A stretch of 64,000 nucleotides of DNA, from positions 1 through 64,000 of the forward strand of contig JAAOZI010000020.1 in assembly GCA_011605865.1 (NCBI GenBank), read 5' to 3'. Each line of letters begins with the position of its first letter. Position 1 is the stretch's first letter. The position numbers were made by a program, and so were the translations under genes. The notes beneath the pieces were generated by a model, which was given only the letters and a program-made list of their open reading frames with translations, ran no database searches and was not told the DNA's origin. This document shows positions 1 to 64,000 of this stretch, one piece after another. This stretch comes from Archaeoglobales archaeon (GTDB lineage: Archaea; Halobacteriota; Archaeoglobi; Archaeoglobales; Archaeoglobaceae).

Positions 1-275
1 GGTCCTGAACATAGGCTACCTCCATGGAAGTAGCGTTAACGGGGAACGCGGCCCTTGCTTCTAAGGTGAACGGGATGAGGTGGGAGCCTAAAAGGGCTGT
101 GAACAACCTACCGATGAGAGCCTTAGAAGCAAGAATCTCCCGGCTTTGGCCGTGGAGAGTGTCAAAATAGAGGTTAAGAGATCTGTAGGATAAGGGAGCT
201 GTGCTCCTGAACCGGCAGATACGGGGAAGAGTGTAAAGCCCTCTTAACGCCAAAAACTCGCCTTAAAAGGCGAGG
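1..275 (+). mobile_element. 3' remnant of an IS200/IS605-type (TnpB) element
   Basis: No intact gene lies here. One plus-strand frame ending at the TAG at 168-170 reads like the C-terminal tail of a TnpB (VNGMRWEPKRAV... then EARISRLWPWRVSK). A second short frame contains PEPADTGKSVKPS. The stretch 201-275 resembles the minus strand of 53.70-53.80 kb (shared GAACCGGCAGAT...TAA-ACGCC) and part of the minus strand at 40.04-40.08 kb (GTAAAGCC..CTTAACG), so it belongs to a family repeated in the window. It ends in a perfect palindrome, CTCGCCTTAAAAGGCGAG (257-274), of the kind found at the right end of such elements. The upstream part lies outside the window, so it could be the end of an intact element. 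Confidence 0.6.
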
Positions 276-333
276 TAGCCCACTCATTCAGCAATGGAAA
301 AGCTTAAAAAATCTGACGTTTAAAAGATTTGAA

Positions 334-408
334 TGCCAGCTAAAACTCTAAATCCAATTCAAGGATTCTACTTTAGCTATTTTAGCTTTAGCTGGCAGTA
401 TTTTAGCT
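334..408 (+). promoter_or_regulatory. repeat-rich control region of the aromatic amino acid operon
   Basis: An 11-bp perfect inverted repeat TGCCAGCTAAA (334-344) / TTTAGCTGGCA (387-397) brackets the region. The heptamer TTTAGCT recurs at 372-378, 381-387, 387-393 and 402-408. A TATA-like TTTAAAAG lies at 320-327, which would place a start near 345-350. The repeats could be an operator, or an RNA stem-loop in the leader if transcription starts upstream of 334. No regulator is encoded next to it. Confidence 0.5.
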
Positions 409-434
409 TCTAAAAATTAGGAGGTGTTTCTGCA

Positions 435-497
435 ATGGCTTCGGCGCTTTACACCTTTATGCTCTATAAATATAGAGGTGTTTTATATGATAGGTAA
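435..497 (+). CDS. putative Tyr/Phe-rich leader peptide of the aromatic operon
   Basis: This 20-codon ORF (MASALYTFMLYKYRGVLYDR) is too short for the ORF track. GGAGGTG at 420-426 lies 8 nt before its ATG, an ideal Shine-Dalgarno spacing. Four Tyr and one Phe make up a quarter of the peptide, and the operon it precedes makes Tyr and Phe precursors. Its stop (495-497) lies inside the next gene, whose ATG is at 487, and the ORF runs through that gene's ribosome site. I infer a regulatory leader. A chance ORF is possible, since AT-rich leaders give Tyr codons easily, but the strong ribosome site argues for translation. Confidence 0.55.
   Translation: MASALYTFMLYKYRGVLYDR
451..481 (+). promoter_or_regulatory. 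hairpin that would sequester the ribosome site of the ADTH synthase gene
   Basis: ACACCTTTATG (451-461) can pair with TATAGAGGTGT (471-481): 11 pairs including two G-U, with a 9-nt loop. The 3' arm contains GAGGTG (475-480), the ribosome site of the gene starting at 487. The 5' arm could instead pair with GGAGGTGT (420-427), the leader ORF's own site, so the two foldings exclude each other. Leader codons Tyr6 and Phe8 sit on the 5' arm. The pairing was done by eye; no energy was computed. Confidence 0.5.
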
Positions 498-1269
498 AAA
501 AAGATGGTTGAAGCGAATTATTAGGAATGGAAGGACATTGATCATGCCAGTAGACCACGGAGTTACCAAAGTTGAACAAGGGCTTGAAAACGTTGATGAA
601 TTGATTAGAACTGTTGAAGATTACGTGGATGCTGTAGTGTTGCACAAAGGTCTTGCAAAAAACTCCAAGATTCTTGAAGAAGTTGAAGTTGGATTGATAG
701 TCCACTTAAGCGCTTCAACATATCTGAGCAGGGATCCAAACGATAAAAGGATTATATCAGACATTGAAAGTGCTTTGAAGCTTGGAGCCGATGCTGTAAG
801 TGTTCACGTTAACATAGGCAGCGAAACGGAAGGTAGACAACTAGAAGAGCTTGGCAAAATTTGTGATCGAGGCGACGAGTATGGAATTCCGGTTCTTGCG
901 ATGATATACCCAAGAGGGAAAGTCGAACAAAACTTGGAAACCGTAAAACAAGCCGCAAGAGTGGGCTACGAGCTTGGAGCAGACATAGTAAAAGTCCCAT
1001 ATGTGGAAAAATTTTCGGAAGTCGTCCGATACTGTAAAGTTCCTGTTGTTATTGCTGGAGGTAGTAAGGGAGACGAAATAGAGCTACTGAGAAAAGTTGA
1101 GACTGCGATAAAAGAAGGAGCTACCGGTGTTGCAGTTGGCAGGAACATTTTTAGTAACCCCTCGCCTAGAGATATTGCTAGGGCCCTATATAGTATAATA
1201 CATGAGGGTATGAGTGCAGAGGAGGTTATCGAAAATGAAAGAAATCTGGCTTTGGGCAGATGGAGATAA
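487..1269 (+). CDS. aroA': 2-amino-3,7-dideoxy-D-threo-hept-6-ulosonate synthase (DhnA/FbaB-type aldolase)
   Basis: Class I aldolase-type TIM barrel that makes ADTH, the first step of the archaeal route to 3-dehydroquinate. The start at 487 is chosen over the track start (424) because GAGGTG lies 6 nt upstream and MIGKKRWLKRI matches the family N-terminus; this gives 260 residues, close to the usual length of about 265-273. Visible features are MPVDHGV near the N-terminus, the barrel strand DIVKVPYVE with the Schiff-base-type Lys, and the phosphate-binding IAGGSKG and GVAVGRNIF near the C-terminus. The family also contains FBP aldolases. The next gene (DHQ synthase II) fixes the role. It is the first gene of the operon and overlaps the next gene by 35 nt. 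Confidence 0.88.
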   Translation: MIGKKRWLKRIIRNGRTLIMPVDHGVTKVEQGLENVDELIRTVEDYVDAVVLHKGLAKNSKILEEVEVGLIVHLSASTYLSRDPNDKRIISDIESALKLGADAVSVHVNIGSETEGRQLEELGKICDRGDEYGIPVLAMIYPRGKVEQNLETVKQAARVGYELGADIVKVPYVEKFSEVVRYCKVPVVIAGGSKGDEIELLRKVETAIKEGATGVAVGRNIFSNPSPRDIARALYSIIHEGMSAEEVIENERNLALGRWR

Positions 1270-2200
1270 CTGGGAAAAAGTAAAAGAGATGCTAAAAGAT
1301 GCGATCGAACTCGGATTTGATGGAGCAATAGTTAGAAATGAATTCACAGATAAGGCAAAAAAGCTAGGCAAAATAAAAATACTGAACTCTGATGAGCTAA
1401 TAGAAATAAGATCGGTTGAAGACCAAGAAAGAGCTCTCAAGAAAGATGTCGCCATTATCAAGTTCTTGGACTGGAAAGTGATACCGCTGGAAAACATAGT
1501 GGCAATGAAAAAAGGAAAGGCAATAGTAATAGTCGAGAATCTTGAAGATGCAAAGCTCGCTTTGACAACACTTGAAAAAGGCGCAGACGGAATAGCTGTC
1601 AGCGGAACTCGAAACGATTTAAAGAAATACTTTGAGATCGTAAAAGGTACTGAAAAAACTTTGAATCTTTCTAAAGCGAAAATAGTAGAGATAAAACCCC
1701 TAGGGCTCGGCGAGAGGGTTTGCATAGATACCGTTTCAATTATGAATCCAGGAGAAGGTATGTTGGTAGGGAATAAGGCTTCTTTCATGTTCTTAGTGGC
1801 GAGTGAGAGTGAGGAGAGTGAGTACGTTGCCTCAAGACCTTTCAGAGTTAACGCGGGTAGCGTTAACGCATATTTGAAAGTTGGAGATAAAACTAGATAT
1901 CTCTGCGAGCTGAAAGCTGGAGATGAAGTGGAGATCGTAAGATTTGACGGTAAAGTAAGAAAAAGCTATGTTGGGAGAGTGAAAATTGAGCGAAGACCCC
2001 TCCTTTTGGTTGTTGCAGAGGTAAATGGAGAGACTGGAAGCATAATTCTTCAGAATGCTGAAACCATAAAGCTCGTGAATCCAGAAGGAAAACATCTCTC
2101 AGTTTCAGAGCTCAAAGAGGGTGATGAAGTACTTGCATGGATTGGGGAAAAGGCCAGGCATTTCGGCGTTAAAGTTGAAGAATTCATAATAGAGAGATGA
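1235..2200 (+). CDS. aroB': 3-dehydroquinate synthase II
   Basis: Converts ADTH to 3-dehydroquinate by NAD-dependent oxidative deamination and cyclisation. It is the archaeal replacement for bacterial AroB and works directly after the upstream enzyme. MKEIWLWADGDNWEKVK is the typical N-terminus. GAGGAGG shortly before the ATG at 1235 supports this start rather than 1214, giving 321 residues. The first half is barrel-like (IVENLEDAKLALTTLEKGADG). The C-terminal half is the beta-rich domain typical of the family (ASRPFRVNAGSVNAYL). The reading frame ends inside the next gene's start (TGATG). Confidence 0.9.
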   Translation: MKEIWLWADGDNWEKVKEMLKDAIELGFDGAIVRNEFTDKAKKLGKIKILNSDELIEIRSVEDQERALKKDVAIIKFLDWKVIPLENIVAMKKGKAIVIVENLEDAKLALTTLEKGADGIAVSGTRNDLKKYFEIVKGTEKTLNLSKAKIVEIKPLGLGERVCIDTVSIMNPGEGMLVGNKASFMFLVASESEESEYVASRPFRVNAGSVNAYLKVGDKTRYLCELKAGDEVEIVRFDGKVRKSYVGRVKIERRPLLLVVAEVNGETGSIILQNAETIKLVNPEGKHLSVSELKEGDEVLAWIGEKARHFGVKVEEFIIER

Positions 2201-2793
2201 TGCTCGTAGCAACGGTTTCAAGTTCCAGGGAAATAGAGCTTGCGAATGCAGCAGATTTGTTAGAGCTAAGGCTTGATCTCGGAATTTTCGATTTTCTGCC
2301 CAAGCTTAGATATATCGTAACTTGCAGGAGAAAAGCGGACGGAGGGGCTTACGAGGGCAGTGAAGAGACTAGAATTGAAAAGATAAAGATTTTTGCAGAA
2401 AAAGTGAACGCAGAATTCGTAGATATAGAGTTTGACGTTCCAGACGATTTTCTTGACTTCAAATGCGGAATAATCGAATCCTACCACAATTTCAAAGAGA
2501 CGCCAAGCTTTGAATTCCTGAGGGATCTTGTAGAAAGTAAAAGAGGGGATTATTATAAGATTGCAACAATGGGAAAGACGATGGATGACTGGAAAAAGAT
2601 CGTAAGGCTTCTTCTAGAGTTCGAAGACATTATAGCGTTTCTCATGGGCGAAGAGTTTAGATTCACAAGAATTGCATCCGCTTTATTGGGATCCCCTTTC
2701 ATCTACTGCTATGTTGGATTAAAAAAAGCCCCCGGACAAATAGAACTTAACGAAGCATTAAAAATCCTCAAAAGTCTTGGAGTGAGAAAATGA
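2197..2793 (+). CDS. aroD: 3-dehydroquinate dehydratase, type I
   Basis: Dehydrates 3-dehydroquinate to 3-dehydroshikimate through a Schiff base. It is 198 residues, a short archaeal type I form. LELRLDLG near residue 22 carries the substrate-binding Glu/Arg. ESYHNFKETP near residue 95 contains the catalytic His, and YYKIATMGKTMDD near residue 115 the Schiff-base Lys. Its ATG overlaps the stop of the preceding gene and its stop overlaps the following start, so translation is coupled. ATG at 2200 is an equally possible start. Confidence 0.9.
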   Translation: MMLVATVSSSREIELANAADLLELRLDLGIFDFLPKLRYIVTCRRKADGGAYEGSEETRIEKIKIFAEKVNAEFVDIEFDVPDDFLDFKCGIIESYHNFKETPSFEFLRDLVESKRGDYYKIATMGKTMDDWKKIVRLLLEFEDIIAFLMGEEFRFTRIASALLGSPFIYCYVGLKKAPGQIELNEALKILKSLGVRK

Positions 2794-4625
2794 AGATACT
2801 AATTTACGGAGTTGGCGATTTAGGCTCCTTGTTAAGGAATTTCTTCTATGAAAGAGGTTACTACACCAAAGGATATGACATCGATGATAAAAAGAGAGAA
2901 ACAAATGATATCTCAGAGTTTGATCTCATATTCGTCTGCACCCCCATGGAAGAAATAAGAACCGCACTTGCACACATAAGAGCTGAGGCCAAAAAAGATG
3001 CCTTGCTCGTAGATGTTGCATCGGTTAAGTCTATTTCGCTTCCTCTATTCGAAAAATCCGGCTTCGATTTTCTAAGCATTCATCCACTTTTCGGGAAGGA
3101 TAGCGAATTTGCCCTTTCCAACATAATAGTTGTCCACGAATCTGGAAGAGAGGAAGAAAAAACAATTTTAAATGAATTTACAAAAAGTGGTGTAAGTATT
3201 ACAAAGATGAGTCCCGTTGAGCACGATGAAGCGATGAAGAAAATACAGGGATTAACTCACTTTCTGTTGCTCTCCTTTGCAGATTTCTATGAAAATACAC
3301 CCTTTGCAACCCAACTATACAGGGTTCTTTCAAAGCTTTCTTCCCGTTATTTCAGTCAGAATTGGGAGATGTGCTATCTAATCCAGAAAAACGCTGAGAA
3401 AGAAAGAGAGGAGTTCATAAAGAGATTAATTGCCTTTAACGAGTTAATAAAGGATAAGGAAGCTTTTAGAAAACTCTTCTTTTCCCTTAGCAAGAAATTG
3501 CCAGGCGCTAGAGATACCAAGATGATTCTTGAAATCTCGAAACTTACAGCAGAATTGGACAGCCTCGAGAAAATGAGGGGGGCGATTGAACTCATAGATT
3601 TAACAATCCTAGATCTGCTTGAAAAAAGGGTTGAAATAGCAAAAAGAATTGCTGAGATTAAAAAACAAAGAGATGAACCAATTGAAGCAAAAGAAATTGA
3701 AGAAAAAAGAACAAGAGAGATTTTAAAAAGAACAAAACTCAGCCCGATATATGTTGAGGAGATATTTTCAAAGATAATGGAAATGACGAAAAAAGAGGAA
3801 TACAGTATTCTAGGGATAAACAAAACAGTTGCGGTACTTGGACCCAAGGGAAGCTTCAGCGAAGAAGTTGCCTTAAGACTTGTTGGCTCGCGGCTACCAT
3901 TGAGATACTGCGCAACCACGGATGAGATAATAAGACTCGTAGAAAGCGGGGAGGTTGATTATGGAATAGTTCCAATAGAAAATTCTGTGAATGGAACGGT
4001 CTTACCAGTTCTCGATGCTCTGCTTAGTCACGAAGTTGAAGTTTTCGGAGACGTCGATTTGGAAGTCAATCATTGTCTAGCCGCAAAAAGAGAGCTGAAA
4101 TTCAGCGAAATAAAAGCAATTTACTCACATCCACAGGCAATCGCGCAATGCATGGGTTTCATAAACAATTACCTGCCCAATGCAGAGATAAGATACACGT
4201 CGTCGACTAGCGATGCCGTAAGACTGCTGGATGATTACTCGGCAGCCATAATTTCCGAGAACGCCGCAAAACTGTATAAATTAGTAATACTTAGGAAAGG
4301 TATCCAAGATCTAGGAGACAGAAATTTAACGAGATTTTACCTGATAAGAAAGAAGACGGGGAATATGAAGGGAAGTATAACTTCTTTATTCTTCGCTGTT
4401 GAAGATAAACCTGGAGCGCTCAAAAATGTGCTCGAAATATTTTACAAAAAAGGAATAAATCTAAGAAAACTCGAATCCCGCCCAGCAAAGACAGGACTTG
4501 GGGACTACATCTTCTTCGTTGAAGTAGAAGCTCCCTTAAGTGAAGAAGATGTCAAAGAATTAAAAGAGGTAACAACTTTTTACAAGATTATCGGGGTTTT
4601 CGACAGGGTGAGTCGCTTACTCTAA
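2790..4625 (+). CDS. trifunctional prephenate dehydrogenase / chorismate mutase / prephenate dehydratase
   Basis: A 611-residue fusion that covers both Tyr and Phe terminal branches from chorismate. Residues 1-250 form a TyrA Rossmann domain (IYGVGDLGSLL; FDFLSIHPLFGKDS). About 255-340 is an AroQ chorismate mutase helix bundle (IELIDLTILDLLEKR..IAKRIAEIKK). About 345-520 is prephenate dehydratase (VAVLGPKGSFSEEVALR; VPIENSVNGTV; SHPQAIAQC). About 527-611 is a regulatory ACT domain with the ESRP motif (LRKLESRP), which usually binds Phe. The same three-part fusion is known from Archaeoglobus. It is the last gene of the operon. The NAD or NADP preference cannot be read with confidence. Confidence 0.93.
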   Translation: MKILIYGVGDLGSLLRNFFYERGYYTKGYDIDDKKRETNDISEFDLIFVCTPMEEIRTALAHIRAEAKKDALLVDVASVKSISLPLFEKSGFDFLSIHPLFGKDSEFALSNIIVVHESGREEEKTILNEFTKSGVSITKMSPVEHDEAMKKIQGLTHFLLLSFADFYENTPFATQLYRVLSKLSSRYFSQNWEMCYLIQKNAEKEREEFIKRLIAFNELIKDKEAFRKLFFSLSKKLPGARDTKMILEISKLTAELDSLEKMRGAIELIDLTILDLLEKRVEIAKRIAEIKKQRDEPIEAKEIEEKRTREILKRTKLSPIYVEEIFSKIMEMTKKEEYSILGINKTVAVLGPKGSFSEEVALRLVGSRLPLRYCATTDEIIRLVESGEVDYGIVPIENSVNGTVLPVLDALLSHEVEVFGDVDLEVNHCLAAKRELKFSEIKAIYSHPQAIAQCMGFINNYLPNAEIRYTSSTSDAVRLLDDYSAAIISENAAKLYKLVILRKGIQDLGDRNLTRFYLIRKKTGNMKGSITSLFFAVEDKPGALKNVLEIFYKKGINLRKLESRPAKTGLGDYIFFVEVEAPLSEEDVKELKEVTTFYKIIGVFDRVSRLL

Positions 4626-4908
4626 GGATTGCATCCAACTCAAAGCTAAAAGAAGTCTTGAAGTCTTAATTTTTAATCTTAAAACTGAAAATCTGCCTTT
4701 CATGGATAGAAAAGCTTATAAGGATGTATTCCTATATCAGGTACTTGAAGGCAAAAATGCCTCCATATATCTGCTCTATGCCTTCCAAAACGCCTGTAAC
4801 GAAACCATTTATTAGGCAGAAAAAAGAGAAGAGAACAGGTATATTAAAACTTGCACTTGCCTCCCCGCTAAAGCGGAGGGGGCTGCCCTTTAGGGAGGAG
4901 GAGGTTGG
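4626..4908 (+). promoter_or_regulatory. mptA upstream region with TATA boxes and a GC hairpin
   Basis: Two TATA-like boxes are visible, CTTATAAG (about 4712-4719) and TATATTAAAA (about 4840-4849). A stem-loop, CCTCCCCGCTAAAGCGGAGG, follows near 4860-4880. The hairpin and the nearby CCCTTTAGGG resemble the CCCTAAAGGG ends of the IS200/IS605-type fragments elsewhere in the window, so part of this leader may derive from such an element. GGAGGAGGAGG directly before mptA is its ribosome site. The 69-codon ORF 4724-4933 is not convincing. Confidence 0.4.
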
Positions 4909-5829
4909 ATGCTTCCAGACATACAGCTACTAAAACCTGATGTCCCCATTGAGCTTAGCAAGGTTGGAGTTACCGGAATAAGAAAACTTGTTCAGGTTTC
5001 GAGAAAAGATAAAAGGCCCGTAATACTCATCGCAACCTTCGAAGCTTTTGTGAATCTCCCCTCTCACCTGAAGGGTGTCAGTTTGAGCAGAAATTTTGAA
5101 GTCATTGATGAGGTAATTGAAAGTTTGACTGCCCAACCAATCGAGAATATTGAAGATCTAGTGATAAAAATAGCGGAAATTCTGCTTGAAAGACACGAAT
5201 ACGCAACTAGAGCCGAGGTTTCGATGGTGGCCGATTTTATAATGAGAAAAAAGACTCCGAAAAGCGGACAAAAGACACAAGAAGTCGTAAAGATCTTCAG
5301 CGATGCTATAGCATCCATAGATGGTAAAAAAATTGTATTCGTTGGAGCTGAGGTTAGTGGAATAACTGTCTGTCCCTGCGCTCAGGAGCTGGTGAAATCT
5401 AAGGCAATTGAAAAGCTTATGGAGATGGGTTACAGCGAAAAAGAGATTTCAAAGATAATCTCTGCAGTTCCAATTGCTTCCCACAACCAACGAGGGAGAG
5501 CAAAGATAAAGATTCAAGTCAGAGACGATTTCAGGGTTTCGATAACGAAGCTGATTGAAATAGCAAAATCTGCGATGAGCTTCGAGACTTTCGAAATACT
5601 AAAGAGAGATGACGAGCTTGATATAGTCGAAAAAGCGCACTGCAATCCGATGTTTGTCGAAGATAGTGTTAGAAAAATGGCTTTGGAGCTAATAAAGGCC
5701 TATCCGCATGCTCCAAACGATATATTGGTATTTCTAAGACAGGAAAACGAAGAGAGTATCCATCAACACAACGTTATAGCTGAAAAAATCGCCACAATTG
5801 GCGAATTAAAGGCTGAAATCAATCTCTAA
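4909..5829 (+). CDS. mptA: GTP cyclohydrolase MptA (FolE2 / type IB family)
   Basis: First enzyme of tetrahydromethanopterin synthesis: it converts GTP to 7,8-dihydroneopterin 2',3'-cyclic phosphate in an Fe(II)-dependent reaction. The protein has 306 residues, the usual length. The family's catalytic Cys region is clear ([12 protein letters not shown] near residue 155). [12 protein letters not shown] near 190 and [17 protein letters not shown] near 245 supply further conserved active-site residues. A long purine-rich ribosome site precedes ATG 4909. It is convergent with rbcL, with stop codons overlapping by 4 nt. H4MPT is the C1 carrier expected in an Archaeoglobales-type organism. Confidence 0.9.
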
Positions 5830-7118
5830 ACGTGCACGCTTTTTCCCCACTTCTCCAAAGCTCTAGCCAGCTCTTTATTCTGTTTTGCAAATTCTTCCAG
5901 TTCAAAACCGCTTTCAATAGCTTCCAAAGCCTGTCTTACTGCCATTGCACCTGCTTTTGGCCCGTCTGGATGTCCCAGAACACCCCCACCTATTTGTAAA
6001 ACAATGTCTTTGCCTAGGGTTTCGACGAGCATGGGTAAAACTCCTGGATGCAAACCACCAGATGAAACGGGCATTGCCCTTTCTATTCCATAAAAGCTCT
6101 GCTCAAATTGATAACTGACTTTAGGTCTGTAAAATTCGCTTCTCAGCATTTCAGCTATCTGAACAGCCTCATCTTTAGCGCTTTCAAGTTTTCCAAAACC
6201 AGCGGTTCCTATATGCAACTGATCTATCCCTATGATTCTATAAAGCTTAGCCAGAAGAAACATAGAGATCCCGTGATCATGTCTGGTAAAAGCCGCATGC
6301 ATTGCCCTGTGACCGTGGATGGCCATGTCGTAATCCCTAGCTAAGTCTCTTATGTAAGTAAGCGAGCTCCACCCACATACCACCACATCAACCATTACAT
6401 AGGGATTTCCGTAGTCCGCAACGAGCTTTAGCCTCTTTTCCATTTCCCTTACATCAGCCGTGATATTCGCAAGCCATACTTTTCTTTCACCAGTTTCTCT
6501 TTCAACTTTCTCAATCACACCCATTATCTTCCTGCATCTTTCCTCGAACTTGCAGAAGTTCTGACTCGTGAGATTTTCGTCATCTTTAACAAAATCAAGT
6601 CCACCAAGCAGAAGATCTTCCGAAAGTTTCTCAACCTCATCTGGGGTATAACCAACCTTCGGCTTAGGAACTGTTCCAACTATAGGTCTTTCGACGCCAA
6701 AAATTTTCTTTACATTTATCCCCTTTAACGGTCCTTTGAAATGCTTAATGAAATCTACTGGGATTCTAAGATCGAGCAGTTTCAGCCTTTCGACTCTCCT
6801 CATCCCAAATACATTACCCGCAACCGAAGCCAAAAGTCCTGGAATATTTCCGGGTTCGAACAAATCAGCAGGATAACTTATATTTACAATCCAGCCGTTA
6901 TGCTCGGGCAAAAATCTGTACGCCTTTGCAGACAATTTTTTAACCCTATCAAAATCATACCAGCCAAAAAGTTCTGTCCACGTTCCCGTGCTACTCTCAG
7001 CTGCAATAGCCCCGGCAACTTCCTCTATCGAAAAACCTTGGGCTGGTTTCACGAAAAAAGAAGCTATGAATTCGTCTTTCGGCTCATAATTTTTTACAAC
7101 GTAATCCTGATATTTCAT
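5826..7118 (-). CDS. rbcL: ribulose bisphosphate carboxylase, archaeal form III large subunit
   Basis: A 430-residue RuBisCO. Catalytic elements are retained: TGTWTE near residue 45, [10 protein letters not shown] near 155, the carbamylated-Lys motif [11 protein letters not shown] near 180, [12 protein letters not shown] near 270, loop 6 Lys in GTAGFGKLE near 305, SSGGLHPG near 355 and [12 protein letters not shown] near 380. This separates it from form IV RuBisCO-like proteins. Form III enzymes act in AMP/nucleoside degradation (ribose-1,5-bisphosphate to RuBP to two 3-phosphoglycerate) rather than a Calvin cycle. No AMP phosphorylase, isomerase or phosphoribulokinase is present in the window. 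It is a single gene transcribed leftward. Confidence 0.94.
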
Positions 7119-7154
7119 GACAGGGAAAATCTTATTAAAAATAAAAATCTTTCC

Positions 7155-7691
7155 TCATTTAAGTCCCAAAAAATCTCTAACATTTGCAACACCTTTTATC
7201 GCAACCTCAAAAAACTTTTCTAAGGGCATTAATTTCTCTATTTGCCTAATCCTATCCCCATCACATCCAGCCGCGAAACTCTTTTCTTTGAATTTCTTTT
7301 TCACGGTCTTAACACTCACCTCAGCTATTTTGCCATCTTTAACTAAAGCACAAGCTATTATTAATCCAGAAATGCTGTCAGAAGCCTGCAATGCTATCTC
7401 TATCGGTTTTTCGTAATTCCCAAAAATGTGGTGGTTGTGTCTTTTAACGATTTCCGCTATTTCTTCAAAACCTTCTCTTCTAAGAATTTCCTCTGCAAGG
7501 ACTCCGTGCTTAGTCATATCTCCTCCGCAAATCTCATAATCTATGTCGTGCAAAATGCCCACCACCCAGTAAAGTTCCTCGTTATCGTTGAGCTCCCTAG
7601 CAACTTCTCTCATTATCGAAGCCGTTGCAACGCAATGCTTTACAAGAGATTCATCCTTCACATACTTTCTAAGAACCTCAAACCCATACAT
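7155..7691 (-). CDS. HD-domain phosphohydrolase
   Basis: A 178-residue HD-superfamily protein. Metal ligands are recognisable: VKHCVAT (His near 19), GILHDID (HD near 48), and later KRHNHHIFG and ALQASDSISG (Asp near 105). This is the usual H...HD...H...D order of HDIG hydrolases. Such proteins hydrolyse nucleotides or cyclic nucleotides, and the substrate cannot be deduced. The neighbours give no clue. The ATG at 7691 lies about 26 nt from a TATA box shared with the divergent acylphosphatase gene, so the mRNA is probably leaderless. Confidence 0.8.
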   Translation of the reverse strand: MYGFEVLRKYVKDESLVKHCVATASIMREVARELNDNEELYWVVGILHDIDYEICGGDMTKHGVLAEEILRREGFEEIAEIVKRHNHHIFGNYEKPIEIALQASDSISGLIIACALVKDGKIAEVSVKTVKKKFKEKSFAAGCDGDRIRQIEKLMPLEKFFEVAIKGVANVRDFLGLK

Positions 7692-7713
7692 GAAATATAC
7701 TCAAAATTAAAAT

Positions 7714-7721
7714 CTTTATAA
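7714..7721. promoter_or_regulatory. shared central TATA box of a divergent gene pair
   Basis: CTTTATAA sits in the middle of the 50-bp gap between the HD-protein gene and acyP. Its centre is about 25 nt from acyP's ATG and about 26 nt from the other ATG, the archaeal TATA-to-start distance in both directions. Neither gene has a Shine-Dalgarno site. Confidence 0.55.
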
Positions 7722-7741
7722 CTCGCCTAATTACTCAACTC

Positions 7742-8011
7742 ATGAAAGCAATAGAAGTGTTCATCAGCGGCATAGTGCAGGGCGTTGGATTTAGATATTT
7801 CACACTTAAGGTTGCAAGGGAACTTGGAATAAAAGGTTACGTTAAAAATCTCCCCGACGGGAGAGTTTACATTTATGCAGTAGGAGACGAGAAATCCCTC
7901 GAAAAACTGCTCGAAAAAGTAAAAATAGGTCCTCCACTCGCCGTCGTCAGGGATGTCGTTGTCAGAGAAGCGGAACCAAAAGAGTTCGAAAAGTTTGAGG
8001 TGAGGAGGTGA
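7742..8011 (+). CDS. acyP: acylphosphatase
   Basis: A small (89 residues) ferredoxin-fold enzyme that hydrolyses acyl phosphates such as carbamoyl or acetyl phosphate. The signature is complete: [12 protein letters not shown] (substrate-binding Arg near residue 19) and [11 protein letters not shown] (catalytic Asn near 37). No Shine-Dalgarno site precedes the ATG, and a TATA box lies about 25 nt upstream, so the mRNA is probably leaderless. The end overlaps the hisF start by one base. Confidence 0.93.
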
Positions 8012-8829
8012 TGCTCGCAAAGCGCATAATACCCTGCCTGGATGTTACATTCAGAGATGGAAGAGCAACTGTGGTTAAGGGAATAGAATTTCTCAACCTA
8101 AGAGATGCTGGAGATCCTGTAGAGCTTGCAAAAAGATATAATGATGAGGGTGCAGATGAGCTTGTCTTTCTAGATATAACCGCCTCACCAGAAGGTAGAA
8201 AAACGATGGTCGATGTTATAGAAAGAACGGCTGAAGAAGTCTTCATCCCTCTAACAGTAGGTGGCGGAATAAGGGGCGTAGAAGACATCGAGAAACTTCT
8301 TTCTGCTGGAGCTGACAAAGTTTCGATAAATACAAGTGCCATCAAAGATCCTAAAATCGTTAAAGAAGCTGCGGAGATTTTTGGTAGCCAATGCATAGTG
8401 GTCGCGATAGACTGCAAAAGAAACTTCGATATTGAAAAAGGAAAGTTCATAGTTGAACTTGAAAATGGAGAGAGGGCTTGGTATGAGGTTTATATTTACG
8501 GAGGGAGAAAAGCTACTGGAATAGATGCCGTAGCTTGGGCCAAAAAAGTCGAAGAATTAGGGGCCGGAGAGATACTTCTAACATCGATGGACAGAGACGG
8601 GACAAAGGATGGCTATGACATTCCAATAACAAGGAAAATAAGCGAAGAAGTCAACATTCCAGTAATCGCATCTGGAGGTGCCGGAAAATTAGAGCACTTC
8701 TACGAAGGTTTCATAAACGGTAAAGCCGACGCTTGCTTAGCAGCGAGCATTTTTCACTATCGGGAGATAAGCATCCAGGAAGTCAAGAGATACCTTCACG
8801 AGAGGGGAGTGAAGGTCAGATGGAGATAA
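8011..8829 (+). CDS. hisF: imidazole glycerol phosphate synthase, cyclase subunit
   Basis: With HisH it converts PRFAR and ammonia to imidazole glycerol phosphate and AICAR in histidine synthesis. It has 272 residues and a (beta-alpha)8 barrel. The two catalytic Asp residues are in [12 protein letters not shown] (near 10) and VVAIDCKR (near 130). Phosphate-binding loops are GGGIR and ASGGAGK. GAGGTG at 7997-8002 supports ATG 8011 over the GTG at 8008. The glutaminase partner hisH is not in the window. Confidence 0.95.
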
Positions 8830-9122
8830 GCGAATTTCAAAAAATGATAGCGGAGATCTACATTCACAGAGACAGACAGAGAGGAATTGAAAAAACGATG
8901 CTCTGGATAGTCGAAGAAATAGGAGAGTTGGCTGAAGCAGTTAGAAAAAAAGGGAATGTTGGTGAAGAGATTGCTGATGTTATAGCCTGGGTTGTCAGTT
9001 TGGCGAATTTGTGTGGAATCGATGTTGAAGAGGAAATACTTAAAAAGTATCCCATGGTCTGCAGAAAATGTGGTAAAAAGCCGTGCGAGTGTGATGAACG
9101 TGAAGTTCCTAATCCCGAGTAA
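8820..9122 (+). CDS. MazG-like nucleotide pyrophosphohydrolase
   Basis: A 100-residue all-alpha NTP pyrophosphohydrolase-like protein. The metal-binding pattern [12 protein letters not shown] (residues 33-44) plus [10 protein letters not shown] (52-61) is that of the MazG / phosphoribosyl-ATP pyrophosphatase superfamily. The C-terminus carries [11 protein letters not shown], four Cys that may bind zinc. The track start (8733) is too early; MEISEFQK at 8820 fits and overlaps the hisF end. Because it follows hisF, a HisE-like phosphoribosyl-ATP role is conceivable, but the Cys tail and sequence look more like house-cleaning MazG proteins. Confidence 0.75.
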
Positions 9123-10254
9123 CGAAGACATCAAAAACGGACTAATAACGGATAAGTATTTTATCTGGACAGAGAAAGTTCTAAAAGCAAAGGGTATAAA
9201 CCCGAAAGTTGCGATGGAAGTTACAACATCAGAATGGGGGATTTTTGCAGGATTGGAGGATGCTCTGAATCTTTTGGAGGGTATACCTGTGGATGTATAT
9301 GCCATGCCTGAGGGGTCATTATTCTTCCCCCATGAACCCGTGATGACAGTAGTCGGAAGATATCTAGACTTTGCAAGGTTTGAAACAGCCATATTAGGTT
9401 TTCTATGCCACGCAAGTGGTATAGCAAAGCAAAGTTTCAAGTTCAAGCTCGCATGCGGCGATAAGAAGGTTTACTCCTTCGGAACGAGGAGAGCTCATCC
9501 CGCTATTTCAGCAATGATAGAGAGAGCTGCGCTGATAGGAGGAGTGGATGGTGTGAGCAACTTCATAGCAGAAAAATATCTAGGCGTCGAAAGTATTGGA
9601 ACCATGCCGCATGCGCTTATAATAAGCTTCGGTGATCAAGTTTCTGCCTGGAAAGCCTTCGATGAGGTTGTAGACAAGAAGGTTCCGAGAACTTTGCTCA
9701 TAGACACTTATTACGATGAAAAAACTGAAGCGATACTGGCCGTTGAAAACCTAGATAGAGTGGACGGTGTGCGCTTGGACACTCCGTCTTCAAGAAAGGG
9801 AAACTTCAGAAAAATAATAGAGGAAGTTAAATGGGAACTAAAGATAAGGGGAAAGGAAAAAGTGAAAATATTTCTCAGCGGTGGACTTAAGTTGGAAGAC
9901 GTAATAAAGCTCAGAGATCTGGCCGATGCTTTCGGTGTTGGAACAGCTATAAGTGCGGCTAAACCGGTGGACTTTGCCATGGATATAGTTGAAAAAGATG
10001 GGAAGTTTTGCGCAAAAAGAGGAAAGAGAAGCGGGATGAAACAGGTTTATAGGGACTGGAACAAGCTGGAAGATGAAGTGAGACTCTTCACCGACGAAAA
10101 ACCAGAAGGCAAAGAACCTATGCTGAAGAAATTCATGGAAAACGGTAAGATTTTGCTCAAAACCGATTTCAAAGAGGCAAGAGAGCTCGCTCTGAAGCAG
10201 ATGGAATTGATAAAAAAGCTTGGAAGGGAGGATGAATTTCTAACGTCCGAGTAA
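9094..10254 (+). CDS. pncB: nicotinate phosphoribosyltransferase
   Basis: Joins nicotinate and PRPP to give nicotinate mononucleotide for NAD salvage. ATG 9094 ([13 protein letters not shown]) gives 386 residues, the archaeal short form; the track start inside the MazG gene is rejected. Family features are [11 protein letters not shown] near residue 130, GTMPHALI near 168, [14 protein letters not shown] near 225 and [11 protein letters not shown] near 262. It overlaps the preceding gene by 29 nt and is convergent with the biotin carboxylase gene, overlapping by 15 nt. Quinolinate PRTase is the main alternative but is shorter. Confidence 0.85.
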
Positions 10255-11751
10255 TGTGTAGATTTGCCACAACCTTTCCTCAATCTCTCCATTCTTGGCT
10301 TTTATCGGCCTATATGATCTCCTTATTTTCTCCTTAAACTTTTCCTCCTCATATTCGGCAAATATTTTTATCATCTTCTCCTGAATTTGCAGGTATTTTT
10401 CTACGTAGCTCGGAACCTTTTCCAAAATTCTCCTTTCCTCTATAAATCTCGTGTGAATATTTCCCTTGACAAATTCCTCGTCTTCAACGATGGCCATGTG
10501 TAGGGGTATGTTCGAAGTTATTCCAGTAATTATATACTCTGACAGAGCCCTTCTAGCCCTCCAGATTACTTCCCTCCTGTTTCTACCAAATACCGTCAAT
10601 TTGGATATCATCGGATCGTACTCGTCCGGAATCGTGCAACCTATGTGGACTGCACTGTCCAGTCTGATACCCAGACCCCCGGGACTTCTGTAAAACTCTA
10701 TTTTTCCGCTAAAAGGTACAAAACTTACTGGATCCTCTGCATATATCCGAAATTCCATCGCATGTCCCCTAGTCTCTATGTCCTCCTGCCCAAATTCAAG
10801 TTCTTCACCATAAGCAATCCTTATCTGCTCTTTCACTATATCTATTCCCGTAACGATTTCCGTTATTGTATGCTCAACCTGAAGCCTCGCATTTATTTCC
10901 AGAAAATAGAATTTTCCGTTTTCATATAAAAACTCAAAGGTTCCTGCATTTTTATACCCAATACTCTTTGCTCCTCTAATGGCAATTTTTCCAATTTCTT
11001 CCCTAAGTTCGTCATTCAAAGCCGGAGAGGGCGTTTCTTCAATCAGCTTCTGATTTCTTCTCTGAATGCTACACTCTCTTTCACCCAGAGAAACGAAGTT
11101 CTTTCCATCACTCAGTATCTGTACCTCTATGTGCCTCGGTCTTGTCAACCATTTTTCCATGTAAACCTTAGAGTCGCCAAAGAATTTCTCGCCAAAGCTT
11201 CTCGACTTATTGAAAGCAGCTTCAATTTCATCTTTATTTCTGGCAATTGCAATTCCTATACCCCCTCCTCCACCTGAAGCCTTAATTGCAACTGGATAAC
11301 CAATTTTTTCTGCCCATTCGCAAGCTTCCTCAACGTTTTTCAAAGCTGGAGAACCTGGAATAACAGGTAATCCTGCAGAGATCATTTTTTCTCTTGATTC
11401 GATTTTTGAACCCGATATTCGGAGAACCTTTGATGAGGGGCCAATAAATGTTATACCCTCCTCTTCACATCTCTCTGCAAATTCCGGATTTTCCGAAAGA
11501 AAACCATAACCTGGATGAATTGCCTCAGCTCCGCTTTTCTTCGCAATCTCTATTATAGCATCTATATTTAGATAGCTCTCCTTTGGATGCGCTTTTCCAA
11601 CAAAATAGGCTTCATCAGCATAAAATCTATGCAAAGCTCTTTCGTCAGCGGAGCTATAAATGGCAACACTTTTTATCCCAAGTTCCCTGCATGCTCTCAT
11701 CACTCTTATCGCTATTTCTCCCCTATTTGCGACCAGTATTTTTCTGAACAT
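10240..11751 (-). CDS. pycA: biotin carboxylase, pyruvate carboxylase subunit A type
   Basis: Carboxylates biotin on a carrier protein using ATP and bicarbonate. It has 503 residues: N-terminal carboxylase domain ([21 protein letters not shown]), ATP-grasp ([32 protein letters not shown]), catalytic NARLQVEH near 293, then the biotin-carboxylase C domain ([14 protein letters not shown]). GATGGAGG precedes ATG 11751. The tail from about 450 ([21 protein letters not shown]) is an archaeal extension. Neither the biotin-carrying subunit nor a carboxyltransferase lies nearby, so acyl-CoA carboxylase is an alternative partner. Confidence 0.85.
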
Positions 11752-11879
11752 CCTCCATCTCTAGCGCGCGATAGCTTTTTAAGCTTTGCGTTCGGATAAG
11801 CACGCTAAATACAGATTGGAGAGATGAAAAGCCAATAGAATACGTATATCCTTTGTATCCTGGCTACATAATTTTAAAA

Positions 11880-11939
11880 CTAAAATTTATTTAATTCTCA
11901 CTCCGAAAAAGATTTAGTCAGGAAGAGGTTTTTAAACTG
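11880..11939 (+). promoter_or_regulatory. promoter and ribosome site of the leuA/cimA operon
   Basis: An AT-rich TATA-like AAAATTTATTTAA lies near 11882-11894 and GAAGAGG at 11923-11929, ten bases before the ATG. The rest of 11752-11879 shows no gene or repeat I can name. Confidence 0.4.
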
Positions 11940-13430
11940 ATGAGAGTTGTTAAAATATTCGATACCACACTCAGAGACGGAGAACAAATGCCCGGTATTT
12001 CTCTTACACCTTTTTACAAGGCTCAGATAGCAAGAGCACTCGATAGACTTGGTGTCGACGTCATCGAAGCCGGCTTTCCAGCTTCTTCAAAAGGAGAATT
12101 TGAATCGGTCAAAGAAATTTCATCACTCGGTCTAAATGCTGAAATTTGTGGGCTGGCAAGGATTGTAAAGGAAGACATAGACATGGCCATTAAAGCCGAC
12201 GTAGACATGGTCCACATATTCACACCTACCTCAAAGATACAGATAGAGCATACAGTGAAGCTAAGTTACGATGAAATAGTTGAGAGATCCGTTGAGTGTG
12301 TCGAATACATAAAATCCCACGGTCTTAAATGCTTGTTCTCCGCGATGGACGCTACTAGGAGTGAGTTTGACTTTTTAAGAAGAATTTACAGAGCAGTTGA
12401 AGATGCTGGAGCTGATGCCATAAATATTCCAGACACAGTTGGCATCGCTACACCTTTTAGATTTTATGAACTCGTGAAGAAGATCAGAGAAGAAGTAAAA
12501 GTAACCTTGGACGTTCACTGCCATAACGATTTCGGTTTGGCTGTTGCAAACAGTTATGCAGCGGTTTTAGCTGGGGCTGATGAAGTTCAGGTAACGGTGA
12601 ATGGAATTGGAGAAAGAGCCGGAAACGCAAGTCTAGAACAAGTTGTTATGATACTACATTCAATTGAAGGAATTAAAACGAACATAAAGACTGAACTATT
12701 ATATGATACATCTAAGCTAGTTGAAAGACTTACAGGAGTTCGAATGCCCCCAAATACACCAATAGTTGGTGAAAACGCTTTCAGTCATGAAAGTGGGATT
12801 CATGCTCACGGTGTGCTAAAAGAGGCTTCAACCTTTGAACCAGGAATACTGAAACCGGAAATGGTGGGACATAGGAGAAGGATAGTAATCGGAAAACATG
12901 CCGGAAGGTATCAGATAAAGAAAATTCTCGAAGATGCTGGTTATAGCGTAAGTGAAGAAGCCCTGAACAAGATATTTGAAAAAGTTAAAGAGATTGGTGA
13001 TAAAGGGAAAAAAGTGACTGATAGGGATCTTTTCACGATTGCAGAGATCGTGATCGGAGAAGTAGCCGAAGAAAAGGCCGTAGAGGTGAACGAGGTAACG
13101 GTAATCACTGGAAACAAGATAACACCAACCGCCGTTGTTAATGCAAATGTTTTCGGCGAAAGAAAAATTGCCTCTGCAATAGGCGTTGGCCCAGTAGATG
13201 CTTCGCTTAAGGCAGTACTGCAACTGGTTGGTGGAAAGATGCAGATAAAAGAGTTCAGACTCGATGCAATAACTGGTGGAAGTGATGCAATTGCTGAAGT
13301 ATACATAACTCTTGAAGACGAAAATGGAAAAATATTCACTTCCAGAGGGGCCTCTCAGGACATAGTAATGGCTTCCTTCGATGCTGTCATAAAGGCCGTG
13401 AACTTCCTGCTCACGAGGGGTAAAAAATGA
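11940..13430 (+). CDS. leuA: 2-isopropylmalate synthase / (R)-citramalate synthase family
   Basis: Condenses acetyl-CoA with 2-ketoisovalerate (leucine) or pyruvate (citramalate, isoleucine). It has 496 residues. The DRE-TIM barrel starts with FDTTLRDGEQMPGIS, metal-binding HCHNDFG lies near residue 200, and GNASLEQVVM is also present. The C-terminal LeuA dimer/regulatory domain (about 370-496) contains GVGPVDASLKAV. LeuA and CimA cannot be separated by eye, and archaeal annotations confuse them. It is followed, with a 4-nt overlap, by dapF. Confidence 0.85.
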   Translation: MRVVKIFDTTLRDGEQMPGISLTPFYKAQIARALDRLGVDVIEAGFPASSKGEFESVKEISSLGLNAEICGLARIVKEDIDMAIKADVDMVHIFTPTSKIQIEHTVKLSYDEIVERSVECVEYIKSHGLKCLFSAMDATRSEFDFLRRIYRAVEDAGADAINIPDTVGIATPFRFYELVKKIREEVKVTLDVHCHNDFGLAVANSYAAVLAGADEVQVTVNGIGERAGNASLEQVVMILHSIEGIKTNIKTELLYDTSKLVERLTGVRMPPNTPIVGENAFSHESGIHAHGVLKEASTFEPGILKPEMVGHRRRIVIGKHAGRYQIKKILEDAGYSVSEEALNKIFEKVKEIGDKGKKVTDRDLFTIAEIVIGEVAEEKAVEVNEVTVITGNKITPTAVVNANVFGERKIASAIGVGPVDASLKAVLQLVGGKMQIKEFRLDAITGGSDAIAEVYITLEDENGKIFTSRGASQDIVMASFDAVIKAVNFLLTRGKK

Positions 13431-14281
13431 GGTTCACGAAAATGCATGGAAATGGAAATGACTTCATATTAATAGATGAGTACAGGAAAACAGTAATTCC
13501 GGATGAACTGAAAGCCAAATTTGCGAGGTGGGTCTGCAACAGAAACTTTGCAGTTGGTGCAGACGGCGTTATTTTTCTTCAGCCATCCAGCGTTGCAGAC
13601 GCAAAGTTTAGATTCTTCAATCCGGACGGTAGTGAGGCAAAGATGTGTGGAAACGGAATAAGATGCTTTTCTAGATTTTTAGTTGAGGAGGGATATGCAA
13701 AGCTAGGAAAAATAAAGGTGGAAACACTCGCCGGAATTAAAGAGTTGGAGGTGTTCTTTGACGGAAACTGGTGGATTAAAGTGGACATGGGCAAACCGGA
13801 GTTCAATGCCTCGAAAATCCCGGCCAAAAAAGAGGTATGGGGATTAGATTTTGATTTTGAAGGCAAAAAATACAAGCTCTATGCTGTAAATACCGGAGTG
13901 CCACACACCGTGATCTTTGTTGAAGACTTAAACTTGGATATAATACCGATTGCGAGAAAAATCAGGTACTGGGAACTATTTCCAGAGGGGACAAATGTTA
14001 ATTTCGCATTTTTCGACGGTAAAAAATTCTATGTGAGAACATACGAGAGGGGAGTTGAAAACGAGACCCTGAGTTGCGGAACTGGAAGCGTTGCAGTTGT
14101 TGCAGTTGCAAAAAGACTTGGATTGACCGAAAAAGCCGAAGTTATTACAAAAGGGGGAGTTCTGAAGATAGAAATTGGAGAGACGGCCTTTATGACTGGA
14201 CCAGCAACAAGAGTTTTCGACGGTGAGCTTAGTGATGAAGTTCGAAAATCGTTTGGTTCTTTCAGCGATGGCAGGAATTAA
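13427..14281 (+). CDS. dapF: diaminopimelate epimerase
   Basis: Interconverts LL- and meso-diaminopimelate on the lysine pathway without a cofactor. It has 284 residues. The N-terminus KMHGNGNDFILID is diagnostic. The two catalytic Cys sit in MCGNGIRCFSRF (near 73) and LSCGTGSVAVV (near 217). PSPS-like FNPDGSEAKMCG and GVPHTVIFV are also conserved. It is translationally coupled to leuA (ATGA) and overlaps the next gene by 47 nt. Confidence 0.94.
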   Translation: MRFTKMHGNGNDFILIDEYRKTVIPDELKAKFARWVCNRNFAVGADGVIFLQPSSVADAKFRFFNPDGSEAKMCGNGIRCFSRFLVEEGYAKLGKIKVETLAGIKELEVFFDGNWWIKVDMGKPEFNASKIPAKKEVWGLDFDFEGKKYKLYAVNTGVPHTVIFVEDLNLDIIPIARKIRYWELFPEGTNVNFAFFDGKKFYVRTYERGVENETLSCGTGSVAVVAVAKRLGLTEKAEVITKGGVLKIEIGETAFMTGPATRVFDGELSDEVRKSFGSFSDGRN

Positions 14282-14975
14282 CAATGCAGAATTCTGCAAA
14301 AAACAGAAAGCCTCTCTTATAATCTTGGGTGGCTTTAACGCCGACAAAGAAGCAAATGAGGCTGGGAAAAAAGTAATAAAAAGGGGAAGAAAGGAGTTTG
14401 TGTTTGAAGACCCAATAGAGGGTATCGAAAGGGAATTAAAAGAAGTGAAAGGAAGAAATTTTGCGGTTAACGTGAGATCCTCAACTCTTGAAGGATATTT
14501 GGAAATTGCAAGGTTAGTCGAAAGCTACGGGGGGATAATAGAAATAAATGCGCATTGTAGACAACCTGAATTCGTATCCATAAGATGCGGTGAATGGTTG
14601 CTATTCAAACCCGAGGAGCTCTTAAAAATTGTGAGAGCCACCTCAAAGATTGCCACTACTGCCGTAAAAATAAGAGGGGGCCATAAACTCGACTACGTGC
14701 TCATTTGCAAAAAACTCTTTGAGAGCGGATGCAAAATAGTTCACGTAGATGCAATGATTCCAAATGGCGGCTGCGACCTAGAATTAATCAAAAAGATTTC
14801 GAACCTCGGCTTTGTTATTGGCAATAACTCTTTCATCGACATAGCTTCTGGGGAAAGTATCATTAAAGCTGGTGCAAAGATGGTTTCAGCAGCAAGAGCT
14901 GTGCTAAAGGATGAGAAATTCTTTGAAAAGATGCTGAAAAGCGAAATCCTGTCGCAGCCGGTTTCTCTTGAGTAG
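14235..14975 (+). CDS. TIM-barrel protein related to tRNA-dihydrouridine synthase (archaeal NifR3-related)
   Basis: A 246-residue barrel protein. LSAMAGINNAEFC near the N-terminus resembles the FMN-phosphate strand of Dus proteins, and GGHKLDYVLICKKLFESGCKIVHVDAM resembles their later strands. It is shorter than true Dus and lacks the RNA-binding helical domain. I place it with the archaeal NifR3-related TIM barrels of unknown reaction. GGTGAG at 14222-14227 favours ATG 14235 over GTG 14223. It shares an operon with leuA and dapF, which may be incidental. Confidence 0.6.
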   Translation: MKFENRLVLSAMAGINNAEFCKKQKASLIILGGFNADKEANEAGKKVIKRGRKEFVFEDPIEGIERELKEVKGRNFAVNVRSSTLEGYLEIARLVESYGGIIEINAHCRQPEFVSIRCGEWLLFKPEELLKIVRATSKIATTAVKIRGGHKLDYVLICKKLFESGCKIVHVDAMIPNGGCDLELIKKISNLGFVIGNNSFIDIASGESIIKAGAKMVSAARAVLKDEKFFEKMLKSEILSQPVSLE

Positions 14976-15019
14976 CATCGAAAGTTTTTTCAATCTTCTC
15001 ATAAGCAATTTAACGCAAG

Positions 15020-15280
15020 ATGTCCTCGAGTCAGCGTGGAGGGAGCACGGAAGTGAGATTGCAGGATCATATACTTGTGCCAAAGCATGAAATTTTGAAA
15101 GAGGAGGAAGTAGAAGAACTTTTAAATTTATTGGGAGTGAAAAAAGAGCAATTGCCGAAAATAAAGGCCTCGGATCCGATAGTGAAAGAAATCGGTGCCA
15201 AACCTGGGGATGTTATAAAAATCACAAGAAAGAGTTTAACTGCGGGTGTTAGTATCTTTTACAGACTTGTGGTTGAATAA
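15020..15280 (+). CDS. rpoH: RNA polymerase subunit H (Rpo5)
   Basis: Archaeal homologue of the C-terminal domain of eukaryotic Rpb5, part of the polymerase jaw. [39 protein letters not shown] and [11 protein letters not shown] are typical. As drawn from ATG 15020 it has 86 residues. A GTG at 15053 with GGAGGG upstream would give 75 residues and match the common archaeal N-terminus better, so the start is uncertain. It is the first gene of the polymerase operon and is 11 nt from rpoB2. Confidence 0.93.
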
Positions 15281-15291
15281 GGTGGTCGTGT

Positions 15292-16833
15292 ATGCTGAAT
15301 ACTCGTGTTCTTGCTCGGCATTATTTTACCCACAGTAGGCTTGTAAAACATCAAATAGATTCGTTCAATCGATTCATCGATGAGGGGCTTCAAAGGGTAA
15401 TAGACGAGCAAAGAATAATCGAACTCGAAATTCCAAACACCTATATTGAACTTGGAAGAATACGAGTCGGATACCCAGTTGTAAAAGAAGCAGATGGTCC
15501 TCAAACGCCTCTGCTTCCAAGTCACGCTAGACTTAGGAATCTCAATTACGCAGCTCCGATTTATCTAGAAGCGACAGTTTACGATGAAGGTAAGCCTATG
15601 GAAAAGGAGATAGTCGAAATAGGAATGCTACCGATAATGGTCAAATCCAAAGTTTGCAATCTAAGCCCGGAAAGAATAGACCGAGTGCTCGAATTTATAT
15701 ACAAGAAAAAGGTTGACTCCCTAAGCTATGAGGAAAAATTATATCTGGCTGGCGAAGATCCCGTTGATCCGGGTGGCTATTTTATAATAAACGGAACCGA
15801 AAGGGCGATAGTAACACTCGAAGACCTCGCTCCAAATAAAGTATTGCTCGAAAGAGAAGAGAAATACGGAGAAATGGTCGAAGTTGCCAAATGCTTCAGC
15901 CAGAGGGCTGGGTATAGAGCATTGATAGTGGTAGAAAGAACTAAAGGAAATCTTCTAGAGGTTACTTTCCCGCAGTTGCCAAAACCCATAAGATTCGTTA
16001 TCCTCATGAGAGCGCTCGGTGTTGAGAGTGATCAGGATATCGTGGAAATGGTGAGCACGAATCCTCAGATAATGAGATATATGTTGCAGAATATAGAGGA
16101 TCCAGACGTTTCAGATATTCAAACGAAAGAGGATGCAATCGAATATATAGGAAAAAGAGTAGCACCTGGCCAGAGCAGGGAGTACAGAATTCAGAGGGCC
16201 GAACAAGTCTTGGATCAATACTTCCTGCCGCATTTAGGAATGGAGAAAGAAGCAAGAAAAGCAAAGGCCTTTTTCTTAGCAAGAATGGCCGAATTAATTT
16301 TTGAACTTCATCTTGGACTAAGAAGAGAAGATGACAAAGACCATTATGCAAATAAGAGGTTGAGACTCGCTGGAGATCTGATGGAGGAAATTTTCAGAGT
16401 TGCTTTCCTAAGACTGATCAAAGACGTGAAGTACCAGCTCGAAAGGGCAAAGATGAGAGGAAGAAGTATGAAACTGTCTACTGCAGTGAGAAGTGACGTT
16501 TTAACAGATAGGATAATGCATCCGATGGCAACTGGAAACTGGGTAGGTGGAAGGACTGGAATCTCCCAGTTGATTGATCGACACAATTTCATGTCCCTGA
16601 TTTCACACCTAAGGAGAGTTGTTTCCCCACTTTCAAGGTCACAACCACACTTTGAAGCACGAGATCTCCATGCAACTCACTGGGGAAGGATTTGCCCATC
16701 CGAAACGCCTGAAGGACCAAACTGCGGCCTTGTGAAGAACTATGCTCAATACGCAGAAGTCAGCGTTGGGGTAGATGAAAAAGAGGTAATTTCTCTACTT
16801 CCAAAGCTAGGTGTTGAAATGCTGAGGGGTTAA
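15292..16833 (+). CDS. rpoB2: RNA polymerase subunit B'' (N-terminal half of Rpo2)
   Basis: 513 residues covering the protrusion, lobe and fork of the beta-like subunit. Recognisable parts are [54 protein letters not shown] and [21 protein letters not shown] near the C-terminus. B is split here into B'' and B', as in many euryarchaea. GGTGGTCG precedes ATG 15292. It is separated from rpoB1 by two bases. Confidence 0.97.
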
Positions 16834-16835
16834 CT

Positions 16836-18647
16836 ATGAGAAAATGCAGAGTTTATGTTAACGGGGCTCTTATAGGATTCTGCGATAATGGAAGAAAGCT
16901 TGCAGAAGAAATAAGAGAGCTAAGAAGAAAAGGAAAAATTTCAAATCAAGTTAACGTTGCATACTTTGCCGATTCTAACGAAGTTAGAATAAATACCGAC
17001 CCCGGACGGGCTAGAAGGCCTTTGATTGTGGTAAAAAACGGAAAGCCTCTGCTCACGGAGAAGCATATAAAGAAGTTAGAAAGTGGCGAGCTCACATTCG
17101 AAGACCTTGTAAAACAAGGGCTGATAGAATATCTGGATGCAGAAGAAGAAGAGAATGCTCTTGTCGCAGTTTACGAGCACGAGCTAACCCCTGAACATAC
17201 ACATCTAGAACTTGATCCAAGCCTGATTGTTGGTATATGCGCTGGAAGTATACCTTATGCCGAACACAACGCATCTCCCAGAAATACGATGGGGGCCGCA
17301 ATGATAAAGCAAGGTCTAGGAATTCCGTATATCAACTTGGACTGGAGAACGGATACAAGAGGACACCTACTGCAATACACCCAAACTCCAATTGTAATCA
17401 CAGATACGCAGATAAAGATGCGCTACGATGATCGACCATCAGGACAGAATTTCGTGGTAGCGGTTCTTAGCTATGAAGGTTACAACATTGAAGACGCAAT
17501 AATACTAAACAAAGGTAGCGTTGACAGGGGGCTTGGTAGATCGTTTTTCTTTAGAACTTACGAAGCTGAAAAGATGAGATATCCCGGGGGACAAGAAGAT
17601 AAATTCGAAATCCCGGGAGCTGACATTTCCGGTTTTAGAGGTTCAGAAGCATATGCTCATCTTGATGAAGATGGGCTAGTTCATCCCGAAACTGAAGTCG
17701 GACCTGATGACGTTTTGATTGGTAGAAGTTCTCCACCAAGGTTTTTGGAAGAACCAGAAATTGGAATTTCTCCGCAGAAGAGGAGGGAGACATCAATAAC
17801 AATGAGGAGTAATGAAAAAGGAGTCGTGGATGCCGTATTTTTAGTCCAATCAGAAAATGGGCTAAAGCTTGCGAAGGTTAGAGTTAGGGATCTCAGAATT
17901 CCGGAACTTGGAGATAAATTTGCTTCGAGACATGGACAGAAAGGAGTAGTCGGCCTGATAGTCCCCGAAGAGGATATGCCTTTCACTGAATCCGGAATCG
18001 TACCAGACATGATCCTGAATCCCCATGCAATACCTTCTAGGATGACTGTTGGGCATGTACTGGAAATGATTGCTGGTAAAGTTGGAGCACTTGAAGCTAG
18101 AAAAGTGGATGGAACTATATTCCACGGAGAAAAAGAAGAAAATCTAAGAGAGACGCTAAAGAAGTACGGATTCTCACATACCGGAAAAGAGGTAATGTAT
18201 GACGGAATAAGCGGTAAAAAATACTTGGCTGATATATTTGTTGGTGTCATATACTACCAGAAGCTTTACCACATGGTTGCCGGCAAAATACATGCCAGAA
18301 GTAGAGGGCCTGTCCAAATCCTTACAAGACAGCCAACAGAGGGTAGGGCAAAAAAAGGAGGGTTGAGGTTTGGAGAGATGGAGAGAGATGTCTTGATCGG
18401 ACACGGTGCAGCCTTGTTGCTCAAGGATAGATTGCTTGACGAATCAGATAAAGTAGACGTATGGATCTGCGGAAATTGTGGACACGTTGCAATGTTTGAT
18501 TACCGCAAAGGAACTGCCTACTGCAACGTTTGCGATGATGATACTAACGTTTTCAAAGTTAGCATGAGTTACGCTTTCAAGCTCCTTCTGGATGAACTCA
18601 AGTCGATGATGATCGCCCCGAGAATAAAGTTGGGGGATAAGGTTTAG
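16836..18647 (+). CDS. rpoB1: RNA polymerase subunit B' (C-terminal half of Rpo2)
   Basis: 603 residues forming the hybrid-binding and wall/clamp parts of the beta-like subunit. [21 protein letters not shown], the hybrid-binding [15 protein letters not shown] and [19 protein letters not shown] are hallmark segments. A zinc ribbon ([10 protein letters not shown]...CNVC) lies near 545-570. ATG 16836 follows GAGGGGTT. It ends one base before the region of rpoA1's ribosome site. Confidence 0.97.
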
Positions 18648-18656
18648 GTGGTCTTT

Positions 18657-22667
<4,011 letters not shown>

Positions 22668-22668
<1 letters not shown>

Positions 22669-23093
22669 TGGTTATGGAGATGAAGCTATCTTCTGAAGAG
22701 ATAAGATACTTGACACTTTTCGAAAATTTGACCGGAGCAAGCGTTAAGGACTGCCTTGTTTACGATGACAAAGTCATTTTCGTTGTAAAGAAAGGTGACA
22801 TGGGACTGGCAATCGGAAAAGGGGGAATAAATGTTGACAGAGCTAGGGAACTCATTGGAAAGAAGATAGAAATAATAGAGCACTCAGACGATCCGGGAGA
22901 GTTCATTTCAAATATATTTAAGCCAATAAAGGTCAGCGTTAAAATACTTGAAAAAGGAAATTCAAAAATAGCGCAGATCAGTGTTTCCCCAGATTTGAAG
23001 GGAATTGTCATAGGTAAAGGTGGCAAAAACATTAATAAAGCGAAAGAATTAGCTAAAAGGCATCATAACATTGATGAAATAGTGGTTAGGTGA
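22668..23093 (+). CDS. nusA: archaeal NusA-like KH-domain protein
   Basis: 141 residues made of two KH domains, without the N-terminal polymerase-binding and S1 domains of bacterial Nus[30 protein letters not shown] and [34 protein letters not shown] carry the GxxG RNA-binding loops. The conserved operon position before rps12 supports the call. Candidate starts are ATG 22668, 22674 and 22680. None has a strong ribosome site, and 22668 overlaps the rpl30e stop. Confidence 0.92.
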
Positions 23094-23097
23094 TGAT

Positions 23098-23526
23098 ATG
23101 GGTTACGGGCTGTTTGCAGCAAGAAAGATAATTGAAGTTAGGAAGAAGTTCAGATGGAGTCACAAGAAATACGTAAGGAGAGTTCTCGGTTTAGCTGAGA
23201 AAGCCGATCCACTAGAAGGGGCTCCAATGGCTAGAGGAATAGTTCTCGAGAAGATAGGAATCGAAGCAAGACAGCCAAACTCAGGAATAAGAAAAGCAGT
23301 AAGAGTGCAACTAATAAAGAACGGAAGACAGATCACAGCCTTTGCCCCCGGAGATGGGGCAATAAATTTCATAGATGAGCATGACGAAGTCATCGTTGAA
23401 AAGATCGGAGGAAGGATGGGCAGGAGTATGGGGGACATTCCGGGCGTGAGGTACAAGGTAATAAAAGTAAACGATACGAGTCTCAAAGAACTTGTAAGGG
23501 GTAGGAAGGAGAAGAAGAGGAGGTAA
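23098..23526 (+). CDS. rps12: ribosomal protein S12 (uS12)
   Basis: 142 residues, the archaeal/eukaryotic type. The decoding-centre motifs [31 protein letters not shown] and [14 protein letters not shown] are intact. GTGATGATATG around the start gives GGTGAT as ribosome site. It sits in the str-type operon ahead of rps7 and EF-2. Confidence 0.97.
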
Positions 23527-23528
23527 CT

Positions 23529-24110
23529 ATGCCATACGGATTTAAAGAGGAGGATTTATTGGTTTTCGGAAAGTGGAGCACTAAGGATATCGAAATCAAG
23601 GATCCGGCCCTTAAAAATTATATCTGCCTAACCCCAACTTTCACGCTTCATACTCATGGGAGACATTTCTATCCATTTGGAAAGGAGAGAGTCTTCATCG
23701 TTGAGAGATTAATAAATAAAGTTATGAGAAAAGAGAGAAACACTGGAAAAAAGATGTCGGCGTACAATATAGTAAGAGAAGCATTTGAGATAATAGAGAG
23801 AAAAACAAAAAAGAATCCGATCCAAGTTCTTGTCGATGCAATAGTAAACGCTGGACCTAGAGAAGAAGTTGTAAGGTTAAAGTATGGCGGAATAGCTGTT
23901 CCAAAGGCAGTAGATACGTCAAGTTTGCGAAGGGTCGATGTTGCACTCCGAAACATAGCCGAAGGTGCTAGAAGGATGGCTTTCAAGTCAAAAAAAAGCA
24001 TTGCCTATTGTCTTGCTGATGAAATAATAGCGGCTGCAAACAATGACACAAAGAGTTATGCAGTTTCTAAGAAAGAAGAAGTGGAAAGAGTTGCGAAGTC
24101 GGCGAGGTGA
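23529..24110 (+). CDS. rps7: ribosomal protein S7 (uS7)
   Basis: 193 residues, the long archaeal form with an N-terminal extension ([19 protein letters not shown]). [36 protein letters not shown] and [29 protein letters not shown] are typical of the core. GGAGGTAACT precedes ATG 23529. It organises the head of the small subunit. Its stop overlaps the ribosome site region of EF-2. Confidence 0.97.
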
Positions 24111-24115
24111 TTTCA

Positions 24116-26302
24116 ATGACAAGAGCGAAGAAAATGGTTGAAAGAATGAGCGAACTGATGTGGAAGGTTGAGAAAATCAGAAATATAGGAATTGCGGCCC
24201 ACATAGATCACGGAAAAACGACGCTCAGCGACTGTCTAATTGCAGGAGCGGGAATAATAAGCGAAGAACTTGCTGGACAACAGCTTTACTTAGATTACGA
24301 TGAACAAGAAAAAGAGAGGGGTATAACGATAAATGCCGCAAATATTTCGATGGTTCACGAGTACAACGGTGAAGAGTACCTTATTAACCTCATCGACACA
24401 CCCGGACACGTTGACTTTGGTGGAGAAGTGACAAGAGCGATGAGGGCTGTTGATGGGGTGATAATAGTAGTCGACGCTGTTGAAGGAGTGATGCCCCAAA
24501 CAGAAACTGTCGTCAGACAGGCTTTGAGGGAGAACGTTAAACCTGTACTTTTTATAAACAAGATTGACAGGCTGATAAAGGAACTTCAGCTTACCCCTCA
24601 GCAAATGCAGGAAAGGCTAATAAAGGTAATAAACGATGTAAACAGACTCTTAAAGTCCATAAGTCCGGATAGGTTTGCTGATTGGAGAATTGAAGTTGCA
24701 AAGGGTAATGTCGCATTTGGTTCGGCGCTTCAAAAATGGGCGATAAGTGTTCCTTCACAAAAAGTAACCGGAATTGGATTCAAGGAAGTCTACGAGTACC
24801 TAAAGAAGGGAGAAGTAAAGGAACTCTCAAAAAAGAGTCCTGCGCATGTGGTAGTTTTAGACATGGTTGTTAGACACCTTCCTAATCCAATAGAAGCGCA
24901 GAAGGAAAAGATAAAAGTAATCTGGAAGGGAGATGTCAACAGCGAAGTCGGAAAAGCCATGGTAAACTGCGATCCCAAAGGCCCAGTTGTTATGATGGTA
25001 ACAAAAATAGTAGTCGATCCTCAGGCAGGAGAAGTTGCGGTTGGTAGACTTTTCAGCGGAACAATTAGGCCGGGTGTTGATCTCTATATAATTGATAGAA
25101 AATCCAGAAACAGAGTCCAGACAGTTGGTGTCTTTATGGGGCCAAGAAGAGTTGAAGTTGAAGAGATACCAGCAGGAAACATAGTAGCAGTCGTTGGACT
25201 TAAAGATGCAGTTGCCGGATCCACTTGCACAGAAGTTGAAAAAATGGAACCATTTGAAAGCCTAAAACACTACAGCGAGCCTGTTGTTACAATGGCCGTC
25301 GAAGCAAAGAATCCCAGAGATTTACCAAAGCTTGTAGAGGTGCTCAGGAAAATAGTCAGAGAGGATCCAACGTTGCGGTTAACTCTAAATGAGGAAACAG
25401 GGGAGCACCTGCTGAGCGGAATGGGAGAGCTGCATCTCGAAGTAAAGATAGAGAAGATAAGGAGAGAGTACGGCCTAGAAGTAGTTACTTCCCCACCAAT
25501 AGTTGTCTTCAGAGAAACAGTTACCAAGACTTCACCAGTTGTGGAAGGAAAGTCGCCCAACAAGCACAACAAGTTCTACATAGTAGTCGAACCGCTACCA
25601 GCTGAAGTAATAAGACTGTTCAGAGAAGGCGAAATCGACTTCAAGATGGACAAGAAAGAGAGAAGGAAGAAGCTTCAAGAAGCCGGATTGGATGGCGAAG
25701 AAGCTGCCGGAGCCCTTGAGTTCTACGAAGGCAATTTGTTCTGCGACGTTACAAAGGGTATTCAGTACCTCAACGAAACAATTGAACTAATTTTAGAGGG
25801 CTTCAGGGAGGCTATGAGAGCGGGCCCATTGGCCAGAGAACCATGTATGGGGATAAAGGTAAAGCTTGTAGACTGCAAGTTACATGAGGATGCCGTACAC
25901 AGAGGACCGGCACAGGTGATCCCAGCCGTTAGATCGGCGATATTTGCAGCGATCCTTCAAGCTAATCCTACTCTGCTCGAACCATACCAGAACATATACA
26001 TAATGGTCCCACAGACGATGATGGGGAATGCCACAAGGGAAATACAGGGAAGAAGGGGGCACATATTAGACGTGAAAATAGATGGGGAAATCGCGACACT
26101 GACTGCAAAAGCTCCTGTAAAAGAAATGTTTGGCTTTGCTGGAAGCATAAGAAGTGCAACATCCGGAAAGGCTATCTGGAGCACCGAACATGCTGGCTTC
26201 GAAAAGGTTCCACCTAGCTTGCTAGAAGAATTCATTATGGAAGTTAGAAAAAGAAAAGGTCTAAAACTAGAGATACCAAAACCGGAGGACTTCCTTGCTT
26301 AG
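24116..26302 (+). CDS. fusA: elongation factor 2 (aEF-2)
   Basis: 728-residue translocase GTPase. G1 [12 protein letters not shown], switch [13 protein letters not shown] and NKIDR are present. Domains II-V follow. [15 protein letters not shown] near 595 carries the His that archaea modify to diphthamide. GAGGTGAT at 24104-24111 sets the start at ATG 24116 rather than GTG 24107. It is the last of the informational genes, and its stop overlaps the TTG start of the next gene. Confidence 0.97.
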
Positions 26303-26807
26303 GGAGCTGAACGAGAGAGAGAAGAAGGTTTTGAAAAATGCATTAAAATTTTTCAAATCCCTCGATTTTTTAAACGAGAAGAGAATAGTTATAAAAGGAA
26401 AAGAGGTATTCGCTGTTTCTGAGGGGCTCTATGAATTTTTAAAGACTGGTATAGACTGTATTTTTGGAGTAAAGCTTGGAGAAATTGGAAAAAGGCTTAG
26501 ATTAACACTCGAAGGATCATACTGGCTTATGAGAAATGAGGAGAAAAAGATTTGGGTAAATGAGAAAGGGGAAATGCTTTTCCTATATGGCAGAGATATA
26601 TTTGCAGAATCCGTTACAAGAGTGGGTAAATTCGAACAAAACGAAATTGTTTTCGTTTGCAACAAGTTTAATGATATAATAGGGATAGGAAAAGCGAGAT
26701 TCAGATCAGGAGAGATACCAAAACAAGAAAGGAATAGGATAGTTGTGGAAAATCTGATTGACAGAGGAGCTTATCTGAGGCATGAAAAAATTTACGAAGC
26801 TTTTTAA
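26295..26807 (+). CDS. NIP7-like pre-PUA/PUA protein
   Basis: 170 residues. The N-terminal part ([26 protein letters not shown]) looks like the pre-PUA fold of UPF0113. The C-terminal part ([40 protein letters not shown]) resembles a PUA RNA-binding domain, as in NIP7, which acts in large-subunit ribosome biogenesis. The start is TTG at 26295: GGAGG lies 7 nt upstream and no in-frame ATG fits. The position behind EF-2 suits a ribosome-related role. The identification rests on general pattern, not on a decisive motif. Confidence 0.6.
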
Positions 26808-26816
26808 TTAAAAAAA

Positions 26817-27701
26817 TTATTGCTGTGGGGCTAGCCTGGTCAAAATCTTCTGATCTGTTATAACTCCGACCGGTTCCCCTTTGTCTGTCACAACCAGAAT
26901 TCTAACGTTCTCATCTCTCATTAGTCTAATGGCCTCCCTTATCTTTGTATCCTTTTCAACTAATACTATTTTAGGTCTCATCACTTCCTCAATCTTTGCA
27001 CTTAACTTTCCTTCAGAGATAGCCTTTGCAACATGATCCAGAGTAAATACACCTACAAATTTTCCGTCTTTTTTAACTGGAGCGCAGTATATCTGTTTTT
27101 CTGCTAAAAGCTTTGCTCCTTCAACCACGTTTGCATTAGCGTCAATTGATATTATCGGCGAGCTCATATGCTCTCCTACCGTATCCTTTGGTAGCGCAAC
27201 AATTTTCTCAATGTCTATTATCACTGTATTCGCGGTATCGTCTCTCCCAACTACCTTTCCGGATATTATCAGCTCATTAACCGGAGTTGGACCGAAAGTC
27301 ACCTTGTCCCCAGGAAGTATCTTTTTTATATCCCCTATCAGTCTAACCCTCGCCTGACAGATCTCAGGATGCGAAATAGATGGCAAATTTATTTCCTCCA
27401 CAGAAAGATCTTCCATCATTGTATCGTTGACGATTACGGGGACTAAAACGCTTTCTTCAGGCTTAGTTATCGATAGTAACTCATAAGCTTTGGCAGTTGG
27501 TCTATATCCTCCTTTTGGTCCAGGAACTCCCTCTACAAGTCCCAACGCCCTTAAAGCTTGCATCTGGTTTCTTACCGTCCCTGGATTTCTGTTTATAAGC
27601 TCTGCAATTTCTTCACCTTTTATCGAACTCCCCATTTTCTTTATATACAATGTTATCAAAGCATACAGTATATCCTTTTGAATTTGGGTCAATTCGAGCA
27701 T
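26817..27701 (-). CDS. winged-helix protein with a CBS-domain pair
   Basis: 294 residues. The N-terminal wHTH (EEIAELINRNPGTVRNQMQALRALGLVEGV..GGYRPTAKAYELL) spans roughly residues 10-80. A middle region of about 85 residues follows. Two CBS repeats occupy about 170-290 (VGEHMSSPIISIDANANVVEGAKLL; IEEVMRPKIVLVEKDTKIREAIRLM). CBS pairs usually sense adenosyl ligands, so this is probably a ligand-responsive regulator. The start at 27701 follows GGAGGTGG, and the track start is five codons too early. It has its own TATA (TTATAAAT near 27750). It follows the Hdr/Flx operon on the same strand and could regulate it, but this is unproven. Confidence 0.8.
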   Translation of the reverse strand: MLELTQIQKDILYALITLYIKKMGSSIKGEEIAELINRNPGTVRNQMQALRALGLVEGVPGPKGGYRPTAKAYELLSITKPEESVLVPVIVNDTMMEDLSVEEINLPSISHPEICQARVRLIGDIKKILPGDKVTFGPTPVNELIISGKVVGRDDTANTVIIDIEKIVALPKDTVGEHMSSPIISIDANANVVEGAKLLAEKQIYCAPVKKDGKFVGVFTLDHVAKAISEGKLSAKIEEVMRPKIVLVEKDTKIREAIRLMRDENVRILVVTDKGEPVGVITDQKILTRLAPQQ

Positions 27702-27811
27702 TTTAACCACCTCCAAATTCTAAATGTTTTGTATTGTGTGTTTAAGATATTTATAATTTACTCTTCACATCATCTAATACAAAAAGCTGTATGGGAATAA
27801 AAATCAAAAAA

Positions 27812-28702
27812 TTAAATTTTATTTCCAACTATTTTTCTTATAACCGCATCTCTCGGAGTTGTTGCTATTTTGGCAACTTTGTTCGGATCATGTCCTTGGC
27901 AAATTGCAAGCAGCTGATTGAAATCAAACACTGGAATTTGGTAGTCTATCATTCCAAGCTTTCTCATTTCGGCTTGCACATTATCCATATGCATCAGACA
28001 AGTTATACAAGAAACTGCTATGCAGTCCGGATCAACTTCATCTTTCATTGCATCAAGCTTCTTTTTAAGGAATTCGAGATTTGCATTTTTATCGTGCTTT
28101 GCAAATCCCCCTGCACCCCCACAGCATTGCATTTCTCTAGAATACCTCGGTACTTCAGCCCCCAAAGCCTCGAGCAGATTTCTAAATACAACCGGATTCT
28201 CTGGATCGTCGAACCCAACTTTTTTGCTTGGTCTAAGCACGTGACAGGGATATTGGAAAAGAACTTTCATCCCTTTGAGTGAGTACTTGAGAGAACTTTT
28301 TATCTTTCCAATCCCTATTACGTTGTGCAGAACGTCTAAAACATGTCTGACATCTGTTTTGCCCTCATATCTGAGTCCGACTTTTGAAAGATATTTTTTA
28401 TTTATTTCTTCAAGCTTACCGTGGATTAGCTTGTACCTTCCTATTTTGAGAACCGAATAGCAACTTCCACACTGAACAACTATATCAGCCCCTTTTTTCT
28501 CCGCATTCGCCAGATTCCAAGCAGAAATCGCCAAACTCGCCTCTTCGTCAACTGAAGGAAAAGTCCCATAGGCCGGACAGCAAGCTGCACCATCAATATC
28601 AAGAATTTCAACTCCCAGCGATTGTAGGGAGAGCCTTATTGCTAGCTCAACGTCCGGACGAATTGCGGGCATGTTACAGCCTAGGAAAAGACAGAACCTC
28701 AT
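27812..28702 (-). CDS. hdrB: heterodisulfide reductase subunit B
   Basis: 296 residues with two CCG-type cysteine-rich domains that bind the noncubane 4Fe-4S clusters where disulfides are reduced. The N-terminal set is FLGCNMP...AACCPAYG...QCGSCYSVLK. The C-terminal set is YPCHVLRPSK...MQCCGGAGG...VSCITCLMHMD. Both CCG motifs are present, so both cluster sites look functional. ATG 28702 fits; the track start is a GTG two codons earlier. It is the last gene of the Hdr/Flx operon, two bases from hdrC. Confidence 0.92.
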   Translation of the reverse strand: MRFCLFLGCNMPAIRPDVELAIRLSLQSLGVEILDIDGAACCPAYGTFPSVDEEASLAISAWNLANAEKKGADIVVQCGSCYSVLKIGRYKLIHGKLEEINKKYLSKVGLRYEGKTDVRHVLDVLHNVIGIGKIKSSLKYSLKGMKVLFQYPCHVLRPSKKVGFDDPENPVVFRNLLEALGAEVPRYSREMQCCGGAGGFAKHDKNANLEFLKKKLDAMKDEVDPDCIAVSCITCLMHMDNVQAEMRKLGMIDYQIPVFDFNQLLAICQGHDPNKVAKIATTPRDAVIRKIVGNKI

Positions 28703-28704
28703 AT

Positions 28705-29205
28705 TCACTCCTCCCGAAAGATATAGCTATATTTTTTATATACATTTGTCTCCTTTATCATCTCCCTGAACTTTCTCAAGGCTTCTTCGTTGTTTGCTAC
28801 TGTCCTTATCTCCGGCAATCCAAGCTCTTTCCTTATCGGATTCAGAACGTTCTGAGTGTGGCCATGAGAAAATATTTCTCCCAATACAAGCGGAACATAA
28901 GTGTCGTCCTCCTTACATTGCCATCTCCTAACCGCGAGAACGATCTCAAAGGGTTCTGCTTCCCTTGGACACCTCTCTTCACATCCACCGCAGGTAACGC
29001 ACACCCAAGGAGTTTCTTCTTCAAGAAGCTTCTCTCTCAAGCCGAGCTTTATTATATGTATTAGCCTTTTTGCGCTCAAGGGAGTTTCTGAGAGACCGGT
29101 TGGACAATCAGCTATGCAAGTACCACACTGGTAACATTTCAAGAGATCGTGCCCCCCAAGCTCGATGATTTCCTTAATCAGTTCAGGATCTCTTCCCTCA
29201 ATCAT
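28705..29205 (-). CDS. hdrC: heterodisulfide reductase subunit C
   Basis: 166-residue soluble iron-sulfur protein linking HdrA to HdrB. Two cluster motifs are visible: CYQCGTCIADCPTG near residue 24 and CVTCGGCEERCPRE near 70. No transmembrane segment is present, so this is the cytoplasmic HdrABC type, not HdrDE. GAGGTGG precedes ATG 29205. It lies between flxA and hdrB. Confidence 0.92.
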   Translation of the reverse strand: MIEGRDPELIKEIIELGGHDLLKCYQCGTCIADCPTGLSETPLSAKRLIHIIKLGLREKLLEEETPWVCVTCGGCEERCPREAEPFEIVLAVRRWQCKEDDTYVPLVLGEIFSHGHTQNVLNPIRKELGLPEIRTVANNEEALRKFREMIKETNVYKKYSYIFREE

Positions 29206-29214
29206 GAAACCACC

Positions 29215-30039
29215 TCAAATCTTCTCAAGCATCGAAGAGAGTTCCGCATAACTAAATACTGGCCCGTCCCTGCATACATAGTAGCTTTCAATTCTGCACT
29301 TCCCACATTTTCCGATTCCGCACTTCATCCTTCTTTCCAAAGTCGTGTAAATCTGGTCTTCCTTAAAACCAAGCTCTTTCAGAACATTAAGTGTGATCTT
29401 GATCATTATAGGGGGACCGCAAGTTATTGCAATGGTGTTTTTGGCCTCTGGCTTTATTCTCTTGACGTTGTCAGGAACGAAGCCAACAAAATACTTCCAA
29501 CCCGGTTCCGGGTTGTCAATGGATAGGTGAACATTATAACCTTCCTCTATCAGCTTAAATAGTTCTTCTCTGTAAACTAGATCCCTGGAACTTCTCGCCC
29601 CGTAAATTATCGTGAGGTCACCGTAATCATTTTCTTTATCAATCACATACTGGTAGATTGCTCTCAACGGTGTTTGGCCTATTCCTCCGCCTATCGTCAA
29701 TATGTTCATGCCCTTCCACTCATCTAGAGGGAAAGGTCTTCCCAGCGGACCTCGAATTCCGACTAAGTCTCCAACTTTCATTTCATGCAACTTAGCTGTC
29801 ACCTTTCCAGTTTTGAGTACGCTGAACTCTAGATCTGGTCTTGTCGGTGAATTTGCAATCGTAAACCAGCTTTCTCCCTTTCCAAAAATCGATACCAAGC
29901 AACCTTGCCCAGATTTATAATCAAATCTCTCCCTGTCTACAAGCTTCATTTTGAACGTCTTTATCGGCCTCGGTCCCCTCACCTCGTCCCTTATCTCAAC
30001 TATTTGTGCCTTATATGGTACATATGGATTCTGCATCAT
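29215..30039 (-). CDS. flxA: FlxA-like FAD/NAD(P)-binding oxidoreductase with 2Fe-2S site
   Basis: 274-residue ferredoxin-NADP reductase-type protein, like hydrogenase gamma subunits and FlxA. An FAD-binding barrel comes first (GDLVGIRGPLGRPFPL near 85), then a nucleotide-binding fold (ILTIGGGIGQTPLRAIYQY near 110), then a Cys cluster CGIGKCGKCRIESYYVC near 245. It should pass hydride electrons from NAD(P)H into the Flx/Hdr complex. Context with MvhD- and Hdr-like genes supports the FlxABCD-HdrABC assignment. DHO dehydrogenase electron-transfer subunits are a related alternative. Confidence 0.83.
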   Translation of the reverse strand: MMQNPYVPYKAQIVEIRDEVRGPRPIKTFKMKLVDRERFDYKSGQGCLVSIFGKGESWFTIANSPTRPDLEFSVLKTGKVTAKLHEMKVGDLVGIRGPLGRPFPLDEWKGMNILTIGGGIGQTPLRAIYQYVIDKENDYGDLTIIYGARSSRDLVYREELFKLIEEGYNVHLSIDNPEPGWKYFVGFVPDNVKRIKPEAKNTIAITCGPPIMIKITLNVLKELGFKEDQIYTTLERRMKCGIGKCGKCRIESYYVCRDGPVFSYAELSSMLEKI

Positions 30040-31004
30040 CTCACCCCTGAAATCACGCTAACGATGTCTATTCCAGCCGGACAAAAATCGATGCACCTCC
30101 CGCAACCTACGCAGTAGTAATCCCCCTTTCTAAGCGCGTAGTAGAACTTGTCGTAGAATCTGTTCCTCAACCTTTGCCATTTTTCCGCTCTTGGGTTGTG
30201 GCTAGAACTTTCAAGTGTATGCAACGGGAATTGACAGCTGTCCCAAGCCCTTATTCTAACCCCCTTCTTTTCTCCCTCGTCATAAATGTCAAAACAGAAA
30301 CAAGTCGGACAAAGATACGTGCAAACGCCACACGACTTGCAGTTTACAGCAACTTCTTTCCAGTAAGAGCTTTCAAAACTTTTCTTAAGCTTTTCAACAT
30401 CAATCTCAATTTTTCTCATTTCAAGTGTTTCTCTTTCAAAGTTCTGCCTCAGTCTAGCTTCCTCTTCGCCCTCATTTCTTAGGTTAAATTCAGATAGAAA
30501 ATCCTTCCCGGCATCGCTGTACGCGTTTACAAAAGTTTTTCCTCCAATTCTAGAGAATACTACATCAGCTTCCGGTTTTCTGGGATTTATCCCAAAGCTT
30601 TGGCAGAAACAGTTTATTCCCGGTTCTTCACAGGTAATTGCCACGGTCAACAACTTCTCCCTTCTGCTCTTGTAATATGGATCGACAAAACCCTCCAGAA
30701 AGTGCTCGTCAAGCAGTTTTATCGCCTTTGCATCGCAAGCCTTTATTCCAACGATTGCAATTCTAGTTTCCTCAAAAGGTATCTCGTCTATCCAGGAAGA
30801 ATACTTTATCAGTACCTCATTCTCAGGAAAAACTGCTATTTTTGCGGAATTCCTTGGTAGTATATAACCGAAGTCCGCTTCTTCAGCAGACTTCACTTCC
30901 CTAAAGAGATGAAAGTCTCCCAACTTCACGGGAGCAAAAACCTTGTAGCCCCGCGCTAAAAGATTTGAAATCGCATCTTTGAGAAAATCTCCCTCGTAGA
31001 TCAT
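30036..31004 (-). CDS. flxB: FlxB-like iron-sulfur subunit (AsrA / hydrogenase beta type)
   Basis: 322 residues. IAIVGIKACDAKAIKLLDEHFL and a Cys-containing CEEPGINCFC segment in the N-terminal half are typical of the AsrA/sulfhydrogenase beta family. Two ferredoxin-like motifs lie near the end: CKSCGVCTYLCPTCFC and CVGCGRCIDFCPAG. ATG 31004 has GGGTGAT upstream; the track start is 21 codons too long. The B versus C name is assigned by gene order relative to flxA and is interchangeable. It probably relays electrons between FlxA and HdrA/FlxD. Confidence 0.75.
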   Translation of the reverse strand: MIYEGDFLKDAISNLLARGYKVFAPVKLGDFHLFREVKSAEEADFGYILPRNSAKIAVFPENEVLIKYSSWIDEIPFEETRIAIVGIKACDAKAIKLLDEHFLEGFVDPYYKSRREKLLTVAITCEEPGINCFCQSFGINPRKPEADVVFSRIGGKTFVNAYSDAGKDFLSEFNLRNEGEEEARLRQNFERETLEMRKIEIDVEKLKKSFESSYWKEVAVNCKSCGVCTYLCPTCFCFDIYDEGEKKGVRIRAWDSCQFPLHTLESSSHNPRAEKWQRLRNRFYDKFYYALRKGDYYCVGCGRCIDFCPAGIDIVSVISGVR

Positions 31005-31005
31005 T

Positions 31006-31950
31006 TTAATCACCCAACATATCAAGCTTTGAGAAGAATGGGATGTCCTCATTAAGATCGTAACCAAATACTTCTTTTACAACCTTCTCTAATTTCCTCT
31101 CAAGCTTCCTCAAAGGCAGTTCCATAGGACACGCCCTCTCGCATTCCCCACAACCCGAACACCTTCCAGCATGATGAAGGACGCGAATTATATGATAAAT
31201 CGCATTATCTTTCGCGTTAACAGTCTTTCCCAGCAATCTTGGATAGCTCGCCTTATCTTCAGCCGTGCTCATCGGTGATATTGCCAGATTTGACGGATCC
31301 ACAATGCATTCCTCGCAGTAGCAAAGAGGACATACACTTCTGCAAGCGTGACATCTTATGCACCTTTCAAACTGAGAAATCCAATATTCCCACCTTTCTT
31401 CTCTGCTCATTTTTTCCAACTTCTCCAAGTCGCTGAAATCTTTCCTACCTTCTCTAGCTTCCCCTATGAGCACATCGTAAATGACCGGCGTGGGATGTTC
31501 ACAGTAAAGACAGTTTTCTTCAATTACTTCCGCAAAGGGTATTCTTTTCTCTCCATTTCTCATCTTGAGAACGACTTCTTCTCCTTCTAACCTGACTTCT
31601 CTTATTTCGCTGAGCTTTTCAATCTTCGAAAGCTTTCTGTAATCGATAACTCCTCTGCAGGAAATACCAACAATAAAAAGATTTTCTCTCTTCAGCTTTC
31701 CTTCCTTTATCAGCTGTCTTATTGCCATCGCATCGCAACCCTTGGCCACTACAGCAACTTTTCCATTCAATTGCATCAAGAGCTTTGCAGGATTGTTAAC
31801 CGAGAGAGGTGAAAATGTAACCTTATCAATGTCTTTCTGACTGAGCACCGCAAGAACTTCTCTTGGCTCATTCTCTTTCTTTACAAAGGCAACTATCCTT
31901 TCCGCACCAGACTTTTTCAGCTCTTCTCTAATCTTTTCAACTTCATTCAT
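31006..31950 (-). CDS. flxC: FlxC-like iron-sulfur subunit (FrhB-related)
   Basis: 314 residues. VAVVAKGCDAMAIRQLIKEGKLKRENLFIVGISCRGV resembles the N-terminal domain of the F420-hydrogenase beta / FrhB-like family, followed by EENCLYCEHPTP. Two 4Fe-4S motifs follow in the C-terminal half: CIRCHACRSVCPLCYCEEC and CSGCGECERACPMELP. Whether it binds flavin or F420 cannot be read. ATG 31950 overlaps the stop of the MvhD-like gene. Confidence 0.7.
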   Translation of the reverse strand: MNEVEKIREELKKSGAERIVAFVKKENEPREVLAVLSQKDIDKVTFSPLSVNNPAKLLMQLNGKVAVVAKGCDAMAIRQLIKEGKLKRENLFIVGISCRGVIDYRKLSKIEKLSEIREVRLEGEEVVLKMRNGEKRIPFAEVIEENCLYCEHPTPVIYDVLIGEAREGRKDFSDLEKLEKMSREERWEYWISQFERCIRCHACRSVCPLCYCEECIVDPSNLAISPMSTAEDKASYPRLLGKTVNAKDNAIYHIIRVLHHAGRCSGCGECERACPMELPLRKLERKLEKVVKEVFGYDLNEDIPFFSKLDMLGD

Positions 31951-32351
31951 TCTTTCCACCTCAGCTTTTCCTGTTCACCAAGATTCTCAACAACATTCTT
32001 GAAAGCAGCCATTTCTTCAGCAAACTTTTTTCCTTCCGATGCAGATGCCCAGAGAAGTTTCAGGCGCTCGTCTTCAAAACCTATAAAGTTCAAAAGTTCT
32101 TTGAGCAATATGTATCTCTTCTTCGCATAGTAATTTCCCACCATGTAATGGCAGTCTCCAGGATGACAGCCTGCAATAACCACTCCGTCGGCTCCCTGTC
32201 TAAAGGCTCTAAGAATCCATGCAGGGTTCACCATACCCGAGCACATTACTCTAATTATCTTCACGTCTTCCGGATACTTCAGCCTGCTAACCCCGGCCAA
32301 ATCGGCTCCAGCATAACTACACCAATTGCACGCAAACACAACTATCTTCAT
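31947..32351 (-). CDS. flxD: MvhD / FlxD-like 2Fe-2S subunit
   Basis: 134-residue hydrogenase-delta type protein. VFACNWCSYAGADLAGVSRLKYP near the N-terminus, VMCSGMVNP and AGCHPGDCHY carry the five Cys of the MvhD 2Fe-2S site. In hydrogenase-Hdr complexes MvhD brings electrons to HdrA. Here no MvhA/G hydrogenase subunits are present, so the electrons come through Flx proteins instead. It overlaps hdrA and flxC by four bases. Confidence 0.9.
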   Translation of the reverse strand: MKIVVFACNWCSYAGADLAGVSRLKYPEDVKIIRVMCSGMVNPAWILRAFRQGADGVVIAGCHPGDCHYMVGNYYAKKRYILLKELLNFIGFEDERLKLLWASASEGKKFAEEMAAFKNVVENLGEQEKLRWKE

Positions 32352-35329
32352 GCGCTCACCTCAAGCAAGCCGTCCAATGCAGATTTGATTTGATCGAAAG
32401 TGAAGCCCTTAACAACTATTGCCCCTTTGGGACAGGAAGCGCTGCAGATTCCACAACCGAGACAGATAGCTTTCTTTACAGAAGCTTTCAATTCAACTCC
32501 TGTTCTCGTTTTGAACTCGGCTATTTCAATTGCACTGACAGGGCAGGCCTTAACACATATTCCGCATGCATCGCATCTCTCCCTCGCAACCTCGGCTTTA
32601 CTCGCGTCCATAATTATCTTGTCCTTTGAGAGCAAAGTCATTGCCCTTGAAACTGCTGCTAAAGCGAGAGATATGGTCTCGGGAATTAACCTAGGGCTGT
32701 GAGCTAGGCCAGCTAGAAATATTCCCTCTGTAGCAAAATCAACTGGGCGAAGCTTTGGATGGGCCTCTAAGAAGAATCCGTTCTGATCCAGCGGGACCTT
32801 TAAAAGTTTCGACAATTCCTTGTTATCCTCGTTCGGGACTGTAGCTGAACTCAGAACTACCAGCTCCGGTTTTGAGATCAGTTTTTCGCCGAGTATTTCA
32901 TCATAAAACTCGACTTCTACCTCATCACCGTTCGTTCTCACAACTGGTGGGTTTTCAGGTGTGTAGTGAACAAATATTACTCCTTCCCTTGAAGCTCTCT
33001 CATAATATTTCTCTAAGAAACCATACGTCCTTATATCTCTGAAAAGAATCAGTACCTCTGCCTCCGGATTTAGCTCCTTTATTTTCAAAGCATTCTTAAT
33101 AGCAGCCTGACAACAGATTCTGCTACAGTAGGGCCTATAATCATTTCTACTCCCAACACACTGAATCATCACAACGCTTTTTGGAACTTCTCCTCTACCA
33201 ATCCTCTCCTCAAGTTCTACTTGGGTTATCACCTTCCTATGTCCATATCCAAACTCCTTTGGCTTGTACTCCCTAGCACCCGTTGCAACTATTATTGCCC
33301 CATGATTTATCTCGACAATACCGTTAGGAGTCTTTATTCTGCTTCTGTAATTTCCAACAAAGCCTTCTACACTCTCAAGGGTTGAGTTTTTGAAAACCTT
33401 TATCCTATCATTTGACTCAACTTCTGCTACTAGCTTTCTAAGCAAATCCTGCGGATTTTTGCCATCAATGGTGTAGTATATGTGCCTCAGATTTCCCCCA
33501 AGCTCAGAGTCCTTCTCAACCAAATAACACTCGATTCCCCTTTTAGCAAGCTCCAGCGCTGCAGTCATTCCAGCAAGTCCACCACCCAAAATCAAAGCTT
33601 TCTTCACAACATTTACCTCCACAAACTGCAGAGGTTCTAAAAGTCTAGCTTTATGCACCCCAGCGCTCAGCAAGCTCTTCGCTTTTTCAGTTGCTCTAGC
33701 TTTATCTCTGTGAACCCAAGAACACTGTTCCCTTATGTTAACAAACTCAAATAAGTAGGGATTCAAACCAGCTTCCATCAGAGTTCTCCTGAAAAGTGGC
33801 TCATGAGTTCTTGGAGTACACGCCGCAACAACGATTCTGTTCAAATTGTAGTCCTTTATAGCCTTCTTTATTCTCTCCTGTGAATCTGCTGAGCACGCAA
33901 ATAACACGTGGTCCGAAAAAACCACTCCATCCAGCGTTTTAGCAAAGTTTGCCAACTCTTCTACATCAACTGTTGATGCGATGTTTATTCCGCAGTGACA
34001 AACAAAAACACCAATTCTTGGCACTTCCCCTATTACATCCCTCTCCGGCGGAAACTCCTTCTTTCCAACCACTGCTCTCTCCTTTTCATAACTCAAAGCT
34101 TTTGCAGCCGAAGCGCTGGCCTGAGCAACGCTTTCTGGGATGTCTTTAGGCTCGCACGCAATTCCGGCAACAAATATGCCCGGCTTTGAAGTTTCAACTG
34201 GACTGAATGAATCCGTTAAAACAAAACCATACTCGTTGAGATTTATGCCAAAAATTTCGGAATATTTCCTAATATCTTCACAAGCTTCAAAACCAACAGA
34301 TAGAACCACAAGATCAAATTCTTCCTCAAAACTCTTTCCATCTCTTTCATATTTAACTATTAGATTTCCATTCTTCTTTTGGAATATTTTTGCAACTCTT
34401 GCCTTATGGTATATCACGCCGTATTCTTCCTTTGCCCTGTTGGCATATTCCTCGAAACCTTTTCCAAAAGTTCTCACGTCCATTGCAAAGATGTGAATCT
34501 CAGCATCAGGAATGTGTTCTTTTGCTATTATTGCATGCTTTGTTGCATATGTGCAACATACCGAAGAGCAGTAGGGGTTCGTTTTTGCATCCCTTGAACC
34601 TACACACTGAAGTATCGCTATTTTCTTAGGCACTTTGCCATCGCTCCTAAACACGTGACCTTCATATGGCCCAGTAGCTGAAAGAAGGCGCTCAAACTGA
34701 ATGCTCGTTATTACATTTGGATAAATACCATATCCGTATTCTCCCCTTCTCCTTGCATCGAACAGCTTTCCGCCCAAAGCAAGAATTATCGATGACACAT
34801 TCAGTTCAATTATTTCTTCCTTCTGAGTATAATCCACGGCTTTTGCAACACAAACATTCTGACAGATTCCACAACCTACGCATCTAGATCTATCAATTAC
34901 ATATGCTTTGGGAACGGCTTGAGGATAGCGGAGGAAAATTGCGGAACGGTAGCTCATCCCTTCGTTGTACTCATCAATCGCATTCACCGGACAGAGAGTT
35001 GCACAAACACCACAGCCTGTGCATTTAGAGCGATCCACATAAGTCGGATTTCTCCTTATTTTTACTCTGAAATTCCCAGCCTCGCCCTCAACTGCAACAA
35101 TCTCGGCATTACTTATTATTTCTATATTTTCATGTCTAGCGACTTCGTTTAATTTCGGTGAAAGTATGCACATCGAACAGTCGTTTGTCGGAAAAGTTTT
35201 GTCGAGCTGGCTCATCCTTCCGCCAATAACCGGTAGTTTTTCAACAAGATATACTTTTAACCCAGAATCTGCAAGGTCCAAACTCGCTTGAATACCCGCA
35301 ATACCTCCTCCAACTATCAAAACGCTCAT
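32348..35329 (-). CDS. hdrA: double-length heterodisulfide reductase subunit A
   Basis: 993 residues, against about 650 for ordinary HdrA. The first module (1-440) has an FAD fold (VLIVGGGIAGIQAS), the HdrA Cys segment CSMCILSPKL and two 4Fe-4S motifs (CTGCGVCATLCP near 103; CVGCGICQNVC near 150). A central HdrA domain follows (FVCHCGINIASTVDVEELA; CTPRTHEPLF). A second FAD fold (ALILGGGLAGMTAALELA) starts near 595, and two C-terminal clusters (CDACGICVKACP; CLGCGICSASCP) lie near 930-975. HdrA carries the electron-bifurcating flavin. Two FAD sites in one chain suggest two HdrA-type flavin units. GGTGGTG precedes ATG 35329. Confidence 0.9.
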   Translation of the reverse strand: MSVLIVGGGIAGIQASLDLADSGLKVYLVEKLPVIGGRMSQLDKTFPTNDCSMCILSPKLNEVARHENIEIISNAEIVAVEGEAGNFRVKIRRNPTYVDRSKCTGCGVCATLCPVNAIDEYNEGMSYRSAIFLRYPQAVPKAYVIDRSRCVGCGICQNVCVAKAVDYTQKEEIIELNVSSIILALGGKLFDARRRGEYGYGIYPNVITSIQFERLLSATGPYEGHVFRSDGKVPKKIAILQCVGSRDAKTNPYCSSVCCTYATKHAIIAKEHIPDAEIHIFAMDVRTFGKGFEEYANRAKEEYGVIYHKARVAKIFQKKNGNLIVKYERDGKSFEEEFDLVVLSVGFEACEDIRKYSEIFGINLNEYGFVLTDSFSPVETSKPGIFVAGIACEPKDIPESVAQASASAAKALSYEKERAVVGKKEFPPERDVIGEVPRIGVFVCHCGINIASTVDVEELANFAKTLDGVVFSDHVLFACSADSQERIKKAIKDYNLNRIVVAACTPRTHEPLFRRTLMEAGLNPYLFEFVNIREQCSWVHRDKARATEKAKSLLSAGVHKARLLEPLQFVEVNVVKKALILGGGLAGMTAALELAKRGIECYLVEKDSELGGNLRHIYYTIDGKNPQDLLRKLVAEVESNDRIKVFKNSTLESVEGFVGNYRSRIKTPNGIVEINHGAIIVATGAREYKPKEFGYGHRKVITQVELEERIGRGEVPKSVVMIQCVGSRNDYRPYCSRICCQAAIKNALKIKELNPEAEVLILFRDIRTYGFLEKYYERASREGVIFVHYTPENPPVVRTNGDEVEVEFYDEILGEKLISKPELVVLSSATVPNEDNKELSKLLKVPLDQNGFFLEAHPKLRPVDFATEGIFLAGLAHSPRLIPETISLALAAVSRAMTLLSKDKIIMDASKAEVARERCDACGICVKACPVSAIEIAEFKTRTGVELKASVKKAICLGCGICSASCPKGAIVVKGFTFDQIKSALDGLLEVSA

Positions 35330-36153
35330 TTCACCACCCTAATAGTAAGTTCATCTTCTCCAAGTATTTCGACTAAACCCCTCCTTCTCATCTCAACAAT
35401 TGTGGAGACAATTTCACTCTTCTCCATTCCAGATTTTTCAGCGATTTCCGAGACTTTTGCCTCTTTATCGACGCTTTTCAAAATCTTCGCCATATTTATT
35501 GCAGTTTCTATTGCATCAGAAAGAATTCGTTCGTATTTTTCGGTGCTGATTTTTTCCCCATAAACGTTTCCAACCTCTGTTATGGTTCTCATCTTTGACA
35601 CTAATGCTCTAACGTTTCTATCTCTAGCAACGGCCTTTAAAAGTTCGGCTTTTTCTGAGCTTACAGGTCCAAAATTCCTAGCTTCTTCGTTGAAAGCTAT
35701 TCGCTCTTTTTCAAGTCCCAACTTACTAAGGGCTATTTGCATTGCCTTTATCTTGCTTCTTGCCTCAAATGCTCCCGGGCTGTTTCTACAATCATTTTCG
35801 CAGCTCAAAACGGCTACACTTCCATGCCTAGCTATCGCCTCTGCCAAATGAATCATGTCCAATCTCGAAATACAAAGCAATGTCACCCCCTCCTTGCTCT
35901 TCCTCCTGCATGAGATAAGATTGGCAGTGCTGATTTCCTCAATTATTGCTTCATCTCTGAATTTCGTTGCAAACATCGAAATGGCACTCGTAATACAACT
36001 TCCTGCACAGAGTCCGCAAACTTTGCATGTCCCAGTTACTTGCGGATAACCATTAACCATCTCAATTGCTTTATGCGGGCAAAGCGAAACACATATGCCG
36101 CAACTCAGACATTTTTTATAATCTATTATTATAGTCCTCTTCTGATCTTGCAT
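35326..36153 (-). CDS. ferredoxin-domain protein with C-terminal winged helix, first gene of the Hdr/Flx operon
   Basis: 275 residues. Two 4Fe-4S motifs lie at the N-terminus (CLSCGICVSLCPHKAIE; CKVCGLCAGSCITSAI). A middle domain follows (LISCRRKSKEGVTLLCISRLDM; VAVLSCENDCR), vaguely like a degenerate hydrogenase-delta (MvhD) domain. The last 60 residues look like a helix-turn-helix (KVSEIAEKSGMEKSEIVSTIVEMRRRGLVEI). It could be an extra electron carrier, a redox-sensing regulator or both. Its ATG is about 25 nt from a TATA box, with no ribosome site, so the operon mRNA may be leaderless. The stop overlaps the hdrA start. Confidence 0.7.
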   Translation of the reverse strand: MQDQKRTIIIDYKKCLSCGICVSLCPHKAIEMVNGYPQVTGTCKVCGLCAGSCITSAISMFATKFRDEAIIEEISTANLISCRRKSKEGVTLLCISRLDMIHLAEAIARHGSVAVLSCENDCRNSPGAFEARSKIKAMQIALSKLGLEKERIAFNEEARNFGPVSSEKAELLKAVARDRNVRALVSKMRTITEVGNVYGEKISTEKYERILSDAIETAINMAKILKSVDKEAKVSEIAEKSGMEKSEIVSTIVEMRRRGLVEILGEDELTIRVVK

Positions 36154-36173
36154 GAATCGGAAAATGCGTCTGG

Positions 36174-36182
36174 CTTATAAAA
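36174..36182. promoter_or_regulatory. TATA box between the Hdr/Flx and amine-dehydrogenase-type operons
   Basis: CTTATAAAA at 36174-36182 lies 25 nt from the leftward ATG (36153) and about 80 nt from the rightward ATG (36257). It can serve the leftward operon as a leaderless promoter, and may also start a rightward transcript near 36203 with a leader of about 50 nt. Confidence 0.45.
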
Positions 36183-36256
36183 CTTTGGGATTTAGACAAT
36201 TTCCAAACCGCGAAAAACTAATATCAATCAATTCAATTGTGCGGAAGGGATCTTTG

Positions 36257-37843
36257 ATGGTGAAAGTCGTAGATGGGAGATTGGTCGAACATCCTATATT
36301 AAAGTTCAACCGTGGCAAAGAGGTTACAATTTATTTCAACGGAAAACCCATAAAGGCCTACGAAGGAGAAACTGTAGCTGCAGCTTTATATGCAAGCGGT
36401 GTTAGAATATTCAGCAGGTCTTTTCGATGGCATAGGCCAAGGGGCTTTTTCTGCGCGATTGGAAAGTGCTCAGCATGCATGATGGAAGTAGACGGAATTC
36501 CCAACGTCAGAACCTGCAAAGTATACGTTCGCGACGGGATGCAGATTAAAACGCAGAGCGGTTTTCCGAATGCCGAAAAAGACTTTTTCGGTGTGATGGA
36601 CAAATTAATAGATAGAATTTTCCCGCACGGTAGTCAATACACGAAATTCAACAACAAAATTTTCCGTGAAATGCTTATTTCGCGTCTAAGAAGCTTCGCA
36701 GGTTTCGGAAACGCTCCAAAAGTCGAATTTAGCGGAAATGCCGATTACGAGGAAATAGAGTGCGACGTCTTGGTCATCGGAGGAGGTCCCGCGGGAATGA
36801 GTGCCGCAATAAACGCTGGAAAGTACGGAGCAAAGGTTTTGCTTATCGATGAAAATCCAAACCTTGGAGGGCAGCTCGTGAAACAAACGCATCGCTTTTT
36901 TGGCTCAGCAAAACACAGAGCTGGAACGAGGGGTATAAAGATTGCAAAGATTCTGGAAGAAGAACTCAGAAAAATTCCGAATGTTGATATAAGACTCGAA
37001 ACAAAAGCTTTTGGAATATATGGAAAGATTGTTGGAGCAGTTGAAAAAAGCAAGCTCCTGAGAATAATTCCAAAAAAAATCGTGGTTGTAACTGGAGCCT
37101 ACGAAAGAACGTTGATCTTTGAGAATAACGACCTGCCAGGCGTTTATGGAGCTGGCGGTGTGCAAACTTTGATGAATGTATATGGGATAAAACCGGGAAA
37201 TAGAGGATTAATTGTCGGTTCCGGCAATGTTGGGCTAATTCTAAGCTACCAGCTTCTTCAGGCTGGAGTTGAAGTAGCCGCCATAGTCGAGGCGATGCCA
37301 AGAATCGGTGGTTATTTCGTCCATGCTGCCAAGGTTAGAAGGTTGGGAGTGCCGATATACGTCAGACACACAATAATAAGAGCTATAGGAAAAGACCATG
37401 TTCGAGGTGCGGTAATTGCGCAACTCGATGACAAATGGAGACCAATTCCCGGAAGTGAAAAGAAAATCGATTGCGACTTCATATGCGTTGCAGTAGGTCT
37501 TTCTCCGACGCATGAATTGCTATACCAAGCCGGATGCAAAATGAAGTTCGTTCCAGAACTAGGAGGGCTTGTACCTCTGAGGACAAAATTCAATGAAACC
37601 AGCGTTGAGGGAATTTATGTTGCAGGAGATGTTGCCGGTATAGAGGAGGCAACATCCGCAATTATGAACGGTAGAATAGCCGGAATACATGCTGTAATAG
37701 CTCTTGGGCTTGGTGGTGAAATGGCAAAAAAGGAGCTCAAAGAATCACTAAGAGACTTGGAAGAATTCCGAGCTGGACCTTTTGGAGAGAGGATAATTTG
37801 TGGAATTGAGAAATGCATCCTAGCAAAGGAGGTGGAGATATGA
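36257..37843 (+). CDS. 2Fe-2S/FAD dehydrogenase alpha subunit (sarcosine oxidase alpha / HcnAB / proline dehydrogenase-like)
   Basis: 528 residues. An N-terminal ferredoxin fold of about 100 residues has CAIGKCSACMMEVDGIPNVRTC, like HcnA. An FAD/NAD(P)-disulfide-oxidoreductase-like part follows (CDVLVIGGGPAGMSAAINAG; GGQLVKQTHRFFGS; GIYVAGDVAGIEEATSAI), like HcnB. Such alpha subunits work with a DAO-type beta subunit in sarcosine, opine, D-amino acid or dye-linked proline dehydrogenases. The track start adds 35 unlikely residues. GGAAGGGAT lies before ATG 36257. It is the first gene of a four-gene operon whose other members are an extra ferredoxin, BFD and beta subunit. Confidence 0.82.
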   Translation: MVKVVDGRLVEHPILKFNRGKEVTIYFNGKPIKAYEGETVAAALYASGVRIFSRSFRWHRPRGFFCAIGKCSACMMEVDGIPNVRTCKVYVRDGMQIKTQSGFPNAEKDFFGVMDKLIDRIFPHGSQYTKFNNKIFREMLISRLRSFAGFGNAPKVEFSGNADYEEIECDVLVIGGGPAGMSAAINAGKYGAKVLLIDENPNLGGQLVKQTHRFFGSAKHRAGTRGIKIAKILEEELRKIPNVDIRLETKAFGIYGKIVGAVEKSKLLRIIPKKIVVVTGAYERTLIFENNDLPGVYGAGGVQTLMNVYGIKPGNRGLIVGSGNVGLILSYQLLQAGVEVAAIVEAMPRIGGYFVHAAKVRRLGVPIYVRHTIIRAIGKDHVRGAVIAQLDDKWRPIPGSEKKIDCDFICVAVGLSPTHELLYQAGCKMKFVPELGGLVPLRTKFNETSVEGIYVAGDVAGIEEATSAIMNGRIAGIHAVIALGLGGEMAKKELKESLRDLEEFRAGPFGERIICGIEKCILAKEVEI

Positions 37844-38325
37844 AGTACCTCGAAAGAGGATATGCAGAGTTAGATGAACTCCCTCCATTCCCAAGTGAGG
37901 AAAGGTTGAAAAAGAAGCCAGTAGCATACATAGAGTGCCCGCAGCCAATTCCATGCAGTCCTTGCTATGAAGCTTGCCCTGCAAATGCAATAAAGATGGA
38001 AAATATAAACGATCCGCCTGTGGTTAACTACGAAAAATGCACTGGTTGCATGAACTGCATCAGAGTCTGCCCCGGACTTGCAATATTCATGCTAAGGCTA
38101 CGGGAAGATGGAAAAGGAGAAGTGACATTGCAGTACGAGTTGCTTCCGTGGCTTAAAAAGGGAGACAAAGTGGAGCTTTTGAACAGAAAAGGAGAAGTTG
38201 TAGGTATAGGAATAGTCAATTGGGTCCTACCACCAGAAAGAAATGACCAAACCTCACTAGTTAGGGTAGAGATGGATACAAAGCTGATATATGAAGTTAG
38301 AGCCGTAAGAAAGGTGAAAGAATGA
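37840..38325 (+). CDS. dicluster ferredoxin-like subunit of the dehydrogenase complex
   Basis: 161 residues. Two 4Fe-4S motifs are visible in the first 80 residues: CPQPIPCSPCYEACPANAI and CTGCMNCIRVCPGLAI. The C-terminal half (VELLNRKGEVVGIGIVNWVL; LVRVEMDTKLIYEVRAVR) is beta-rich and unassigned. GGAGGTGG precedes ATG 37840, which overlaps the upstream stop. It probably takes electrons from the flavoprotein to a cellular acceptor, comparable to the small subunits of archaeal dye-linked proline dehydrogenases. Confidence 0.8.
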   Translation: MKYLERGYAELDELPPFPSEERLKKKPVAYIECPQPIPCSPCYEACPANAIKMENINDPPVVNYEKCTGCMNCIRVCPGLAIFMLRLREDGKGEVTLQYELLPWLKKGDKVELLNRKGEVVGIGIVNWVLPPERNDQTSLVRVEMDTKLIYEVRAVRKVKE

Positions 38326-38588
38326 GAAAAGTCGTTTGCAGATGTGAAGATCTGACTGAGGAGGAGATAATACACGCAATTGAGCTCGGCTACGATGATA
38401 TTGAAAGTTTAAAGCGCTACACAGGGGCAACTACTGGTCCATGTCAAGGAAAAGGTTGCCTAATGCACATATTGAGAATTCTGAGTCAAAAAACTGGCAA
38501 AAGTATCGATGAGCTAGGTATAACCACCCAAAGACCGCCAGTTAACCCAGTTCCGCTCTATATCCTCGCGAGCAGTGAGGAAAAATGA
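38322..38588 (+). CDS. BFD-like 2Fe-2S protein
   Basis: 88 residues with the bacterioferritin-associated-ferredoxin pattern: VCRCEDLTEEEIIHAIELG, then TGPCQGKGCLMHI, giving the C-x-C and C-x4-C ligand pairs for a 2Fe-2S cluster. In related enzymes this domain is fused to the alpha subunit; here it is a separate gene. ATGA overlaps at both ends show translational coupling with its neighbours. Confidence 0.88.
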   Translation: MRKVVCRCEDLTEEEIIHAIELGYDDIESLKRYTGATTGPCQGKGCLMHILRILSQKTGKSIDELGITTQRPPVNPVPLYILASSEEK

Positions 38589-39616
38589 GAGTGGCAATCA
38601 TCGGCGCCGGGATAGCTGGACTCGCAACTGCATACTTTCTAGCCAAAGAAGGAATTAAAGTTGAAGTCTTTGAACAAAAATTTTTACTCCACGGGGCAAG
38701 TGGAAGAAACTCGGGGGGTATAACCGCGCAATTCGACGATGAAGAACTTATAAAATTGGCAATTAGGAATGAAAAACTCTACGATAAACTTCAGTCAGAA
38801 ATAGGGTTCAATTTTCTACTCAGAAAAGATGGATATTTGAAGCTCGCAAACAGCATCGAAGAGCTTGGCAGGATAGAACTGCAAAGGAAATTTGGATTAA
38901 AAGTAAAAATTATGGAAGCCGAAGAGGTTAGGAATATCTTCGAGGACATAAATACTGAAGCTTTTAAATTTGCAAGCTTTTATCCGAAAGGGGCCATTGT
39001 TTTTCCTTGGGCTGTAATCTGGGGACTTGCAAAGGGGTGCAAAGATCTGGGTGTTAAAATCTATGATTTCACGAAAGTTGAAATTGTTGCAGAAGATGGA
39101 AAAGTCAAAGGAGTTAAATCTGGTGAATTTCATGAAGCAGACGTCGTTGTGAATGCCGCAGGTGCTTGGAGTAAAGAGATCAACGATAAACTTGGGATAA
39201 AAGAAGAGAAAAGGATTATCAGAGAGGAGATATGTGTTACGGAGAGCATAAAGCCCTACATCGATCCATACATTCTCCACGCATCCGAAGGTCTTTTCTT
39301 AAGTCAATCCATGCGCGGTGAGATAGTCGGAGGTATTGTCGGAAAATCAGATGGCGGAATGACGAGCAGCCTAGATTTCCTTATACGTTACGCAAAACTA
39401 GTAACTCGGCTTGTTCCAAAGCTCAAAGGTCTTGCAGTTTTAAGACAATGGGCCGGAATTTACGACGAGACACTAGATGGAAAACCAAAAATGTGTTTTT
39501 CTGAAATAAAAGGACTTTATCAGCTCAATGGATTCGGACGAAAAGGTATGAGCATAGGCCTCGCCTGTGCGGAAATTGCCTCAAAAGAAATATTAAAATT
39601 CACTCAAGAGGAATAA
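38585..39616 (+). CDS. FAD-dependent oxidoreductase, DAO family (beta subunit)
   Basis: 343 residues of the D-amino-acid oxidase / sarcosine oxidase beta / HcnC family. VAIIGAGIAGLATAYFLAKEG is the FAD-binding N-terminus. LLHGASGRNSGGITAQFDDEEL is typical of the family, and VVNAAGAWSKEIND and QLNGFGRKGMSIGLACAEIAS near the end complete the FAD site. It should oxidise the amine or imino-acid substrate (sarcosine, proline, opine-like), which the sequence does not specify. It is the last gene of the operon and convergent with hsp20, overlapping by 17 nt. Confidence 0.85.
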   Translation: MRVAIIGAGIAGLATAYFLAKEGIKVEVFEQKFLLHGASGRNSGGITAQFDDEELIKLAIRNEKLYDKLQSEIGFNFLLRKDGYLKLANSIEELGRIELQRKFGLKVKIMEAEEVRNIFEDINTEAFKFASFYPKGAIVFPWAVIWGLAKGCKDLGVKIYDFTKVEIVAEDGKVKGVKSGEFHEADVVVNAAGAWSKEINDKLGIKEEKRIIREEICVTESIKPYIDPYILHASEGLFLSQSMRGEIVGGIVGKSDGGMTSSLDFLIRYAKLVTRLVPKLKGLAVLRQWAGIYDETLDGKPKMCFSEIKGLYQLNGFGRKGMSIGLACAEIASKEILKFTQEE

Positions 39617-40019
39617 TTCTCTTTTCAACCTTTTCTTTTGGAATTTCGATTTCCAGCACTCCGTTCTTGTAACTGGCTTTAGCACCCTCCAGCTTTAATC
39701 CCTCTGGAAGTGCAACCTTTCTGTATACTCTGCCATACCTCCTTTCTCTCCTTATGAACTCTTTTCCTTTCTCCTCCAATTCTTCTTTGCTCTCAGCTTT
39801 TATTACAAGGTCGTTACCTTCAAAAAATACCTCTATTTCTTCCTTCTTGAATCCTGGCAAATCTGCTATGACTCTTACTTTCTCCCCTTCATCTATCACA
39901 TCTACAGCAACTGCTTCCCTAAAGCCAAATGTTTCGAAACCCTCTACAAGCATTCTGTTCAGCCTTTCCACGGTTTTCCTCAATTCCTCAAACGGATCAA
40001 TCCACCCTCTCCCCCACAT
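39600..40019 (-). CDS. hsp20: small heat shock protein, HSP20 family
   Basis: 139-residue alpha-crystallin-type chaperone. The core runs from about residue 40 (AVDVIDEGEKVRVIADLPGFKKEEIEV) to ASYKNGVLEIEIPK, followed by the C-terminal I-x-I-like RIIPLE. The N-terminus is short and Trp/Gly-rich. AAGGTGGTG precedes ATG 40019, and the track's GTG start is three codons upstream. The promoter would lie next to or in the IS-derived repeat at 40043-40205. Confidence 0.93.
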   Translation of the reverse strand: MWGRGWIDPFEELRKTVERLNRMLVEGFETFGFREAVAVDVIDEGEKVRVIADLPGFKKEEIEVFFEGNDLVIKAESKEELEEKGKEFIRRERRYGRVYRKVALPEGLKLEGAKASYKNGVLEIEIPKEKVEKRIIPLE

Positions 40020-40042
40020 ACCCACCACCTTGCTGGAGCTAC

Positions 40043-40205
40043 TTTTAAAAGCAAAGGCTTCCGACGTTAAGGGAGGCTTTACGCTTCCTCATCTTGGGCA
40101 ACATACCCGCAACTAGTTAATTTTTACATTTTGTTTATTTAAGCTTTTCCCATCCAGTTCTGAAGGGCGTTTTTCGGTTATAATTAGCGGATTAGAGAAT
40201 TTTAG
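40043..40205 (-). mobile_element. internally deleted IS200/IS605-type fragment (MITE-like)
   Basis: Read on the minus strand, it carries a left-end-like block, GGATGGGAAAAGCTTAAATAAACAAAATGTAAAAATTAA...TGCGGGTATGTTGCCCAAG, closely matching the minus strand of 53867-53930. It then jumps directly to a right-end-like block (GTAAAGCCTCCCTTAACGTCGGAAGC), related to 235-255 and to the 53.7-kb copy. No transposase remains. The rest of 40206-40330 is AT-rich with no gene I can see. Confidence 0.5.
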
Positions 40206-40358
40206 AAAAGAACAGTTGTTCCCCCAAATATGAGAAAGTCTTCAGGAATCCCATTTAAATTCTAAATCTAATAATAAAACAATTATTTTTATTATTAAAG
40301 TTTTTTTAAAATTCTTAAAAAAGAAAAAACTTAAATATGAAATCGATAAAGCAATAAA

Positions 40359-40372
40359 GAAAACTTTAAATA
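40359..40372 (+). promoter_or_regulatory. promoter of the CoA-transferase operon
   Basis: GAAAACTTTAAATA combines a BRE-like GAAA and a TATA box. The 12-mer GAAAACTTTAAA is identical to 48014-48025 in front of the acyl-CoA synthetase gene. A start near 40393 would give a leader of about 30 nt that includes GGAGGTGGGG. Confidence 0.5.
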
Positions 40373-40423
40373 CTAAAAGTGATAATAACTTTTGAAGATT
40401 TTAGTTGGTTTGGAGGTGGGGAA

Positions 40424-41902
40424 ATGACAAAAGTTGAAGAAATCGAAATAAAGGATCCAAAAGACGTATTGAGACCCAGACCGTGGCCAGTTACACCACC
40501 CGCAACTAGAGAGGAGGCAAAAGAGATATATAAGAAAAGGGGTCCTGAAGCTGTAGATTTTGTTGTATGGTTGGAGGATATTCTTGGATACGAGAAGAGA
40601 TTCACAAAGCCAGAGGCTTTAACGGGAATCAGAGTTTTAGATGTAGGTATTTGGAGACTCGGTAATGCTTTCTGTTCTTCTCTTTTAGCCGAGCTTGGAG
40701 CTGAGGTTATAAAAATTGAGCCACCCACGGGAGATCCGCTTAGGTACTTAACACCATTTGGAAGAGAGGAATACATGCTAAGAGATAATGTAAAAGGAGA
40801 GCTCTGCGGTCTTGAGTTCATAAATGAAATGAGAAACAAATACTCGGTAACTCTAAACCTCGAACATCCAGAAGGAAGAGAGTTGTTCAAAAAACTAATA
40901 CCACAAGTTGATGTCGTCATTGAGAACTATCCACCCGGTTACTTCGACCAGCTTGGAATAGGTTACAGACAGCTTTCAAAGATCAATCCACGCTTGATAT
41001 ACTGCTGGATAGGGATTCTGGGTCAGTGGGGACCAATGAAGGATAGAGTCTCGAAATTTGGACAGTGGATGCTTGAGCCGTTTGGACAGGCAGCCTGTTC
41101 ATTCATTCACAACACGGGCTATCCACAGGATTTCCTTCCAAGAGGTTCTGGAGGAGATCCGACGAGGTCCGCTGCTTGGATTGCAGACTATGCTGCAGGC
41201 GAGCAAGCAGCTGTTAACATCCTAGCTGCTCTTTGGTACAGAGAGGAGGTAAGCGGAAGAGGGCAGTTCATCGAAGTGACTGCAGCTGAAGCGCTGATGG
41301 ATATTCTGGACTTCGACATTGCGTGGTACGCCTTTAACAGGAGCATAAAAGCAAGAACTGGTGCCTGGGATCCGAATCTTAACCAATACGCCTGGAATCC
41401 CTGTAAGGATGGATATATGATGATCGGTGGCCAGACGGACAGGCTGTGGTACAGAATAGGAATGTGCATTTCAAGAGACTTCCCACAGTTCGAGAGGCTG
41501 ATTAGCGAGGATCCGTTGCTCAAGGAGATGGCAGCGAGAAACGCCTTAGAGGCTCTGATAAAAACATATACGCTAACAACAATGTGGCTGAGGAACATTA
41601 CAAGGGATGTGGCTGAGGAGAAACTGATGGACTATGAAATTGCTGCCGGTCCCGTGATGTACCTCGATGAGGTTGCCGAGTACTACCACTTCAAGTATAG
41701 AAAATTCGTGGATGTCATAGAAGACGAATACTACGGCCCAATTCTGCACTGCGCACCTCCGCTTGCTTATCAGCACAGAACACCAGCAAGAGTTAAATGG
41801 ATGGGAAGGCCGTTGGGAATAGACAATGAGCACATATACGCGAAATATCTCGGAATCGGTCCAACTCAACTTAGGGAACTAAAAGAAAAGGGAATTATAT
41901 GA
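40424..41902 (+). CDS. family III CoA-transferase (CaiB/BaiF), first paralogue
   Basis: 492 residues, against about 400 for typical members. The extra length is mainly an N-terminal extension of about 65 residues ([21 protein letters not shown]). GIRVLDVG...[21 protein letters not shown] and [21 protein letters not shown] are family hallmarks. The catalytic Asp is in [19 protein letters not shown] near residue 255. It moves CoA between an acyl-CoA and a free acid; the substrate is unknown. GGAGGTGGGG before ATG 40424 sets the start. With the next gene it may form a heterodimer like succinyl-CoA:benzylsuccinate CoA-transferase. Confidence 0.88.
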
Positions 41903-41931
41903 ATTAATTTAAATTTTTAAGAGGTGAGAAG

Positions 41932-43341
41932 ATGCGGGAAAAAGTTAAGCCCGAGATTAAGTTTGAGGAAATACCGGGTCCGGAGGAGTTGGAGCTCGAA
42001 AAAATGCCTTATGAGGAATATTGTAGAAAAATCTTTGATCCGAAAAAGACTTTCGAAAAGCCAGAAGCGCTTAAAGGCATAAGATGGCTAAGTTGCACGA
42101 TGTACATATTCACACCGCACTCGGTTTCGAACCTAGCTGAGCTGGGTGCAGAAGTTATCAAAGTGGAAATGCCAAGAGCCGGGGATCCGATGAGGCACAC
42201 ATCACCGTTTAACGAAGCTTATCTGTATCCGCTACACGACACGAGACCGTTTACTGGAACCGGTTATGGTTACTTCCACGCAAATTTAAATGAATACTAC
42301 ATATCCCTTGATTACCACAGACCGGAAGCGAGGGAGATAGTTTACAACTTGGTTAGAATGTCAGATGGACTAACAGAATGCTACAGACCCGGAACATTCC
42401 ACAGATGGGGAATAGGTTACAAGCAACTATGCGAAATAAACCCCAGGTTTATATATGTCTGGGGAGGCGGTTTTGGCTACGGACCAAAAGTCTTTGGTGG
42501 ATCATACGATATACTGGGCCAGGCCCAAGGTGGGCTTGCGAGCATAACAGGCTTCCATGAAGATTTTGGCGGTCATCCAGTTAAGCACACAAACTGGGTC
42601 ATAGACTGGTATTCTGGAACAATGATAACGGTTGGCGTTCTTGCAGCACTCTACTGGAGAAGAAAAACAGGACTTGGAACTATGATAGAATTCTCCCAGG
42701 TCCACTGCGCTACAAGAGCTTGCGGCTATGGAGTTCCGCTGTACGGGAGATTTGGAATTGTCAGGCAAAGATGGGGTAACTGGGACACCCAGCTTTGCGT
42801 GCACGGAATAATTAGAACTGGAAAGTCTGATTATCCCAACGATCCAAATCCGCAGCTAAGAGAGGAGGCTAAATACGTTATGGTCAGCGCATTCCAAGAT
42901 GAGGATTTCAGAGAACTATGCTACGTGATCGGAAGGCCGGATCTCTGGGAGAAGTACAAGACACACAAAGAGAGATTAAAGCCGGAAGCCCAGATTGAGA
43001 TATATGGAGCACTGGAGCAGTGGGCATCCGATAAGACCAGATCGGAAGTCGTTGACATTCTGACAGATGCAGGCTTGCTTGCGATGCCAGTTATGAACGA
43101 CAAAGAAGTCTATGAGTGCCAGCATTTCAGGGAGAGGGGTACGATAAGGTGGATTGAGGATCCCATATTCGGAGACGTTCTCGTACACGGCGGATTCTCG
43201 GTCGGCCTACTCTCAGAAACACCGAGGAGGGTCAGATGGGTATGGAGGCCAGTGGGGGCTGATAACGTAAGAGTGTACCATGAACTGCTTGGATACCCAA
43301 TAAGCCAGATAAAGGAGTGGTATGATAAAGGAATTATATAA
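41932..43341 (+). CDS. family III CoA-transferase (CaiB/BaiF), second paralogue
   Basis: 469 residues, again with an N-terminal extension. [36 protein letters not shown] and [30 protein letters not shown] mark the family. The catalytic-type Asp is kept in [22 protein letters not shown] near residue 225, so both paralogues look active. AGAGGTGAG lies before ATG 41932, 29 nt after the preceding gene. Its TAA overlaps the ATG of the following zinc-ribbon gene, which points to co-expression of the whole cluster. Confidence 0.88.
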
Positions 43342-43826
43342 TGGGGGTGATGGATTTGACCGAAATCATATGGTGTAAACATTGCAATACCGTCAATTAT
43401 TTGGACCCCTATACTTTTTGGAACTGGAAAGGGAAAGTAAAGTGCGCTGGTTGCGATCGAGTGTATTACGTGCACATAATCCAAGGCTTTTACTATGAAG
43501 GCCCAAAGGAGATGCCACCCGGGGAGCCATACGATATTATGCCGCTCTATGCGGATAAACCGCTAGAAGGTTATGAGAGCTACAAACCGGGAACGCCTGG
43601 CAGAACGAGACCCTATCTCTGCTTGCCAAGGGAGATATATCTAGGAAAAGCTGACAAGGTGAAGTTCAGTATAAGAGGGAGACCTGTAAGAGGTTGGGCA
43701 CCGCAGCCTCCATCCTCTGGCTTAGCCGGTTCGCAAGGATTTAAGTGGGATATTGAAAAGCTTTCGCCTGACGTCTGGAAAGAGTATCAAGTGAAACTTA
43801 GGAAAGGGGAAGTTAGGGAGTGGTGA
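43341..43826 (+). CDS. zinc-ribbon protein of the CoA-transferase cluster
   Basis: 161 residues, not a family I can name. The N-terminus holds two CxxC knuckles, WCKHCNTV and CAGCDRVYYV about 18 residues apart, a zinc-ribbon or rubredoxin-like site. The remainder is rich in Pro, Gly, Tyr and Trp (YEGPKEMPPGEPYDIMPLYADKPLEGYESYKPGTPGR) with little regular structure expected. ATG 43341 overlaps the upstream stop; ATG 43350 is an alternative. It may be a structural or electron-transfer partner of the CoA-transferases or of an enzyme encoded elsewhere. Confidence 0.6.
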   Translation: MGVMDLTEIIWCKHCNTVNYLDPYTFWNWKGKVKCAGCDRVYYVHIIQGFYYEGPKEMPPGEPYDIMPLYADKPLEGYESYKPGTPGRTRPYLCLPREIYLGKADKVKFSIRGRPVRGWAPQPPSSGLAGSQGFKWDIEKLSPDVWKEYQVKLRKGEVREW

Positions 43827-43828
43827 GT

Positions 43829-44062
43829 ATGGTCGAGAAGAAGCTAACTCCTGAAGAATTCAGGCTAAAGATCCTCGAACCGGCTAAAAAAACAGACCAC
43901 ATTTGCTGGACTTGCAAACACCTTAAGCCTGTTATAAAGGGTTCAAAGCTGCCTCCGGCAGACCTAATCGGCTGGTGCAAGAAACTCCACTGGCCATTCT
44001 ATTGGTGCATACCTGAAAACTTAGTTGTTAAGAAGTGCATCGGCTATGAGAGAATCGGTTGA
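43829..44062 (+). CDS. small Cys-rich protein, possible Fe-S binding
   Basis: 77 residues. Cys are in HICWTCKHLKP, GWCKKLHWPFYWC and VVKKCIGYE, so the spacing is C-x2-C, C, C, C. Aromatic residues surround the Cys. This resembles the small HiPIP-like Fe-S subunits of glycyl radical enzymes (such as BssB/BssC of benzylsuccinate synthase) in size and layout, but no glycyl radical enzyme is in the window and the similarity is by eye only. ATG 43829 is chosen over the track's 43820. It overlaps the next gene. Confidence 0.55.
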   Translation: MVEKKLTPEEFRLKILEPAKKTDHICWTCKHLKPVIKGSKLPPADLIGWCKKLHWPFYWCIPENLVVKKCIGYERIG

Positions 44063-44300
44063 AAAGGAACTGGAGGTCCTGAAGAAAATGGTTTCTGCAT
44101 GGAGAAAGTTCTACGAAGAGACACCTTATCCAGGGTGTGAAAGAGATTTTAGCTTTGAAATCGAGGAATACCTCCTTCCCTATTTGAGGAGACTATACGA
44201 ATGTGGATACATAAATGATTCCCAAATTAATTTTTTATCGTTTTGTTATGAACAAATCGAAGAGCTTTGCAGAAATATAGGCAAAAAGTTGGAGGTGTGA
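44046..44300 (+). CDS. uncharacterised small helical protein
   Basis: 84 residues from ATG 44046 (MRESVEKELEVLKKMVSAWRKF). Mostly helical and acidic, with Cys in PGCERDFSF, RLYECGYI, SFCYEQI and LCRNIG. No recognised family. It overlaps the preceding gene by 17 nt and ends two bases before the next ATG, so it is clearly part of the operon. The track's longer start lacks a ribosome site, as does this one, and coupling to the upstream gene may suffice. Confidence 0.5.
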   Translation: MRESVEKELEVLKKMVSAWRKFYEETPYPGCERDFSFEIEEYLLPYLRRLYECGYINDSQINFLSFCYEQIEELCRNIGKKLEV

Positions 44301-44302
44301 AA

Positions 44303-44737
44303 ATGCCCGCAAAATGCCGTGTAGTCGTTTGCGGTTTCGATCCCATGCTGGTTAGGGGTTATGTAAAAACTGGTGCTAGAGCTCTCTGGTGGCATCTCCC
44401 AGACGAAATTTACGAAGAATTCCAAGTCAAACCCGGCGACGCAGTTATCGGCACTCTGCATGCAGTTTATAATCAGAAAGGCGAAAAAGTTGCCGAACCC
44501 AACGAGAAATTTAAATGGTCAACTGCTAAAGAATCAGGTCTTACAGTGGTGTTGCCACCCGAAGTCATAACCAAGTATCGACTGACTGCATGGCATTTCT
44601 TGGAAATGAGTATCGAGGCTATAGAAAAAGGAAGGAAAGTTGTTGAAGTCTATCCCGGAAAAGAGGTTAGATCGAGCAAGTGGTGGCCAGAAAATAAGAT
44701 GAAATTCCACTTCTACCTAGAATACATACCACTCTAG
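44303..44737 (+). CDS. uncharacterised protein of the CoA-transferase cluster
   Basis: 144 residues, no family recognised. GGAGGTG at 44290-44296 fixes ATG 44303, so the 12 extra residues of the track ORF are rejected. Two segments, DEIYEEFQVKPGDAVIGTLHAVY and VVLPPEVITKYRLTAWHFLEMSIEAI, have the rhythm of AbrB/swapped-hairpin beta folds, which is only an impression. Many Trp residues (ALWWHLP; SSKWWPENKMKF) are unusual for a DNA-binding AbrB protein. It may be a ligand-binding or regulatory partner of the enzymes upstream. Confidence 0.5.
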   Translation: MPAKCRVVVCGFDPMLVRGYVKTGARALWWHLPDEIYEEFQVKPGDAVIGTLHAVYNQKGEKVAEPNEKFKWSTAKESGLTVVLPPEVITKYRLTAWHFLEMSIEAIEKGRKVVEVYPGKEVRSSKWWPENKMKFHFYLEYIPL

Positions 44738-44744
44738 TGAGAAA

Positions 44745-45848
44745 ATGGGCTGGTGTTCTCTGTTTGAAGTTTCCAATTCTTTTTTTAGAAAACTGCTTTT
44801 TCTAGAGGGTTTTTATTCCTCTTCAAATTCCTATATTATTTTGGGAGATATTTTGACAATAATAGATCCCGGAAACGACTACACAGCTCTTTTAGACCTT
44901 CTTGAACTAGGATTCAAGCCATCAGACATCAAAAGAGTTATCATAACCCACGGCGAGTATGACCATTCGATGGGTATATTTGAACTCATGAACTACCGAA
45001 GCGCAAGAGATTTGGAAGTCATCATGCACGAAATGGGGCCAGCAACGCTTAAAGAGACTGTCGAGAGAAGAGGTGGTAAAATTGTAGAAGTAAGGGGTGG
45101 AGAAACTCTGAAATTGGGTGATTGCGAACTCAAAGTTTTTCACACACCCGGGCACACGATAGATAGCATATGCCTGTATCACGAGGAGACGCATACACTT
45201 TTCAGCGGGGATACAGTAATACCAGGTTCGGTAGCGGCACCGAACCCGGCTGCAATGGGTAACATCAGAGATTATATCTTATCTTTAAGATTTCTAAGAA
45301 GAATTCCTGTCAAAGCGTTACTGCCAGGCCATGGTGCACCAGTAATTGGCAACTGCAAAGAGTTCATAGAGAGAACGTATGAGGAATTAATTAAAAGCAT
45401 AACTGGAGAAATAGAGTTAAGTGAGGCTGCAGAGATTCTCCTAAGGCATGGATACATCGAAGAGGCAATTTTCTGTTGTGACAAAGGGATTAAAGCAAAT
45501 TCGGAAGATAGGAGTCTACTAAAACTAAAAGCTGTATGTCTAAACAGTCTTGGAAGATTTGAAGAGACTTTGGAAATTCTAAATGAGCTTCTAAAAGAGC
45601 GAAAAGATGCCTATACACTTACAATCAAGGGATACGCATTGATGGGGCTAGGAGAATATGAGAAAAGTATAGAATGTTTTGATGAAGCGCTTAGAATAAA
45701 TCCAAATATGGTAGAGGCAAAAATTTACAAAGGCATTGCTTTTATGCTTTTAGGGAGAGTGGAAGAGGCCATGAAAATACAGGAATTCAAAAATGAATAC
45801 ATTAGAATATTTGAAGGAGAAGTCAAAAAGTTAAAGAGTTCGAGGTGA
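44745..45848 (+). CDS. metallo-beta-lactamase-fold protein with TPR repeats
   Basis: 367 residues. Residues 1-205 form an MBL domain: VIITHGEYDHSMG, VFHTPGHTIDSICLY, LFSGDTV and LLPGHGAPV. The first motif is HxExDH rather than the usual HxHxDH. Glu at this position is found in diiron flavodiiron-type proteins. Residues about 225-350 are TPR-like helices (AAEILLRHGYIEEAIFCCDKGI; ALMGLGEYEKSIECFDEALRINPN). No flavodoxin domain is present. It follows the CoA-transferase cluster by 8 nt. Thioester hydrolysis and redox or O2 sensing are both conceivable. Confidence 0.75.
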   Translation: MGWCSLFEVSNSFFRKLLFLEGFYSSSNSYIILGDILTIIDPGNDYTALLDLLELGFKPSDIKRVIITHGEYDHSMGIFELMNYRSARDLEVIMHEMGPATLKETVERRGGKIVEVRGGETLKLGDCELKVFHTPGHTIDSICLYHEETHTLFSGDTVIPGSVAAPNPAAMGNIRDYILSLRFLRRIPVKALLPGHGAPVIGNCKEFIERTYEELIKSITGEIELSEAAEILLRHGYIEEAIFCCDKGIKANSEDRSLLKLKAVCLNSLGRFEETLEILNELLKERKDAYTLTIKGYALMGLGEYEKSIECFDEALRINPNMVEAKIYKGIAFMLLGRVEEAMKIQEFKNEYIRIFEGEVKKLKSSR

Positions 45849-45852
45849 TAAA

Positions 45853-46194
45853 ATGAATTTCGAAGGTATCGTCGAAGGTTACGAACTAAAATTTAAAGCG
45901 AGCGAAGTTGAAATAGGAAAAGGATACGGAATCTTCTTGCTTTTCATAGAGATGCCAAATGTCAAGCATCATGGCTTCTTTATCGAGAAGGATGGTCTAA
46001 AAATAGCTAAAGGTGTCATAGCCAAATATGTAAGAGATATGAACATTGAGACTCTCGAGGTGGTAGCACCACCTCCGCCAGATTCCAATGCAGTTTTAAT
46101 GGTGAGAATTGGAGGAGAGGAGTTTGAAAGAGTCCTAAAAAGAATAGCAAAACACATCTGCGATTTTCTAAAATCTCAGCAATTCATTAAATGA
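45853..46194 (+). CDS. uncharacterised 113-residue protein
   Basis: Not recognised. An alternating alpha/beta pattern with VVAPPPPDSNAVLMVRIGGEEFERVLKRIAKHICDFLKS at the C-terminus; no Cys motif or membrane segment. GAGGTGAT just before ATG 45853 is a strong ribosome site, and the gap to the MBL-TPR gene is 4 nt, so it is probably the last gene of the operon. The end is followed by AT-rich DNA. Confidence 0.5.
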   Translation: MNFEGIVEGYELKFKASEVEIGKGYGIFLLFIEMPNVKHHGFFIEKDGLKIAKGVIAKYVRDMNIETLEVVAPPPPDSNAVLMVRIGGEEFERVLKRIAKHICDFLKSQQFIK

Positions 46195-46234
46195 TTTCCG
46201 ATACTTGGAAAATGTTCAACTATTGACTTTCTTT

Positions 46235-46609
46235 TTAAATTATCATCGAGGTCGGTGGTATATGCTTGAACTTTATCTCATTATTCTCGATGTAGATTCC
46301 GTAGCTTTCCATTATATTTAATCCTATAATCGCATCTACCGCTAAATCCTTGATAACTCCAACAGTCTCCTCCTCGGGCAAAACATAGCCCTCAATCTCC
46401 AAGAAAACAGCTGTCCTTCCGATAACATTAGCAAATTTCCCCTTCACAGCTAAGGGAACTTTCTTTGGCTCCTTATAAGGCTCGTAGCCAACCTTCTCTG
46501 CGAGCTCTTTGCCGATATAGCTCCTTCTCGATCCGGTATCGAATAAAGCTAGGGCCTCTACAGCTTTACCATTTTTATGCACTTTGATCCTTTTTTCAAC
46601 CTTAACCAT
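46235..46609 (-). CDS. retropepsin-like aspartyl protease domain protein
   Basis: 124 residues consisting of a single pepsin/retropepsin-type lobe. ALFDTGSRRSYIGKELAEKVG holds the catalytic D-T-G-S near residue 24. VDAIIGLNIMESYGIYI near 95-110 is the typical hydrophobic-hydrophobic-Gly element. VPLAVKGKFANVIGRTAVFLEI would be the flap strands. It should dimerise to form an active site. No signal peptide. It is a single gene between the CoA-transferase operon and an IS fragment; its substrate is unknown. Confidence 0.75.
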   Translation of the reverse strand: MVKVEKRIKVHKNGKAVEALALFDTGSRRSYIGKELAEKVGYEPYKEPKKVPLAVKGKFANVIGRTAVFLEIEGYVLPEEETVGVIKDLAVDAIIGLNIMESYGIYIENNEIKFKHIPPTSMII

Positions 46610-46679
46610 TGATATCTCTCTAACATGTTTAAATATAAAGCTTTTGGAACAACATATTTAAGCTTACAGAAACCTGTTT

Positions 46680-46880
46680 GAAGTGGCGAGCTCTCCCGTC
46701 CTAGAGGATGAAAGGCGGGGAGTTTTAGAGCTACATTTCTCTTTGCAGATTCAGCCCTAGGCCGGGTCTCTGACTGGGTTATGAGGCTTCAAGGGAAATT
46801 TGCTAACGCAGTCGTAGTGAATGAAAAATCCAATACCAGCATCCCTAAGATTGGCTCTCCAACGCTCTAAAGCCTGAGAG
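46680..46880 (-). mobile_element. degenerate 3' fragment of an IS200/IS605-type element
   Basis: The minus strand holds a broken coding remnant (ERWRANLRDAGIGFF...NPVRDPA then stop). A block shared with the copy at 47.75-47.80 kb follows (CCTAGGGCTGAA...AAATGTAGCTCTAAAA against CCTAGGCTAAA...GAATGTAGCCCTGAA). The end is a hairpin, CCCCGCCTTTCATCC..GGACGGGAG. From 46881 to 47010 I see only a TATA-like TTAAATATG and AGGTGAT for the next gene. Confidence 0.45.
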
Positions 46881-47010
46881 ATTACAATCATTAATAGCTT
46901 TTCTATCATCCCCGCGCCCCAATTGGAGAGACTTCCGAGATGAGAAAAAGGTTAAATATGAGGAGTTTGTCTTTAGGGCAAGTAACTCCTAAAAAGTCAG
47001 GTGATCTAGA

Positions 47011-47730
47011 ATGGAGGTATCTAAGCTTAAATTTAGAAGTTTAGACGGGAAAGAAGTACCGGCATTTTTTGTAAAGAGTGGGAGTTCGAAGGCAGCTTTA
47101 CTCATACATGGTTACTCTTCATCAAAGCACGAATTATTGGGCCTAGGTTACGAGATCGCTGAAAGAGGCTATGACGCCTACATTATAGACTTAAGAGGAC
47201 ACGGTGAGAATAAGCATATTCTCGATGAGGATGTGATTAACGATGTGGAGGGTGTGATAAGGGAGCTTAGAAGAAATTACAGCTACATCTTAACGATTGG
47301 ACACAGTCTTGGTGGTTTGCTGGGTTTAAAGAGCTCCTCAGACTTTGTAATTGCCATTTCACCGCCACTCTTCTCTGAAATACCAAAAACAGCCAAATTT
47401 ATGCTAAGAGTTAACTCATGCAAAGTAAGGGAAAAAGATGATGATGTTCTTTTCAGAATTCTTAAAAAATATAATCCAGTCGAAAGGGAGAGGGATGCAT
47501 TGATATTATGTGGAATTGGAGAGTCGAAAGGGATAAAAGCCGCTATTGAAAGCTGGAGCAAAAGTAGAAATGTTAGAGTTGTATTTTTAGACGAAAATCA
47601 GGCAAAGTTGCCGGAAATCGATGTAGAATGCGAAGAACTCAAACGTTATATTCCAAATTTCGTGAGCCATCAAGCAATTGTGCACGCCGTCGTCAGCATT
47701 TCTAAGTATCTGACCTCCTCCACGCCCTAA
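47011..47730 (+). CDS. alpha/beta hydrolase
   Basis: 239 residues. AALLIHGYSSSKHELLGLG carries the oxyanion-hole HG, YDAYIIDLRGHGENKH the second strand turn, and LTIGHSLGGLLGLKSS the nucleophile Ser of GxSxG near residue 95. IVHAVVSISKYL near the end contains a His that could complete the triad. AGGTGAT lies 5 nt before ATG 47011. The last five or so codons and the TAA fall inside the right end of the IS fragment at 47715, so the native C-terminus may have been replaced. Esterase, thioesterase and lipase are possible. Confidence 0.75.
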   Translation: MEVSKLKFRSLDGKEVPAFFVKSGSSKAALLIHGYSSSKHELLGLGYEIAERGYDAYIIDLRGHGENKHILDEDVINDVEGVIRELRRNYSYILTIGHSLGGLLGLKSSSDFVIAISPPLFSEIPKTAKFMLRVNSCKVREKDDDVLFRILKKYNPVERERDALILCGIGESKGIKAAIESWSKSRNVRVVFLDENQAKLPEIDVECEELKRYIPNFVSHQAIVHAVVSISKYLTSSTP

Positions 47731-47925
47731 AGGCGAACGTCGCTGCCAGAGGTTCAGGGCTACATTCCCCCTTTTTCGGAGTTTAGCCTAGGTCACTCTT
47801 GGCCCATTACCCCTGCCAGATCAGCGTTGAATGCCTTTTTCAGCCTTTCGCATTTAAAAAGCCCTCTTTTAATCCTTTTCTCGCAACCATCTCCATGTAT
47901 CGGCATTCAGATGTTGGATTCAATC
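47715..47925 (-). pseudogene. TnpB C-terminal remnant with IS right end
   Basis: The minus-strand frame HGDGCEKRIKRGLFKCE..KKAFNADLAGVMGQE, then stop, resembles the zinc-finger end of TnpB (RGLFxCxxCGxxFNADLVGA), with the second CxxC lost. Downstream on the same strand comes the non-coding tail, ending in GCCTTTAGGGCGTGGAGGAGGTCA, a typical right-end hairpin. The upstream part of the gene is missing. The fragment abuts and partly encodes the end of the alpha/beta hydrolase gene. Confidence 0.6.
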
Positions 47926-48013
47926 TGACCTAAAAGGCTAAAAAGATTTTTCAGTTAAATTTTTTTGAAATTAAAAAACTTTTTAAACTTTTAAAATTAA
48001 AACGATTAAAACC

Positions 48014-48025
48014 GAAAACTTTAAA
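48014..48025 (+). promoter_or_regulatory. promoter of the acyl-CoA synthetase gene
   Basis: GAAAACTTTAAA is identical to the core at 40359-40370 before the CoA-transferase operon. Its TATA part is about 25 nt from ATG 48048, and no Shine-Dalgarno site is present, so the mRNA is likely leaderless. Confidence 0.5.
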
Positions 48026-48047
48026 GTCTATCTTCTAACATTTAAAC

Positions 48048-49733
48048 ATGGTATCGTTAAAAGATTTAGAGAAAAAGATAGAGAAATACTTGCCACCAAA
48101 AGAACTCTGGCCAGAGTTCAAGATACCAAAAGACTTCTATGAGAGTCTACCCCAAAATCTAAACTTGGCGGAGGAAATTCTTGAAAAAACTGCAGAAAAA
48201 AGAAAGCACAAGGTTGCCATTTACTTCGAAGATCAGAAATACACCTATAGAGAGCTTTCAGAACTCTCAAACAAGCTAGCTTCTGCACTTACGGAACTGG
48301 GCGTAAAGCCGCTAGATAGAGTGGCAATTCGCTTCTCTAACATTCCAGAAGCCGTGATCTCGAACTTCGGCATACTGAAGACTGGAGCTCTACCCGTAAC
48401 TTTACATCCAAGATGGAGCAAAAAGGAAGTTCTTCACGTTCTTAACGATAGTGGGGCTAAACTGTTGATCACAGAGAAAGATCTGCTAAAGGAGGTCAAC
48501 GAGGTAAAGTCCGAGCTGAAGTATCTTCAAAACGTTATTGTGGTTGGCGATGGAGAGGGATACCTCAGTTTCGGGGAATTAATTAAAAAGGGAAGCAGAA
48601 AATTTGAACCGGTAGAGGTTCCTAAAGACTCTCCTGGAGTTCTGCTTTATACCTCCGGAACTACAGGTCCTCCAAAAGGAGTTGTCCACTTTATACCCGG
48701 CATACTGACTGTAGTGAGAAATGTAGGAAACTACGTCTGGAAGCTTACGGATGAGGATGTCTTTGGAAGCGCGGCGCCGATTACATTTGCCCTAGGCTAT
48801 GGAGGACTGGCACTAATTCCATACTACTTTGGAAGTGCAGTCTCTCTTATGAGACAGCCAGCGCCAGATTACGTTTTCTCCATGATAGAGAAGCACGGAG
48901 TAACTGTTATGAGCATGGCTCCTACTTGGTACAGAAAGACATTACCTGTACTGGATAAATTATTGCAAAAGTACGACACAAGCACGGTTAGATTGTTCAC
49001 AGGAGGAGGGGAAGCTTTCGGAGCCGATGCAATCAAGGCTTGGTATGAGAAAACTGGGAAGATGATTGCAGAGGGCTTTGGAGCAACAGAGCTTTTCTAC
49101 ATTTCAATATCTAATGCTGTAGCCCCCAAACCAAAACCCGGCTCAATTGGTATGCCTGTACCTGGCGTGGAGGTCAACATAGTTGATCCGGAGAACTTCC
49201 AGCCAATAACGGAGCCTAGAAAGGAAGGATTAATGTTAATAAAAGCACCTTGTGGAACGGTTTATTGGAATCCGTATGCTGAGGATAACAAGTTGCTGAA
49301 GAAAATGAAAAAGGATGTTTTGATGAAGAGTGTGGCCTTAGGAGATCTAGCATACAAAGATGAAGAAGGTTACATATGGTTTGCAGGGAAGGGAGAAGAC
49401 ATAATCAAGAGCTCCGGTTACAGAATTGGAGCGGATGAGATCGAAGTGACTCTTATGGGCCATCCAGCGGTTGATGATGCCGGCGTTGTAGGGGTTCCAC
49501 ATCCCGTGAGGGGAGAAGACGTTGTAGCATTTGTAGTGCTAAAGAAGGGCTATGAAGCAAGTGAAAAGACTAAGAAAGAAATCTACGAATACCTCCAAGC
49601 TAACCTTGCAAAGTACAAGTTGCCAAGAGAGATATTCTTTGTGGAGAGTCTACCCAGACATCTAACTGGCAAGTTGCTGAGAAGAGAACTAAAGGAAATT
49701 GCAAAGAAAATGTACACGCCCAAAGGAGATTGA
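48048..49733 (+). CDS. AMP-forming acyl-CoA synthetase
   Basis: 561-residue member of the ANL superfamily that activates a carboxylic acid with ATP and CoA. LLYTSGTTGPPKGVVH is the P-loop near 205, EGFGATELFYISISN near 340 the adenylate-binding A5 motif, LGDLAYKDEEGYIWFAGKGEDIIKSSGYRIGADEIE the A7-A8 hinge, and LPRHLTGKLLRREL has the A10 catalytic Lys. The N-terminus (FKIPKDFYESLPQNLNLAEEILEKTAE) resembles medium-chain and aryl-CoA synthetases. Substrate unknown. Genes for CoA transfer and Liv/OFA transport nearby suggest an imported organic acid. It is convergent with livF. Confidence 0.9.
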   Translation: MVSLKDLEKKIEKYLPPKELWPEFKIPKDFYESLPQNLNLAEEILEKTAEKRKHKVAIYFEDQKYTYRELSELSNKLASALTELGVKPLDRVAIRFSNIPEAVISNFGILKTGALPVTLHPRWSKKEVLHVLNDSGAKLLITEKDLLKEVNEVKSELKYLQNVIVVGDGEGYLSFGELIKKGSRKFEPVEVPKDSPGVLLYTSGTTGPPKGVVHFIPGILTVVRNVGNYVWKLTDEDVFGSAAPITFALGYGGLALIPYYFGSAVSLMRQPAPDYVFSMIEKHGVTVMSMAPTWYRKTLPVLDKLLQKYDTSTVRLFTGGGEAFGADAIKAWYEKTGKMIAEGFGATELFYISISNAVAPKPKPGSIGMPVPGVEVNIVDPENFQPITEPRKEGLMLIKAPCGTVYWNPYAEDNKLLKKMKKDVLMKSVALGDLAYKDEEGYIWFAGKGEDIIKSSGYRIGADEIEVTLMGHPAVDDAGVVGVPHPVRGEDVVAFVVLKKGYEASEKTKKEIYEYLQANLAKYKLPREIFFVESLPRHLTGKLLRRELKEIAKKMYTPKGD

Positions 49734-50396
49734 TCAAATAAAAAATTTTTTCAAAATTTTTTCCCCACCCTCTTTTTCTCCTGCGTATAGAAGTTTCCCA
49801 TTTGTGAGAACACAGATGTAATCGCTCATTGAAAAAATCTTCTCCAGCTCGTCGTGCGTGACAACCAGAATTCCCCTTTTTCTTCCCTCCTCTTCTAGCA
49901 ATTTAATTATTCTTTCCTTTATCTTTTCATGCAAACCTTGAAACGGTTCGTCGAGTAGCAAATATTTCGAATTTTTTGCAAAAGCTCTTGCCAGAATTAC
50001 CATTTGTCTTTCTCCACCGCTCAGATCCCTAGCTTTTTTCTCAGAAATCTTTTTTAGTTCTGGAAAGTATTCATATGCTCTATTCCTATCGCAAAATCTT
50101 AAGTTCTCGTCAACCGTGAGAGACAAGGGCAATTTCATCCTCTCAGGGGCCATTATGATTCCTAATTTTACTCTTTCATGTGCCTTTTTCATAGTTATGT
50201 CAAGGCCATCTAGTAATATTTTCCCGGAACTCGGTCTAAGCAGTCCGGCAAGAATTTTGAGCAAAGTCGTCTTCCCGCTACCATTTGGGCCTGCTATAAG
50301 ATTTATTCCCCGATCGAAGCACAGATTTACCGAATCAAGTATTTTTTTCGAGTTCATGGTTAGAGATATCTCAACTGCTTCCAACAATTTTACCAC
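49734..50396 (-). CDS. livF: branched-chain-amino-acid-type ABC transporter ATPase LivF
   Basis: 220 residues. Walker A AGPNGSGKTTLLKIL near 37, signature LSGGERQMVILARAF near 125, Walker B YLLLDEPFQGLHEK near 148, switch His in VVTHDELE. Gene order LivK-H-M-G-F fits. The start is a GTG at 50396, with AAGGGGTGG upstream and the preceding gene overlapping by 26 nt. The final bases form a T-rich stretch shared with the end of the convergent synthetase gene, possibly a two-way terminator. Confidence 0.88.
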   Translation of the reverse strand: MVKLLEAVEISLTMNSKKILDSVNLCFDRGINLIAGPNGSGKTTLLKILAGLLRPSSGKILLDGLDITMKKAHERVKLGIIMAPERMKLPLSLTVDENLRFCDRNRAYEYFPELKKISEKKARDLSGGERQMVILARAFAKNSKYLLLDEPFQGLHEKIKERIIKLLEEEGRKRGILVVTHDELEKIFSMSDYICVLTNGKLLYAGEKEGGEKILKKFFI

Positions 50397-50991
50397 CCCT
50401 TATCTCAAGCATCTGTGATGCGATGGTTTTCAGTATCTTAGTTCTGTGTGCCGTGATTATCATGGAAATTTCACTTCCCCTCTTCTTGAGAAACTCAAGA
50501 ACAACCTCCACATTTTCAGCGTCAAGCGATGCGAAAGGTTCGTCGAGTAGCGCTAGTTTAGGCTTCAATGCAAAACACATCGCAAGCTGCAACAACTTTA
50601 CCTTTCCCTGTGATATTTCTTTCGCTTTTTTGAAGAGGACATCTTCTAGATTTAATTCTTTGCAGATCTCAGCCGTATAGTCTGTTTCTCTTGCTGCTAA
50701 AAGAACATTCTCGTGAACTGTTAGATTCCAAAAAACTCTCGGTATTTGGAATGCCATTGCAACGCCGAGTTTGACTATCTCCTGCGGAGCTTTATTAGTT
50801 ATCTCCCTCCCGTTAAAAAATACCCTTCCACAACTGGGTTTTTCAAATCCTGAAATTATCTTAAGCAGAGTTGTTTTGCCGCTTCCATTGGCACCGTAAA
50901 TTCCGAGTATTCCATTTTTCAAGCTAAATGTTACATTCTTCAAAACAACATTTCTGCCAAACATTTTAGACACTTCTATCACTTCTAGCAT
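50371..50991 (-). CDS. livG: ABC transporter ATPase LivG
   Basis: 206 residues, shorter than the usual 250. Walker A YGANGSGKTTLLKIISG near 34. AFQIPRVFWNLTVHENVLLA and the signature-like ISQGKVKLLQLAMCFA follow, where Q-G replaces the G-G of LSGGQ. Walker B is KLALLDEPFASLDAEN and the switch is ITAHRTKIL. The shortened loop and altered signature suggest a divergent subfamily, but the catalytic residues remain. It overlaps both neighbours. Confidence 0.85.
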   Translation of the reverse strand: MLEVIEVSKMFGRNVVLKNVTFSLKNGILGIYGANGSGKTTLLKIISGFEKPSCGRVFFNGREITNKAPQEIVKLGVAMAFQIPRVFWNLTVHENVLLAARETDYTAEICKELNLEDVLFKKAKEISQGKVKLLQLAMCFALKPKLALLDEPFASLDAENVEVVLEFLKKRGSEISMIITAHRTKILKTIASQMLEIRGGKIVGSS

Positions 50992-51808
50992 AACTCTGAG
51001 TATATGAAGCTAAAATCAAGGCTACTGCATAAATTGCATAATGAAACTCTGGCACATAGGGTGAAAGGAACCAAGAAAGAAAAACTACCGTGTAGCTTCC
51101 TAGAATACTCGACCAAATTTTCCCTTGTCCAATGGTTGCTGCAACAAATGGAAACAGAGAAAAATAGGGGGAAAATACACCGGGCGATACGTGGCCGAAA
51201 ATTGCCGCATGTAAGATCCCCGCAATAGATGCCAGGCTACATGAAATCGCGAATCCGAATACTTTGAACGGTAGGGAATTTATGCCTATAGCTTTTGCTG
51301 CGATTTCGTCATCTCTCACGGCTTTTACTTTCAAACCAAAATATGAATTTGAAATTTTCCAGATTAGCAGACACGACAAGATTAGAATTGTCACAGAAAT
51401 GAGATAAATTAGATCCAAGTTTATCGAGGGAGCTCTAAATCCTTCCTCACCACCTTTACCTTCAAAAACAATGTGGTGCGCCAAATACCATAAGAATACT
51501 GAAAAAACAAAACTTGCAAATGGAAAGGTATGCTTCCCAAAAATTGATAACGGAAACAATAGAAAAGTTGTAAGGGGGGAGAAGAAAAGAAGTAGGGGAT
51601 TAATTGCAAATAGGTATGCAGAGACACCGAAAGGTATTGAATGACCAAGGCTTGCCCAGCCCAAATCTTTTTCCAAATATAACCAAGATACAGTAAAAAT
51701 TGCCAGAGTTAAAGCAGAAGCTGCTAGCAGTTTTGTATAGCAATCTAAGAATACTGGTAAGATTAGTAACACCAGTACTAGAATCCGGATTGCTATACTA
51801 ACCAACAT
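50966..51808 (-). CDS. livM: ABC transporter permease LivM
   Basis: 280 residues with about eight hydrophobic segments, starting with IAIRILVLVLLILPVFLDCYT. The family EAA-like region GLKVKAVRDDEIAAKAIGINSLPFKVFGFAISCSLASIAGILHA is clear in the second half, and PYFSLFPFVAATIGQGKIWSSILGSYTVVFLSWF follows. It overlaps livG and livH. With LivH it forms the channel for the solute bound by LivK. Confidence 0.87.
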   Translation of the reverse strand: MLVSIAIRILVLVLLILPVFLDCYTKLLAASALTLAIFTVSWLYLEKDLGWASLGHSIPFGVSAYLFAINPLLLFFSPLTTFLLFPLSIFGKHTFPFASFVFSVFLWYLAHHIVFEGKGGEEGFRAPSINLDLIYLISVTILILSCLLIWKISNSYFGLKVKAVRDDEIAAKAIGINSLPFKVFGFAISCSLASIAGILHAAIFGHVSPGVFSPYFSLFPFVAATIGQGKIWSSILGSYTVVFLSWFLSPYVPEFHYAIYAVALILASYTQSYARSDRSV

Positions 51809-52482
51809 ACTCCGAAAGAGGTCGGTAAAAGTAGGATATAAGCTTTCTCTCTAAAAACGTTTGCAATTGTTGCTATGAAGAGTGAAAAGATCATGTAGAG
51901 CCAGCCAATTGTTGGGCTTATTACTCTTCCAGAAAGATACAGGCCCCCTATACTGCAGAAAAAAGCTGAAGAAATGACTAAAACAATAGCCCTAGCCTTT
52001 TCCGCATCAATTCCATATAACTCCGCATTTTCTATATCCTCCTCAATAACTTTCAGTTTTAACCTGCTGAAGGGTTTTTTTAGTTCAAATGCCAGAAATA
52101 GAATTAAAAAGGTTGCTGAAATCATAGAGGCCAAAAAGTGTTCAAAAACTAATTTATAACCAAAAAAATAGAATATCCTTGAATCCAGTAAAATGTTTTC
52201 AACTCTAAACAAGATTCTTAAAGCTTCTTCTATTGCTATTGCAATACCGAGAGAAAATATGGTTGCTTTACTCGCATCCATTCTTTTTGAACCGATATGT
52301 AACAAAAGACCAATCCAAGCGCCAAATATCGGTGTGATAAATAGGCTGAATACTGAAAGATATCCACCCAGTGTAAAAATTGAGCCAAACGATAAATTCA
52401 CAACTTTTGCAACTCTGTAGGAAAGTAGCACGCAAAGAGCGAGCGATGCATAAATTAGCGCCGAAAAAAATAATGAAATCAT
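51793..52482 (-). CDS. livH: ABC transporter permease LivH
   Basis: 229 residues, strongly hydrophobic, somewhat shorter than typical LivH (about 290). LALCVLLSYRVAKVVNLSFGSIFTLGGYLSVF near the start and the coupling region KLKVIEEDIENAELYGIDAEKARAIVLVISSAFFCSIGGLYLSG are characteristic. It lies between livK and livM with 4- and 16-nt overlaps. The partner order supports one transporter. Confidence 0.85.
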   Translation of the reverse strand: MISLFFSALIYASLALCVLLSYRVAKVVNLSFGSIFTLGGYLSVFSLFITPIFGAWIGLLLHIGSKRMDASKATIFSLGIAIAIEEALRILFRVENILLDSRIFYFFGYKLVFEHFLASMISATFLILFLAFELKKPFSRLKLKVIEEDIENAELYGIDAEKARAIVLVISSAFFCSIGGLYLSGRVISPTIGWLYMIFSLFIATIANVFREKAYILLLPTSFGVCWLV

Positions 52483-53615
52483 GAAACGACCTGTATTTTA
52501 CCTTCTCTATATATTCCTATAGTTCCCTGTAGCTTTTCGCTACCCCATTTAGCCTGATGATTTTCATCGAACTCATAAACTCCGGCAGCTCCGATGAAAG
52601 TTCCCCTTTCTAGGTTAGATATCAAGTCTCCCCCCCTTGCAGCTGCTTGCGTCACTATAAGGATAGCATCGTACGTTAAGATCCCTGCATAGTTGTTGGC
52701 CTCCGTTCCATAATACTTCCTATAGTCTTCGAAGTATTTCTTTGTTAAATTCGTTTTTGCTTTCACCTCTAGTGCTGCGGCCTGGAAAGCTATTCCACTA
52801 ATATTTAATTTCGCTAGAATATCCGGTAAGGCAAGCGTTCCACCGACAGAATATATAGTCGCATTTCCTCCTGCTAATCTGTACTCTCTCACAAAATCAA
52901 CACTACCCAAACCCGGATCACCAACAATGATAACTTCTACATCCTTTTTTGCTACTTCCTGCGCAACTCGTTTGTAATCCTCAGGAGAAACAGTTGGAGA
53001 TTTTACCCAAGATTCACCTCTGAACTCTGCTTTGGTTGAGTTCTTTATAAGACTGAACATTCCCAAGTTAAAGGTCTTCAAAGGCTCATACCCAATTAGA
53101 TAGTAGCTTTTTGCTTTTGTTTTTTCAAGAAATTCGATAGCCAAAATTCCCCAATAGCTTGTGTTGTACGCGTTTCTGAAAACGTATTTGTTTCCAGTTT
53201 TTACTTTGCTTTCAAGATCGGCTGAAGCTACACTCGCAACAAATACAACTTTGGATTCATTTGCGGTATCTGCTGCTGTCATCGCTTGCGGGCTTGAATA
53301 AGTACCCACTATTGCTGTTACACCCTCCCTTACAAGGCTTAAAAATGCAGTTTTTGTGGTTTCCGGTTTATCACCGCAATCGTATATAATGACTTTTACA
53401 TTATACCCCATCTCTTTTGCGTGTTTTTCGGCCAACTTTGCAGCATTTTCCATAACTAAGCCTGCAGAGGAGAATTCACCGGTTTTTGGGACTAGAACTC
53501 CAATCTTTATCTCAGGCATTTGGGGTTGCGGCGTTGGAGTTTGAGGAGGAGTTGCGCAGAACAATAGAAAAACTATGAGTCCCACAATCAGTCCAGCCTT
53601 TAGCTTTCCTATCAT
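52479..53615 (-). CDS. livK: Liv-type substrate-binding lipoprotein
   Basis: 378 residues. An N-terminal hydrophobic segment ending in LLFCATPP reads as a lipoprotein signal with Cys near residue 20, followed by a Pro/Thr-rich linker. The periplasmic-binding fold type I follows: EIKIGVLVPKTGEFSSAGLVMENAAKLA, AIVGTYSSPQAMTAADTANESKVVFV and NNYAGILTYDAILIVTQAAARGG. Such proteins bind branched-chain amino acids, amides or aromatic acids. Context points to an organic acid. GAGGAGGGG lies just before ATG 53615; the upstream promoter abuts IS-derived DNA. Confidence 0.87.
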   Translation of the reverse strand: MIGKLKAGLIVGLIVFLLFCATPPQTPTPQPQMPEIKIGVLVPKTGEFSSAGLVMENAAKLAEKHAKEMGYNVKVIIYDCGDKPETTKTAFLSLVREGVTAIVGTYSSPQAMTAADTANESKVVFVASVASADLESKVKTGNKYVFRNAYNTSYWGILAIEFLEKTKAKSYYLIGYEPLKTFNLGMFSLIKNSTKAEFRGESWVKSPTVSPEDYKRVAQEVAKKDVEVIIVGDPGLGSVDFVREYRLAGGNATIYSVGGTLALPDILAKLNISGIAFQAAALEVKAKTNLTKKYFEDYRKYYGTEANNYAGILTYDAILIVTQAAARGGDLISNLERGTFIGAAGVYEFDENHQAKWGSEKLQGTIGIYREGKIQVVS

Positions 53616-53649
53616 AAACGACCCCTCCTCTTATTTATTATTTCCCCAA

Positions 53650-53965
53650 CTTAAGAGTCGTCTCGCCCTAAAGGGCATGAGCCATTTTTACTATATGTGA
53701 CTATTCCACCCTAAAGGGCGGAGCTTCCGGCGTTTAGCTGGGGTTTTAGCTTTCCATCATCTGCCGGTTCAAAGCCAAGCTCCCCAATCCTATGCCTCTC
53801 GTCAAGGCATGGGCTATATTTGTTGTAAACAAGCCCGCATTTCGGCATTTGAATCCACTTCATTGACTTGGGCAACATGCCCGCATCTTAATTTTTACAT
53901 GTTTATTTATTTAAGCTTTTCTCATCCAATCCCCGAGGGGGATTCTCGTTTTAAGATGAGTTTGT
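53650..53965 (-). mobile_element. internally deleted IS200/IS605-type fragment
   Basis: On the minus strand it has a left-end block (GGATGAGAAAAGCTTAAATAAATAAACATGTAAAAATTAAGATGCGGGCATGTTGCCC, 53867-53930 region) nearly identical to the copy at 40.1 kb. A short ORF follows (MPKCGLVYNK...GELGFEPADDGKL), then right-end blocks with palindromes CCCTAAAGGG (53709-53718) and GCCCTAAAGGGC (53665-53676). No TnpA/TnpB core remains. The gap 53966-54201 is very AT-rich and holds the MFS gene promoter (CTTTTATAAAC near 54115) with AAGGTG as ribosome site. Confidence 0.55.
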
Positions 53966-54201
53966 GAGACTCTAAGGTCTTGACTTGAGTTTCCATTCCA
54001 TTCGCGGAGTCATTAGGAGTATACACTATGCTAACAAACATAAAAAAAGCTTCAAATTTCTAATGAGAATTTTATTTTTAATTTATTACATAATTAATTT
54101 AAGTTTTTCAAAAACTTTTATAAACTTAAGAAGACATTTACAAATGTTAAAAAAAGATAGAATTTAAAAAAGAAAAAGTAGTTAGTAATAAGGTGTTGCC
54201 T

Positions 54202-55476
54202 ATGTCTGAAGTAAAACTACTTGGCATGGAGCCGGAAAAGGGCAGATGGGTATTGGTTTTGGCGGGTTTGATTATAAACATAGCCTTAGGAGCGATATAC
54301 GCCTACAGCATAATCCAAATACCAATCAGAAAGCTATTTGAAACTGTTTACGGTTTGAAACCGACAGCAACCGAGATGCAGTTGCCCTTCATCGTTTTTC
54401 TACTCCTATTTGCACTTACAATGCCGCTGATGGGGAGATATATCGAAAAGCACGGGCCTAGAAAAATAGCAATCCTTGGCGGAATCGTTGTTGGTATAGG
54501 CTGGTTTGCTGCCTCATTTGCAACGTCTCCAATTTCTCTGGTATTCCTTTATGGAGTAATAGGCGGAATAGGTGTGGGAATAGCATACAACTGTCCGATT
54601 GTCACTTCAGGAAGGTGGTTCCCTGACAGGCGTGGACTTGCTGTGGGTTTAACTGTTCTGGGTTTCGGATTCTCGGCTGCGATTACGGGACCGCTGATGG
54701 ATTTCCTGATGGCAGCTTATGGTGTGGAGAACTCCCTACGCATGCTCGGAGTTCTTTACGCGGCCATAATCATTGTATGCGCTTTGGTTCTCCGCTTCCC
54801 TCCCGCAGGATGGACACCAAAGGGGTGGAAACCGCCCGAGAGCGCTGCTAAAGCTCCAACGGTAGATTTCATGCGGAATGAGATGGTCAAAACAAAGACT
54901 TTCTATGGTCTCTGGATCTGTTACACAATAGGGACGCTAGCAGGTTTACTTGCTATTGGTGTTTCAAAGCCTGTAGGTCTTGAGGTTGCAAAGAATATCG
55001 GTATATCGGAGAAAGAGATTTCCGCAATGCTTACAGCACTCGTGATTCCGTTTGCATGCTGCAATGGATTCGGAAGACCGCTTTTTGGATGGATAGTAGA
55101 CAGGCTTAAACCCATGAGAGCGGCTTTGATATCTTTCACGCTGATCTTCTTGGCTTCGATGGCGATGTATCTCTATCCTGCATCCCTCGCAGTATACACA
55201 ATAGTCTTTGCAATACTCTGGCTTAATTTGGGTGGATGGCTTGCAATTGCTCCAGCTTCGACTGCAGCTTTCTTTGGAGTAAAGGACTATGCCAGAAACT
55301 ATGGACTAGTTTTTACAGCTTATGGAGCCGGAGCCGTGATAGGAAACTTGCTAGTAGGACAGGCAAAAGATATCTTCGGGGCATACATCGCAGCGTTTCC
55401 CTATGTTGCAGTGCTTGCAATCCTTGGCTTAATCTTAGCGGCAACACTACTGAGACCACCTGTAAAGAAAACATAA
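54202..55476 (+). CDS. MFS transporter, oxalate/formate antiporter (OFA) family
   Basis: 424 residues, 12 predicted membrane segments. RWVLVLAGLIINIALGAIYAYSIIQIPIRKLF is the OFA N-terminus. LMGRYIEKHGPRKIAILGGIVVGIGWF carries the MFS loop 2-3 motif, GIGVGIAYNCPIVTSGRWFPDRRGLAVGLTVLGFGFSA the loop 4-5 region, and RPLFGWIVDRLKPMRAA the second repeat. It probably exchanges or imports a carboxylate. Start ATG 54202 with AAGGTG upstream. It stands alone, followed by a T-rich stretch (55487-55515) that can act as terminator. It is a plausible transporter for the acid handled by the CoA enzymes. Confidence 0.85.
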   Translation: MSEVKLLGMEPEKGRWVLVLAGLIINIALGAIYAYSIIQIPIRKLFETVYGLKPTATEMQLPFIVFLLLFALTMPLMGRYIEKHGPRKIAILGGIVVGIGWFAASFATSPISLVFLYGVIGGIGVGIAYNCPIVTSGRWFPDRRGLAVGLTVLGFGFSAAITGPLMDFLMAAYGVENSLRMLGVLYAAIIIVCALVLRFPPAGWTPKGWKPPESAAKAPTVDFMRNEMVKTKTFYGLWICYTIGTLAGLLAIGVSKPVGLEVAKNIGISEKEISAMLTALVIPFACCNGFGRPLFGWIVDRLKPMRAALISFTLIFLASMAMYLYPASLAVYTIVFAILWLNLGGWLAIAPASTAAFFGVKDYARNYGLVFTAYGAGAVIGNLLVGQAKDIFGAYIAAFPYVAVLAILGLILAATLLRPPVKKT

Positions 55477-55623
55477 AAATATTTTAATTTTTTAATTTAT
55501 TTTCTTTTTAAGTCTGAGCGCTTGTGAATTGCAGAGTATTAGCAACGGTAGCTTTTGACAGAAATGGATTTTAATTGAACACACCGAAATTCCTAGTTTA
55601 GCTAGAGGGGGTGTCAGCTCCAA

Positions 55624-55696
55624 AGCCGCCGGCGGGATTTGAACCCGCGACCTGGTGATTACAAGTCACCCGCTCTGCCAGCTGAGCCACGGCGGC
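55624..55696 (-). tRNA. tRNA-Thr (UGU anticodon)
   Basis: The minus strand folds as a standard cloverleaf: acceptor GCCGCCG pairs with CGGCGGC, D-arm GCTC..GAGC, anticodon stem GGTGA/TCACC with loop CTTGTAA (anticodon TGT), and T-arm GCGGG-TTCGAAT-CCCGC. The discriminator base is T, as in other archaeal tRNA-Thr. CCA is not encoded and no intron is seen. Confidence 0.96.
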
Positions 55697-55790
55697 TTCA
55701 AATTTCTTTTGCATTTCTGTATTTTTTCTGTATTTAAAGTCTTTTCTTTTCACTTAGCAAATTTAAAAAGCAGATCCGACACGCAACTAT

Positions 55791-57266
55791 ATGCATTGGG
55801 CCGATGTGATAGCTTCAGAACTCATTGAAATTTCTAGTTTTCACCGAATAGGTACCGGTATATCTCCTTCCGGACATATCCATCTAGGCAATTTAAGGGA
55901 GATGGTTACAGCAGATGTGGTAAGAAGGGCATTGATAGAAGCGGGCGGAAAAGCTGAAATAGTTTACATAGCAGACGACATGGACCCTCTAAGGAGAAGG
56001 TATCCTTTCTTGCCAGAAAAATATTCAGAATTCGTTGGAATGCCCCTGTGCAAAATTCCTGATCCATCTGGCTGTCATGAAAGTTATTCAGAACACTTCT
56101 TGCAACCTTTTCTTGAATCTCTCGAAATATTAGGCATTCCTGTACAAACGAGAAGAGCTAGCGAGATGTATCGGGAAGGATTATACGAAGAAGCCATAAA
56201 GATCTCCTTGAAAAATAACGAGAAAATAGCGCGTATAATAAGGGAAGTAACCGGAAGAGAACTAGAAGAAGACTGGTATCCTTTCATGCCAATCTGCGAG
56301 AGTTGCGGAAGAATAAATTCAACAAAGGTAACTGGATTCGATGATAAGTGGGTTTACTATTCATGTAGCTGCGGAAATATTGGTAAGGTCAGCTACAAGG
56401 GCGGTGGGAAGCTCAGCTGGCGTTTAGACTGGGTTGCAAGGTGGAAAATCCTGGGAATAACCTGTGAACCATTCGGAAAAGATCATGCAACGGCTGGAGG
56501 AAGTTATGATACTGGAAAAAGACTTGCAAGAGAAATATTCGATTATCCTCCTCCATTTCCAATTCCATACGAATGGATTCACCTGAAAGGCGTTGGAGCC
56601 ATGAAGAGCTCAAAAGGAATAGTAATTCCAGTAAGAGACCTTGTCGAGACTCTGCCACCAGAAATTGTTAGGTATATTATAATAAGAGCAAAACCGGAGA
56701 GACATATAGAATTCGATCCAGGACTTGGATTGCTTGAAATTATAGACGAATTTGAGGAAAAGTTCAAAGAAAAAGACAGGAGTGTTCAGTTAAGTTTGGT
56801 TCATGAAGTCAACTACTCAGAAGTCCCCCTCAGACATCTGATAGTTGTTGGCCAGATAGCTAACTGGAATTTGGAAAGAGTACTTGAAATTCTTGAAAGG
56901 AATGGATACAAAAGGGAGGATGTAAGATCAGACGTTGAAAGAAGACTGAAGTACTGCAAGGTTTGGTTGGAGAAATATGCCCCAAAAAATCTAAGATTCG
57001 AATTGATAAGTGGAAAAGTGGAGATCAGCGAAGAGGAGAAGAGTTTCATCGAAAGATATTCGGAAAGATTAAAAGAAGACATGAACGCAGAGGAAGTCCA
57101 CAAACTCGTTTACGAAGTTGCAAAGGAAGTAGGAATAGATGCGAACAGAGCTTTTAAGACAATTTACAGGATCCTGATAGGCAAGGATTATGGACCAAGG
57201 CTAGGTTATTTCATAAAATCACTTGGAGTTGACTGGGTCAAGAAGAGGTTTTATGAAGCGTATTGA
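55791..57266 (+). CDS. lysK: lysyl-tRNA synthetase, class I
   Basis: 491 residues. The class I signatures are GHIHLGN (HIGH) near residue 30 and MKSSKG (KMSKS) near 268. A zinc-binding insert CESCGRIN...YSCSCGN lies near 168-193. The C-terminal helical domain recognises the anticodon. Class I LysRS is found in most archaea and a few bacteria. ATG 55791 is preceded by no strong ribosome site; TTTAAAAAG about 25 nt upstream suggests a leaderless mRNA. It overlaps the radical SAM gene by 14 nt. Confidence 0.95.
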   Translation: MHWADVIASELIEISSFHRIGTGISPSGHIHLGNLREMVTADVVRRALIEAGGKAEIVYIADDMDPLRRRYPFLPEKYSEFVGMPLCKIPDPSGCHESYSEHFLQPFLESLEILGIPVQTRRASEMYREGLYEEAIKISLKNNEKIARIIREVTGRELEEDWYPFMPICESCGRINSTKVTGFDDKWVYYSCSCGNIGKVSYKGGGKLSWRLDWVARWKILGITCEPFGKDHATAGGSYDTGKRLAREIFDYPPPFPIPYEWIHLKGVGAMKSSKGIVIPVRDLVETLPPEIVRYIIIRAKPERHIEFDPGLGLLEIIDEFEEKFKEKDRSVQLSLVHEVNYSEVPLRHLIVVGQIANWNLERVLEILERNGYKREDVRSDVERRLKYCKVWLEKYAPKNLRFELISGKVEISEEEKSFIERYSERLKEDMNAEEVHKLVYEVAKEVGIDANRAFKTIYRILIGKDYGPRLGYFIKSLGVDWVKKRFYEAY

Positions 57267-58236
57267 AGCCGGTAGCTACTACAGTTACCTTCCTGAAGGT
57301 TGCAAACTTTGCAGAAGGGGTTCAAAGCTTGTGCTTTTCATTACAGGAATGTGCAAAAATTCATGCTTCTACTGCCCAGTTTCTAGGCAGAAATTTGGAA
57401 AAGACGTTGTTTTTGCCAACGAAAGAGAAGTTAAAAGTAAAGAGGATTTCATAGAGGAAATTGAAGCCATGAGCGCTGAAGGTGTCGCAATTACGGGAGG
57501 AGAACCGATGCTCAGGCTTAACAGACTGATCGAGTTCGTAAAACTATCAAAGGCTCTGGATTTGCATGTTCATATTTACACTTCCATTCCAGTCAAGAGA
57601 AAACTCTTAGAGAAAATAAAAGTTGATGAAATCCGCTTTCACCCCCCGGAGCTCAAAGGAGTTGAAAAGTACGCTGATTCAATAAAAGATGCAAAAAAAA
57701 TCGGAATGGATGCTGGATTCGAAATTCCGGCTTTTTCATATGAGGAAAAAATAGTAACAATTGTAAACAAGTTTGATGCTTTCTTAAATGTGAACCAGCT
57801 TGAAGCCACTGAAGCTAACTGGCTTGCACTTGAAAAGAGGGGTTTTCAAATCCGAGATTATTATGTTGAAACAGATGAAATTGTGAAACTTTATGAGAGA
57901 GCCAACAAGTTCCATTACTGTACAGCAAGATTCAAGGATTCTGCACAATTCAGAAGAAGACTGATAAGAATTGCCATGAACCTGCCCGACTTTTATCTGG
58001 TGACTAGAGATGGAACCGTACTTTGCACGAGGATTGAAGGAGATCTTGAAAAAGCGGAGAAAATATTAAGAATGAAGGGGTTAGAGTACCAGCGTTTTGA
58101 GGATTGTATAGAAGCTAGTCCCGAAATAGCTGAGGGGAAGTTAAAAGAAGTTCTTAAAGCAGAGGGTCTGAAACTTGCACTAGTTGAAAGATATCCAACA
58201 GTTAACAGAACCATAATCGAGCTGATGTGGATATGA
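57253..58236 (+). CDS. radical SAM protein, archaeal uncharacterised family
   Basis: 327 residues. CKNSCFYC near residue 37 is the C-x3-C-x2-C cluster motif, preceded by another Cys pair (GCKLCRRGSK). GVAITGGEPMLRLNRLIEFVK near 82 is the GGEP SAM-binding motif. The later half (NVNQLEATEANWLALEKRGFQI) has no recognised auxiliary cluster motif. ATG 57253 with GAAGAGG upstream is chosen over the track start. The reaction is unknown. It sits between LysRS and a small HTH-like protein, with overlaps at both ends. Confidence 0.85.
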   Translation: MKRIEAGSYYSYLPEGCKLCRRGSKLVLFITGMCKNSCFYCPVSRQKFGKDVVFANEREVKSKEDFIEEIEAMSAEGVAITGGEPMLRLNRLIEFVKLSKALDLHVHIYTSIPVKRKLLEKIKVDEIRFHPPELKGVEKYADSIKDAKKIGMDAGFEIPAFSYEEKIVTIVNKFDAFLNVNQLEATEANWLALEKRGFQIRDYYVETDEIVKLYERANKFHYCTARFKDSAQFRRRLIRIAMNLPDFYLVTRDGTVLCTRIEGDLEKAEKILRMKGLEYQRFEDCIEASPEIAEGKLKEVLKAEGLKLALVERYPTVNRTIIELMWI

Positions 58237-58520
58237 ATGTAGAAATCAGGGTCAGAAAATACCTAGAGAACGATAAGAACGGGATAAGGAGGGAGTTACT
58301 ACTAATATTTCTCGATGGGAAAAAGCATACAAGCGACGAAATATATGAGATCCTGAAAGCAAAGGGTTACGAAATAAACAAGAAAAGCGTTTCCGCAATG
58401 CTTGGGGTTGTGAGTTCAAAGCTCGGGATAGTCAAAACAGAACTTGGAGAGAAGAAAAAATACTACATAAAGAGCGAATATGCAGATCTCGTGGAAAGGG
58501 CTGTTAAAGCCAGCCTATAA
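58233..58520 (+). CDS. small DUF2551-like helix-turn-helix protein
   Basis: 95 residues. NGIRRELLLIFLDGKKHTSDEIYEILKAKGYEINKKSVSAMLGVVSSKLGIVKTEL reads as a winged helix with a recognition helix around SVSAMLGVVS. It matches my recollection of the archaeal DUF2551 family; a search is needed. ATGA couples it to the radical SAM gene, and it overlaps uppS by 41 nt. The function, perhaps regulatory, is unknown. Confidence 0.6.
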   Translation: MNVEIRVRKYLENDKNGIRRELLLIFLDGKKHTSDEIYEILKAKGYEINKKSVSAMLGVVSSKLGIVKTELGEKKKYYIKSEYADLVERAVKASL

Positions 58521-59265
58521 GATCTACGAGGAAATGCTTTATAGAGAAGTTATGAAGAATGAAGTTCCAAAGCACATAGCTATAATTATGGATGGAAATC
58601 GAAGATTTGCAAGAAGGAAAGGAATGAAAGAAATTATGGGTTACGAATTCGGTTCTAAGAAGGCTGAAGAAGTATTAGAGTGGTGCTGGGAGCTGGGAAT
58701 AAGAATGTTGACGCTGTACGCCTTCTCCACAGAAAACTTCAGGAGGAGCGAGGAGGAGAAGAGGAACATTTTTAGAATATTCGAAAGAGAATTAAAAAGG
58801 CTTTTGACTGACGAGAAAACCTATGAAAGAGAAGTAAAGGTGAAGGTTGTCGGCAGGAAAGATTTGCTTCCAAAAAACATTTTAGATTTGGTTGAAAAAG
58901 TTGAAAAAGCCACGGAAAAGCATAAGAGGTGTTTCCTAAACATTGCTGTAGCATATGGGGGAAGGCAAGAGTTAATAGATGCAGCGAGAAGAATAGTTGA
59001 GAAGGTGATAAGGAGGGAGTTAATGCCAGAAGAAATAGATGAGAGGGTGATAGAGAAGAATCTCTATTACGACAACGAATTGTACGCCAAAGTAGATATA
59101 GTTATAAGAAGTGGCGGCGATCAAAGGCTTTCAAACTTTCTACCGTGGCAAACGGCAAATAGCGTTGCATACTTCTGCGATGTTTACTGGCCAGAGTTCA
59201 GAAAAATAGATCTGCTCAGGGCTATAAGAGAGTGGCAGAGGAGGAGAATATGTCCAAGAAATTAA
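58480..59265 (+). CDS. uppS: cis-polyprenyl diphosphate synthase (UppS family)
   Basis: 261 residues. HIAIIMDGNRRFARRKG (catalytic Asp in the pyrophosphate-binding loop), YAFSTENFRRSEEEK, AVAYGGRQELIDAAR and IRSGGDQRLSNFLPWQTANSVAYF are all family motifs. In archaea it builds the dolichol-type lipid that carries glycans for N-glycosylation. ATG 58480 lies within the preceding gene. It overlaps the aRF1 gene by 16 nt. Confidence 0.93.
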   Translation: MQISWKGLLKPAYKIYEEMLYREVMKNEVPKHIAIIMDGNRRFARRKGMKEIMGYEFGSKKAEEVLEWCWELGIRMLTLYAFSTENFRRSEEEKRNIFRIFERELKRLLTDEKTYEREVKVKVVGRKDLLPKNILDLVEKVEKATEKHKRCFLNIAVAYGGRQELIDAARRIVEKVIRRELMPEEIDERVIEKNLYYDNELYAKVDIVIRSGGDQRLSNFLPWQTANSVAYFCDVYWPEFRKIDLLRAIREWQRRRICPRN

Positions 59266-60464
59266 TGTACGAGTTCAAGAGAAAACTCGAGGAGCTGGAA
59301 AAATACCGGGGAAAAGGTACTGAGCTTATAACGCTGTATATTCCACCAGATAGAAACATTGCAGACGTTGCAAACCAGCTGAGAGAGGAGCTCAGCCAAG
59401 CTGCAAACATAAAGTCGAAACAAACGAGGACTAACGTGATGACTGGACTCGAAGCTATACTGAACAGGCTGAAATTATACAGAAAACCACCAGAGCATGG
59501 AATGGTTATATTTAGTGGCCTTGTTACGATAGATGGAAAAGAGAAGCACATAACAGAGATTCTTGAACCTCCAGAGCCCGTTCCGCTCTACAAGTATCAC
59601 TGCGACTCAAAGTTCTACTTAGATCCCCTGAAAGATATGCTCAGGGAGAAGAAGCTATATGGCCTAATAGTGCTCGACAGGAAGGAGGCAACGATAGGCC
59701 TGCTGAGGGGGAGAAGAATAGATGTCCTAGATTACGATACCTCCATGGTCCCCGGAAAGCACAGACAAGGGGGACAGAGTAGTGTAAGATTTGAGAGACT
59801 GCGAGAGCAGGCAATTCACGAATTCTACAAGAAAGTAGGAGAGATGGCAAACAATGCATTCCTCCAGTACAAGGACAAGATTGTAGGTATAATCATCGGA
59901 GGGCCGTCACCAACAAAAGATGAATTCTACCAAGGCGAATACTTGCATCATGAGCTCCAGAGAAAGGTCCTAGGCCTATTTGATGTTGGCTACACCGACG
60001 AAAGTGGTTTATACGAGCTCGTTGATAAGGCAAAGGATTTACTTTCAGAAGTCGAGCTAGTAAGGGAAAAGGAGCTGATGAACCGATTTCTGTATGAAGT
60101 TTCCCACGATGGTTTGGCGGTTTATGGAGAGGAAGAAATTAGGAGATATCTAGAACTTGGAGCAGTCGACATTCTCCTGATTTCTGAAGATCTCAGATAC
60201 GAAAGGGTACGCTACCGTTGCCCAATTTGCGGGGAAGAGAGAGTTTTAACATTGAGAGATAAAGCCGTTTCAAAACAGGTTTGCGAGAAAGACGGAGTGG
60301 AAATGGAGGAAGTCGAAAGAATCGATATAGTTTTAGAGCTTTCAGAGATCGCTGAAAAGATGAATACAAAAGTTGAATTCCTATCAACTGAAACAAAGGA
60401 GGGCGAAGTGTTGCTGAAGGCATTTGGCGGTATAGCCGGAATCCTAAGATTTAAACCCAAGTGA
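59250..60464 (+). CDS. prf1: peptide chain release factor aRF1
   Basis: 404 residues. NIKS for stop-codon reading is in ANIKSKQTRTNV near residue 57. GGQ for peptide release is in GKHRQGGQSSVRFERLR near 175. A C-terminal zinc-like CPICGEE...CEKDG lies near 325. GAGGAGG before ATG 59250 favours this start over 59232. It ends translation at all three stop codons and works with ABCE1-type recycling. Confidence 0.96.
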   Translation: MSKKLMYEFKRKLEELEKYRGKGTELITLYIPPDRNIADVANQLREELSQAANIKSKQTRTNVMTGLEAILNRLKLYRKPPEHGMVIFSGLVTIDGKEKHITEILEPPEPVPLYKYHCDSKFYLDPLKDMLREKKLYGLIVLDRKEATIGLLRGRRIDVLDYDTSMVPGKHRQGGQSSVRFERLREQAIHEFYKKVGEMANNAFLQYKDKIVGIIIGGPSPTKDEFYQGEYLHHELQRKVLGLFDVGYTDESGLYELVDKAKDLLSEVELVREKELMNRFLYEVSHDGLAVYGEEEIRRYLELGAVDILLISEDLRYERVRYRCPICGEERVLTLRDKAVSKQVCEKDGVEMEEVERIDIVLELSEIAEKMNTKVEFLSTETKEGEVLLKAFGGIAGILRFKPK

Positions 60465-60514
60465 ACTCATGCGTAAAAAATTTATATTTCGGTCTGCAAT
60501 TTTAGGGTAGTAAC

Positions 60515-60670
60515 ATGAAGCATTCAAAGAAATTTAAGGAGTACTTTGAGGATATAAAGCCGGTAACGGACGAGGAGCTTGAGGAGCTCCTGAACGATCC
60601 TCCCAAAAAAGAGGAAAGGAAAAAGAGCTTGAAAAAGGCCAAAAAAGAACTTTATAGACGGGAATTTTAA
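60515..60670 (+). CDS. small basic protein of 51 residues
   Basis: Too short for the ORF track. MKHSKKFKEYFEDIKP, then an acidic DEELEELLNDPP, then a Lys/Arg-rich tail (KKEERKKSLKKAKKELYRREF). A TATA-like TTTATATTT (60480-60488) lies about 30 nt upstream of the ATG, consistent with a short leader or leaderless mRNA. The charge layout resembles small ribosome- or nucleic-acid-associated proteins; no family is recognised. It follows aRF1 and its end overlaps the convergent tpiA gene by four bases. Confidence 0.55.
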   Translation: MKHSKKFKEYFEDIKPVTDEELEELLNDPPKKEERKKSLKKAKKELYRREF

Positions 60671-61323
60671 CGGAGACCAACAAGCTCCTCAAGCGCCTTC
60701 TTTCTGTCTTTGGCCTTCACTATTCCGCTCGCAAGTAGTACGCCATCTGCTCCGAGCTCAAGAGCTTTCACATAATCTTCATAACCCGTAATACCAGCAC
60801 CGCAAAGGACTTTAATTTTTCTACAAATTTCCTTTGCTGCTCTGACCGACTTTTCAACAATTTCCGGTCTTACCTTACTCACAGCCATTCCGGAACCTAT
60901 GAGCTCGGGAGGTTCAACAGCTACAAAATCTGGCTCCAGAGCTGCAACTGCCCTTGTTGTTGAGATATTATTCGTGCAAACTATTGAAACAAGACCAAGA
61001 GCTTTCATCTTCGTGATGCAGAAGTCGATATCGGCTAACTTCATTCTCCTTTCTGAATGATTCAAAATGCTTCCTTTTGCTCCATATTCCTTTATCATTT
61101 CTGCATTGACTACTCCGGTAAAGCTTCCAAATTCAACGGCATCGACGTGTTGCGAGAAAACGTCTATTCTAACCTCCCTAGCAATTGTTGGCAAATCAAG
61201 ATAATTAACTGCAACTGCAATATGTATACCACTTTTTTCAGCAACTTCTTCAGCTAGCTTTGCAAGTTCAAGCGCGCTCCTTCCGAAACTTTCCCTATAT
61301 GCTTTGAAATTGATCACGATCAT
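60667..61323 (-). CDS. tpiA: triosephosphate isomerase, archaeal type
   Basis: 218 residues, the compact archaeal form (bacterial about 250). Substrate Lys in VINFKAY, electrophilic His in ILNHSERR near 92, catalytic Glu in FVAVEPPELIGSG near 138, phosphate loop GAGI and GVLLASGIVKA. ATG 61323 is chosen; the track's TTG start is two codons upstream. It follows the fae-hps gene with 8 nt between them and probably shares its transcript, linking pentose and triose metabolism. Confidence 0.95.
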   Translation of the reverse strand: MIVINFKAYRESFGRSALELAKLAEEVAEKSGIHIAVAVNYLDLPTIAREVRIDVFSQHVDAVEFGSFTGVVNAEMIKEYGAKGSILNHSERRMKLADIDFCITKMKALGLVSIVCTNNISTTRAVAALEPDFVAVEPPELIGSGMAVSKVRPEIVEKSVRAAKEICRKIKVLCGAGITGYEDYVKALELGADGVLLASGIVKAKDRKKALEELVGLR

Positions 61324-61331
61324 ATCCAAAT

Positions 61332-62513
61332 TCAGAAGTCCGTCATTATTCTAAACTGATCTGTATCAGGCTTAAGGTATGCCATGAATCTCCTGACCGC
61401 CCCTTCCACATCTTTGGATTTAGTTATAGCTCTTCCCACGACCACTATATCTGCACCGGCCGAGATTACCTCAGACAAGTTTTCCGGTCTTATTCCACCG
61501 GCAACTGCAACCAAAACTTTAAACTTCTCTTTTATCTGTTTTGCAATGTCCCAAGGTGGTTTCAAGTGCTCGGCATCAATGGCCCTATGCAGCTCAACCA
61601 CATCCGGCGAAACATTTCTAGAAATTTCCTCAAGCTTCGCAACGGGGTTTTCAACGTTGAGCATATCGATGAAGGCCATTATTCCTGTTTTTTTCGCCTC
61701 GTTTATTCCCCTAATAATCGTGCTTATGGGTGCCAAACCCGAAATAACAACCGCATTTGCCGTGGCATCGGCAGCCATTCTTGCTTCCAGATTTCCAACG
61801 TCGAGTGTCTTCATGTCTAAAATGAAGAATGCATTTGGTTTGACTTCTCTGAGTTTCAGAACAATTTCGCAGCCATATTTTTTAACAAGAGGTGTTCCAA
61901 TTTCAAAGATTATGTGATCACTTTCAGGAATCTGGGAAATTATAGAAATTACTTCCTCCAAATCAGGTATGTCAAAGGCAATTTGTAAATAAGGCGGATC
62001 CCAAAGTTTTGTCAACTTTCTGCCAACAAAGGGATGAACGCTCCTATCTTTTTCATAGAGCACAGTTTCCACATCGGGGAAATTGCTCATAGCCCTTTTT
62101 ATTGCAAGTTTTGTTGCACCGTAGTTGTAGTAGTATATTTTGTGCCTGTTTTTTGCCATTGGATGAATAAAGACACTGACTATAATCACGTAGTCCTCAG
62201 CTCTCTCTTTCGGAATGTAGCCTTCCTCAACAGCATCGGCTATTGCTTTTGCAACAGCTGCTTGAGCAACACCAAAAATTAGCTCAGCTTGCTCCATAGT
62301 CTTAACTGTAACTTTTGGAACTATCACAGCAGGGGGTTTAGTTATCAGATTAGGTCTGAGAACTGCAAGGAGGGGCGTATGTCCTGCGGACAAGTTTGAA
62401 AGAGCATTCGCAAATGCTATGCCAACCGGGCTATCCTTTGTTCCTATAAGAAGATCGACATGAGCGACCTCATAGCCCTCTCCGATCAAAGCCTCTCCTA
62501 CTCTGAATTCCAT
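61332..62513 (-). CDS. fae-hps: bifunctional formaldehyde-activating enzyme / 3-hexulose-6-phosphate synthase
   Basis: 393 residues from ATG 62513; the track start adds 23 residues that are not part of the family. The first 165 residues are Fae, which joins formaldehyde to H4MPT (VAHVDLLIGTKDSPVGIAFANAL with the catalytic His near 18). From about 170 it is Hps (YLQIAFDIPDLEEV; FFILDMKTLDVGNLEARMA; VAGGIRPENLSEV), which interconverts ribulose-5-phosphate plus formaldehyde and hexulose-6-phosphate. In archaea lacking the oxidative pentose route the reverse direction supplies ribulose-5-phosphate. A TATA box about 25 nt upstream suggests a leaderless mRNA. Confidence 0.95.
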   Translation of the reverse strand: MEFRVGEALIGEGYEVAHVDLLIGTKDSPVGIAFANALSNLSAGHTPLLAVLRPNLITKPPAVIVPKVTVKTMEQAELIFGVAQAAVAKAIADAVEEGYIPKERAEDYVIIVSVFIHPMAKNRHKIYYYNYGATKLAIKRAMSNFPDVETVLYEKDRSVHPFVGRKLTKLWDPPYLQIAFDIPDLEEVISIISQIPESDHIIFEIGTPLVKKYGCEIVLKLREVKPNAFFILDMKTLDVGNLEARMAADATANAVVISGLAPISTIIRGINEAKKTGIMAFIDMLNVENPVAKLEEISRNVSPDVVELHRAIDAEHLKPPWDIAKQIKEKFKVLVAVAGGIRPENLSEVISAGADIVVVGRAITKSKDVEGAVRRFMAYLKPDTDQFRIMTDF

Positions 62514-62533
62514 GCACCCAATTCTCAGATTAG

Positions 62534-62541
62534 TAATAAAC
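62534..62541. promoter_or_regulatory. TATA box shared by fae-hps and the GPN GTPase gene
   Basis: TAATAAAC (GTTTATTA on the minus strand) lies in the 55-bp divergent gap, about 25 nt from the fae-hps ATG and about 31 nt from the GTPase ATG. Neither gene has a clear Shine-Dalgarno site. Confidence 0.45.
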
Positions 62542-62568
62542 TTTTTGTTCAATGTCCTGTTTTCTTTT

Positions 62569-63327
62569 ATGAAACAGATCATTGTATACTTTGTGGGAAT
62601 AGCCGGCTCCGGTAAAACATACCTAACAAAGGCATTTTCTGACTGGTTAGACTCACAGAGAGTCGACCTTATGACGGTAAACCTGGATCCAGGAGCAGAT
62701 TTCGTGCCTTATTCTGCAGACATTGATGTAAGAGAGTGGTTCACACTGGGGAGCGTGATGCAGAAATACAATGTCGGTCCAAATGGAGCGCAGATTATCT
62801 GCTCGGATCTGCTCATTACGCTTATAGACGAAATAAAATACGAAATAGATCTCACAAATCCCAGCTTCATCTTAATTGACACCCCAGGCCAGATGGAAAT
62901 CTTCACACTCAGAGAAAGTAGCAGAATACTCATAGAAAGTCTTGGAAGGGAGAGAAGTATTATGGTATACCTCTTCGATCCAGTCGTTTCAAAAACAGCT
63001 CTTGGATTCCTTTCACAGCTCTTTATGGCAAATTCGACGATTTTCCGCCTTGAATTACCACAGATAAACGTCCTAGCAAAGGCGGACACTCTGAAAGATG
63101 ATGAAATTGAAAGAATAGTGAGGTGGAGCGAAGATCCCGAATATCTCGCAAGTTTCGTTGAAAGAAAAACACTCACTCTAGAACTCTTTCGAGTTCTAAA
63201 AGATTCAGGATTCTTCAGACCTCTAATTCCCGTCTCTGCTTTGAAAGGTTACGGTTTGGAAGATATATACGACGGAATTCAAGAAGTCTTCTATGGCGGG
63301 GAAGACATAGAAAGGGTTCTATTCTGA
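62569..63327 (+). CDS. GPN-loop GTPase
   Basis: 252 residues from ATG 62569. P-loop GIAGSGKTYLTKAF, NLDPGADFVPYSADIDVREW, the diagnostic GPN insert KYNVGPNGAQ near 72, DTPGQMEIF (G3) and LAKADTL (G4). It is the archaeal relative of eukaryotic GPN1/XAB1, which helps RNA polymerase II assembly. The archaeal role is unsettled. The C-terminus overlaps the convergent RecJ-like gene by 37 nt. The track start adds 19 unlikely residues. Confidence 0.92.
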   Translation: MKQIIVYFVGIAGSGKTYLTKAFSDWLDSQRVDLMTVNLDPGADFVPYSADIDVREWFTLGSVMQKYNVGPNGAQIICSDLLITLIDEIKYEIDLTNPSFILIDTPGQMEIFTLRESSRILIESLGRERSIMVYLFDPVVSKTALGFLSQLFMANSTIFRLELPQINVLAKADTLKDDEIERIVRWSEDPEYLASFVERKTLTLELFRVLKDSGFFRPLIPVSALKGYGLEDIYDGIQEVFYGGEDIERVLF

Positions 63328-64000
63328 AGTTGCTTTGCAACAATTTCATCCAATATCTGCAAAAATTTTTCTTCACTCCCATATGGAATTAGAGCACCAG
63401 CAGCAACACTGTGACCTCCGCCACTTCCACCCACAGCTTCAGCCGATGCTCTCAAGGCTTTTCCAAGATTTAAACCAGAATCAACAAGCTTGTATGTTGC
63501 TCTAGCAGAAACTTTTATTCCTCTTTCACTTTCGGCAAAAGCAATTATGGGTTTTTTCGGATTTCTAACCAGGCTCATTCCAGCTACTATTCCGATTATT
63601 GTATCCCTGATCTCTCTTCCTGCATGAAAATACTGGACGTATTTTAGCTCTTTTATCCCCATCTCTTCAACAATTCTCAGACCTTCTGCAAGATTCTTTC
63701 TGTGATTCTGGAGTAAAGTCCTTGCTCTGCTGAAAGCCTTTTCGTCACCAAAGCATACAGCCATACCAACTTCAGCCTCTCCGTACCTCGCGGTTGCATT
63801 AAGCAGAGTTGAGAACTCCATTGCATCCCTCTTCTCACAGCCTTCAGGATTCCTGAGTAAAATATAGCATTCACCGGCTATCCTTTTTATTTCATCGTAA
63901 CCAAGCCCAAAATTTATACAATGTCTAACGATGGCAGAAATTATCCTTCTCTTCTCTTCTTTACTGATCTCTATCCATCTAACCCAAGGATCCACTTGCA
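63291..64000 (-). CDS. RecJ-like DHH-family phosphoesterase, C-terminal part
   Basis: Partial: the gene enters from the right edge and only about 235 C-terminal residues are seen. The first Met of the track (63995) is probably internal. The DHHA1 domain is clear: IIGIVAGMSL, IIAFAESERGIKVSARATYKLVD and GGSGGGHSVAAGALIPYG. MEFSTLLNATARYGEAEVG is typical of the archaeal RecJ/GAN exonuclease family. The DHH catalytic motifs would lie outside the window. Confidence 0.8.
   Translation of the reverse strand, partial: QVDPWVRWIEISKEEKRRIISAIVRHCINFGLGYDEIKRIAGECYILLRNPEGCEKRDAMEFSTLLNATARYGEAEVGMAVCFGDEKAFSRARTLLQNHRKNLAEGLRIVEEMGIKELKYVQYFHAGREIRDTIIGIVAGMSLVRNPKKPIIAFAESERGIKVSARATYKLVDSGLNLGKALRASAEAVGGSGGGHSVAAGALIPYGSEEKFLQILDEIVAKQLQNRTLSMSSPP

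Follow-up and report, generated by a model that had tools for sequence, protein, structure and literature searches.

A metallo-β-lactamase–TPR protein with an HxExDH motif encoded in a conserved CoA-transferase operon of an Archaeoglobales archaeon

Results

The seven-gene operon

The stretch of DNA analysed (64,000 nucleotides from an Archaeoglobales archaeon, here termed the window) carries at 40379-45848 seven genes in the order CoA-transferase 1, CoA-transferase 2, zinc-ribbon protein, Cys-rich protein, f5, f2 and, last, a metallo-β-lactamase (MBL) protein with tetratricopeptide repeats (TPRs), all on the + strand. The first two genes encode type III CoA-transferases, i.e. CoA-transferase 1, of the CaiB/BaiF type (40379..41902 by open reading frame bounds, with the start ATG used in searches at 40418; PF02515, 3.4e-74), and CoA-transferase 2 (41932..43341), which matches both chains of benzylsuccinate CoA-transferase (9fn0); the pair has matches to benzylsuccinate, formyl- and succinate-hydroxymethylglutarate CoA-transferases. 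They are followed by a conserved zinc-ribbon-like protein of 161 residues (43341..43826) and a conserved Cys-rich protein of 80 residues (43820..44062; CxxCK...PPADLxGxCK..HWPFYWC), in which the stretch PPADLxGxCKxxHWPFYWC is near-invariant and which may bind a metal or an Fe-S cluster. Neither the Cys-rich nor the zinc-ribbon protein had a match in profile searches of the PDB up to E = 1, and the suspicion that they resemble the small subunit of a glycyl-radical enzyme found no support there. The conserved proteins f5 (91 residues, 44025..44300) and f2 (144 residues, 44303..44737) complete the set upstream of the MBL-TPR gene. For f2, which adjoins the MBL-TPR gene in most loci, a confident and mostly β structure was predicted, the fold search with which returned only a weak match to PHS018 of P. 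horikoshii (E 0.019) and no known family. Several members of the operon are without a Pfam match.

Immediately downstream lies f3 (113 residues, 45853..46194, +), a conserved protein present in archaeal versions of the cluster, and further on are an AMP-forming acyl-CoA ligase (48048..49733, +) and a Liv-type ABC transporter comprising two ATPases, two permeases and a binding protein (49734..53615, -). Such genes recur near the module in other lineages: the ligase at L108, L109, L120 and L125 (Chloroflexota, Desulfovirgula, an acidobacterium and an Archaeoglobus MAG), Liv-type transporter genes at L105, L108 and L109, and an α/β hydrolase, also encoded in the window, at L108, L112 and L120. 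The setting suggests a pathway for the uptake and activation of a carboxylic acid.

Further loci were found by scanning genome contigs with an alignment of the Cys-rich neighbour. The operon loci so assembled are the window, L105-L121 and L123-L131, some of which lie on cut contigs that show part of the operon only. The gene order of the window is common to Ammonifex, Desulfovirgula thermocuniculi, several Deltaproteobacteria and Syntrophobacterales, Methylomirabilota, an acidobacterium, Chloroflexota and Aquificota, and is seen in part in a Thermoplasmata MAG; archaeal relatives include Archaeoglobus, Geoglobus and Ferroglobus. An earlier note, made from the DNA alone, had placed the MBL-TPR gene in an operon of an anaerobe, and the operon is indeed common to anaerobic bacteria and archaea. 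In archaea f3 joins the cluster, which in most Archaeoglobaceae is partly rearranged. A full-length MBL-TPR is encoded in 12 of 55 Archaeoglobaceae-level genomes, that of the window included, and f2 occurs in 12 of the 394 genomes of the phylum, which are the same Archaeoglobaceae.

The MBL-TPR protein and its metal motif

The seventh gene (44745..45848, +; exact bounds confirmed) encodes 367 residues, with an MBL domain at about residues 17-200 and a TPR region at about 225-345. Pfam assigns Lactamase_B to residues 26-196 (1.8e-25) and several TPR models to about 233-345 (best 1.6e-14), and in the AlphaFold2 model, which is a confident one (pLDDT 93.3, pTM 0.87), the MBL domain leads into an array of helices. 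The first metal motif reads T68-H69-G70-E71-Y72-D73-H74 (H69-H74, 44949..44966, +), i.e. HxExDH. Thus the open reading frame, the Pfam matches and the position of the motif bear out what had been proposed, an MBL domain with HxExDH fused to TPRs; likewise, TPRs take up the sequence from about residue 225 and no flavodoxin model of Pfam is matched, as had been anticipated.

The remaining motifs of MBL hydrolases of the glyoxalase II/PqsE type, i.e. TPGHT, GDT and PGHG, are present, whereas HxHxDH is absent. The ligands that they contribute are H137 (TPGHT; 45153..45155, +), which is invariant in all orthologs and aligned to a ligand His of flavodiiron proteins (FDPs), the bridging D156 (SGDT; 45210..45212, +) and H196 (PGHG; 45330..45332, +), the last two placed by both the ortholog and the FDP alignments. 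Judged from the sequence, the HxExDH pattern is beyond chance, since it is sited correctly within a full MBL domain. The E71 codon is GAG (44955-44957, +). Either His codon differs from it at two positions, more than a single base-calling error would explain.

Distribution and history of the motif

The ortholog set comprises 26 distinct MBL-TPRs, 14 of them from loci of the Cys-rich scan. HxHxDH is found in 21 of the 26, HxHxEH in four, and HxExDH in one, that of the window; the variant is thus known from one genome, a sample of one. All 11 other MBL-TPRs of the Archaeoglobaceae have HxHxDH, including one from the same genus that is 48% identical and lies in the same operon. The four HxHxEH proteins (L106:11122-12210, L107:11262-12377, L110:11097-12227 and L111:6364-7479) form a single clade (support 98/97), while the window protein is a tip of a mixed bacterial-archaeal clade, the branching order of which is weakly defined; its end branch (0.58) is comparable in length to those of its neighbours (0.41-1.14). 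The metal motif of the family therefore appears to have changed at least twice, each time apparently to another form that bears a carboxylate and may still be capable of metal binding.

Proteins encoded in the same operon, including those of Desulfovirgula thermocuniculi, Ammonifex sp. and Geoglobus and Archaeoglobus MAGs, are homologous over their full length (about 31-48% identity) and have the same neighbours, the same MBL and TPR architecture and mostly the same other ligands. They differ from the window protein in having HxHxDH or HxHxEH, and in that D167 and G171 are unchanged; the segment N167-PAA-M171 (45243..45257, +) has D and G at these two positions in every other ortholog. Of 25 MBL positions that are otherwise invariant, a leave-one-out comparison finds three changed in the window protein (H71E, D167N and G171M) and at most one in each of the other 25 members; in the TPR part of the window protein one of six such positions is changed. 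The pattern indicates remodelling of the MBL domain in the window lineage, and the three changes fit changed function and relaxed catalysis alike. A separate departure is seen in the acidobacterial protein (L120:11536-12672), which has FTDD where others have [ST]GD, i.e. G155D beside the bridging Asp. An Aquificota MAG encodes a second MBL-TPR protein of 326 residues just upstream of the operon (L106:4954-5931).

A search of the 394 genomes of the phylum for T-H-x-E-x-D-H gave, among 50 inspected sites (all those listed for Archaeoglobaceae being included, about a hundred others left out), only one in an MBL, that of the window; the examined HxExDH matches elsewhere in the Archaeoglobaceae are FDPs or non-MBLs. 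Among the inspected sites the pattern is otherwise noise, and the variant is probably real but single.

Comparison with FDPs and ODP-type sensors

A superfamily survey tied the His-to-Glu change to FDPs, with the suggestion that it helps to hold Fe(III), and reported an altered ligand set for ODP (PMC7785958). The iron ligands of the E. coli FDP are His79, Glu81, Asp83, His84, His147, Asp166 and His227 (PMC13133992). In an alignment with FDPs from related genomes (PF19583-scoring, about 386-410 residues), H69, E71, D73, H74, H137, D156 and H196 align in 14 of 14 with H, E, D, H, H, D and H, respectively. The window protein thus shares the full ligand set by alignment, with E71 on the FDP Glu and all seven ligand positions matched, so that the proposal of a Glu at a ligand position, in an FDP-type set, is upheld; the outcome that would have spoken against it, a Glu lying off the ligand position, did not arise. 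FDPs differ, however, in having HWPD/E where the window protein keeps TPGHT, and in their flavodoxin domain, which it does not have.

The overall likeness is to the MBL-TPR family. Using profiles built here, the window protein scores 467 bits against the MBL-TPR orthologs and 51 bits against FDPs; the latter is the highest FDP score within its family, but falls only to 47.9 bits when E71 is masked, such that only about 3 bits are owed to residue 71.

As with ODP-type oxygen sensors, the window protein has an MBL-type domain without a flavodoxin, and it matches the ODP Pfam model above the cut-off (36.9 bits against 27.2). A paralog with HxHxDH in the same genome (a 213-residue frame) scores 57.8 bits against that model, i.e. 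above the window protein, and the match therefore says nothing about iron. Thus the comparison with ODP that had been proposed did yield a match, but an uninformative one, and it was rejected as evidence for a diiron centre. An FDP-sized ODP match is listed for most genomes of the genus and not for that of the window, which proves little given an assembly that is 84% complete. In a further difference from the ODP sensors, no chemotaxis genes, chemoreceptor or signalling partner lie near the window gene, the neighbours of which are instead CoA-transferases, small conserved proteins, a ligase and a transporter. The operon itself encodes no flavodoxin, rubredoxin, chemoreceptor or regulator, and nothing in its context suggests a response to O2 or NO. 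By these comparisons, the window protein does not appear to be an FDP or ODP relative beyond the shared superfamily.

Fold relatives

Matches of the window protein in a Foldseek search of the PDB are led by PqsE, LACTB2 and TTHA1429, not by FDPs; superposed over their whole chains, the structures agree only moderately (TM about 0.45/0.55), owing to differences in the C-terminal part. Like the window protein, PqsE, LACTB2 and TTHA1429 have an MBL domain and then a helical C-terminal part, and PqsE acts on a CoA thioester (2-aminobenzoylacetyl-CoA). They and glyoxalase II differ from it in that their C-terminal helices are not TPRs, and identity is low (about 20%). PqsE, LACTB2, TTHA1429 and glyoxalase II keep the second His of the motif, which in PqsE is HxHxDH. 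PqsE is a thioesterase, the active centre of which binds two irons (PMC9715718). It follows that iron in an MBL domain does not require a Glu.

Discussion

Proposed function of the MBL-TPR family

The best explanation, which we hold tentatively, is that the MBL-TPR family hydrolyses CoA thioesters or related esters in a CoA-transferase operon, and that its metal site has been remodelled in the window lineage. Genomic context and fold are what suggest a thioesterase role. A thioesterase with altered metal use had been offered previously as an alternative to a sensor; of the two it is the better fit to the CoA-transferase operon and to the folds of PqsE and LACTB2, although it stands as a predicted role. 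It is consistent with the match of all the other ligands of the window protein to those of the family and with a context of carboxylate activation, including the acyl-CoA ligase, the Liv transporter and the α/β hydrolase.

Beyond orthology, the ligand alignment and the conservation of the operon, we infer the following. The family enzyme would be a dinuclear-metal hydrolase of the PqsE/glyoxalase II/LACTB2 type, acting on a CoA thioester or related ester that the two CoA-transferases form or load in error; hydrolysis might be, e.g., a proofreading or release step in the pathway, with the TPR tail tethering the MBL enzyme to partner proteins. Two metals are probably still bound at the site in the window protein (four His, two Asp and one Glu), where the extra negative charge of E71 should favour Fe or Mn over Zn and change or lower hydrolytic activity. 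Such a protein would not have to be a sensor or a reductase of O2 or NO.

Alternative readings

The changes at three of 25 otherwise invariant MBL positions, which count against the hydrolase view, as does the moderate whole-chain superposition, also fit loss of catalysis. The window MBL domain may have lost, or be losing, its hydrolase activity and be kept as a scaffold, for the sake of its fold and TPRs, with E71, N167 and M171 reflecting relaxed constraint at the active site. The excess of departures over the maximum of one in the 25 other members, together with a near-normal TPR part, speaks for this reading, but the six other ligand residues and the rest of the operon are intact, the end branch is ordinary in length and Glu is a chemically sensible replacement for a ligand, so that relaxed catalysis, though a serious contender, is somewhat unlikely. 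The Glu codon might instead stem from misassembly or from a chimeric read, the bin being of metagenome type. The 45 contigs and incomplete state of the assembly, and the single known copy of the variant, leave some room for such an artefact; given an open frame, a gene otherwise normal for its family by its profile score, and the two base changes within one codon that would be needed, it is very improbable.

The reading put first in the earlier note was an FDP-like diiron centre without a flavodoxin, in a sensor or scaffold; such a protein would sense O2, NO or redox state or be an electron-coupled scaffold. The match of all seven FDP ligands (PMC13133992), the association of His-to-Glu with FDPs and with Fe(III) (PMC7785958), and the top FDP-profile score of its family, most of which persists with residue 71 masked, make it possible. 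However, the window protein nests among HxHxDH proteins of hydrolase type, a relative from the genus with the same operon has HxHxDH, TPGHT is kept in place of HWPD/E, ODP-profile scores do not discriminate, and the operon offers no redox or signalling partner; kinship with FDPs or ODPs, and a sensor function, are accordingly unsupported, and a diiron sensor is quite improbable.

Distinct from a sensor function is the idea that one His-to-Glu change within an ordinary hydrolase family produced an FDP-like diiron site of four His, two Asp and one Glu, independently of the FDPs and in an undescribed CoA-transferase operon of anaerobes, another clade having changed separately to HxHxEH. We consider this unlikely. 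If the Glu site does hold iron, the window protein and its HxHxDH orthologs, e.g. that of Desulfovirgula, would constitute a natural experiment in which the swap of one ligand converts a hydrolase-type into a redox-type MBL site, a transition that, for the FDPs themselves, is buried in their distant past.

The operon and known CoA-transferase clusters

The conserved operon is probably a more valuable lead than the HxExDH variant. Its seven genes, the order of which is kept across distant anaerobic bacteria and archaea, point to a pathway of carboxylic-acid activation, of which we found no description. Adjacent genes for a pair of type III CoA-transferases, as here, are known from BbsEF (benzylsuccinate CoA-transferase) and from the 'Magic' benzene cluster of ORM2a, which includes an AMP-binding protein too (PMC13101534); the window operon, by contrast, is without MaoC genes. 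In the literature no report was found of BbsEF or the 'Magic' cluster together with the MBL-TPR, zinc-ribbon and Cys-rich set. The operon was not identified with the 'Magic' cluster, the gene content being different and the terms 'lactamase' and 'TPR' being absent from the main text of PMC13101534.

Two other features of the surroundings may be recorded. Upstream of the operon, at 30036-39616, are open reading frames that, read by eye, are heterodisulfide-reductase-like and FAD/Fe-S oxidoreductase-like, and just after the operon, on the opposite strand, is a small open reading frame resembling clan-AA aspartic proteases (46235-46609, -).
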